From NCBI GenBank assembly GCA_900315065.1, contig OMXQ01000014.1, positions 1-39,538 on the forward strand: a stretch of 39,538 nt of DNA, read 5' to 3'. Source of the stretch: an uncultured Erysipelotrichaceae bacterium (lineage in GTDB: Bacteria; Bacillota_I; Bacilli_A; Erysipelotrichales; Erysipelotrichaceae). A program made the translations under genes and the position numbers. A model generated the notes under the pieces. The model had not been told where the DNA came from. It saw only the letters and a list, made by a program, of their open reading frames with translations, and ran no database searches. Positions 1-39,538 of this stretch are shown here, piece after piece (position 1 is the first letter of the stretch; each line of letters opens with the position of its first letter).

Positions 1-73
1 CAACCGTTGCGACAATGATGTCCTTGTGCACATCCATACCACAGCAGATGAAGCAAACAATTTTCAAAGCCAT
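1..73 (-). CDS. IS110-family transposase, N-terminal fragment
   Basis: Reading the - strand from an ATG at 73 gives a short N-terminus containing CGMDVHKDIIVATV. This matches the G(I/M)DVHK opening of IS110-family DEDD (RuvC-like) transposases, where the Asp is the first catalytic acid. A GAGAGG ribosome binding site lies just upstream on that strand. The rest of the gene is beyond the left window edge, so only about 24 codons are visible. IS110 enzymes recombine circular intermediates and carry a non-coding end upstream of the gene, which here would lie in 74 to about 300. The family call rests on this motif alone. Confidence 0.75.
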   Translation of the reverse strand, partial: MALKIVCFICCGMDVHKDIIVATV

Positions 74-300
74 AAAGATCCTCTCTTTCTAAGAGATCAG
101 GCTCTGAATACTGTCCGGCGTCTAAATTCAACAGTTACTGATTTCAATGATAAGCGTACAGATTCAAAGGTCTACTCATTTGTGCTTGTACGGCAGCGGC
201 AACTAATAAAAATGCGGCCTCAAATGATCCGCTAGTCTCCCCGTGCTCTAAACAGAGCCTTCTCTTTATTCAAAGAGTAGCAGATCAGAGGGAGTACGAA
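74..300 (-). other. Non-coding flank of the IS110 element, possible bridge-RNA end
   Basis: This stretch has no convincing gene on either strand and lies directly upstream of the IS110 transposase start. In the IS110 group the left non-coding end encodes the bridge RNA that pairs with target and donor DNA. A small inverted repeat (CTCTTT ATTC AAAGAG, 264-279 approximately) lies near the far side. I cannot define the element boundary or an RNA fold by eye, so the role is inference from position. Confidence 0.3.
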
Positions 301-340
301 ATGAAATTCATGAAGCATTTGTGACGGCGCTTAGCGCCGT
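286..340 (+). promoter_or_regulatory. Possible leader peptide followed by a GC-rich hairpin
   Basis: AGAGGGA at 286-292 is a good ribosome binding site for an ATG at 301. That frame encodes only MKFMKHL before a TGA at 322-324. Immediately after it, ACGGCGC TTA GCGCCGT (324-340) forms a perfect 7-bp hairpin just before the GGAGG (344-348) of the next gene. It could be a translated leader controlling the downstream gene, or the remnant of a gene cut when the insertion sequence arrived. Confidence 0.3.
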
Positions 341-353
341 AATGGAGGAAAAA

Positions 354-932
354 ATGAATAATAGTACAAAAACAGTCATTAGAACTATTGTTGCTTTAAT
401 AATAAGTATTTCCTTATGTTCTCCTGTCTATGCAAAAGCAGAGGAGGAAGCTCTGGAATCACAAATTAGCTCGCCATATTATATCTCATATGATGAGAAT
501 GGCATAATTTCTGATTTAATGCTTCCTGATACCTTTGCACGCAGAACAGGTAATCATACTGTTTTGACGAAGCTGGATAGTGGACATAAAGATAATGTGG
601 ATTCTGGATATCATCCAAATACTTCTGTCTGGCGGAAAGTATCATCTTATGGCTTTAATACAAGTTCATCTGTAAATATTACTGTTGGTTTTCAGGCAAA
701 TGGTAAAAATTTGTCTGGCTCAATAGGGGTTTCGGTGGTAAATTCGAATTCTTTCAGCTATCAAATTACAGTTGACCAGTCACGATTTTCAAAATTGAGA
801 GTATTTACGGGCTTTGACTGGATCTATTACAGAGCAGACGTAATCGATAATACGGGGGGCAATGTAGTGTATACATACTATTTCACTTCATTGTACAAGA
901 CACATGAAGAATTCAGGCCGGTTTACCAATAA
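354..932 (+). CDS. Secreted protein of unknown function
   Basis: This encodes a 192-residue protein. I chose the ATG at 354 because GGAGG (344-348) precedes it at 5-nt spacing and the product then begins with a classical signal peptide: NNSTK, a hydrophobic core of about 15 residues, then a cleavage region at SPVYAKA. The mature part is rich in Ser, Tyr and Asn with alternating beta-strand-like segments (residues about 60-185) and has no cysteine, which suggests a small extracellular beta protein. I do not recognise a family. Its 3' end overlaps the next gene by 29 nt, so the two are probably translated together. An upstream IS110 element could have brought or disrupted its promoter. Confidence 0.7.
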   Translation: MNNSTKTVIRTIVALIISISLCSPVYAKAEEEALESQISSPYYISYDENGIISDLMLPDTFARRTGNHTVLTKLDSGHKDNVDSGYHPNTSVWRKVSSYGFNTSSSVNITVGFQANGKNLSGSIGVSVVNSNSFSYQITVDQSRFSKLRVFTGFDWIYYRADVIDNTGGNVVYTYYFTSLYKTHEEFRPVYQ

Positions 933-1482
933 GATTTTGCTGATCGCTGTACTTGTTTCGCTGGGACTGAATGTTTTTCTTGGCATAAAGCTCTATCAGA
1001 ACAGGACAACGACATTAGATGTTGAGATCAGCTATGATGCGATCAATCCCGTGGACTTTCAGCAGGGGGAGAATGTGATTCTTGCTAAGGGAACCTCACA
1101 GTATCCCCATGATGCACTGAGCTACCTTTTGCTGGTTGACAATGAAGGGCAGATTGAGAAGATCTATTGTCTTGATGGACAGTATGGTGCGATTGCGTTC
1201 AATGATCAGACAGGTGAAGTGGTTGTGCTTGGAGAGAAAAATGTGCTGAGAATTGGGACGTCTGTGACGCAGGAACAGGATGCCAATCCACAGTTTCTTT
1301 CGCAGCAACGCAGTGACATCTATTTTAGCAGGAACCGTATTTATGTGAATTCGCAGCCGGTGAAGGATGAGAGGCTTGGCTTTACGCCCAAGCTAGGCTA
1401 TGCAGGATTTGTGGATCTTTCTTCTCTTGGTACCGATCTGCATATGATGCCGGTTGGTGTTGTGATTGTTTCGGGAAAATAG
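904..1482 (+). CDS. Membrane-anchored protein of unknown function
   Basis: This is a 192-residue protein with a short basic N-terminus, one transmembrane segment (residues about 9-27, ILLIAVLVSLGLNVFLGIKL) and an extracytoplasmic domain of about 160 residues. The domain contains repeated short beta-like stretches. I see no catalytic motif. It starts inside the end of the preceding secreted-protein gene (29-nt overlap), which argues for a two-gene transcription unit and a shared location at the cell surface. It could serve as an accessory or immunity-like partner of the upstream protein, but nothing in the sequence proves that. The ICE context begins to be recognisable only further downstream. 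Confidence 0.7.
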   Translation: MKNSGRFTNKILLIAVLVSLGLNVFLGIKLYQNRTTTLDVEISYDAINPVDFQQGENVILAKGTSQYPHDALSYLLLVDNEGQIEKIYCLDGQYGAIAFNDQTGEVVVLGEKNVLRIGTSVTQEQDANPQFLSQQRSDIYFSRNRIYVNSQPVKDERLGFTPKLGYAGFVDLSSLGTDLHMMPVGVVIVSGK

Positions 1483-1709
1483 ATGATTGTAACAATATGG
1501 CAGCAGGGGATTTGAAGTGATCTCCTTATCGGGTGCAAAAGTCTGACAGTTTAAGAAGATATAGGATTAGTATAGGCTAATTTCTTGCATATGAAAAAGA
1601 TGCATTGTCATGAAGTCCTAAAAAGCACCGGATTTTTAGAACATGTAAATCTTACAAACTGGTGAATCATTTGAGGATTATATGGGTTAATCACATTGTT
1701 TGAGGACTT

Positions 1710-1736
1710 TTGCATGTCCTCATAAGAGGGTATAAA
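1710..1736 (+). promoter_or_regulatory. Weak promoter candidate in the 1483-1878 gap
   Basis: The 396-nt gap between 1482 and 1879 holds no supported gene. TTGCAT (1710-1715) and TATAAA (1731-1736) could be -35 and -10 boxes, but the 15-bp spacing is short. A 6-bp inverted repeat (GAGGAC/GTCCTC) overlaps the -35 region. The terminator at 1801 lies between this site and the next gene, so the promoter assignment is uncertain. Confidence 0.25.
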
Positions 1737-1800
1737 ATTTATATACTGAATGAAATGGATAGTGATAAATACCACTCCCCCATCTAGTATTCAATGTTAT

Positions 1801-1831
1801 GGCCGAATGTTAATTGACACTCGGCCTTTTT
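1801..1831 (+). terminator. Rho-independent terminator
   Basis: GGCCGAATGT pairs with ACACTCGGCC (10-bp stem with one mismatch, loop TAATTG), followed by a run of five T at 1826-1831. It would end transcripts coming from the 354-1482 pair. Confidence 0.75.
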
Positions 1832-1878
1832 ATTGATATGAAGCATTATATAGATGCTTAAAAGTACGAGGGAAACTT

Positions 1879-3015
1879 ATGGGTACAAATACTGATCAGA
1901 ACACAAGTCCGTCCAAAGAGAAAACAGAACCGACCACAGCTCCGGCATCCAAGAATGCCAAAGGTGCAAAGTCCAAGAAGAAAGCCTACCAGATCGTCGG
2001 CGGGTGCGTGGCAGCAGCATTGCTCATTGCCTGTATCGGCTTTGCATCCTGTAATGCCAATAGCTCGTCTAAGGCAGAAGCAAGCCCGTCACCAACAGCA
2101 AGCGTAAAGGCGGAAACGCTGTTTGCTGATGCCAAAGAGGTGACACTGCTGGATGCCAATGGAAAAGAGACAACCGATAAGATCACGGTAGCTACAGTGA
2201 AAAAGGCAGAGGCAACAAAAGCCGGTCTGAAAGACTGGTACTTTAACCATGTCGTAAAGGGCGGCTATAAGTATGGCATCCTGAAGTATACGGATGATTC
2301 GGGTAAAGGAATCTATGCAGATAGCACAGGTATCTATGAAGCAGAGCTGAAAGAAGATACAGCTACAAGAGGATACACAAAACCGGCAGACACAAATCTG
2401 ATCTATACGGTTGATACTGCCAAAAAGATACTGGACAGTGCAAAGAAGTCTGAAACCAGTGCTGCTCCAAAAGCTACTACGTCTGCGGATGCTGCTGAAG
2501 CAAAAGAAGAAAAGGGAGATACGGCTGCTGATACAGGCAGCAATACTTCTTCCGATTCAGGAAAGAGTGGATCAACTGCATCTCAGGGTTCCAAACCGGC
2601 AGGCGGGTCATCCAGTAGTTCATCAGGAAGCAAGACATCTAACACATCAGGCAGTTCAAGCAAGTCCCAGACATGCAGAACCGTGCATCATGATGCAACA
2701 GGCCATTACGAGAACGTCACCTCTCAGCAGTGGGTGCAGGATACAGCCGCTTATGATGAAACGGTTGTGGATCAGGCAACGTATAATGAACCTGGATATT
2801 ACAAATGTGTCTGTGGTTATACAACGAGTGATATCAATGATATTTATGATCATTGTGAACAAGATGGTGGAACATTTTCTCATATCGCAGGCACATACCA
2901 TCCGGCTGTTACCCATACCGTTCATCATGACGCAACAGGTCATTATGAAACAGTTGTGACCGGACAGCAGTGGGTACAGGACAGTGCCGCATATGATGAA
3001 ACAGTTTGCGGCTGA
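1879..3015 (+). CDS. Single-pass membrane protein with repeated His/Cys-rich extracellular motifs
   Basis: This 378-residue protein has a charged cytoplasmic start (residues 1-36), one transmembrane segment (about 38-57) and a compact domain at about 75-185. A long Ser/Gly/Thr/Ala linker follows (about 190-265), then a C-terminal repeat region. The repeat THHDATGHYE-type motif followed by QQWVQD(T/S)AAYDETV occurs twice (about 268-297 and 348-376). Between them is a Cys/His segment with CVCG, C and H residues that could bind a metal. Similar HHDATGHY repeats occur in cell-envelope proteins of Bacillota, but I know no function. The second copy ends abruptly at ETVCG, where the first continues into the Cys-rich part, so the C-terminus may be truncated. 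An AGGG-type ribosome binding site precedes the ATG. Confidence 0.7.
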   Translation: MGTNTDQNTSPSKEKTEPTTAPASKNAKGAKSKKKAYQIVGGCVAAALLIACIGFASCNANSSSKAEASPSPTASVKAETLFADAKEVTLLDANGKETTDKITVATVKKAEATKAGLKDWYFNHVVKGGYKYGILKYTDDSGKGIYADSTGIYEAELKEDTATRGYTKPADTNLIYTVDTAKKILDSAKKSETSAAPKATTSADAAEAKEEKGDTAADTGSNTSSDSGKSGSTASQGSKPAGGSSSSSSGSKTSNTSGSSSKSQTCRTVHHDATGHYENVTSQQWVQDTAAYDETVVDQATYNEPGYYKCVCGYTTSDINDIYDHCEQDGGTFSHIAGTYHPAVTHTVHHDATGHYETVVTGQQWVQDSAAYDETVCG

Positions 3016-3073
3016 TATCAGATAAGCGGTTGAAAGAAAAAATGAGGCGGAAGCCTTTTCAAACAAACAGAGA

Positions 3074-3105
3074 AGACAGGGTGTGATTGATGCTCTGTCT
3101 TTTTT
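3074..3105 (+). terminator. Rho-independent terminator
   Basis: AGACAG (3074-3079) pairs with CTGTCT (3095-3100), followed by a T-run to 3105. It closes the 1879-3015 transcript. Confidence 0.65.
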
Positions 3106-3178
3106 GGTGGAAATACCAGTGACTTGCAGTTTATCCATCAGTGGATGATTCGGTAAGGACATATGGGGAAAGTTATTG

Positions 3179-3198
3179 GAATGATCAGGTGATCATTC
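3179..3198. promoter_or_regulatory. Inverted repeat, possible operator of the adhesin gene
   Basis: GAATGATCA and TGATCATTC are perfect 9-bp arms separated by GG. The site lies about 70 nt before the adhesin start, in a gap bounded by a terminator upstream. A dyad with such a short spacer is more typical of a protein binding site than of an RNA hairpin. The regulator is unknown. Confidence 0.4.
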
Positions 3199-3205
3199 AT
3201 AAATC

Positions 3206-3230
3206 AGGAAGGCACTTGCCTTCCTTTTTA
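3206..3230 (+). terminator. Terminator-like hairpin in the adhesin leader
   Basis: AGGAAGGCA and TGCCTTCCT form a perfect 9-bp stem with almost no loop, followed by TTTTA. It sits only 45 nt upstream of the adhesin start codon. It could be an attenuator in the adhesin leader, or a second terminator for the upstream gene if the adhesin promoter lies beyond it. Confidence 0.5.
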
Positions 3231-3241
3231 TCAATCTGACT

Positions 3242-3270
3242 TGGGGTGAACCCCCAGAGAAAGGGGAAAA
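3242..3270 (+). promoter_or_regulatory. Ribosome binding site of the adhesin with competing hairpins
   Basis: The Shine-Dalgarno AAAGGGG (3260-3266) is 4 nt before the ATG at 3271. The upstream CCCCC (3251-3255) can pair either with GGGG at 3243-3246 (loop TGAA), which frees the ribosome site, or with GGGG of the Shine-Dalgarno itself (loop AGAGAAA), which hides it. The two pairings are mutually exclusive. Confidence 0.45.
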
Positions 3271-6200
3271 ATGAAGATTCCTAAAACGTTGCGAAAGCTG
3301 ACAGCTTTCCTTCTGGCAGTAGGTACGATGGCTGGTTCCATCCAGATGCCTGTAATTGCCGAAGATTCTTCCAATAGCGTAATCGGAAAAGAAATTCCTG
3401 ATAATGCTGTTGCAGTAAACGTAACTGGTGAGGGCAGTGTTGTTGTAGAACAGAACGGCAAGGAAACCTCCGTTACAGGATTCACGCTTTTCACGGGTAA
3501 TGAGGGTGATGAAATCACCATTAAGGCAAGTGAGAATGACTCAGGCCAGAAGATGACCGCCATGGCTGTATTCATGGATGATGGAACATCTTTCAATGCC
3601 AATGAGAATCATGATTCCAGTGCTGAATATACGGCAAAGATTGGTACAGACCGTTATATCAATGTTCTCTTTGAGAGAAAACAACTTGTACGCAGAATGG
3701 CTGCATCTTATACACCATCTGATGCTGCAATTCCCAGTAGTGGCAGCGGAACACTTTGGGCAACTGCCCCAAGTATGTTTGACAATCAGTTTACTCTGCA
3801 ATGGATCAGCGCACCGCTTGACAGGTTTGCTGATACGATTAAGCAGTATCTGGGAGAATGCACACATCATGGGTGGCTGGCATGGACAGACGACAACCCC
3901 TACAACGTCAAAAGTCTGAATTACACATATAGTTTTGTAGGTGATGACACCACAAAATATCTGACAATCACTGTTGCGGATGATACTACGCATACCGGTT
4001 ACAGCGCGGCCGCGGGCGGAACAGCTGGCTATCAGGGTATTCAATGGACAAACATTCCGATTACCATTGTGATTCCTACAAAGACTATTCATGTTGATGT
4101 AAACAAGGTCAATGGAAATCCTACGATCACGGAAAATAACGATTGCTATTCTCTGGGTGGAGCTACCTATGGCATCTGGCTGGATTCAGCACTGACAAAC
4201 AAGATTGGTGAAGTGACAACTGATACAAGTGGAAAAGCCAGCATTGATATTCCGAATATTGATAATGGTGTAAATACTGTTTATGTAAAGGAAATCACAC
4301 CATCCAAAGGATTCTACATTGATGAAACCAAGTACACGGTCAATCTGAACAATAACTCTGGTTCTGTGACTTCTACAGAAACGCCAGGCAATGACCCTCT
4401 GACCATTACGCTGAGCAAAATTGCGGAAGATGGTCAATGGCTTACACAGGACTTGCCTGCTCCTTTGAAGGATGCTCAGTTTACGGTGAAATACTATGCG
4501 GTGAATCCTGACAACTACACAACAGCAGGCAGCGTGAGCAGTCTGACTCCTACAAGAACATGGGTACTTAAAACTCTGCCGAATTCTCGCGGAGAATTTA
4601 CAGCTCGTTTGCTGAATGATTATTTGGTTAAGGAAAAAAGTGATGAATTATATCTGGACGAGGATAACAACCCATGCATCCCTCTTGGTGTTGTTACGGT
4701 TCAGGAGACCGAAGCCCCCAAAGGATACACACTCGAAAACAGCATCACAAATGTAAAGACCAAAGAATCTATTACTAAAACGGATGGAGTTGCCTATTTT
4801 GCTGTAAAGCAGACAGGCCAATACTTTCAGGTACAGGGCGGCAATGAATATACCGTTTCTGATAAATCAGTTCGTACTGGTCATATAGAAATCCAGAAGG
4901 CTCTGGCTTATTCCGGTACTGCTCTTCAGGGCGATATTCCAAATCTGACAACAACACTGAAGATTACGAACAATAACTCTTATGGTGCTGTTCTGAAGGA
5001 TGGCGATACCGTACTGGCTACTGCCGCAGCGAACAGTGATTTCGTAAAGACAGATGGATCACTGTATACCATCACAACTGATGCGAAAGGCTACTGGAAG
5101 TCACCGGAAGGCTATATGCCATATGGTACTTACACGTTCACGGAAACTGCCGGCCCGACTGGTACAGACCTTAACGGTAAGACCAGTACAACAGTCACAG
5201 TTGACAGTGAAGGTCAGAACATCAAGCTGACAAACAGTGAGATCGAAAACACAGCAATCCGCGGTACATTCAGTATCAAGAAGAACGACCTTGATCTGGG
5301 TACAAACATTGCTCAGGGTGACACAAACCTCTCTGCCAAGTATGCTCTGATCAATCGTTCCAATTACACCGTTTATGTCGATACCAATGAAGACGGCAAG
5401 ATTGATACCACCAAAGAGGCATTCGCACCAGGAGAGACAATCTGTGACCGTGATGTGCAGACAGGAAAGAAGCCGTACAGCTTTGAAACTGCCGCTGATG
5501 GTACTTACACATGGGATTATGGTGATGCAAGTTCTCCGAATCATCTTCATGGTCTGACTTATGGCACATATGAGATTCAGGAAGTAGAAGCACCGAAGAA
5601 CTATACGCTCAATGGTAATACTTCCATCACATTCTCCATCCGCAATGAGGATGAAACAGTAAGCCGTACACTTGATCCTACTGCCGGACAGATCAATAAG
5701 AACGTGATCGCCAACCAGCCTGCATACGGTCAGATCGAACTCTATAAGCATGTCAATCAGCAGGCCGGATCAGAAGTCGATGATCTTCCTGAGAATGGCG
5801 CAAAGTTCCTTGTCATCCTGACTTCCAAGCTGAACTCCATTTATGGTGGAGATATGAAGAAGGCTTGGGATGCTCTGAACGATAAGAATGGTCAGAACAT
5901 TGACGCAAACGGCAATGTAGTAGCCGCTGGCAAGGATGTTATGCTTTCTGAGCATGAGTTCTCTGTGATCACAACAGGTACAGAAGTTGACGCTGACGGC
6001 AACACTATGGAAGGCTACGGTATTACCGGAAACCTCGCCGCTGGCAATTATACTGTTATGCAGTTCACTTCCGGTACTGCCAAGGGATTCACTGCTGATG
6101 ATCTGAAAATGTCTGATGAAGCTAAGACGGTTGACGTTGTAGTAAATAAGAAAACAGACGCTAACGGCTATAGCACTTGGACTGATAAGAAGTCTCCGGT

Positions 6201-9200
6201 CAAGCTGAGTGTTACCAATGACCAGAAGATTTACAACGCAAGAATCCTGAAGAAAGACGCAAGAACTGGCAAGCTGGTTACATTGAACAGCGCATCCTTC
6301 AAGCTGGTTGCCGATTCCAATAACAATGGTGTGCTGGATGCCGATGATTACAAGTACAGCTCCGTATCTTCCAATGGTGACATTGATCCAACCTTCTATC
6401 AGGAAGGCAAGGTCAAGATCGTAAATGGCTACGTGACCATGACAAGCGGCGGTTCTGATTACAACACATTTAGAACTTACACTGATAACACAGGCAAGGT
6501 TCCGGCTGGCACATTTGTCGTCGATCAGGTAACAACTGATGGCAAGACAGTTGCCAATGATAAGGGAACTGCACCTCTGCCTGTTCAGTTGACCAAGGGT
6601 ACATACTTCATTCTCGAAAGTGATACTCCGGCTGGCTACCTGAACTATACAGACACGGGCCTGAAGTTCACTGTTAATGGTTCCTGCTACAAGGATGTCA
6701 CATCTTCCACTGAAGAAAACGTCCATGAGAATATCCTGACCAAGATTTATTCCTGGTGGGATCATGCAACAAGCTGGATCTCTGGAACAAAGAGAATGCA
6801 GCTTGATGATGATTACTTCGTCACTGAGACAATTGCTAATAACCGTGCAACGGGCAAGCTGACAATCAGCAAGACCATTGAGGCAAAGCCTGATGGAGTT
6901 GACTATTCGTTCATTAACCGTGATGATCTGTCCGGCATTCAGTTTACTCTGTATGCAGCAGAAGACATCAAAGACCCGGCTGATGGAAGTGTAATCGCAA
7001 AGAAGGGTGATGTTGCCAAGGTAATGACATCCGGTTCCGCTGCTGATAGTTTCGGTGTTCATACGGACACCTATACAGAGGGCGGCAGATTCTATGTCAA
7101 CAAGGATGGCAGCTTCACACTGAAAGATATTCCTCTGGGTAAGTACACACTGAAGGAAACAGCAGTACCGGATGGTATTGTTCTTTCCGATCAGACATGG
7201 GATGTAACGCTTGAACAGCCGAAAGATGACCGTAAGACAGCAGAGTTTACTGCTCATTACGACATCGAAAACTACACCACAAAGACAAAGTTCTCCAAGA
7301 CAGATGTCTCTGGTGAAGAACTGCCTGGCGCAACCATTACAATCCTTGATTCCAAGGGCAATCAGGTCAAGAAGGCAGATGGCACCGATCTGACATGGGT
7401 TTCTACAGATAAGCCTTACTATGTAGAAGGTCTGGCAGATGGCGATTACGTCATGCATGAGACTGTTGCACCGGAAGGATATGTACTGAGAACAACGGAT
7501 ATTCCGTTCACTGTCAAGAATGATAAGGCTGTTCAGACTGTCTCCATGGCAGACAAGACTTATGATCTGACCAAAGTTGATGCTGGCGGCGAAGAAGTTG
7601 AAGGTGCAAAGATCACTGTCACAGATAATGCTGATGGCAAGGTCGTTGATACTTGGACTTCTGATAAGACAACACACCATATCAATGGCCTGACTGAAGG
7701 TCATACGTACACACTGCATGAAGAAACAGCTCCTAATGGATATGTTTACTTCACAGATGTTCAGATCACTGTCACAAGCGATTACTCAAAGAACCAGAGC
7801 CAGACACTGACAGACAAGCGTGTACTTGTTACAAAGCAGGATACACAGGGCGAAACAGTCGATGGTGCTGAACTGAGCGTCTATGACAAGGACGGAAACC
7901 TTGTTGATCAGTGGACAACAGTTAAGGGCGAAGGCCATTATGTAAATGGTCTCCATGCCGGACAGTCCTATACACTGAAGGAAACAAAGGTACCGGATGG
8001 ATATGTAAAGGCCGCTGATATCACAATCAATGTCGCGGATGATGGCAAGGATCAGTCCGAGTTCTTCATCAACAAGCAGGTAACAGTCTCCAAGGTTGAT
8101 GCTGGCGGCGAAGAAGTCATTGGTGCTGATATGACAGTCGTTGATGAAAATGGCAATGTTGTTGATCAGTGGACATCTGATGGCACCGACCATAAGGTCA
8201 ACGGCCTTGAAGAAGGCAAGAGCTACACAATCCACGAAGTAACAGCTCCGAATGGCTATGTAGCAGCTACTGACATTCCGTTCACCGTTTCCGGTGCTGA
8301 TAAAGACGGAAAGAAGGAAGATCAGGAATACACAGTCACCGACAAGCGTGTTCAGATGCTGAAGGTTGACATGTGCGGAACTGATGTAGATGGCGCACAG
8401 CTGAGTGTTTTCGCAAAAGACGGTTCAATGGTTGACCAGTGGACATCAAAGGCTGGTGAGCATCACTTTGTCAATGGACTCAGAGCTGGTCAGACATACA
8501 CTGTTGAAGAGACAATTGTTCCTGAAGGATTTGTCAAGGCTGCGGATTACACATTCACAGTTGCCGATGATGGCAAAGATCAGACAGAAACAATCGTTGA
8601 TAAGCAGGTGGAAATTTCCAAAGAAGATGCTGGCGGTAAAGAAGTTGAAGGCGCAAAGCTGACAATTACTGATAAGACAACAGGACAGGCGGTAGATCAG
8701 TGGACATCCGGTAAGGAGACACATTATGCATCCGGTCTGGAAGTTGGAAAGACATACACACTGACTGAAGATACTGCTCCGCTTGGCTATGTAAAGGCTA
8801 CAAGCATTGACTTTACAGTGAATGACGATGGTGTTGACCAGAAGGTTACGATGGTTGATACAATCGAAAGACTGGCAAAGGTTGATGATAAGGGCAATGT
8901 CCTGAAGGGTGCTACACTGGAAGCTCGTGACGAAGACGGAAACGTAATCGACGCATGGGAGTCCGGCAAGCACATTGTTGATCTGACTGAGGATCAGGTT
9001 ACTGATCTTGAGAAGGGCAATAACGTTGAATTTGAGCTGGAAGATGGCTCAAAGGTAACGGTTTATGCACTTGTAAAGACAACAACTGAAACTGAGGATG
9101 ACAGCAAGGATTCTGATCTGACGGCTGAAGAAATCAAGGAACAGGCTTGCAAAGCTAAAGAACTGAGAAAGGCTGGAAAGACAGAAGAAACACCTGCACC

Positions 9201-10533
9201 TGATAAGGATGCAGAGTACACCTATCAGGCAGTCATTGTCCGTCCTGATGGAACGTATGAGTATCGTGATATTGATATGAATGGCGATGAAACAACTCAT
9301 ATGGTTCAGAACCTTGAAGCTGACAGGAAGTACACAGTTGTTGAAACCACTGCACCGGATGGTTACTACTGGACGGCAGACGGTGATGTCAACGCTACTG
9401 GAACAGAAGATCGTGTGACAACCATGACAGACAATTCTATTAACTATCAGATTGCAAAAGTCGATGATAATGGTGATTATGTCAAGGGTGTGACATTGCA
9501 GCTTACGGATGTAACAGACAAGGATAATCCGGTTGCTGTTGAGCTTCCGAATAATGGTGTTACAACGGATGAACCATTCCTGCTTGAGAATAAGCTGATT
9601 GCAGATCATAAGTATGAACTGGTTGAATCCGAGTATGTAGCTGGCCTCTATCAGGCAGCATCCATGACATTTACTGTTCCTCACAGCGGCACATCTGAAG
9701 TGACTACAATCACGATGAAGGATGTATTGACCAATGTTGCCGTTACCAAGGTAGACAACCATGGTAAGCCTGTTTCTGGTGCAAAGATGTCCGTTCTGAA
9801 AGCTGAAAAGGATGATGATGGAAACATCGTTCCGGTTACTGATGAGCGTGGAAATGTTGAGTCTGTCTATGACTTTACTTCTACAGATGAATACACAGAT
9901 ATCTCTGATTATGTCAAAGGCTCCAATGATGTATCAGGTGATGTGTGGTATATCCTGAGAGAAGATGAGGCACCGTTTGGCTTTGAAAAGACAGATGACA
10001 TTCCGTTTATCGTAAGTGGAACAAATGATCAGCATCAGGTGATCATGGCTACCGATGTCCGCAAGACTTATGCGGTCAGCGCAGTCAAGGTTGATGCAAA
10101 CGATGAGAACAAGCATCTCAAGGGTGCAGAAATTACACTGTTTGACGCAGAAGGAAACATTGTGAAGGATATCAACGGTAAGGAATGCGTTGGTGTAACA
10201 GATGGAACAGGCGTTATCACGTGGCAGATTGAGTACAACGGAGATGGTACTGTTGATACTGGCTACTATGTAAAAGAAACGGCTGCTCCAAAGGGTTATC
10301 GCATTAACAAGAATAACTTTGCAGTCATGCTTTCTGAGGACTATGACTTTGCAAAGGATAACCCGGTCATCATTACTGTGAGCGATACATTGCTGCCGGC
10401 AAGAGGTGTGCAGACCGGCTATGGCAGCAGTATCTTCCCGTATGAAATTGCTGGAATGATTGCAGGTCTAGCAGCGATCATCTGCCTTGTATTACGTGAT
10501 GAAAAGAAGCGTCTGAGAAACAAAAAAGATTAA
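3271..10533 (+). CDS. Giant Cna_B/SpaA-type repeat surface adhesin
   Basis: This 2420-residue protein is probably exported and wall-bound. It has an N-terminal signal peptide (residues 1 to about 30, core LTAFLLAVGTMAGSI), a unique head (about 35-270) and a long stalk of Cna_B/SpaA-like beta domains. The first module is at about 271-360, with larger variants to about 1335. A compact tandem array of 86-90-residue modules follows (1431-1865), then more divergent modules to about 2370. Modules carry the hallmark Lys near the start (KVD) and an E-T-x-A-P-x-G-Y motif whose Glu catalyses intramolecular isopeptide bonds in this fold. The C-terminus has LPARGVQTG, a hydrophobic span and KKRLRNKKD, a sortase-type signal that departs from LPxTG. 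Many ICEs carry such proteins as contact factors for mating. No sortase gene is in the window. A terminator follows at 10548. Confidence 0.88.
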   Translation: MKIPKTLRKLTAFLLAVGTMAGSIQMPVIAEDSSNSVIGKEIPDNAVAVNVTGEGSVVVEQNGKETSVTGFTLFTGNEGDEITIKASENDSGQKMTAMAVFMDDGTSFNANENHDSSAEYTAKIGTDRYINVLFERKQLVRRMAASYTPSDAAIPSSGSGTLWATAPSMFDNQFTLQWISAPLDRFADTIKQYLGECTHHGWLAWTDDNPYNVKSLNYTYSFVGDDTTKYLTITVADDTTHTGYSAAAGGTAGYQGIQWTNIPITIVIPTKTIHVDVNKVNGNPTITENNDCYSLGGATYGIWLDSALTNKIGEVTTDTSGKASIDIPNIDNGVNTVYVKEITPSKGFYIDETKYTVNLNNNSGSVTSTETPGNDPLTITLSKIAEDGQWLTQDLPAPLKDAQFTVKYYAVNPDNYTTAGSVSSLTPTRTWVLKTLPNSRGEFTARLLNDYLVKEKSDELYLDEDNNPCIPLGVVTVQETEAPKGYTLENSITNVKTKESITKTDGVAYFAVKQTGQYFQVQGGNEYTVSDKSVRTGHIEIQKALAYSGTALQGDIPNLTTTLKITNNNSYGAVLKDGDTVLATAAANSDFVKTDGSLYTITTDAKGYWKSPEGYMPYGTYTFTETAGPTGTDLNGKTSTTVTVDSEGQNIKLTNSEIENTAIRGTFSIKKNDLDLGTNIAQGDTNLSAKYALINRSNYTVYVDTNEDGKIDTTKEAFAPGETICDRDVQTGKKPYSFETAADGTYTWDYGDASSPNHLHGLTYGTYEIQEVEAPKNYTLNGNTSITFSIRNEDETVSRTLDPTAGQINKNVIANQPAYGQIELYKHVNQQAGSEVDDLPENGAKFLVILTSKLNSIYGGDMKKAWDALNDKNGQNIDANGNVVAAGKDVMLSEHEFSVITTGTEVDADGNTMEGYGITGNLAAGNYTVMQFTSGTAKGFTADDLKMSDEAKTVDVVVNKKTDANGYSTWTDKKSPVKLSVTNDQKIYNARILKKDARTGKLVTLNSASFKLVADSNNNGVLDADDYKYSSVSSNGDIDPTFYQEGKVKIVNGYVTMTSGGSDYNTFRTYTDNTGKVPAGTFVVDQVTTDGKTVANDKGTAPLPVQLTKGTYFILESDTPAGYLNYTDTGLKFTVNGSCYKDVTSSTEENVHENILTKIYSWWDHATSWISGTKRMQLDDDYFVTETIANNRATGKLTISKTIEAKPDGVDYSFINRDDLSGIQFTLYAAEDIKDPADGSVIAKKGDVAKVMTSGSAADSFGVHTDTYTEGGRFYVNKDGSFTLKDIPLGKYTLKETAVPDGIVLSDQTWDVTLEQPKDDRKTAEFTAHYDIENYTTKTKFSKTDVSGEELPGATITILDSKGNQVKKADGTDLTWVSTDKPYYVEGLADGDYVMHETVAPEGYVLRTTDIPFTVKNDKAVQTVSMADKTYDLTKVDAGGEEVEGAKITVTDNADGKVVDTWTSDKTTHHINGLTEGHTYTLHEETAPNGYVYFTDVQITVTSDYSKNQSQTLTDKRVLVTKQDTQGETVDGAELSVYDKDGNLVDQWTTVKGEGHYVNGLHAGQSYTLKETKVPDGYVKAADITINVADDGKDQSEFFINKQVTVSKVDAGGEEVIGADMTVVDENGNVVDQWTSDGTDHKVNGLEEGKSYTIHEVTAPNGYVAATDIPFTVSGADKDGKKEDQEYTVTDKRVQMLKVDMCGTDVDGAQLSVFAKDGSMVDQWTSKAGEHHFVNGLRAGQTYTVEETIVPEGFVKAADYTFTVADDGKDQTETIVDKQVEISKEDAGGKEVEGAKLTITDKTTGQAVDQWTSGKETHYASGLEVGKTYTLTEDTAPLGYVKATSIDFTVNDDGVDQKVTMVDTIERLAKVDDKGNVLKGATLEARDEDGNVIDAWESGKHIVDLTEDQVTDLEKGNNVEFELEDGSKVTVYALVKTTTETEDDSKDSDLTAEEIKEQACKAKELRKAGKTEETPAPDKDAEYTYQAVIVRPDGTYEYRDIDMNGDETTHMVQNLEADRKYTVVETTAPDGYYWTADGDVNATGTEDRVTTMTDNSINYQIAKVDDNGDYVKGVTLQLTDVTDKDNPVAVELPNNGVTTDEPFLLENKLIADHKYELVESEYVAGLYQAASMTFTVPHSGTSEVTTITMKDVLTNVAVTKVDNHGKPVSGAKMSVLKAEKDDDGNIVPVTDERGNVESVYDFTSTDEYTDISDYVKGSNDVSGDVWYILREDEAPFGFEKTDDIPFIVSGTNDQHQVIMATDVRKTYAVSAVKVDANDENKHLKGAEITLFDAEGNIVKDINGKECVGVTDGTGVITWQIEYNGDGTVDTGYYVKETAAPKGYRINKNNFAVMLSEDYDFAKDNPVIITVSDTLLPARGVQTGYGSSIFPYEIAGMIAGLAAIICLVLRDEKKRLRNKKD
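7561..8865 (+). repeat. Five tandem Cna_B modules with alternating A/B subtypes
   Basis: Modules begin at 7561 (87 residues), 7822 (86), 8080 (90), 8350 (86) and 8608 (86). The first, third and fifth share D-A-G-G-(E/K)-E-V and TAP-x-GY. The second and fourth share DGA-x-LSV, VP-x-G-(Y/F)-VKAAD and VADDGKDQ. This alternation suggests that a two-module unit of about 172 residues was duplicated, not single modules. Confidence 0.8.
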
Positions 10534-10547
10534 CACGAATCGTGTTG

Positions 10548-10573
10548 GCACTTCCTGAAACGGAAGTGCTTTT
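10548..10573 (+). terminator. Rho-independent terminator after the adhesin
   Basis: GCACTTCC (10548-10555) and GGAAGTGC (10562-10569) form a perfect 8-bp stem with loop TGAAAC, followed by TTTT. A smaller palindrome, AACACGA A TCGTGTT, sits just before it at 10532-10546. Confidence 0.75.
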
Positions 10574-10643
10574 CATATGGTCAATAAAGACCGCCGAAAC
10601 AATAGACAGCAGATATCAATGCTGCAGAAAGGAAAAGCAGAAT

Positions 10644-10997
10644 ATGTGGAACAATTCGGTAATTTTGGCAGGCTATCTGGTCAGAAAGCCAGAAGTAAAG
10701 ACGGTGACGATAACTGGCGAAACGGAAAAAAGGAACGTCTGTAATTTTGTGATTGGCGTGAATACCGGTCATGATGAAGGATCCTTTTTCAAATGTGCTG
10801 CCTGGGGCAGAACAGCTGACTATGTTGCAAAGTATGGTGACAAGGGATCCTTTATCACAGTGGAAGGTGAATTAAAGGCACATTCCTATCAGAAGGATGA
10901 TATCCAGGTAACATCCTACGACATCCAGGTGAAAACCTGTCATGTGGCTGCAGTGTCAACCAGAGGAAAGACAAATGTTAATGAGCATGGAGAATGA
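10644..10997 (+). CDS. ssb: Single-stranded DNA-binding protein
   Basis: This 117-residue OB-fold protein of the SSB family coats single-stranded DNA. The start ATG at 10644 is preceded by AGAAAGGA (10626-10633), and the product opens WNNSVILAGYLVRKPEV, the typical first strand. The core FFKCAAWGRTADYVAKYGDKG matches the conserved F-x-x-(V/C)-x-(A/W)-(F/W)G.. A-(D/E)-Y-(V/L)-x-K..KG region of bacterial SSBs. It is shorter than chromosomal SSB (about 160-180) and lacks the acidic D-D-x-I-P-F tail that recruits partner proteins, ending instead in KTNVNEHGE. This is common for element-encoded versions, which protect the incoming transfer strand. It is the first gene of a run of tightly spaced genes that continues to about 19.7 kb. 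Confidence 0.88.
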   Translation: MWNNSVILAGYLVRKPEVKTVTITGETEKRNVCNFVIGVNTGHDEGSFFKCAAWGRTADYVAKYGDKGSFITVEGELKAHSYQKDDIQVTSYDIQVKTCHVAAVSTRGKTNVNEHGE

Positions 10998-11020
10998 TGG
11001 TTGCAGAAAAGGAGATGTCT

Positions 11021-12373
11021 ATGCCAGAAAACTCCTCATTTCTTAAGATTGCATTTCCTTTTGATCCGGCACATTCTGCTTCACTGGAACACCTGATCTG
11101 GAATTATGGAGCAGGGCAGGCAGTACTTTACTGTCAGCGCACGGTTGATGAACAGGTACATCCTTTAACGAAGGTTGATGCACATGCAATGCGCTTGTTT
11201 CCTATACAGCTGATTGAACGTATTGACAATCTGACCCGCAATCAGTATCAATTGGAATCATTGGAAGCGTTTCTTTCCAGAGTTTATCAAGAGGATGCTT
11301 CATTATCACGGGCAGGAAAAAGCATTCTCAGAATGCCGACGTCAGGCATTACAGACCTTGTCTTAATGAATACTGTCTGTAAGCAGTTAGGAAGCAATGC
11401 GTTTGTAATTCCATCTACTGAATATGGGACATTGATTGTTTCAGATCAGAATGACTTTCGTGATGTTGAGCGGATGATGCTGAAGCTGAATGAACGTCGA
11501 TCCGATGGATTTAGAATTGATCCTCTGCGCTGCTTTCACTTTACTGGTGGATATCGCGATTCTCCAGAAACAGGATTTGAAGATGCGCATGTATGGTGGA
11601 CCGATCCATCCTTGTTTTATCCTTCGAATGAGGATGCTATTCCTGTCAGAATAAAGGATCTGTATTTTCAGCGAGATCTGATGATAATCCGTTTTAGAAA
11701 TACGGATAGTGAGTTTCAGAACTTTGTATCACAATTCATTCATGCTCTTAGTGATGGATTAAAAGAGAACTGCCCGGATATTAAGCTCGTTCCTGATCTG
11801 CACTTCTCAGATGCCGACGAATATTCGGGAACTGTGCAGTCTGGTACATGGATGCTGAATGTATACGATAAGAATCTGACACCATTTTTCCGGTTGGATC
11901 TGGACAATGCTTGCAGTGAGGTGTGGAAAGGACATAACAGCCTTGTTGATACCATGGTGAAGAAGTATGTAAGAGATATAGCACGTGAGTTTGAAGCAGT
12001 AAAAGAGAAGCCAGTTCCTCATTTGGAATGGACTCCGGAAATGGAAAGCTTTGCAGATCAGTTTCTGGATGCTGTCAGTGAGCTTTTGCCTGATTATTCA
12101 TTGGAATCTGGAGTGCATGAAGTAAGAGAACATGATGATCTGCATTTTGAAGCGTGGATCAGGAATACAGACGGATCTGATGAGGTCCGTTTTAATTTTT
12201 CCGAAATGTTTAAAGATGCAGCTGATGACGCTCATAAGAAGGAAAATGGCTTTGAAATTGATAAGGCACTTATTTCCAGACTTGCAAGCAGAGCCAGTGA
12301 TATTGCTGCAGTGGAATTTGATCGTGGTTCAAGCAGGGTATCACAGGTACTGACACATGGAAATCGTAGGTAA
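11021..12373 (+). CDS. DUF5688-like protein, long paralogue
   Basis: This 450-residue cytoplasmic protein has no signal peptide or membrane span. I prefer the ATG at 11021 over 10994 for two reasons. AAAAGGAG (11007-11014) fits it at 6-nt spacing, and the resulting start (MPENSSFLKIAFPFDP) aligns with the next gene's MDTDNTYLKIALPIHG. Residues about 100-165 contain LGSNAFVIPSTEYGTLIVSD, equivalent to the LGSD..IPSSIHEVI signature of DUF5688 proteins that are common on Bacillota mobile elements. Two further segments (about 230-330 and 335-435) resemble each other and look like an internal duplication. No function is known. Its place directly after ssb suggests a role around establishment of incoming DNA, which is inference. 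Confidence 0.65.
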   Translation: MPENSSFLKIAFPFDPAHSASLEHLIWNYGAGQAVLYCQRTVDEQVHPLTKVDAHAMRLFPIQLIERIDNLTRNQYQLESLEAFLSRVYQEDASLSRAGKSILRMPTSGITDLVLMNTVCKQLGSNAFVIPSTEYGTLIVSDQNDFRDVERMMLKLNERRSDGFRIDPLRCFHFTGGYRDSPETGFEDAHVWWTDPSLFYPSNEDAIPVRIKDLYFQRDLMIIRFRNTDSEFQNFVSQFIHALSDGLKENCPDIKLVPDLHFSDADEYSGTVQSGTWMLNVYDKNLTPFFRLDLDNACSEVWKGHNSLVDTMVKKYVRDIAREFEAVKEKPVPHLEWTPEMESFADQFLDAVSELLPDYSLESGVHEVREHDDLHFEAWIRNTDGSDEVRFNFSEMFKDAADDAHKKENGFEIDKALISRLASRASDIAAVEFDRGSSRVSQVLTHGNRR

Positions 12374-12411
12374 GTTTCGGCCGATATTGAACGAAAAAGA
12401 AAGGGAATGGT

Positions 12412-12954
12412 ATGGATACAGATAACACATATTTAAAGATTGCTCTTCCTATACATGGACATGAAGAAGAATTGAAGGGTAAGGTATACAGGCAATATGC
12501 AGATCTCGCTATTGCATACTGTCATACTACTTCAAATGGCAGCCCGCAGATTCTTACGGTTAATGAAGTGGTTAAAGAAGGCAAAACAGCTGACAGCGTG
12601 ATGGCACAGTGCGATGCAGCAACACACGACGATTTTTCACTGGTCCCATTGATTGAGGCTGCAGGACTGGGAAAGGAAAATGGCAGACCGGAAGAACTGG
12701 TACTTCATAGAGCAAATGAAGGCCCATATGGGGCTGCAGGTATCTCTGACAGAGCATGGATGGATAAGGCATGTGATCTGCTCGGATCTGATGTGATGGT
12801 TATTCCTTCCAGTATTCATGAGGTCATAATCATGCCGGATACCTTGGTGAGCGTGCAGGATATCAATACAATTATCAAAGCTGTGAATAAAGAGGTTGAA
12901 CCGGAAGATAGACTATCAGAGCATTGTTACCACTACAGCAAAGATACAGGTTAA
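12412..12954 (+). CDS. DUF5688 protein, N-terminal part of a split gene
   Basis: This 180-residue product carries the DUF5688 signature LGSDVMVIPSSIHEVIIMPD (residues about 124-143) and the following D.. V..EVEPEDRLSEHCYHYS region. It is a paralogue of the upstream 450-residue protein. The frame stops at a TAA (12952-12954) just after HYSKDTG, but it continues without frameshift (FEDGLAWQ..) into the next open frame. The upstream paralogue reads through the same place (FHFTGGYRDSPETGFEDAHV). The stop therefore splits the gene at the domain end, either by a recent nonsense mutation or because the two halves now work as separate proteins. AAGGG precedes the ATG. Confidence 0.7.
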   Translation: MDTDNTYLKIALPIHGHEEELKGKVYRQYADLAIAYCHTTSNGSPQILTVNEVVKEGKTADSVMAQCDAATHDDFSLVPLIEAAGLGKENGRPEELVLHRANEGPYGAAGISDRAWMDKACDLLGSDVMVIPSSIHEVIIMPDTLVSVQDINTIIKAVNKEVEPEDRLSEHCYHYSKDTG

Positions 12955-12990
12955 TTTGAAGATGGCCTTGCATGGCAGTTTAAGAAAGCA

Positions 12991-13569
12991 ATGCAAACCA
13001 GAAACTATCAAAGCAACGATATGCTGAGTGACAGCCGTTCTGTTTATCTTGCGGTGAAGAACGATGATACAGCAGATCTGACATCCAAAGTTCATGAGGC
13101 TGCAAATGGTAGCAAGAACAATAAGGATTCCTTACGTATCAGCAGTATTTACAGGTCCGTGATAGATGAAATGAAAACCAGAGAGCAGAATACTCTGGTG
13201 GCAGAACGAAAATGGCATTTCTGGCCAAAGGATACGAAGTTTGAAGACTTCGCAGATACATTTGTTAATGAAGTAATGGGAAAGCTGATTGATGAAGGAT
13301 ATTCACCAGAAAGCGGATTATATTATGACGGTGTAGAAGATCCACCTGTTTGGAAAGCAATGATCTATGACATCTTTACCCCGGCAGATATACGATTTGA
13401 TCTGACAGATGCGTATAAGAAATGCAAGGCCGGAGCAAGCGTTTATGACCTTGCAGGGACTGCTGCAGAGAAGTCTATTGATGTTTTCGAAGCCAATCAT
13501 TCTCCGCGAATTCTTTCGGCAGAGAAACAAATGCAGCAGGATTTTTCAATGCCTGGAAAGCATCGTTAA
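12991..13569 (+). pseudogene. C-terminal part of the split DUF5688 paralogue
   Basis: This segment is in the same frame as the preceding gene and separated from it only by one TAA and 12 sense codons. It could be translated as a 192-residue protein from ATG 12991, but that start has only a weak AAGAAAG site. Its C-terminal half (KFEDFADTFVNEVMGKLIDE .. GYSPESGLYYDGVEDPP) aligns with residues about 340-440 of the long paralogue (MESFADQFLDAVSELLPDYS..). I read it as the detached second half of a once 385-residue protein. The open frame is otherwise intact, so the split is recent or still tolerated. Confidence 0.6.
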
Positions 13570-13585
13570 TACAGGAAATAAAATC

Positions 13586-13789
13586 ATGTCAGATTCGAAT
13601 GAAAAGATCGATAAAACCATACTGGATAAGGAACTGAATAGAATGATACTCAAGCTTTATGATTCTGCTCATCTGTGTGAATGCAGCATTGATGATCTCC
13701 TGGATTACATTACGACATATGATTTTGCCAGACATTACAAAGCCCGGACGAAAGAACTGCAAGGCGTAGACGGAGATAGGAATCCCTAA
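13586..13789 (+). CDS. Small unrecognised protein
   Basis: This encodes a 67-residue, largely alpha-helical, charged protein (MSDSNEKIDKTILDKELN..). The start at 13586 is chosen because AGGAAA precedes it and because it begins just after the upstream stop (13569), as expected for an operon. An alternative longer frame would run through the preceding gene and has no ribosome site. There is no signal peptide, membrane span or known motif. It lies in the run of small genes between ssb and the ArdC fusion. Confidence 0.55.
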   Translation: MSDSNEKIDKTILDKELNRMILKLYDSAHLCECSIDDLLDYITTYDFARHYKARTKELQGVDGDRNP

Positions 13790-13817
13790 AGTAGATGCTC
13801 AAAGAGAAAACAGGAAT

Positions 13818-14504
13818 ATGGAAATCCAAGAGCTTGCAAAGAAACAGCGGGAAGAGGGCCATACGGATCATAAGCTGGATGCATTAAATGCAATGAATGT
13901 ACAGGACAGACTGCTTGCGATGATGAGCCAGTGCTCAGATATGTTTCATGAGATTGAGGATATTCGGAATACTTCCGGGCTTGCTGCTAAAGATCCTGCT
14001 TTTGCTGACCGCGCTGATGAGGCAATTGCCCACCTGAAGAAGAGCTCTCACTTTATGGATGACATGCTTGATACTGCTCAGAGAGGAGTGGATACTGCAC
14101 TTACAGGACTGCAGATCCCGAATCTTCATAAATACATTCGAATGAAGATCAATGGAGATTATTTCCTGAAACAGGGAAAGTACTCATATCTGTTCATGTT
14201 TCCACGACAGGCAACGGAGTGCAGGGAAACATGCGTATGGCTGCCAAAGCAGTTCTGTACTAAACGCAACAATGATTTTGAATTGCGCTTCTATGATGAC
14301 ACAGCTTTTCGGATGTTTCGAAAGGATGATCCCAAACAAAGCCGAATGTTGACCGCTGATGAATTTGTTGGGATAGTCCTTTCTTCCAAAGCTTATCTTT
14401 CTATGACAAAAGGTGAGGCAATTACAGGAATGCCGGAATATGTTACGGAGTCTGGAAACACGTATACAGCCGTTCCTGGCAGAAGCGGAAAATATCATCG
14501 ATAA
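13818..14504 (+). CDS. Unrecognised cytoplasmic protein
   Basis: This 228-residue protein falls into two parts. An alpha-helical N-terminal half (about 1-100) is rich in Ala, Asp, Met and Lys. A more beta-like C-terminal half (about 110-228) contains several aromatic residues (YSYLFMFPRQ, FELRFYDDTAFRMF). I recognise no domain. It lies 28 nt after a small gene and about 50 nt before another, all in the same direction, within the cluster that leads to the RadC/ArdC fusion. The context suggests an accessory factor for incoming DNA or host defence, which is not shown by the sequence. Confidence 0.6.
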   Translation: MEIQELAKKQREEGHTDHKLDALNAMNVQDRLLAMMSQCSDMFHEIEDIRNTSGLAAKDPAFADRADEAIAHLKKSSHFMDDMLDTAQRGVDTALTGLQIPNLHKYIRMKINGDYFLKQGKYSYLFMFPRQATECRETCVWLPKQFCTKRNNDFELRFYDDTAFRMFRKDDPKQSRMLTADEFVGIVLSSKAYLSMTKGEAITGMPEYVTESGNTYTAVPGRSGKYHR

Positions 14505-14553
14505 CGCACAATAAACCGCAGCATTGCGGCACTAAGGAAAAGGAGAAAAGAGA

Positions 14554-14769
14554 ATGAAGATGTATGAACTGCAGAATTTGATGGAAGAAGCACTTGCAGA
14601 TATGACGGATGAAGAAAGAAATGAGTTTTTTAAGGATCCGGATCGTGATCAGGAGGTGACTCCAGAACAACTGAAAACAATGGCTGCAGGATTGGAAAAA
14701 GACAGTCATGGAAACAGCACAGAGATCCTGACAGTGATGCTTGAAAGGAGCACGGTTGAGAATGGATGA
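14554..14769 (+). CDS. Small acidic protein overlapping the ArdC fusion gene
   Basis: This 71-residue, strongly acidic helical protein (LMEEALADMTDEERNEFFKD near its start) is preceded by AAGGAG. Its stop overlaps the start of the next gene by 8 nt (ATGGATGA), so the two are almost certainly translationally coupled. Small acidic proteins are sometimes DNA mimics or inhibitors carried by mobile elements, but no specific family is recognised here. Coupling to an ArdC-containing protein makes an antirestriction-related role possible. Confidence 0.6.
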   Translation: MKMYELQNLMEEALADMTDEERNEFFKDPDRDQEVTPEQLKTMAAGLEKDSHGNSTEILTVMLERSTVENG

Positions 14770-17116
14770 TTCCAATTCGCTGAATGAAGTAAAGGTGCGG
14801 CTGAAACTTGAGCCTGGTGAAAAGCTGCTGTCCAATACGCAGATGAGTACACCGGAGGATGCAGTCAGAGTGATGCAGAAATATCTGTATAATCTGGATC
14901 GGGAATACTGTACCGTTGTCAATCTGGATATAGGTTTAAAGCCAATCTCTTTCAGCATTGCTGCCATTGGAGATATCGATCAGGCAGTTGTCCCGATCCG
15001 AAATCTGTTTAAAACGGCAATCCTTCAGAATGCTTCCTCCATTATGATGTTTCATAATCATCCTTCAGGTGATGTGCATCCTTCAGATGCCGATTTTCAA
15101 CTTACGCAAAGGGTGGCTCAATGCGGGAAGCTGATGAATATCCCTCTGCTGGATCACATTATTATCGGATCCCAGTCCGGATACGGATATTCCTTTCAAT
15201 CAAACACAGATATCATTTCACACCCTGAAAGATATCTGGACGGAAATTTTGCGAAGTTTATCATAAACAGCCATACAGGAGAACGGTCGGCAGTATATCA
15301 GGCAGTTCCATTCAGCGAACAGGTGGAACTGTCACTGGAGAACAAGATGGACAGAACCAGCAGTCTTGTTGTTTTGAAACATACTCCTGAACTGCTTCAG
15401 AAGCTTGGCTGTCGTGATCTGCCAATCTGCTATACGCAGAAACATCTTCAGGATGCTATGCACCCGAATGAGCCAGAATATCAAAATGAACATACCAGCC
15501 ATTATCATGGCCTGTCAGAAGAAATGATCAAGAAGTTACCGGATCTGATTAAAGATCCGGCTTTTATTTTCGATTCACTGTCTAAGGATGATTCACTTGT
15601 TTTAGGCACGGATCAGGTTGATGACGAGAATCATCCGATCGTTGTTTTAATCAGGCCAAATGGCCAGGCGAGTTACTTAGGCGAAGATTATCCCTCAAAT
15701 TTTGTCACCAGTATGTATCCCCATGATCATCTGAATTATCATCTGCAGCAGGCAGTTGAGGAGGGTAAGCTTCTCTATATCAACAGGAAAAAGAGTCAGA
15801 AACTAGCAGACAAAACAAGATTTCAAGTGCTCATGAGTTTATCGGATACAGTGCCAGTTGGACTGATACACCAAAGTCAGAATCTCTCCAGACCTGTTAA
15901 TGTCGCCAGTCAGCTGGCAGCAGATGTACGGGAGAACCGTTCTTCTTACTCCTCCAGAAATATCAAATCAGCAAAAGAACAGATTACAGAATATCGGAAG
16001 CAAATCGGGGAGCAATTCATCCGGCTCATGGATAAAGATAATCCTGTAGACTGCTTCTCATGGGTAAAACAGTGGCATACGGTCAGCGGTCCGGATGCAG
16101 GGCCGATATCTATGACAACAGGAAAGCCATACCGGGGATCCAACGCATTTGTTTTGAGCATGACTGCCCTGATGAAAGGGTATCAGGATCCCCGATGGAC
16201 TACCTTTTCTCAGCTGTCCAGAGTGAGCCCCAAGGCGCATGTCAACAAAGGTGAGCATGGTACAACCATACAGCGGTGGCTAGTATCAGATCTGACAAAG
16301 AAGAAAGGCGAAAAGGGTAAGTTTATTGATTTTCCAGAGATGGCCAGACTGATCAGAGATGAGGGGCGAAAGTCTGAGGAGTTCAGAGCTTTTCCAAAGT
16401 TCTATTCGGTGTTTAATGCTGAGCAGTGTTCAGGCATCCCACCTTTGAAGCGTGAGAAGCATGAGGCAATTAATCAGGATGAATACGTCACAAAGATCTC
16501 CAGGAGTATGGGCGTACCGATCTATAACGATCAGTACGACAATGCTTTTTACAGGCCATCTGAAGATGCGATACACCTGCCAAACAGAGATCTCTTTATT
16601 TCAGAATATGCTTATAACGCTGTAGCTCTTCATGAGCTTGGCCACAGCAGCGGGGCGGCAAACCGTCTGAACCGCAGCAGTCTTACAAATACGGATGGAT
16701 TTGGCGGAGAAACATATGCGTTTGAGGAACTGGTGGCAGAGATGACATCAGCTTTTACTTCTGTTGCTTTAAAGCCTGATGAAGAGGGTATGAATGAGTT
16801 TATTGAGAAAACTGCAGCCAATCACTATAAATACGTAAAGTCCTGGGCTTCAGCAATCAGAAAGGATCCAAACTGCTTGGATAAAGCACTGGAACAGGCA
16901 CAGCTTGCCACTGACTTTCTGGATCTGCATGGCGGCAGACTTTCACTGAATGACTATAACCGGAAGCATGGCCTTGATAATGGCGTCTTTATCAATGCAT
17001 CCGGTGATATTCAGGTCATGAGCGAGAAACAGCTTGCTTCAGCAAACAACGTAGCAGAATCAGTCAATGAAATCAGGAATTTCAATACTCTGCATGGAAG
17101 GTCCAGAGGAAGATGA
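14762..17116 (+). CDS. RadC/JAMM - PBECR3-like nuclease - ArdC metallopeptidase fusion
   Basis: This 785-residue protein has three recognisable parts. Residues about 25-150 form a RadC/MPN domain with a JAMM-type motif: H98, H100, P101-S-G-D104, P107-S108 and D111, followed by LLDHIIIGSQSGYGYSFQ. Residues about 200-345 (start LVVLKHTPELLQKLG; then HYHGLSEEMIKKLP, D-x-x-x-x-PIVVLI and LLYINRKKSQ) resemble PBECR3, a Barnase/EndoU/ColicinE5-RelE-like domain seen in phage polyvalent proteins. Residues about 400-770 match ArdC: an N-terminal ssDNA-binding part (GKPYRGSNAFVLSM, KGEHGTTIQRW) and a zinc peptidase core with HELGH (624-628) and E656/E660. ArdC proteins protect entering plasmid DNA from restriction. 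The ATG at 14762 is preferred: AAAGGAG lies 11 nt upstream and it overlaps the preceding stop. Confidence 0.8.
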   Translation: MDDSNSLNEVKVRLKLEPGEKLLSNTQMSTPEDAVRVMQKYLYNLDREYCTVVNLDIGLKPISFSIAAIGDIDQAVVPIRNLFKTAILQNASSIMMFHNHPSGDVHPSDADFQLTQRVAQCGKLMNIPLLDHIIIGSQSGYGYSFQSNTDIISHPERYLDGNFAKFIINSHTGERSAVYQAVPFSEQVELSLENKMDRTSSLVVLKHTPELLQKLGCRDLPICYTQKHLQDAMHPNEPEYQNEHTSHYHGLSEEMIKKLPDLIKDPAFIFDSLSKDDSLVLGTDQVDDENHPIVVLIRPNGQASYLGEDYPSNFVTSMYPHDHLNYHLQQAVEEGKLLYINRKKSQKLADKTRFQVLMSLSDTVPVGLIHQSQNLSRPVNVASQLAADVRENRSSYSSRNIKSAKEQITEYRKQIGEQFIRLMDKDNPVDCFSWVKQWHTVSGPDAGPISMTTGKPYRGSNAFVLSMTALMKGYQDPRWTTFSQLSRVSPKAHVNKGEHGTTIQRWLVSDLTKKKGEKGKFIDFPEMARLIRDEGRKSEEFRAFPKFYSVFNAEQCSGIPPLKREKHEAINQDEYVTKISRSMGVPIYNDQYDNAFYRPSEDAIHLPNRDLFISEYAYNAVALHELGHSSGAANRLNRSSLTNTDGFGGETYAFEELVAEMTSAFTSVALKPDEEGMNEFIEKTAANHYKYVKSWASAIRKDPNCLDKALEQAQLATDFLDLHGGRLSLNDYNRKHGLDNGVFINASGDIQVMSEKQLASANNVAESVNEIRNFNTLHGRSRGR

Positions 17117-17145
17117 ACGATTAGCTTGAAGAATTGGAGGAAAGT

Positions 17146-17433
17146 ATGAATGAGGTAACAAACGATGAATTGAGATGGAGACAATCAGATATTGATGATG
17201 TGCGGATGACGGTTGCAGAACTTTATCTGAATGAAGGATATAAGGAGATGTTTCGGACATTGCCGCAGATACGTGATTATCTCTTGAGCATGCTTGATCT
17301 GTCTGCATTGCAGTATATGGAAACCGGCAGCAGGACATCACTCAATTCCTATCTGCATTATTTGGATTTCTTAAATATGCTAGACTGTCTGCCTACTGCA
17401 ATGTGGTTCTGGCAACCTGGAATTGATGCGTAA
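17146..17433 (+). CDS. Unrecognised 95-residue protein
   Basis: This small, mostly helical protein (MNEVTNDELRWRQSDIDDVR..) has a strong TTGGAGG ribosome site (17134-17140) 5 nt before the ATG at 17146. Leu- and Tyr-rich segments dominate residues 20-90, with no signal peptide or cysteine. Its TAA shares one base with the ATG of the following lipoprotein, so the two are coupled. It lies at the join between the DNA-establishment genes and the envelope/transfer genes. I recognise no family. Confidence 0.6.
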   Translation: MNEVTNDELRWRQSDIDDVRMTVAELYLNEGYKEMFRTLPQIRDYLLSMLDLSALQYMETGSRTSLNSYLHYLDFLNMLDCLPTAMWFWQPGIDA

Positions 17434-18377
17434 TGGGAAAAGCAGATTCTATGAGAATAGATAACATGATCCTTCTTGTAATGATGGCTGCAGCTCTGTC
17501 GGGCTGCAGCCTGTTTTCATCTTCTGTGCAAACAGCAGTACCTCCTGAAGCCAACACTCGGACGCCTTTACCCCCATCAGGCACTGCTGAGACAGTGATA
17601 TCACAGGATGGATTTCAGGTTGCAGAGGGGCAGGTGATGTTTGATTATGGAGACATTACAATCGCATCACTGCAGTATGGATATAGTCCGACAGATGGAG
17701 TGGGATTCTATTATTCGATCCATAATGATTCGGACCAGGAATTTCTTCTGTCTTCAGATTATATTACAGTGAATGGATATTCTTATTACAATCCGCCGGA
17801 TGATACGTTTCAATACAGTGTTAAGCCGCATTCTGATGACAGAAACAAGCTTATTTTGGATACGGATCTGTTGAGTACTTTTGCCATCCATGAGATCTGT
17901 TCAATAGGCGGACAGTTTACGATATATGATCCTGATACACAGGCTGTTCTATATATCGGAGATTCATTCCTGGTGAAAACAGATCACTTTGATGACATGC
18001 AGCAGCCGGATCTCAGAAGTTTTGAATTGGTATATGAAGATGAAAAAGTCAGGATATCCGTCAAACCTTCCAAAACATTCTTCTCTGATGGCATTCCAGT
18101 CATTATCGAAAACAAAACTGAAATGACTTTGTTATTCTTTCCGAAGCAGATGCAGGTGAATGATGCTGATGTGCTTGTTACTGGCGGACTAACAGAAGTA
18201 CCATCTGGAGGTCAAGGTATTGGTCTGGTGAAACCATATAGAGATTCGTTAGCTGAAGAAGATATTGGAAATTACGAAGATCTGCAGAAGGTAACGTTGT
18301 CTTTCGGAGCATCACAACCAAATTCTCAGAATGTTGAATTGTCAACGCCTCAATTAGAGATTCCATTCTATCGATAG
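17433..18377 (+). CDS. Lipoprotein of unknown function
   Basis: This 314-residue secreted lipoprotein has a hydrophobic core (ILLVMMAAA) ending in the lipobox L-S-G-C, with lipidated Cys at about residue 25. A Ser/Thr/Pro-rich tether follows (to about 55), then a beta-rich domain containing two similar halves of about 110 residues (one starting near FDYGDITIASLQYGY, the other near FELVYEDEKVRISVKP). The halves look like tandem Ig-like or DUF-type beta sandwiches. The ATG at 17433 overlaps the previous stop; an ATG at 17451 would also keep the signal peptide. In conjugative systems of Gram-positive bacteria such lipoproteins often sit beside the channel genes, so an envelope role in transfer is plausible but unproven. 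Confidence 0.7.
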   Translation: MGKADSMRIDNMILLVMMAAALSGCSLFSSSVQTAVPPEANTRTPLPPSGTAETVISQDGFQVAEGQVMFDYGDITIASLQYGYSPTDGVGFYYSIHNDSDQEFLLSSDYITVNGYSYYNPPDDTFQYSVKPHSDDRNKLILDTDLLSTFAIHEICSIGGQFTIYDPDTQAVLYIGDSFLVKTDHFDDMQQPDLRSFELVYEDEKVRISVKPSKTFFSDGIPVIIENKTEMTLLFFPKQMQVNDADVLVTGGLTEVPSGGQGIGLVKPYRDSLAEEDIGNYEDLQKVTLSFGASQPNSQNVELSTPQLEIPFYR

Positions 18378-18544
18378 GTCTCTCTTGATTATCGGCTTAC
18401 TGAAATCTTCATATGATGATTTCTAGCCTTTAAGTGCTCAGGAAAAAATGAACTTTAAAGGGGATCTAATGCTCTTGCTTAGGCTGTTTACTCGTATTAT
18501 CAGATCTATTGACTGAGAATAATACAGAAATGAAGGTGATAATC

Positions 18545-19684
18545 GTGGCAGATTACCTTTCTGAAGTGAAAACACGTGGTTTGAATTCTGCCCAGATGAC
18601 AGAGGTGTATGAAGGCTTAAAGAAACTTACAACGGATCAGGTAGATCTGTATGCAAAGCCAGAATATGACAATATGCAGATGCAGGAGATACGGCTTGGT
18701 CTGGAGCATGGCCTTACTCCTGATCAAATGGCAGTATTCATGAATCCTGAGATCTCATGGGAGGCAATGAACCATAACCGGGAAAAGATAGAAAATGCAA
18801 ATGTTATTGATAAGAGAGCAAAGGCGAAGCTTCATGCACAGTGGCTGCACATTATGTTTATTGCCCTTTTGATCATTACCCTGATAGGCACTGCTTCGGT
18901 CGGTGCCTATCTTTTTCATCAGTATCAGATGCTGCAGAATCAGAATCTGACACTGATACTGACTGCTGATGAGGTGACACTGGATTATGGAGCAGCATTC
19001 AACCCGATTGATTATGTGCAAGATTACACCAAAGAGGATGGCGTTGAGCTGATTCTTCCGGATGTGATTGATACACATCAGATTGGAAAGACAGAAGTGT
19101 TGTACAAAATCAAAAATTGGATAAAAACTGGAACTGCTGTTCTGGCTGTCAATGTGATAGATCAATCTCCACCGGATGTTACTCTGTCAACCCATGAAGT
19201 TACGCTGACAAGAGGACAGGATACCTTTTCTGGTAAAGCATACTTATCATCTGCAGCAGACAACGCTGATGGTGACCTGACGGATAGTGTGATATGGAAT
19301 GATCCGGACGAAAGTCTGAATGATCAGGATATTACCTATTCAGTCACCGATTCCTCTGGAAATACCGGCACAGCTGTATTGACTCTTCATTATAAAGACC
19401 CAGATCCTGTGCCCGAACCAGAAAAGATTATTGTCTATCAAAACTCGGGAGAATCTAATTCTGGCAGTACTCAGTCATCATTCAGTAGTTCTACAGATTC
19501 TTCCGGATCTGCAGCTCAGCAAAGTCAAACTCATGGTAGTCAGGATTTCATGTTTTCCGATGGTTATAACATGGACAGTGCTTATCAGGCCTGCATTGCT
19601 GCAGGAAGTGCAGTAGGAACGTATCAGTGCACTCCAATTTCGGATGGAGACGGGATCTATACAGGTTATCAGCTTACTTATTAG
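18545..19684 (+). CDS. Single-pass membrane protein with Ig-like extracellular domains
   Basis: This is a 379-residue protein. I prefer the GTG at 18545: AAGGTGA (18533-18539) is correctly spaced, while the upstream TTG (18509) and ATG (18530) have no good site. Residues 1-95 are cytoplasmic and helical, with three short repeats of the type ..EVYEGLKKL../..EIRLGLEHGLTPDQM... One transmembrane span (about 100-122) follows. The outside part has two bacterial Ig-like modules (about 135-205 and 208-290; the second has D-N-A-D-G-D-L-T and S-V-T-D-S-S-G-N-T). A Ser-rich linker leads to a C-terminal tail of about 40 residues that includes two cysteines. It precedes the pilin gene directly and may be a structural surface part of the transfer apparatus. 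A terminator follows. Confidence 0.65.
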   Translation: MADYLSEVKTRGLNSAQMTEVYEGLKKLTTDQVDLYAKPEYDNMQMQEIRLGLEHGLTPDQMAVFMNPEISWEAMNHNREKIENANVIDKRAKAKLHAQWLHIMFIALLIITLIGTASVGAYLFHQYQMLQNQNLTLILTADEVTLDYGAAFNPIDYVQDYTKEDGVELILPDVIDTHQIGKTEVLYKIKNWIKTGTAVLAVNVIDQSPPDVTLSTHEVTLTRGQDTFSGKAYLSSAADNADGDLTDSVIWNDPDESLNDQDITYSVTDSSGNTGTAVLTLHYKDPDPVPEPEKIIVYQNSGESNSGSTQSSFSSSTDSSGSAAQQSQTHGSQDFMFSDGYNMDSAYQACIAAGSAVGTYQCTPISDGDGIYTGYQLTY

Positions 19685-19698
19685 CAACACATTACGAT

Positions 19699-19721
19699 GA
19701 GACGGAAAAGTCTCTTTTTTT
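19699..19721 (+). terminator. Short terminator-like hairpin before the pilin gene
   Basis: GAGAC (19699-19703) pairs with GTCTC (19710-19714), loop GGAAAA, followed by seven T. It is only about 10 nt before the AAGGAG of the pilin gene, so it may attenuate read-through rather than end the operon. Confidence 0.6.
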
Positions 19722-19743
19722 GTTTGAAGGAGAAGAAATAAAA

Positions 19744-20070
19744 ATGAATAACAAAGAAAAGAATCTTTTGATTGTATCTGTCATGACAATGACACTTTTG
19801 AAGTTTGTAACACCTGCGCATGCAGATCTGAACACAACAGAGCTGCAGAACTGGCTGAATGGATACCTTACGCCGCTGTATAACACACTGACCTGGGCAA
19901 TCCCGGTGATTCTTGGAATCTATCTTCTGATTAAAGCCATCAGCTGGTGGCAGGCTGAAGCGGAAGGCGCGCAGGAGAAACCATATTGGGTAACCGTAAA
20001 AAAAGGAATCATTGTCGGTGTCGTCGCAGAGTCTGTCACATTGCTTCTGAGCATCTTTTCCATCAGTTGA
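19744..20070 (+). CDS. VirB2/TrbC-like conjugative pilin protein
   Basis: This 108-residue protein has an N-terminal signal (NNKEKNLLIVSVMTMTLLKF then TPAHAD) and two transmembrane segments (about 46-64 and 86-106) separated by a short polar loop. This is the layout of VirB2/TrbC-type pilin or channel subunits of Gram-positive type IV secretion systems. AAGGAG precedes the ATG at 19744; a longer upstream frame has no signal and is rejected. It is followed by the VirB6-like gene, the usual order in these systems. Sequence conservation in this family is low, so the call rests on size, topology and position. Confidence 0.7.
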   Translation: MNNKEKNLLIVSVMTMTLLKFVTPAHADLNTTELQNWLNGYLTPLYNTLTWAIPVILGIYLLIKAISWWQAEAEGAQEKPYWVTVKKGIIVGVVAESVTLLLSIFSIS

Positions 20071-20091
20071 TCCCAGGCTTTGCTATGTCTG

Positions 20092-20119
20092 GCTGCTGCA
20101 GTGCATTGAACGCGGCAGC
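20092..20119 (+). promoter_or_regulatory. Intergenic hairpin between pilin and VirB6 genes
   Basis: GCTGCTGC (20092-20099) pairs with GCGGCAGC (20112-20119) over 8 bp (one G-T wobble). There is no T-run, so it is not a classic terminator. It could stabilise or process the mRNA so that the pilin is made in excess over the channel protein. Confidence 0.35.
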
Positions 20120-20147
20120 TGCCATTACTGAAAGAAAGGAGTATTAG

Positions 20148-21974
20148 ATGCCATCTTGGTTAAATGGTTTTGTGACAGATACATTCAGAACTGTCCTCTG
20201 GTTCCTGGCAAAGTTCGTTCTTCAGCTTTCAGATATGATCTACAAAGTAATCCTTGCATTGTTTAATCTTCATCTGGAAGGCAGAACTGGCAGCAATTCC
20301 TGGATCTGGGATTTCTATACGGTTGTTCTTTCCGTCACCGGTTTATTCATTCTTTTCAGACTGCTGGTGATGCTGTTTAAGTCATCATTTATTGATGACA
20401 CGATCCAGAAGATAGATGGATCCACCCTGATCCAGAGAGTTCTGGCAATTGGTCTTGTGTTGTCACTGGTACCGGTCCTGATGCCAATGCTGAGCTCGTT
20501 TGCTTCTTCTGCAGCAACTACATTTCCATCCATGGTAGGTACAGAGGATATTACTCCATCTGATATCATTATCAGCTCTGGCCTGACAGATTTCTCTGAT
20601 ACCAGTAATGAGATCTCAATCAGTGATATTCCGGGCGGACAGAAGGCAATTGATTACCTGACATTGGCAAAGATCAATGAAAAAGACGGGAATGAGTACA
20701 AGTATATTCCCAATACAGAAAATCTTGCCTGGATCATGCTGCTGGGAGCAATCACTTCTTACGTAATGTTGTTTGTTGGGATTCAGATTGTTACCAGACT
20801 TGTAGGTCTGTTTTTGAAGATTGTGCTTGCTCCGTATGCCTTATCTGGTTTGGTGGATCCCAATGATAATGCACCATCGTTGTGGTTTCGTTTATGTATG
20901 TCCGACTTCCTGACATCGTTTTTTCAGATGGTTTCAATCTGGATTGCCATGGCAATTGCGACGCATATTCCGGATGGCTTCAACGGCATTGGTAAAGGCA
21001 TTATTTTCATTGGAGCACTTTTCAGCATTATGACAGCACCTGGCGGGATTGCGCAGCTGCTTGGCGGTGACACGGGGGCGCAGACTGGCATGCAACTGAT
21101 GCAGCAAGCAGTAGCACTGGGCCAGGGCACACAGATCACCATGGCGGGGATCAATACAGCTGTAGGTGCTGCCACTGCACTGGGTGGCAAAGTAAAGACG
21201 GCTGGGGCAGCAGGGTTCTATAGTGCTGGCCGGATGCTTGGCGCAAGATCACTGAATCCAGTGAATGCCAATCAGAGAAGTGAATTGGCACAGGAAACAG
21301 ACAGAGTGGTGAATGCGATTGGCTCGATTGGCGGTCCTGCAGGAAAGCCCGGAGGTGATTCTTCAGGAGGATCTGGTGCGCTTCATGAATCCTCAGGAAC
21401 TTATAATGCCGGTACTGCTGTACCTTTCAGCAGTGGATCTTTGTATAACAGCAGTGATAGTGGAAACAACATGGCTGCAAGCAGCTTTCCTGAGAACGTA
21501 GCTCCATCCTATGAGACAGCAGGTGAGGCAATTCCAGAGAGCAATGGATTGTCAGCAAATAATATGTCAGTGGATGCCGCAAGGCAGTCAGATGCAAATG
21601 ATGGCATATCTATCGGAGTTAGCTCACAGGGCATTGCGCAATACAGTGATGGACGTGTGACTTCTCCAGACAGCCTTCTTGGACGGATTGCACCGTCTTC
21701 CCGCAGCGGTGCCATGGCAACTACCTTTGCCTCACATATGTATCAAAGATCTGCAGCCCGGATTTTCAACTCCAAAGAGCAGCGGGCCAGAATCAAGGCA
21801 CAGACTAATTTGGGCACACTTAAAAGTGCTGCAGGATCCTCTTTTTCTGATTATCATAATGCAGTCAATGCTGCGCAGGACAGAAAGCTGTCCAAAGAGT
21901 TCGGCAGGGTGATGATGAAGCACAAGAATCTTGTGGAATCAGGAAAGAAGTATATGGATTCTCATATATCATGA
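20148..21974 (+). CDS. VirB6/TrbL-like conjugative membrane protein
   Basis: This 608-residue protein has several transmembrane spans in its first half (about 12-36, 52-75, 97-118, 195-245, 265-305). The conserved block TAPGGIAQLLGGDTGAQTGM lies at about 304-323 and is typical of TrbL/VirB6-like channel proteins of Bacillota ICEs. The second half is a hydrophilic Ser/Gly/Asn/Ala-rich tail that probably reaches into the cytoplasm, ending in a basic helical segment. It forms the inner-membrane channel of the type IV secretion machine with VirB3 and VirB4. A clear AAAGGAG site precedes the ATG. Normally PrgI/VirB4 follow at once; here a reductase gene intervenes. Confidence 0.82.
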   Translation: MPSWLNGFVTDTFRTVLWFLAKFVLQLSDMIYKVILALFNLHLEGRTGSNSWIWDFYTVVLSVTGLFILFRLLVMLFKSSFIDDTIQKIDGSTLIQRVLAIGLVLSLVPVLMPMLSSFASSAATTFPSMVGTEDITPSDIIISSGLTDFSDTSNEISISDIPGGQKAIDYLTLAKINEKDGNEYKYIPNTENLAWIMLLGAITSYVMLFVGIQIVTRLVGLFLKIVLAPYALSGLVDPNDNAPSLWFRLCMSDFLTSFFQMVSIWIAMAIATHIPDGFNGIGKGIIFIGALFSIMTAPGGIAQLLGGDTGAQTGMQLMQQAVALGQGTQITMAGINTAVGAATALGGKVKTAGAAGFYSAGRMLGARSLNPVNANQRSELAQETDRVVNAIGSIGGPAGKPGGDSSGGSGALHESSGTYNAGTAVPFSSGSLYNSSDSGNNMAASSFPENVAPSYETAGEAIPESNGLSANNMSVDAARQSDANDGISIGVSSQGIAQYSDGRVTSPDSLLGRIAPSSRSGAMATTFASHMYQRSAARIFNSKEQRARIKAQTNLGTLKSAAGSSFSDYHNAVNAAQDRKLSKEFGRVMMKHKNLVESGKKYMDSHIS

Positions 21975-22070
21975 ATTCTTAGAATGCGAGTATCCTATGA
22001 CAAAATAATCTGTAAATATATGCTGATATTTCGATTTGTCGTCAAATATAGAAAAATATGATCATTTCAA

Positions 22071-22100
22071 ATCCTGAAAAAAGGAATCTTATTTCAGGAT
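22071..22100 (+). promoter_or_regulatory. Inverted repeat in the leader of the reductase gene
   Basis: ATCCTGAAA (22071-22079) and TTTCAGGAT (22092-22100) are perfect 9-bp arms around a 12-nt loop. No T-run follows, so termination is unlikely to be strong. It could close the virB6 transcript or act as a regulatory structure or operator. Confidence 0.4.
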
Positions 22101-22106
22101 CTGACC

Positions 22107-22134
22107 TTGATTAACATGTGAAATAAATCATAAT
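22107..22134 (+). promoter_or_regulatory. Candidate promoter of the flavin reductase gene
   Basis: TTGATT (22107-22112) and CATAAT (22129-22134) are spaced by 16 bp. Together with the terminator at 24001 this suggests the reductase can be transcribed on its own within the transfer block. Confidence 0.4.
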
Positions 22135-22162
22135 AGGAAGCACAGGGAGAGAGGAGATTATC

Positions 22163-23986
22163 ATGAAGAAGAGAAAATTGCTTTCTGCTTTTCTGTGCGC
22201 AGCGATGCTTGCTGGCTGCTCTGGCAGCAGCACAGCAGCTGCCACCACGACACCTGTAAGTATTCCAGATGGTGTCTACGAAGGAACCGGTACTGGCAAT
22301 AACGGTCCTATTTCTGTCAGTGTTACTGTCAAGGATAATAAGCTGACAGATGTTGAGGTAACATCCAACACTGAAACACAGGGTATTGGCGATGTTGCAG
22401 TTGCTAAGGTTCCGCAGGATATGGTTGATAACAACACTTTCAGTGTTGACAACGTATCCGGTGCAACTGTCACTACTGTTGGCATTGAATCAGCCTGCCG
22501 CGATGCCCTGAAAGACGTGGATCCGGATGGCACAGCATTCAATACCGATGTCGAAACTGAAAAAGACTCTGAAACCAGAGAAATGAGCGCTGACATTGTT
22601 GTCATTGGCGCTGGCGGTGGTGGCATGGCTGCCGCAACCAAGGCTGCTTCCATGGGCAAGTCCGTCATTCTGATTGAAAAGAATGACATGGTCGGCGGCG
22701 ATACAATGTGCAATGCCGGCACACTGATCGCAACCGGCTCCAAGTTCCAGAAAGAAAAGCTTGGTGAGGAAAATGATTCCCCTGAGCTTGCGTATGATGA
22801 TATCATGCGGATCGGTCTGAACAAGAATGATCCAGTGCTTGTCAAGATGATCACAGAAACCATTGGCTCTACAGTTGATTGGCTCATTGATGACATGAAG
22901 GTGCCATATGATGTTGCTCAGACGCAGTATCCGGATCACTCTGCCAAGAGACAGATTGGTGTTGTCGGCAGAAGCTATGAGTTCTTCAAGGTCATGACTG
23001 ATAATTTCGAAAATCTCGGCGGCCAGCTCCTGTTAGGAACCAAAGCCACCAAGCTGTTAACTGATGACAGCGGTGCTGTTACCGGTGTGGAATGCGAAGA
23101 CAGCAAAGGCAAGATTGATATCACCGCAAAGGCCACCATTGATGCCGCAGGCGGCTTCGGTGCCAATACAAAGATGCTGCCGGATTCCCTGAATGGATAC
23201 ATGTTCTATGGCAGAACAACCGATCTGGGTGATGGCTTGAACTTAGGCACAGATGTCGGTGCAGATACTATCAACCTTGATCTTGTCAAAGTCTATCCGC
23301 AGGGTGTTGAAACCGTTCCTGGCAGAGCTTTGGCAGCTACAGCAAGCTCTACAGCTGCAACCAATGGGCATGGTGCAATCTATGTCAACACAAAGGGAGA
23401 CAGAGTTGTAAAGGAAACCGGCACTCTTGCTGAGATTACCAATGCCACAGTCGCTCAGGATGACAAGATTCTGTATCTCGTCATGGATGAGGATGCATGG
23501 CAGACCTATGTACAGAAGTCACTGGAAGACAAGCTTGTTGCATCCGCAGATGATCTGACCAAGTGGGAAAGCATTGAAAATGACGGCAAGCCGGTACTGG
23601 CTTCCGGTACAGATCTGTCTGCTCTTGCCAAGACCATGGGCATTGATGCGGATGAACTGCAGAAAACAGTTGATCAGTATAATTCTGACTGCGCATCTGG
23701 AACAGATGCATTTGGCAAGGAAAACCCGGTTGCACTTGCAACAGGCGGCACATACTATGTCGTTGAACAGAGACCTCGTTTCTGCACAACTCTTGGTGGA
23801 TTGAAAGCCAATGAGAACATGCAGATCCTGGATAAGTCTGGCAATCCAATCACCAACCTGTATGGTGCCGGATCTGTTGTCGGCGGTGCAAATGGTGCAG
23901 ATTCCATGACTGCAATGATGAACTCCTGGGCTATTGGCTCCGGTGTTGTTGCAGGCCAGAAAGCTGCTGAAAGCATCACAGACTGA
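22163..23986 (+). CDS. Secreted FMN-binding/FAD reductase lipoprotein (flavocytochrome c-like)
   Basis: This 607-residue lipoprotein has a signal ending in L-A-G-C (Cys19). An FMN-binding domain (about 33-120) carries the flavinylation motif SGAT (99-102), where ApbE attaches FMN to Thr. A FAD_binding_2 reductase domain (about 142-600) has the GAGGGG nucleotide loop (149-154) and a GGD motif. This arrangement belongs to the flavin-based extracellular reductases related to fumarate and urocanate reductase, which use quinol-derived or NADH-derived electrons to reduce small acceptors outside the cell. The usual fumarate reductase residues appear changed: the HPT site reads YPQ, the HHTMGG site reads CTTLGG and the NRLGGN arginine site reads ADSMTAM. 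The substrate is therefore probably different. It sits inside the transfer operon with its own signals and looks like cargo. Confidence 0.82.
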   Translation: MKKRKLLSAFLCAAMLAGCSGSSTAAATTTPVSIPDGVYEGTGTGNNGPISVSVTVKDNKLTDVEVTSNTETQGIGDVAVAKVPQDMVDNNTFSVDNVSGATVTTVGIESACRDALKDVDPDGTAFNTDVETEKDSETREMSADIVVIGAGGGGMAAATKAASMGKSVILIEKNDMVGGDTMCNAGTLIATGSKFQKEKLGEENDSPELAYDDIMRIGLNKNDPVLVKMITETIGSTVDWLIDDMKVPYDVAQTQYPDHSAKRQIGVVGRSYEFFKVMTDNFENLGGQLLLGTKATKLLTDDSGAVTGVECEDSKGKIDITAKATIDAAGGFGANTKMLPDSLNGYMFYGRTTDLGDGLNLGTDVGADTINLDLVKVYPQGVETVPGRALAATASSTAATNGHGAIYVNTKGDRVVKETGTLAEITNATVAQDDKILYLVMDEDAWQTYVQKSLEDKLVASADDLTKWESIENDGKPVLASGTDLSALAKTMGIDADELQKTVDQYNSDCASGTDAFGKENPVALATGGTYYVVEQRPRFCTTLGGLKANENMQILDKSGNPITNLYGAGSVVGGANGADSMTAMMNSWAIGSGVVAGQKAAESITD

Positions 23987-24000
23987 CGAATCAATTTGAG

Positions 24001-24035
24001 AAGACTCATTTGCATACAGCAGGTGAGTCTTTTTT
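24001..24035 (+). terminator. Rho-independent terminator after the reductase
   Basis: AAGACTCA (24001-24008) pairs perfectly with TGAGTCTT (24024-24031), followed by a T-run to 24035. It lies directly before the ribosome site of the prgI gene, so the genes downstream need read-through or a separate promoter. Confidence 0.75.
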
Positions 24036-24053
24036 ATGTTGAGAAAGGAAATT

Positions 24054-24392
24054 ATGGATGATTATGGACTGCGCTTTAATGCGCCGAAAAACTTTAAGAA
24101 TGGCCGGCTGATCGGAAACAGATACCGGATCATTGATCTAGTAATTGTGCTGACAGGAGCGTCTCTGTCAGCACTTTCTTTGATTTTGTACATCAGCGTC
24201 CTGCATGGCCACAGCCTGCCGGCAGTGGTGACAATGTTTATCCCTGGTGCACTCTGCTATGTGATTACACTGGCAACTGGTGGAGTATATCACAACAATA
24301 TGGTGCTTCTGCAGGTGCTGATCCGGTTTGCCAAAGCAAGGAAGAACTATCTCTGGGAGGGGATCTATAAAGAAGACAATGAGAAAGAATAG
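24054..24392 (+). CDS. PrgI-family (VirB3-like) conjugation protein
   Basis: This 112-residue protein begins MDDYGLRFNAPKNFKN, with two closely spaced transmembrane spans (about 27-48 and 53-72) and a short basic tail. That size and topology, and its position immediately before the VirB4 ATPase, are those of PrgI-family proteins, the VirB3 equivalents of Gram-positive type IV secretion systems. AGAAAGGA precedes the ATG at 24054, which I prefer over the ATG at 24036 that lies at the edge of the terminator T-run. The last codons overlap the VirB4 start by 14 nt. Confidence 0.78.
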   Translation: MDDYGLRFNAPKNFKNGRLIGNRYRIIDLVIVLTGASLSALSLILYISVLHGHSLPAVVTMFIPGALCYVITLATGGVYHNNMVLLQVLIRFAKARKNYLWEGIYKEDNEKE

Positions 24393-26967
24393 AAGAATGA
24401 CGCACATTGAAAAGTGTGAGAAACGTGAGCTTGATGTGGCAAAGAAGAATGCTGCCAGAATGCGCAAAAAAGTTTCTACAACGCTTCGATGGATGGATAT
24501 TAAGCAAGTGACCGAAGACAGCGTAATCGTTGCCAGAAACGGCTCTAAAGCGGTAATAAAGGGTATAAAGCTTACACCGAACAATATCTTTATCGATCAG
24601 ACAGCCGAACAGAGACAGTTTGTGGAAGGCATCCGGCTCTGTCTGAATTCTGCTCCAAGCACTATCTGGTTTGAGTTTGTGCAGTCACCAGTCAATGTAG
24701 ACCACTGGGTAAATGATCTGAGGGAAGAACGGGATAATGAATCTGATTCGGCCTGCAGAAAGATGATTGCAGCAGATATGGATAAATATTCTGATTTCTC
24801 AAAGACTCACAGAGAAAAAGAATTCTTTGTTTTGATCCGCAATGAGAATGAAAAGATCTTGGAGAAGGATTATGCAGATCTTTTCCGCCTCTGGAATAAT
24901 GCGGGATTTTCACCAAAGCAGTTGAACCGGAGAGATTACTATTCACTGATCTCTTTTTATTTTGAAAACAGTCTGATCAATGATTACGTTTTTTCACGCG
25001 GCTTGTTTTCGTATCTGAACGCAAAGATGGAATACAGTGCAGCGGACGATGCCTATAAAGAGATTGATACAACAGAGATGTTCACCGCCTGGGGTGACCC
25101 GATCGTTAATGTGAAGCCATCTGCCAACATGATTGAGAAATCAAAGCTTGCTCCAACTGGATTGAAGGTTCTCCCAAAATACATGATGATAGGAGATAAG
25201 TACATTGAGAATATCTTGGTTACCTCACTTCCGCCATTGTATGCCCTTGGACTGCTGTGTGAGTTCCTCAATGATCCTTCCATCAAGCTGTATGTCAAAC
25301 TTCAGAAGTCAGATCTGAATATGCAGAAGATCCTGACCAAAGATATCAATGACAAGAAGCGCAGATATGATAAGACACATGATGAAACGGAAAAAAGAAA
25401 GATCCTGACGGAACTGGAAAGCCAGCAGGAATATATCAATGAAGTGATCAATCTCAATGATCGGACACACAATCTGACCATTATCTTCCAGATTTCCGCT
25501 GATGATCCAACAGAACTAAAGGATGAGCGTGACAAGCTGAAAGCAAGACTGAAGGTAAGAGGATTCTCTGTGACTGATGGTTTGCTGCTACAGGAACAGT
25601 TGTTTAAGATTGCCACACCGCTTTTTCTCACGTCAGGCATGAATTCCACCATCGAGGAAAACATCGGCGTCCCTTTGACTTCTGAGGGCGTTGCCGGGCT
25701 GTATCCCTGGGTCTATGAGACACTGAACGATCCCAAAGGATTTCTCTTTGGCGAAGAACTGCAGAATCACGGTAAGATCATCTTTGATGTGTTTTATTAC
25801 CTGAACGAACCAAAGCAGGCTAGATATGCCAACCGACTGAATGGCAACATGATTGTGACTGGTGCTGCCGGATCCGGAAAGACAACTGCCATGTCTTTGA
25901 TCATCCGCCAGATGATTAAGAATAAAGTCATGACTATCTGGATAGACCCTGAAAATAAAAACGAGCAGTTGACAAGAAAGTATGGAGGCACCTATATCAG
26001 CTGGGGACAGAAAGAGAATCGGATCAATGTGTTTGACCTGAAGCCGATCAGCAGTGATGATGATAGTGAAGATCAGAGCAGAATGTGGGATACAGAACTG
26101 GCAGTGAATTACGTGATTGAGGACGTTGGCAATGTCCTCAAATTTTTATTTCCGGCTCTTTCAGAAGATGCTTTGTCATTTGTCGGTATGCTGGTCAAAA
26201 AAAGTTATGCCAAAGTTGGAATCTGTCCGGATGCGTCTGGCAGCTGGGCTTCCTTCCGATCCAAGACCTATGAAGATATGCCAACCTTTTCTACTTTTGA
26301 TCAGGTGCTTTCAGAAGAGATCGAAAGAAGAAAGGAGCTGGCAGGTGAGGAGGAGAATCTCAGATATCTCAATGAACTGAAGCGGAAGATGCAGCGTGTG
26401 TTGAATGAATGGAGCGAGTATCTGAATGGCTATACAACAATCCGGCTTAATCCAAGTGGCAGAATGATTGTGTCATTTGGTACAAAGAAGCTGTTTGATT
26501 CTTCTGAAGAGCTGCAAAACGCTTTGTACTACATCATGTTCGGCTACAGCTGGACTCTTTGCCTGGATGACTCGTACAAGTCAGCTTTTGTGGTCGATGA
26601 AGCACATGCTCTGATTCACAGAGGCAATACTTCCCGATTGCTTTCACAGTTTGTCAGACGTTCCAGAAAATATAAGAACGTCATGGTAATTGGAACGCAG
26701 GAGCCGCATGACTTTGCCGACAGCCGGATCATCACTGATGGCAAAGCTATTTTTAATAACTCTGCTTACAAGATTGTCCTGGGAATGAACCATGATGCTA
26801 CCAACGATCTGAACAAGCTGGAGTCCATTAACGAGAATGAAGCCTACTGGATAGAAAACTTCGGCCAGGGTGATGCCCTGATGATCATTGGCGGCCAGAG
26901 AAGAATTACAATTCACGTCACGCCTACCAGGAATGAACTTGCTGAGATGGGTGCAATGTTTCTATGA
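24379..26967 (+). CDS. VirB4-family type IV secretion ATPase
   Basis: This 862-residue cytoplasmic or membrane-associated ATPase powers the type IV secretion channel. It has an N-terminal VirB4/TraC-like region (about 1-430), a Walker A GAAGSGKTT (starting at residue 495) and a Walker B FVVDEAH (D740, E741). Sequence after the P-loop (WIDPENKNEQLTRKYGGTYI) is typical of the family. Length fits VirB4 of Bacillota ICEs (about 800-880). The ATG at 24379 lies inside the end of prgI and gives the expected tight coupling; the longer upstream frame lies wholly within prgI. Its last four bases (ATGA) start the wall hydrolase gene. Confidence 0.93.
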   Translation: MRKNRRMTHIEKCEKRELDVAKKNAARMRKKVSTTLRWMDIKQVTEDSVIVARNGSKAVIKGIKLTPNNIFIDQTAEQRQFVEGIRLCLNSAPSTIWFEFVQSPVNVDHWVNDLREERDNESDSACRKMIAADMDKYSDFSKTHREKEFFVLIRNENEKILEKDYADLFRLWNNAGFSPKQLNRRDYYSLISFYFENSLINDYVFSRGLFSYLNAKMEYSAADDAYKEIDTTEMFTAWGDPIVNVKPSANMIEKSKLAPTGLKVLPKYMMIGDKYIENILVTSLPPLYALGLLCEFLNDPSIKLYVKLQKSDLNMQKILTKDINDKKRRYDKTHDETEKRKILTELESQQEYINEVINLNDRTHNLTIIFQISADDPTELKDERDKLKARLKVRGFSVTDGLLLQEQLFKIATPLFLTSGMNSTIEENIGVPLTSEGVAGLYPWVYETLNDPKGFLFGEELQNHGKIIFDVFYYLNEPKQARYANRLNGNMIVTGAAGSGKTTAMSLIIRQMIKNKVMTIWIDPENKNEQLTRKYGGTYISWGQKENRINVFDLKPISSDDDSEDQSRMWDTELAVNYVIEDVGNVLKFLFPALSEDALSFVGMLVKKSYAKVGICPDASGSWASFRSKTYEDMPTFSTFDQVLSEEIERRKELAGEEENLRYLNELKRKMQRVLNEWSEYLNGYTTIRLNPSGRMIVSFGTKKLFDSSEELQNALYYIMFGYSWTLCLDDSYKSAFVVDEAHALIHRGNTSRLLSQFVRRSRKYKNVMVIGTQEPHDFADSRIITDGKAIFNNSAYKIVLGMNHDATNDLNKLESINENEAYWIENFGQGDALMIIGGQRRITIHVTPTRNELAEMGAMFL

Positions 26968-27971
26968 GACTAATTGAACTGATGACTGGCAGGGCAGATA
27001 TGTCAGAAGGGATCAGGATAACCGGCAAAGGACTGATGAAACTCTTCACTGGATATCTGATCACGTTTCTGATTGCACCGTGCCTGATCGTTATCACTGC
27101 AGCTGCAGCGGCCGCAGCACCCGTGCTGTATGCAGACTGGCTGAAGGAAAGGGCGGAGGTATGGTTTGCGGACCTATTTGATCACAGTGATGAAAGAGCT
27201 GCAGAATGGTACACAAATGTCTATATGGATTTCGAGGACTATTCTCCTGCAGACTATTCAGCTTACTGGCTTGCAGAGGCTGTCTCTTTATACCACTATG
27301 TGGATACAGGCCAGAATATTTGTACAAAGGATTTATCCATGGATGAATACATGAACTCCTTTAATCCTGCTGCAGGTAGTAATCAGTTTGGTGCCATTAT
27401 GGATGAGCTCCAGGAGAGAACCGGATATTCTGTAGATCTCTATGGCAGATCACGAATCAAAGATATCGCTGCCGATATGCAGCAGAAAGGAAATGACTTC
27501 AGCAGCGATGGCAGCGGTGCCACTGGTCCAATAGTTCTGCCTTCAGATGGCTCAGTTATCAGCAATGCCCTGACCTGGGCTGTGGCTATTGCCAATGATC
27601 CAGATCACGGTTACTCACAGATCAATCGATATGGACCAGACTATGACTGCTCTTCATTTGTGTCTGCAGCATTCCATGCAGCAGGCGTGCCGGTTGGTCT
27701 TACCAACAACACAACATCGATGCAGTATAACTTCCCGGCCAATGGATTTACCATGATTCCATTTTCAAAAGCAAGCCTTGCAGCAGGGGATATCATGCTA
27801 GCGGTGAACCATACAGAGATTTATCTTGGTAATGACATGAGTGTCGGAGCTCACATTGATGAAAATGGCACAACATTCGGCCGACAGTCAGGAGATCAGA
27901 CTGGCAATGAGATCTCAGTAGGCAAGTACTGGGATGATGGCTGGGTCTGGATCCTTCGATACACAAGGTAA
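26964..27971 (+). CDS. NlpC/P60 cell wall hydrolase of the transfer apparatus
   Basis: This 335-residue protein has an N-terminal transmembrane segment (about 30-53), an extracytoplasmic linker domain (about 55-190) and a C-terminal NlpC/P60-type peptidase domain (about 205-335). Catalytic residues can be seen: C229 in YDCSSF, H283 in NHTEIYLG and H297 in GAHIDENG. It would cut peptide crosslinks of peptidoglycan to let the channel through, the role of VirB1-like enzymes. Many ICE versions also carry a lysozyme-type domain in the middle. Here I see no clear lysozyme signature, so it may be a one-activity enzyme. It overlaps the VirB4 stop (ATGA). Confidence 0.85.
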   Translation: MRLIELMTGRADMSEGIRITGKGLMKLFTGYLITFLIAPCLIVITAAAAAAAPVLYADWLKERAEVWFADLFDHSDERAAEWYTNVYMDFEDYSPADYSAYWLAEAVSLYHYVDTGQNICTKDLSMDEYMNSFNPAAGSNQFGAIMDELQERTGYSVDLYGRSRIKDIAADMQQKGNDFSSDGSGATGPIVLPSDGSVISNALTWAVAIANDPDHGYSQINRYGPDYDCSSFVSAAFHAAGVPVGLTNNTTSMQYNFPANGFTMIPFSKASLAAGDIMLAVNHTEIYLGNDMSVGAHIDENGTTFGRQSGDQTGNEISVGKYWDDGWVWILRYTR

Positions 27972-28212
27972 TGAAATATCCCCTGTAAGTGAGGTGGAGG
28001 CCAAATTCTGTCAAAATCTCTTAAAACAGGGTAAGGAATCATGTCCGACAATTCTGTCGGACATGATTAGGGGAGGACAACCGGTCAATGCCCGGTTTCA
28101 TTTTTCTTATCAGTATTTTCGAATGACGCTTTTTGTATGGCATTGAAAGACAGTAAAGAATTATCTGTCTGGCAGAGGCTGGCCTTTGTCGGACAGCTTT
28201 TATGGAGATTAT
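27972..28212. other. Candidate oriT and ribbon-helix-helix operator region
   Basis: This 241-nt gap lies between the wall hydrolase and the relaxase operon, the usual place of an origin of transfer. It holds a perfect 14-bp inverted repeat (28037-28050 and 28055-28068, loop ATTC) whose inner arm TGTCGGACA recurs once more at 28187-28195, just before the next gene. A short direct repeat AATTCTGTC occurs at 28003-28011 and 28050-28058. A second, weaker stem AACCGG/CCGGTT (28079-28097) precedes a T-rich stretch. The nick site cannot be named from sequence alone. Confidence 0.5.
28037..28068. repeat. Perfect 14-bp inverted repeat
   Basis: The arms AATCATGTCCGACA and TGTCGGACATGATT are separated by ATTC. 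There is no T-run after it, so it is more likely a binding site or part of an oriT than a terminator. Confidence 0.8.
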
Positions 28213-28665
28213 ATGAAGAAAATTAGTTTGAGAATTGATGACAATTTAGAGGAAATGCTGGCGGATCTGGAACGGGAAGATGCATTGTCTTCTGAATCAG
28301 AAAACAGAGAACCAATGAACAGAACCCAGATCATTCGCCAGGCCATCCGGCAGTATTATGCTGCCCATTCCAATGGCAAAGCACAGAATGCATTTCTGGA
28401 TATGATGCGCATTGAGATGGAGACATTGCTGGATGATTATTTCAAAAAACAGTATGCAGTGATTGCTGGAAGAACGAATGAAATTGATGCACATCTGCAA
28501 TGGTATGCAACTAAAAATCTGCTGCTTTGGAAAATGTTTTTGGTCGATAACGACTGGAACACAGTAACAGATCCAGAAAGGATCAGACAGTATCTTGATG
28601 AAGATACAGTGTTTGAAACGGTAGTGGACGAAAGAGTCCAAAAAGAAATGAGGAAGCATAAATAA
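28213..28665 (+). CDS. Ribbon-helix-helix DNA-binding protein, relaxosome accessory
   Basis: This 150-residue protein has an N-terminal ribbon-helix-helix fold (residues about 1-50): the strand KKISLRIDDNLEEML, a helix, then NRTQIIRQAIRQYYAAH. The rest (50-150) is helical with no known motif. Such proteins beside relaxase genes either help the relaxase at oriT (MobC/TraY-like) or repress the operon. A TGTCGGACA half-site lies 18 nt upstream of its start, and an inverted copy lies 145 nt upstream, consistent with self-binding. The ATG at 28213 follows GGAG at good spacing; the longer frame upstream would run over that half-site. Confidence 0.72.
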   Translation: MKKISLRIDDNLEEMLADLEREDALSSESENREPMNRTQIIRQAIRQYYAAHSNGKAQNAFLDMMRIEMETLLDDYFKKQYAVIAGRTNEIDAHLQWYATKNLLLWKMFLVDNDWNTVTDPERIRQYLDEDTVFETVVDERVQKEMRKHK

Positions 28666-28667
28666 CA

Positions 28668-28958
28668 ATGGACATCAAAAAGATTGATACGAGAATTGCG
28701 CAGCTTGAAAGAAAGCTGAATGAGAATCAGAAGAAACTTGATGTGCTTCAGGAACGAAGGATCACTCTGACAAATCAGATTTCTGATATGAAGAAGCTTA
28801 GAAAGCGAGAGGAGGAAGTGGAAAGAATCTGGGGCGATCTTACCAGTACGGAACGGGGTTATGATGAAGAAAAGAGCACAATAGATAACTCCCTGCAACA
28901 GTCGGGTTCCATCGTGCTGGCAGAAATTCCCAGAATTGCCATAAAGGATAATCAGTGA
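28668..28958 (+). CDS. Small coiled-coil protein between the RHH and relaxase genes
   Basis: This 96-residue protein is a near-continuous charged coiled coil over residues 1-60 (KKIDTRIAQLERKLNENQKK..). Its tail is Ser/Gly-rich and then hydrophobic. It starts 2 nt after the upstream stop and ends 4 nt before the relaxase start, so it is part of a three-gene relaxosome operon. DUF4315-type coiled-coil proteins are common in related ICEs and this may be a distant member, but I cannot confirm that. A role as an accessory bridging relaxase and DNA-binding protein is inference. Confidence 0.65.
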   Translation: MDIKKIDTRIAQLERKLNENQKKLDVLQERRITLTNQISDMKKLRKREEEVERIWGDLTSTERGYDEEKSTIDNSLQQSGSIVLAEIPRIAIKDNQ

Positions 28959-28962
28959 GCTC

Positions 28963-30603
28963 ATGGCACATGCTGAGATAATTGTGGATGCTGCATTTCT
29001 CCAGTATGGACAGCATGCGCCATCCAATTCAGGTTTTAAAGGTATGGTAATTACCTCATCGCTGTTTGGAGGATTTGTTAAATATACCAGCCGCAAAAAC
29101 GCGACAAAGGATTCTGTTTATGATGGGGATAATGTTTCGAGCCAGGAACAGAAGAATCAGAAAAATGATGAAACTAATGGATCCTTTGTCGGGTATACAT
29201 CACGTGGTCATGCAACAGAACACTCGTCACAGCAGGGCAAATATTTCACAATGACAAATGATGGCAAAATCTATACAGAGGAAGAAAGAAAAGCATGGAT
29301 TAAACGGTCCATGTCTTCATTTTCCAAACCGGGAGATCTGGCATGGACAGTTGTTGTTTCGCTGGATAACTATGATCTGCTGCAGGATTATGGCCTAAAT
29401 GATCAGAATGATTTTTCACGCCTGACGCAGCAGTGCCTGTATAAATCATTCAAGGAGATGCATCTGGATCCAGCAAATATGATCTGGTGGGAAGACTACC
29501 ATACCAATACAAAACATCCCCACATGCATATTACGTTTCTGGAAAAAGAACATCGACGTGACAGAGGAAAGTTTACCGGTAAAGAAATTACTGCACTGAA
29601 GCGTGTCTTCATTTCTCAGATATCAGCCAGAAAGAAATACATGGAGATGTATGGAAGAAATGCAGATGATGATCTGCAAAGAATATCGCCGCTGCGGCAG
29701 GGTGTCATAAAGAGAGCCGAAACTTTGAATTACCAAACCATTGAAAGCATTGCCAGCCTGTATACACAGCTTCCTGATAATGGAAGACTGCAGTACAACT
29801 CATCCATGATGATTCCATTCCGAAAGCAGTTGGACAGCATTGTCGATGAGATCCTGAATACAGAGTCAGTCCGTGCTGACTATAAAGAATTTGTATCAAA
29901 CCTGCAACGGCTTGATCAGATAATGAATGATGCTGGAAATGAAAAAATTTCCCATATGTTTGACTCAGAAGACCATAAGCTGAGAGTGCAGATCGCGAAT
30001 GGCATCCTGCAGGAATATAAAAACTCCAAGGAGATTTTGCAGACTCTGAAGGCTAAGCAGGACGCATGGAAGACAAGTCATGGATCAGATATTGTAGCTG
30101 TGGTATTGAAAGAAACAGATGCATCTGCACTAACAGCACCACAGAAGGCTGTTGTAGAAGCACTGCAGCAGAGTGAGCTGAGTCATGCTGAAAAGCTGTC
30201 TGATCAGCTTGGTGATACTGGCTTTGATGAATTTCTGAAAGGTGTCTGCCGCTTAATGAGTGCGGATGATTCCAGAAAGAATGAAGGTCTGCAGTATCTT
30301 CACAAGGCAGAGAAGAAAGGTGTGAGGCAGGCGAGGCACATCCGTAATTATCAGAGAATGTCTTTTGGAATTCCTAAGCGTATGTACCATACAATGCAGG
30401 CGCGGATCAGTCCCAGTCTGCTTCATAGTGCCCGAAAAAGTATTAATGCAGAAACCAGAAATATCCATGAACAGCTTTCTGCATTTGCACATAATCAAAC
30501 ACGGATCATCAATTCTGAGCGAAAAGAACAGGGCGCTGAGGAGCTAGCTGAGCAGATGGAAAATATGATTAAAAGAGAGAACGGGAATGGGACTCAGGTA
30601 TGA
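28963..30603 (+). CDS. MobP/MobL-type relaxase
   Basis: This 546-residue enzyme nicks oriT and carries the strand into the recipient. Two tandem motif-I-like tyrosine segments, FVKYTSRKNATKDS (about 37-50) and FVGYTSRGHATEHS (about 75-88), are typical of MobP-group relaxases. The metal-binding triad is visible as H180..H185-P-H187-M-H189 (HTNTKHPHMHI). Residues 300-546 are helical with no helicase motifs. The reading frame is complete. It is preceded by the RHH and coiled-coil genes and followed after 35 nt by the VirD4 coupling protein. The assignment to MobP versus the related MobL/MobP3 group needs a profile search. Confidence 0.85.
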   Translation: MAHAEIIVDAAFLQYGQHAPSNSGFKGMVITSSLFGGFVKYTSRKNATKDSVYDGDNVSSQEQKNQKNDETNGSFVGYTSRGHATEHSSQQGKYFTMTNDGKIYTEEERKAWIKRSMSSFSKPGDLAWTVVVSLDNYDLLQDYGLNDQNDFSRLTQQCLYKSFKEMHLDPANMIWWEDYHTNTKHPHMHITFLEKEHRRDRGKFTGKEITALKRVFISQISARKKYMEMYGRNADDDLQRISPLRQGVIKRAETLNYQTIESIASLYTQLPDNGRLQYNSSMMIPFRKQLDSIVDEILNTESVRADYKEFVSNLQRLDQIMNDAGNEKISHMFDSEDHKLRVQIANGILQEYKNSKEILQTLKAKQDAWKTSHGSDIVAVVLKETDASALTAPQKAVVEALQQSELSHAEKLSDQLGDTGFDEFLKGVCRLMSADDSRKNEGLQYLHKAEKKGVRQARHIRNYQRMSFGIPKRMYHTMQARISPSLLHSARKSINAETRNIHEQLSAFAHNQTRIINSERKEQGAEELAEQMENMIKRENGNGTQV

Positions 30604-30638
30604 GGCCTTAGTAGATGAAAAGAAGGATGGTTGATTGA

Positions 30639-33350
30639 ATGAAGAAGTTTCTGCTGTTGATCGGCAGCGTTTTTTATATTGTGATCTGTTATTTCCTGGC
30701 AATGCAGCTGGCATACTACTTGTCGTTTAACAAAAATCTGGTGGCAATGCAGGCTGCTAACCGGATCTGCTTTGACTATCGGATCATGTGGTGGCAGGGC
30801 AATAATAACTACTTTAAGCTGGCTACAATCGTCATCCTTACCAGCTACATCGTGATGGTACTGTCTCTTTTGATGCCTTCCAGCAGCCGGAAAAGCAGAG
30901 CTGCAAAACGTGGACTCACAAAGGATGAGAAGGCACAATACAGCCATCTGGCATCTCGTCATGAAGCAAAGAAAGGTCTGCAGCGCTTCCAGTTCAATGC
31001 ACAAGCTGAAAACGATGATCTTTATAATTCCTTCAGTAAACCCATGCATCATATGGAATTCATCATCGGAAATATCCTGGTTATTGTGCAGCTGATGGCT
31101 ATTGTTCTGCTGGTATTGGATCTGATTGAGATGCTGATAAAGCTTGCTAAACCGGAATTCCATATAGCAGCCAATACGATGCCATGGTTAGTTTATAGTG
31201 AGATCATTGGTGGCTGTGCAGGAGCATTTACTTTGATCTGCAGGTTTCACATCCGAGACTATTGTGACCTGGTCTTTAACCCATTCAAACATAAGTGGAA
31301 TCAATGGATTACGATTACCAAGCAACCTGACAGCCGGAAATTCAATGAATTGCATTATCAGAAAATCAATGATGTTCCAGACTGCAGAAGAGCTGGTCTG
31401 CCTATCATCACGAGCAGAAGAAAGATCTGGGTGGAACCAGGTGATAATCACTCTCTGATTGTAGGCACTACAAATTCCGGTAAGACATTCAGTACAATCA
31501 TGATTTTCATCATGACAGTGCTCATGGCAAATACTTCTGCTTTTATCAATGACATTAAAGGCGAGCTTACGCCAATGTTTGCCCCGATGTTTAAGATGAA
31601 GGGGTACAACGTTATCGTTCTGAACTTTGTTGACTCCAATAAATCAGAATGCTGGAATCCCTTTAGCACAGTGTATCAGGAATACCGGAAGGAACAGGCC
31701 AGAACAATTGATAATCCTGATGCCTGGAAAGATAAAGCTTTGATGAAAGCCTATATGGATGCCAAAAAGGATATGATGCATCAGCTTGTCAAAACTGTTT
31801 CAGCATTTGAAGTGATCAAGCAGATGAATCCCAGAGATCCAAGCCGTGCCTTATCTATGAATGAAGCAACAGAAGCTGTAAAAAAGAAGATGCAGGTGAT
31901 CTGGAATATCGAAGACAGAGAAGACTTCCCGAGGCCGGATTTCTCCGATGCAAATATTAAGCTTGAAGATATCTGCCGGATGCTTTGTGAGGACAAGAAT
32001 GCCAAAGATGAGCACTGGTGGAAACAGGCACAGTATCTGATGGATGGACTGATTTCATTTCTGCTTGAATATGAATATCTCGATGAGAAGGATAACCTTT
32101 GCCGGCTGCCGGAAGATGCCATTTCTTTTCCTAATATTCAGGCATTGCGGACAGACGGATTTACACCGGTTGATATCGATGGAACAAACCGCATTTTCCT
32201 GATCCAATGGTGGATCAGCATGACAAAGCGTTCAGTTGACCGTTCGGCAGAGAAGCTTAATCCAATCTGCTATATGGGAGCTGAGGAGCGAGGATCTGTT
32301 ATGTCAACTTTTGCCGATAAAATGCAGATTGGGATGATCAGTGAACGGGTAAAGCAGATGACTTCCAGAACCACCTTTTCCTTCCATGATATCTTTGTTA
32401 GGAAGACTGCAGTTTTCATGATTGTAAATGATGAGAAGAAGCTGTTCCATCCGTTTGTTTCGATCTTCGTATCACAACTGTATCAGGAGATGGTGGATTT
32501 TTCTAGAAACTATCCGAAGCAGCGACTGCCGATTCCTTTTGATATTATCTGGGATGAGTTTGGCATTTCTCCAGCAGTAGGTGATATTAATTCAAAGCTT
32601 GCAGCATCAAGGTATCGCGGCGTACGCTGGCACTTTGTTATTCAGGAATATTCGCAGTTGGATCAGACGTATGGAAAAGAGGAAGCCAGAACAATTAAAG
32701 GCAATATCATGAATACAGTTTATCTGCTAGCAGAGACACCTTCTACTCTAAAGGAAATATCTGAGCGGGCAGGGCAGCAGAAAGTGTGGAACAAAGAGAA
32801 GCAATGTTTTGATACTATCCCGGTCATTACTCCAGACCGGCTCCAGCATTTGTCCATGTCTGAGGCACTGATACTGCGACAGCGAAAGATGCCATATCTT
32901 ACGAGGTATCTTGCATTTGACAGATATGTCTTTGCAAAAGCATTAAAGAAATCGAATGATAGTCCATATTATCAGGCAGACAGAAACGGTAGACCAATCT
33001 CAAAGTTGCAGAGATATACAGAATTCAGTTTGATGGCTGATTATGAAAGAATGAGGAATCCTCAGCATAGTAGTGAACGGAATTGCGAGGTTGAAATGCA
33101 TCAAGTAGAAGAGAACCCATCACCAGTTGATGTTCTGCAAGGTGCACTTGATCATAAAACAGAATATGATCCCGAAACTGGTGAAATGATAGAGAAAGCA
33201 ATTTCTGAAGAAGCAAATGGAATGCCGAATATAAATGACAAAGATAGCCGTAAGAAATCAAAGAAGTGTTTTAAAGCAAAAGGATCTGTAAGGAATTCGC
33301 GATCATGTGATCTTCCAAATAGTGAGATTGATATTGAAGAAGATCTTTGA
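30639..33350 (+). CDS. VirD4/TraG-type coupling ATPase
   Basis: This 903-residue membrane ATPase brings the relaxosome to the channel. It has N-terminal transmembrane spans (about 3-28, 66-86, 143-170 and 190-212), a Walker A GTTNSGKT (276-283) and a Walker B IIWDEFG (D639, E640). The FINDIKGEL segment after the P-loop and the GVRWHFVIQEYSQLDQ region late in the ATPase domain are typical of VirD4/TraG proteins. The C-terminal 150 residues are hydrophilic and may select substrates. AAGGATGG precedes the ATG. It is the last gene of the recognisable transfer operon. Confidence 0.92.
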   Translation: MKKFLLLIGSVFYIVICYFLAMQLAYYLSFNKNLVAMQAANRICFDYRIMWWQGNNNYFKLATIVILTSYIVMVLSLLMPSSSRKSRAAKRGLTKDEKAQYSHLASRHEAKKGLQRFQFNAQAENDDLYNSFSKPMHHMEFIIGNILVIVQLMAIVLLVLDLIEMLIKLAKPEFHIAANTMPWLVYSEIIGGCAGAFTLICRFHIRDYCDLVFNPFKHKWNQWITITKQPDSRKFNELHYQKINDVPDCRRAGLPIITSRRKIWVEPGDNHSLIVGTTNSGKTFSTIMIFIMTVLMANTSAFINDIKGELTPMFAPMFKMKGYNVIVLNFVDSNKSECWNPFSTVYQEYRKEQARTIDNPDAWKDKALMKAYMDAKKDMMHQLVKTVSAFEVIKQMNPRDPSRALSMNEATEAVKKKMQVIWNIEDREDFPRPDFSDANIKLEDICRMLCEDKNAKDEHWWKQAQYLMDGLISFLLEYEYLDEKDNLCRLPEDAISFPNIQALRTDGFTPVDIDGTNRIFLIQWWISMTKRSVDRSAEKLNPICYMGAEERGSVMSTFADKMQIGMISERVKQMTSRTTFSFHDIFVRKTAVFMIVNDEKKLFHPFVSIFVSQLYQEMVDFSRNYPKQRLPIPFDIIWDEFGISPAVGDINSKLAASRYRGVRWHFVIQEYSQLDQTYGKEEARTIKGNIMNTVYLLAETPSTLKEISERAGQQKVWNKEKQCFDTIPVITPDRLQHLSMSEALILRQRKMPYLTRYLAFDRYVFAKALKKSNDSPYYQADRNGRPISKLQRYTEFSLMADYERMRNPQHSSERNCEVEMHQVEENPSPVDVLQGALDHKTEYDPETGEMIEKAISEEANGMPNINDKDSRKKSKKCFKAKGSVRNSRSCDLPNSEIDIEEDL

Positions 33351-33445
33351 ATTGAGGATATCTGGTAAAAGTAGAATGAAATATAGCCATCTACGCATTG
33401 ATAATTCGTCATGTTGATGAATTGGGGATAAGTATACCTTTTCCA

Positions 33446-33479
33446 CAATTAATTGGGACAAACTGGCTACAAACTGGCG
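33446..33479. repeat. Palindrome and two tandem 11-bp repeats downstream of the coupling gene
   Basis: CAATTAATTG (33446-33455) is a perfect palindrome. It is followed by two tandem copies of ACAAACTGGC(T/G) at 33458-33468 and 33469-33479. They lie 50 nt before the small gene at 33529 and may be a regulator or recombinase binding site. Confidence 0.45.
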
Positions 33480-33528
33480 ACTATTCTCATTTCAAGGCAT
33501 GATATTCTGATTTCAGGAGGAAAATGAA

Positions 33529-33705
33529 ATGAAAAACTACATTACCATTAGAGACGCGCTTATTGAATCAGTACATATCACAAAAGATGGTACACCAATT
33601 ATCGAGTCATTTAGAGAGGCTTTTCGAATTCGCAAGCTGGTAAATATGTGGCTTGCTCATGAGATTTCATTTGTACAATTATTAGATGTTATCGATGGAA
33701 TTTAA
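33529..33705 (+). CDS. Small unrecognised 58-residue protein
   Basis: AGGAGG (33515-33520) is an excellent ribosome site 8 nt before this ATG. The product begins MKNYITIRDALIESVHITKD and is predicted to be mostly helical, with a charged middle (ESFREAFRIRKL). It has no cysteine, signal or known motif. It stands alone after the transfer operon, downstream of a palindrome and a tandem repeat, so it could be a small regulator. The function is unknown. It has a close parallel in style, not sequence, at 35968-36096. Confidence 0.6.
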   Translation: MKNYITIRDALIESVHITKDGTPIIESFREAFRIRKLVNMWLAHEISFVQLLDVIDGI

Positions 33706-33963
33706 AATATGTTCTAACTATCAAAATCTGTTGATTAAAAAACCTTTATTAGCCGTGGCTAATGGGCTCCCGGATTTGAATTTGAAAGTTTAGACAATAT
33801 GTAATAGCCCTCAATTAACTTGTGTGTTTGAGGATCATCCCGCATACTTGTTATTGGCTTAAAAAAAGATGGGGAAAGTTGTCTCACGTCGAGACAGTAG
33901 TTCTGCTCACCAGACAGTAATACATAAATGCCAGGTTTTGGTTTAAATAAAGGAATTTTTGAA

Positions 33964-34006
33964 ACCTCCGCTTTTCTCGTCACTGAGAAGGGTGGAGTTT
34001 TTTTCT
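33964..34006 (+). terminator. Terminator-like hairpin in the 33706-34159 gap
   Basis: AACCTCCGC..TTCTC pairs imperfectly with GAGAA..GGTGGAGTT around the loop GTCACT, followed by seven T. The 450-nt gap around it holds no supported gene. A - strand frame at 33759-33983 lacks a ribosome site and was not accepted. Confidence 0.6.
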
Positions 34007-34159
34007 ATTTGCTGGGTGCTTGCATGCGGCACTGTAATGGCACAACTGCGAATATGGGCAAAAACAGGGTCGCAGAATGGCTAAACTGCAATTTTTCCGG
34101 GTTGTGATAACAGAACTGCGACTACGGAAGTTACACGATACACGAATGAAATATTGAAC

Positions 34160-34480
34160 ATGGTAGCAATCATTGCCGTATTAGTTGCTATTTCTATTCC
34201 GATTTTCACAAACCAGCTCGAAAAGGCTAGAGAAGCTACAGATATGGCAAACATTCGTGCAGCATATGCCAAAGTTGTAACAGCAAAGCTGACTGATGAT
34301 GCCGATGCATCAAAAACTGTCGTGTTGACACAGCAGAAAGAAGGTTGGCAGACTGATGTTAAAATGCCTGAAAATCTGACTTCTACAAAAGATGCGAAAC
34401 AGCCTACTGCTGGTCAGACAGTTACAATCACTGCCACTGATGCCGGTGCGACAATTGATATCCTTTGCCAGAAGCAGTAA
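34160..34480 (+). pseudogene. Headless type IV pilin remnant
   Basis: The product from ATG 34160 starts MVAIIAVLVAISIPIFTNQL, followed by EKAREATDMANIRAAYAKVV. This is the hydrophobic helix and start of the alpha-helical spine of a type IV pilin/pseudopilin. The leader peptide and the G-F-T-L-(I/V)-E cleavage motif that must come just before are missing. In-frame sequence upstream reads EILNMVAIIAVL, back to a TAA at 34082, with no start codon and no ribosome site. The rest (to residue 107) is an intact small pilin-like domain, and a good terminator follows at 34498. I read it as a 5'-truncated or highly diverged gene. It cannot be processed by a prepilin peptidase as it stands. Confidence 0.55.
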
Positions 34481-34497
34481 TTTCGAATGATTATTTG

Positions 34498-34531
34498 GCT
34501 CATCTTCCTTAACCGGAGGATGGGCTTTTTC
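34498..34531 (+). terminator. Rho-independent terminator after the pilin remnant
   Basis: GCTCATCTTCC (34498-34508) pairs with GGAGGATGGGC (34515-34525) over 11 bp with wobbles, loop TTAACC, then TTTTT. Confidence 0.8.
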
Positions 34532-34919
34532 TTTACCATTATATCCTTGCTACAGATTTCAACAGATCATCTTTTTCTTCCGGTTGTTATAATCTGCATC
34601 CTAATCTTTACAGTTTATGAATCATTCATGTTCGCTGAGCAGACACTCCTGTCTTGTCATTATTTCCCTTCATCTATTAACCAACGCAAGCCATGCCATT
34701 TTGTACTATTTTACAAAATAATGTATTTCTTATTGATCTGTTCCATAGGGAACATAAGACAATTAATTTATGCATATGTTTATACGGATGATAAAATATC
34801 AATAGAGAGATAATTTATGCTTATAGTGTATTAAAAGAATGGTGGAGCGTCTTTAATAGGACAGTCAATTTAATTGTATATCATGCTAAATGCACTAACT
34901 GATTAAGGGGAAGAGCGTC
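34532..34919. other. AT-rich gap upstream of the XRE regulator
   Basis: No gene is supported in this 388-nt stretch. It is AT-rich and ends in an AAGGGGAAGAGCG ribosome site for the next gene. A small dyad GTTCC ATAG GGAAC occurs at about 34740-34753. The regulator's promoter must lie here, but I cannot choose a clear -35/-10 pair. Confidence 0.4.
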
Positions 34920-35414
34920 ATGAATATTTATCAGCAGTTCAGAAAGGAACATGGAAACCTTTCTAGAGAAGAGGTAGAAAAAGCAACAGATGGAAAATTA
35001 TCTGTTCGGAGATTAGAGAAAATTGAAACTAATCAGGCCTTGCCACATCCTGAAGATATTATTGAAATGGCAAGGGTATACAAAATGCCGGAACTTAACA
35101 ATTATTATTGCACTAATGAGTGCGCAATTGGCAAACGGTATATACCTTCTGTGAGGGTTGGAAATTTGTCTCAGATTGTGCTGCAGATGTTAAATACACT
35201 TGAGGATTTGGACGAGCAGAAAAGACGACTAGTGCAGATAACAGTGGATGAAACAATTTCCGATGATGAAATGCAGGATTTTGCAAAGATAAAAAAGATG
35301 ATTGAACAAATTTCCATGGAAGCCCAGGCGCTTCAGGTGTGGGTTGAACAACAAGATAATGAAGGAAAAATCAATAAGAAGAAATTAGATCAACTTGAAG
35401 AAGAAAGGAAATAA
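34920..35414 (+). CDS. XRE-family helix-turn-helix regulator
   Basis: This 164-residue protein has an N-terminal XRE-like helix-turn-helix (about 1-45: NLSREEVEKATDGKLSVRRLEKIE) followed by PHPEDIIEMARVYKMPELNN. A Cys-rich YYCTNECAIGK segment (about 61-71) follows, then a long helical C-terminal part. This combination is widespread in Bacillota as a short regulator. It may control the element's genes. The next gene, a membrane protein, starts 15 nt downstream, so the two probably form a sensor-like pair. AAGGGG precedes the ATG. Confidence 0.75.
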   Translation: MNIYQQFRKEHGNLSREEVEKATDGKLSVRRLEKIETNQALPHPEDIIEMARVYKMPELNNYYCTNECAIGKRYIPSVRVGNLSQIVLQMLNTLEDLDEQKRRLVQITVDETISDDEMQDFAKIKKMIEQISMEAQALQVWVEQQDNEGKINKKKLDQLEEERK

Positions 35415-35429
35415 AAGTGGCTGAAGATT

Positions 35430-35840
35430 ATGCATAGAGATGTTGCTGGATGGACGCTTAGTATTGTAGAAGAAATTGCGTTTCTCGGTTTTGTGTCAGT
35501 AATACTGTTTGTCGCAATTGGACATGTAGGAATCAAGGAAATATGGACAGGAGGAACAGGAGAAGGAATCGACTTCTACTACCGCACCTATATTAAGTAT
35601 TCCATCATTGCTTATCCTGTGTTAATTGCTATATCCACTCTGTGCGAGAAAACAGGAATTTTGTATGATGATGAATATAGTGACATGTCCGTGATTGGCC
35701 TGATTTTCTTCAACATATGGAACGATATCATTTTTCCAATTTACGCATTAATAAATATTGTTAAAGCACCTATCCCGGTTTTGATTGCAGTTGGCCTTTG
35801 GATTGCATATGTGATGTTCCTATATTTTAAACTTCGTTAA
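35430..35840 (+). CDS. Small multi-pass membrane protein
   Basis: This 136-residue protein has three or four transmembrane spans (about 12-31, 52-68, 82-106 and 113-133) linked by short polar loops. I recognise no family. It is transcribed directly after the XRE regulator and closed by a strong terminator at 35861. A membrane partner of a small regulator is a common arrangement in mobile elements, but the role is unknown. The ATG at 35430 is weakly placed; AAGGAAA lies about 20 nt upstream. Confidence 0.6.
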   Translation: MHRDVAGWTLSIVEEIAFLGFVSVILFVAIGHVGIKEIWTGGTGEGIDFYYRTYIKYSIIAYPVLIAISTLCEKTGILYDDEYSDMSVIGLIFFNIWNDIIFPIYALINIVKAPIPVLIAVGLWIAYVMFLYFKLR

Positions 35841-35860
35841 TTTCATTAAGGTGCTCTTTG

Positions 35861-35887
35861 AAATCCACCAAATCGGTGGATTTTTTT
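35861..35887 (+). terminator. Rho-independent terminator
   Basis: AAATCCACC (35861-35869) pairs perfectly with GGTGGATTT (35875-35883), loop AAATC, followed by T to 35887. Confidence 0.85.
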
Positions 35888-35967
35888 ATGCTTGTTCACC
35901 GGTTTGTGTCTGATAAAAATCCGATGCTAATCCTAATATTTAATTATTCCAAGAGGAGGAGAGAAAG

Positions 35968-36096
35968 ATGAGAAACGTTGAAGAAAGAATTCTTACCTGC
36001 AGGTTACTTCAAATGATGAAAAAGAATCCACAGCTCTCCGAAGATCTTGGATTAATCGATGAATCTACGTTCCAAGAAAGACCCGTTGAATTTTAG
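35968..36096 (+). CDS. Small 42-residue protein at the element junction
   Basis: GAGGAGG precedes this ATG at good spacing. The product starts MRNVEERILTCRLLQMMKKN and ends RPVEF; it is charged and helical, with no known function. Its TAG (36094-36096) overlaps the TAA of the truncated integrase on the other strand (36093-36095). The two genes meet exactly where the integrase loses homology to its neighbour, which marks this as a recombination junction. Its own end may have been set by that event. Confidence 0.55.
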   Translation: MRNVEERILTCRLLQMMKKNPQLSEDLGLIDESTFQERPVEF

Positions 36097-37154
36097 AGCA
36101 GATTCGTGATGTAGGTATGCCGCAACAAGTGCGGTGTTACATCGAAATTCAGGGTATAGCGAATCTTGGGATTGTTCCTCTGCGTTGTTCCTAATGTCGG
36201 CTTGACGGTATATTTAATGCTCTGTCCATTCACATATTTATAGTAGGTTCTCTCTTTTGCAGAACGAACAACTACATACTGCCAAACTCTCGTAAATTGA
36301 GAATAGGAAAGCGGCTGTCCCTCACTGTCCGCAATCACATACTCCGATATGGAATTGGCTTTTGCTTCCCGCAGGCAGTCCACCAGGCACTTCGGAATGG
36401 GAATGTCCCTTTTAGCTGCCTTTGTCTTTAAGACGGTGGAGATCACTGGCCTGTTATGCTCTGCGCGCCATGCACGTCTCACGGAAATATATGGGGTGGA
36501 TTCATCCAGGAATACACTGTCCCATTGCAATGCAAGAATTTCTTCCCGACGCAAGCCGGAATACAAACCAATCATAATAAAAAGATATGGCGGAAGCTCT
36601 TTCACCGTATCCAGCAGAATTGCAACCTGTTGATCTGTTAAGGCATCTTTCTTTTTCGATGCTTTTCCGCCCTTTGCTGAAATTCCCACACATGGATTAT
36701 CGGTTATCAGCTGACTGCGCTCTGCCGAATAAAACACACACTTAATCAGCATATTTACCGTATCATACAGTCCTTTCGATTTTTGAGACAGCGGAACAAG
36801 CGCCAGACGAATATCATCCGCAGTCACTTCCTCCATATACATATCTCCCAGAGGGTTAATGACATAATTCTTCATATTCTGTCTGTATCCTTTTATAGTA
36901 GCCGTAGATACCTTTGCTGACTGCATCAGCAGCCATTTCTCACAATACTCGGCAACCGTTGGATGCTTTCGGTGAAAGATGATCTCATCCACCTGTCTCC
37001 GGGCCTCCAACTGCTTTTCATATAATTCTTCACAGGTGGTCGCATATAAGCTGACCTGCTTTCCATCGGCATCTGTAATTCTGGTTCTGTAATACAGTGT
37101 TCCTTTTCTTGTAACCGTTCCGTACTCTGGAACGCTTTGCTTTTTCTTAGCCAT
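36093..37154 (-). pseudogene. Tyrosine integrase, C-terminally truncated
   Basis: This 353-residue product aligns over its full length with the adjacent complete integrase (409 residues). It keeps the SAM-like N-terminal binding region, the catalytic Arg in GLRREEI, the Lys region (LKTKAAKRDIPI) and H-L-L-R. It ends at HTYITNLL just after the HxxR box. The last ~60 residues, with the second His (LAGHESS in the neighbour) and the nucleophile Tyr, are missing, so it cannot recombine DNA. The ATG at 37154 has GGAAGG upstream. Truncation coincides with the end of the small + strand gene. The element that carried it was probably cut by insertion or deletion. Confidence 0.85.
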
Positions 37155-37244
37155 ACAAATCTTCCTTTCCTGATAATGAGTGTTCTTAAATTCACACCTT
37201 CTTTTTATCAGAAAGCACCCACTTAATCAAAGATACGGATTATG

Positions 37245-37287
37245 TAAAACAAAGAGCGAGACATCCTTGCCTCGCTCCAGCTTTGTT
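37245..37287 (-). terminator. Terminator of the complete integrase gene
   Basis: On the - strand, GAGCGAG and CTCGCTC (37254-37277) form a perfect 7-bp stem, extended by ACAAAG/CTTTGT-type flanks and followed by TTTGTTTT. It separates the two integrase genes. Confidence 0.75.
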
Positions 37288-37305
37288 TCCTACTCTTTAT
37301 AATTG

Positions 37306-38535
37306 TTATGCCTGTGCTGCATCCCACTGGGCAAATGCACCACCCATTGTTCTTACCAGCTCATCCGGTCTGTTGTATTTGACCTTTGCGTAAATATCCA
37401 TCGTAATTTTACTACTCTCATGCCCCGCCAGGTATTGAACCGTTTTCGGGTCCACGGACGAATGAATCAGATTCGTAATGTATGTATGCCGCAGTTGATG
37501 CGGTGTCACTTCAAAATCTAAGCTGTAAATCACTTTTCCGTTATGTGCTGCCTTTTCACCGAGGACCGGCGTAACCGTGTGCTTTACACGCTTTCCATCC
37601 TCGTAGCGATAATAGAAACGCTCCTTGACTGTTCGGGTTACAATGTACTGCCAGAGCCGCTTGAACTGTGTATAGGACAGCGGATCGCCCTCCCGGTTCG
37701 GCACTACATATTCTGACTGTGAATTAGCTTTTGTCTCTTTCAGACAGTCCGCCAGGCAAACCGGCAACGGAATATTTCGATGCGCGGCTTTCGTTTTCAG
37801 CTCATCCAGAATCACCGGTCTGTTATTTTCCGTGTGCCATGCCCTGCGTACCGTTAAATAAGGACAATCCACATCCAGATATACAGAATCCCATTTTAGG
37901 GCAAGAATTTCTTCTCGCCGCAATCCTGCATACAGCCCTAACATGACAAATACATACGGCGGAAGTCCCTGAATGGCATCCAGCAGTCTGGCAGCCTGTT
38001 CATCCGTCAATGCCGCTTTGTCCTTCTGCGGAACGCCTCCACCTTTGGCCGTAAGGTAAATCGTCGGGTTGTTATCAATAATCTTACTTTCTTTTGCTGC
38101 ACGGAAAATGGATTTATACAGGATAACCACTGACTTATATACTGAAGCGGACTTCTCGGAAACAGGAACAAGTGCAAGCTGAATGTCATCCAGTGTCACA
38201 TCTGCCATCCGCATCTGTCCCAGTTCTTTTATAATGTGCCGTCTGACCTTTGATGTATAATCTATCAGCGTGGTTGCCCTCACATGAACCGACTGCATCA
38301 AAAGCCATTTTTCACAGTAGTCCGCAACTGTCGGTGATTTCCGGCAGAATGTATCGTTGTCGATCTGCTCTAATGCTCCCAACTCTTTATCATATAATTC
38401 TTCCGGTGTTCTCGCATAAAGGGCCACCAGTTTTCCATCTGCGTTCTGAACCCGCGTTCTATAATAATCTATGCCGTTAAGCGTAACTGTACCGTATTGT
38501 GGAATTGCTCTTTTTCTTTTTGCCAATTCCGCCAC
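37306..38535 (-). CDS. int: Tyrosine integrase, complete
   Basis: This 409-residue site-specific recombinase is of the type found at the ends of Tn916/Tn1549-like ICEs. It has an arm-type N-terminal region (about 10-60), a core-binding domain (about 65-165) and a catalytic domain (about 170-400). Catalytic residues visible are R206 in GLRREEI, Lys in LKTKAAHRNIP (247/249), H346-Q-L-R349, H372 in LAGHESS and Y382 in MDIYAKV. It would integrate and excise the element on the right side together with the excisionase upstream of it. The start has a GGAGG site (- strand) nearby. Confidence 0.92.
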   Translation of the reverse strand: MAELAKRKRAIPQYGTVTLNGIDYYRTRVQNADGKLVALYARTPEELYDKELGALEQIDNDTFCRKSPTVADYCEKWLLMQSVHVRATTLIDYTSKVRRHIIKELGQMRMADVTLDDIQLALVPVSEKSASVYKSVVILYKSIFRAAKESKIIDNNPTIYLTAKGGGVPQKDKAALTDEQAARLLDAIQGLPPYVFVMLGLYAGLRREEILALKWDSVYLDVDCPYLTVRRAWHTENNRPVILDELKTKAAHRNIPLPVCLADCLKETKANSQSEYVVPNREGDPLSYTQFKRLWQYIVTRTVKERFYYRYEDGKRVKHTVTPVLGEKAAHNGKVIYSLDFEVTPHQLRHTYITNLIHSSVDPKTVQYLAGHESSKITMDIYAKVKYNRPDELVRTMGGAFAQWDAAQA

Positions 38536-38610
38536 CTCCTAAGAATATACTCCAGCGCTGTATCTATGTTTTATCAGACCATTTCGTTTCCAGCAAGGAT
38601 ACGGATCGAC

Positions 38611-38841
38611 TCACACTCCAGCTCTGCGAGGTCTACGATAAGTTGCGTTCTTTTCTGCCGGCTTTGCTCTGTGGGTGCATTTTGCGATATACTCCTGAAG
38701 GCCCGCTGAAGTAAAGTACACACAGCCATTCTGCACATATTGCACATAAGAAATAAGACCATTGTTACGGGCCGCGTCCAGCGTTGCAATGCTGATACCT
38801 AAAATTTCTGCTGCTTCTTTTCGTGTAATAAGTTTTTCCAT
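38611..38841 (-). CDS. xis: Excisionase
   Basis: This 76-residue protein has a winged helix-turn-helix of the MerR/Xis type (EKLITRKEAAEILGISIATL, then a wing with VYFTSAGLQEYI). It acts with the tyrosine integrase to excise the element and bends DNA at the ends. GGAGGAAAT lies just upstream of its start on the - strand; longer upstream frames lack a site and are rejected. It directly precedes the integrase gene, the usual xis-int order. Confidence 0.85.
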   Translation of the reverse strand: MEKLITRKEAAEILGISIATLDAARNNGLISYVQYVQNGCVYFTSAGLQEYIAKCTHRAKPAEKNATYRRPRRAGV

Positions 38842-39378
38842 AAAGCATATTTCCTCCAATCTGTCAAGTTTGTCATCGTGTTTGTTCAAAGCCACATGAA
38901 TACGCTGGCAGCCGAAACTGCCAGCGCATGGTATCTGATTTTGAACAGGAAGCTGCAAACGCCTCCTATTTATATAACTCAGCTTTCATCACATTTGCCA
39001 CGCCCCCTGACGATGGGAACACAACAGGTCTCCGCTGGCGCGGCTGTCATAACTCCGCAGCACCGTTCGTATCGTGTGCCGCAGGGTTCCCCCCAAGTCT
39101 TTGGCGGGCCGTGAGGAAGTATCTTTAAGCCCCCATGCAGTCATCGCGCCGAATCTGCCACAATCCATTTTATGAAATCGTAGATCGCTCCGAAGCAGTT
39201 CTTTCATCACCTCCCTGACTGCTCCATCTTCGCGGCGTTTCATATTCGCTCGTACATGGGTTATGTACCTGTTGTGCTGTCTATTCGATTGTCAATGTAC
39301 TGATGAAGGAGAAAAACTTGTCCTTCTTATTAACACTGACAAAAAAGGCAAAAAACAGGCGCATCAAATGAAATTTTA
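38842..39378. other. Gap upstream of xis with a strong hairpin
   Basis: I see no supported gene in this 537-nt stretch. It is more GC-rich than most of the window. An 84-codon - strand frame (38989-39243) has an oddly close ribosome site and no recognisable protein features. The long leader before xis-int in such elements is often regulatory. Confidence 0.45.
38903..38926. promoter_or_regulatory. Perfect 9-bp hairpin in the xis leader
   Basis: CGCTGGCAG and CTGCCAGCG flank CCGAAA. On the - strand it lies about 60 nt before the xis start and has no T-run, so it may be a regulatory structure or binding site. Confidence 0.45.
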
Positions 39379-39538
39379 TCAAAAATATTTTCCAAGCTGC
39401 TTTAGTCCACGGCGGATACTGTCTCGGACACGGCTTGGATCTACACCTTCTACTTCGGCAATTTCATTTACCGTCATTCCCAGATAGTATCGGGCATAAA
39501 TTCGCTTTGCCTGTTTCTCCGGCAGCTTCATCACAGCG
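39379..39538 (-). CDS. Sigma-70-region-4-like regulator, C-terminal fragment
   Basis: The last 52 residues are visible, ending at a TGA (39379-39381). They contain LPEKQAKRIYARYYLGMTVN, then EIAEVEGVDPSRVRDSIRRG. This is the helix-turn-helix of sigma region 4, as in the small sigma-like regulators placed upstream of xis-int in Tn916-like elements. The rest lies beyond the right window edge. Confidence 0.75.
   Translation of the reverse strand, partial: AVMKLPEKQAKRIYARYYLGMTVNEIAEVEGVDPSRVRDSIRRGLKQLGKYF

Follow-up and report, generated by a model that had tools for sequence, protein, structure and literature searches.

A RadC–MuF_C–ArdC polyvalent protein with a predicted BECR-fold domain encoded in a conjugative element of an uncultured Erysipelotrichaceae bacterium

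The window analyzed here, a stretch of 39,538 nucleotides from an uncultured Erysipelotrichaceae bacterium, contains one gene for a large multidomain protein, the fusion protein hereafter, together with a small acidic ORF directly 5' of it and the transfer region of a putative ICE (Table 1). The contig that carries the fusion gene has VirB4-, MobP-, and VirD4-like genes as well as tyrosine recombinases, and the element has a T4SS-like DNA transfer apparatus. An ICE setting with a transfer region, with the fusion gene 3' of a single-strand DNA-binding protein (SSB) gene, had been proposed in a preliminary description of this DNA, and the presence of these three transfer genes bears it out.

Table 1. 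Coordinates of the principal features in the window, with the evidence for each.
Feature	Position	Strand	Evidence or remark
Single-strand DNA-binding protein (SSB), opens the establishment cluster	10542..10997	+	PF00436 E 3.2e-15; probably shorter, beginning at an internal start
Small acidic protein, 71 aa, pI 4.2	14554..14769	+	Directly 5' of fusion gene; 8-nt overlap with fusion start
Polyvalent protein RadC–MuF_C–ArdC-N–MPTase, 784 aa	14762..17116	+	Translation, no internal stop; Pfam
RadC-like JAB/JAMM domain, residues 29–147	14846..15202	+	PF04002 E 1.9e-33; RadC homologue 2QLC E 3.2e-17
MuF_C domain, residues 243–347, predicted PBECR/BECR fold	15488..15802	+	PF18819 E 2.5e-20; alignments; AF2 model and fold matches
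ArdC N-terminal ssDNA-binding-type domain (ArdcN), residues 412–551	15995..16414	+	PF08401 E 3.5e-19
Zincin-like metallopeptidase MPTase-PolyVal, residues 578–709	16493..16888	+	PF18818 E 2.1e-26; HELGH intact
Conserved 391-aa element protein, downstream marker of cluster	18509..19684	+	40–53% identity in G126, G194, and G031 elements
VirB4-like conjugation ATPase	24328..26967	+	NF045975 5.2e-82, under its cut-off
MobP-type relaxase	28963..30603	+	NF041499 9.3e-33, under its cut-off
VirD4-like coupling protein	30639..33350	+	NF045973 1.3e-57, under its cut-off; PF02534 1.6e-36

The fusion ORF is real and multidomain: its product contains four Pfam domains, each scoring well above the curated cut-off. 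The N-terminal domain is of the RadC-type JAB/JAMM kind both by profile and by its intact HxHx7SxxD site (H98-x-H100-x7-S108-x2-D111). At the other end, an ArdC-N domain is followed by a zincin domain with an intact H624-E-L-G-H628 motif and the sequence FEELVAE further on at 654–660, and both are homologous to ArdC of R388, the structures of which (6SNA and 6I89) match residues 433–725 with E about 2e-21 (6SNA 1.6e-21). PHROGs profiles assign the two ends to anti-restriction (1.5e-57) and RadC-type (1.8e-33) families and connect the middle with phrog_616 (1.8e-7), a giant phage protein family. PADLOC made no call on the fusion protein. The preliminary description had recognized a RadC/JAMM, nuclease-fold, and ArdC fusion with both metal sites intact, and these domains and motifs confirm it; the borders it gave (residues 1–160, 195–350, and 395–785) lie close to those of Pfam.

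With several effector or nucleic-acid domains in one chain, including both ArdC-N and MPTase, the fusion protein resembles the multidomain polyvalent proteins of conjugative elements, which also combine ArdC-N, MPTase, and RadC, as described by Iyer et al. 2017 (PMC5512222). Each of its domains already figures in the catalogue given there. According to the same paper, RadC is confined to the polyvalent proteins of conjugative elements whereas PBECR RNases are mainly of phage type, and the fusion protein joins the two. Stand-alone ArdC of R388/pSa, a protein of about 300 residues, shares with it the ArdC-N and zincin domains, the HExxH motif, and the sequence FEEL(I/V)AE, but in the fusion protein RadC and MuF_C come first. 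ArdC of R388 is required in the recipient and counters HsdRMS; its N-domain binds ssDNA, and its metalloprotease site is dispensable for antirestriction (PMC7213743). The ardC gene is also a typical establishment gene of pLS20-family plasmids (PMC8708921).

The middle of the chain had been described as PBECR3-like. It scores 73 bits against the MuF_C profile (PF18819; cut-off 27.6), with E 1.4e-21 when the domain is scanned alone, and neither this domain nor its relatives matched the PBECR3 profile at E≤10. Together, these two results rule out the PBECR3 label, and the MuF_C match likewise rules out a plain linker in residues 195–350. A weak match to PBECR2 was returned by one phage relative (E 0.03). 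By Iyer et al. (PMC5512222), MuF_C is itself placed among the PBECR domains, so the earlier assignment to the PBECR/BECR group and fold stands and only the family name was wrong. The active site of PBECR domains is described there as a His plus a Ser/Thr, and the window copy agrees with this description: alignments show that phage, free-standing, and window copies all keep H249, along with S or T at the S317 position, and the equivalent of H249 is retained in nearly all MuF_C relatives that cover the site. The residues around the alcohol position are replaced in several relatives (TSIY, ASAY, and DTFY).

A predicted structure points in the same direction. An initial AF2 model of the middle domain built from three sequences reached a pLDDT of 60, gave no useful fold match, and was replaced by a model built from five (the window copy, two phage contigs, and two coliphage-type copies) with a pLDDT of 83.8 and a pTM of 0.81. 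Among viral predicted structures, the second model matched phage MuF-C proteins, the best of them with E 4.9e-10 and TMq 0.78. In the PDB, Foldseek by itself gave no confident match to it. VIA-align against solved structures returned BECR toxins or BECR-bearing proteins at ranks 1–13 (Z 5.6–3.6), led by BrnT (Z 5.6, 76 residues, 3.4 Å) and followed by a toxin-antitoxin complex, RelE, HigB, YoeB/ParE, and Cami1 at Z 4.6–3.6; unrelated structures begin at Z 2.2. Because all of these values are modest (Z<8), the assignment depends on the uniform identity of the top matches and not on any single Z. H249 near the N-terminal helix and S317, which the model puts in its final long strand, occupy the places expected of the His and late-strand Ser/Thr of a BECR endoRNase. 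Overall, the middle domain is predicted to have a BECR fold, as judged from a model with moderate Z values.

Comparison with related elements shows that MuF_C is, in this element, an additional module on a RadC-ArdC-MPTase backbone that is common to elements of the genus. Relatives in the same genus share the layout of the window, with SSB 5' and the 391-residue protein and transfer genes 3'. At the equivalent, post-SSB position, two elements of genome G126 encode RadC-ArdC-MPTase proteins of 585 and 573 residues, and a G194 element encodes a 682-residue protein in which a different segment of ≈150 residues lies between RadC and ArdC-MPTase. These three proteins are 42–53% identical to the fusion protein in ArdC and 37–47% in RadC; unlike the fusion protein, they have no MuF_C between the two. 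In the G194 element, MuF_C instead resides in a separate 627-residue protein encoded directly after SSB (L046:7487-9370, −; 2.9e-23) that has no other recognized domain, and a further G126 element likewise has a free-standing 327-residue MuF_C gene directly after SSB, with an ArdC-MPTase gene 3' of it. The G031 ArdC-MPTase protein (L047:4895-6838, +) begins with a hexapeptide-repeat region where the others have RadC; no SSB match was found within the stretch fetched for this element, and its ArdC-MPTase gene adjoins a second ORF of similar appearance. Relatives in Lachnospiraceae have only RadC in common with the fusion protein, followed by YodL, LPD16, and others. Since the inserts between RadC and ArdC differ among relatives, this stretch behaves as a variable slot; the four sequences compared are compatible with gain of MuF_C in the lineage of the window as well as with its loss elsewhere.

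MuF_C is rare in the genomes sampled, which comprise ≈650 genomes and, in addition, a phylum sample (392); the sets, from the genus (70), order (316), class (395), and phylum, overlap. Among these genomes and the loci fetched, with Clostridia hardly represented, no other MuF_C shares an ORF with RadC or ArdC; Clostridia-wide ICEs are poorly covered, so the rarity applies to these samples only. The plasmid collection contained no relative of the middle domain and the phage collection gave only weak matches. No relative turned up in viral contigs when the query was the entire protein, the middle domain by itself, or one of the alignments; two further alignment queries gave two phage-type MuF_C relatives. 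Three viral contigs from a DNA-motif scan were rejected as MuF_C by profile. The middle domain matches a phage virion-region protein at 32–33% and shares its predicted fold, His, and alcohol residues, but the phage genes lie in virion regions whereas the window copy is ICE-borne and joined to ArdC. The RadC–MuF_C–ArdC architecture is found nowhere else in the samples searched, although its class and its domains are known; domain shuffling of this kind defines the class of polyvalent proteins. In G048, free-standing MuF_C proteins of ≈220 residues with a conserved N-terminus (INKNIVHE...) are encoded at L058:6044-6715 and L059:7188-7832 (−); the genes adjoin efflux/transporter or sugar-uptake genes instead of transfer genes, with no obvious mobile element.

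The preliminary description had also noted that the acidic protein is coupled to the fusion gene, and indeed the two genes overlap by the 8 nucleotides ATGGATGA, with AAAGGAG ≈10 nt before the fusion ATG. The protein, which has 18 D/E against 7 K/R, gave no Pfam match above cut-off. Each of the two RadC-ArdC genes in G126 is directly preceded by an acidic ORF (58 and 66 residues, pI 4.1), and the 8-nt overlap recurs in the second case. Pairwise resemblance among the acidic proteins is low (26–29% identity; the window copy has shuffle fractions of 0.009 and 0.043), so the case for homology is made mainly by their position, size, charge, and common motifs. A profile made from the three also finds remnants cut down in length, one directly 5' of the G031 ArdC gene and one in a decayed G126 element, along with three further marginal matches. 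In the decayed copy (L120:4113-4199, −, about 1.549 Mb), the acidic ORF is reduced to 28 residues, the RadC-ArdC gene is absent, and the SSB match is divided between two frames. The G194 RadC-ArdC fusion has no upstream acidic ORF. The recurrence of the acidic ORF with RadC-ArdC fusions that do not contain MuF_C makes a role as a MuF_C-specific inhibitor or antitoxin unlikely; the preliminary description had suggested that the protein might inhibit or mimic DNA.

Taken as a whole, the locus is best explained, with a probability of about 0.62, by an ICE-borne polyvalent establishment protein that unites an antirestriction ArdC part with a predicted MuF_C RNase. The combination of ssDNA-binding antirestriction with a predicted RNase in one chain is likely. 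The fusion protein would help the element to establish itself, after synthesis in the cell just entered or after passage into it along with the DNA; the SSB/ArdC gene neighborhood suggests an early-entry gene that would act right after entry, as had been surmised. By analogy with ArdC of R388, ArdC-N may bind the single strand as it enters, and the DNA may be shielded from restriction by the ArdC part. MuF_C could act through H249 and S317 as a metal-independent RNase on host transcripts, tRNA, or defense RNAs such as crRNA. The deubiquitylase-fold chemistry that had been suggested for RadC is not expected, in that RadC-type JAB domains are thought unlikely to contain the ubiquitin-tail groove and action on nucleic acids has been proposed for them (PMC5512222), and RadC may therefore process nucleic acid. 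The chain may be split into its individual units by the metallopeptidase, and the acidic protein would be an accessory coupled to the RadC-ArdC backbone and not to MuF_C in particular.

Other explanations can be weighed against an establishment protein with a predicted RNase. MuF_C might have no catalytic role and instead bind RNA or protein, thereby targeting or tethering the ArdC unit, as proposed for MuF-C of phage Mu, which is itself considered inactive (PMC5512222); the replacements around the alcohol site in several relatives are compatible with such a role, but retention of the His and alcohol residues in the window copy, and of the His throughout nearly all relatives that cover it, leads us to regard it as a minority possibility. 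The resemblance to RelE, HigB, and BrnT, together with the overlapping acidic ORF, could instead suggest a toxin used in addiction or competition, with the 71-residue protein as its antitoxin or immunity protein. We consider this improbable: similar acidic ORFs precede RadC-ArdC genes that have no MuF_C, the MuF_C genes of G194 and the third G126 element directly follow SSB with no acidic partner 5', and the acidic proteins resemble one another only weakly.

The acidic protein might also mimic DNA toward restriction enzymes, or inhibit or chaperone the ArdC or RadC part until it is needed. Its pI and the presence of similar ORFs beside the RadC-ArdC backbone of two further elements make this conceivable, though doubtful, given that the G194 fusion does without such an ORF and that the protein has no family match above cut-off and only 71 residues. 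ArdA-type DNA mimics are larger than this. Very improbable is an assembly or sequencing artefact uniting neighboring genes. The fusion of RadC, MuF_C, and ArdC is known from one draft genome of 144 contigs, and in a related element MuF_C sits in a neighboring gene; against this, a single stop-free frame spans four domains with borders that agree with those of the domains, and homologous fusions of RadC to ArdC occur at three other places.

The fusion protein encoded here places a phage-type effector domain inside an antirestriction protein of a conjugative element. More speculatively, and in our estimation rather unlikely, conjugative elements may plug phage-type BECR RNases into a RadC-ArdC "carrier" slot, such that the ssDNA-binding ArdC part brings the RNase to the incoming DNA and RNA-guided or transcript-dependent defenses are destroyed during entry. 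To our knowledge, no MuF-C domain has a demonstrated biochemical activity. The fusion protein, with its 784 residues encoded by one gene, is a compact case for the long-standing prediction that MuF-C/PBECR domains are RNases directed against host RNA or RNA-guided defense, and homologous proteins that do not have the MuF_C module provide natural controls.

Several other genes of the window deserve mention. Upstream of SSB lies a gene for a 2420-residue surface protein that contains nine repeats of the SpaA prealbumin-like type (3271-10533, +), shorter relatives of which are found at the equivalent place in the G126 and G031 elements. SSB itself, which occupies a corresponding relative position in the G126 and G194 elements, is followed by three ORFs (10994-13569, +) of 459, 180, and 192 residues; the 180-residue product matches DUF5688 and the others have no Pfam match. 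Within the transfer region, a 607-residue FMN_bind and FAD_binding_2 protein resembling flavocytochrome c/fumarate reductase (22163-23986, +) is encoded next to a membrane protein gene on one side and, on the other, the small gene that precedes VirB4. Two adjoining tyrosine recombinase genes (36093-38535, −) and an HTH gene (38611-38958) are likely to form an integration module.
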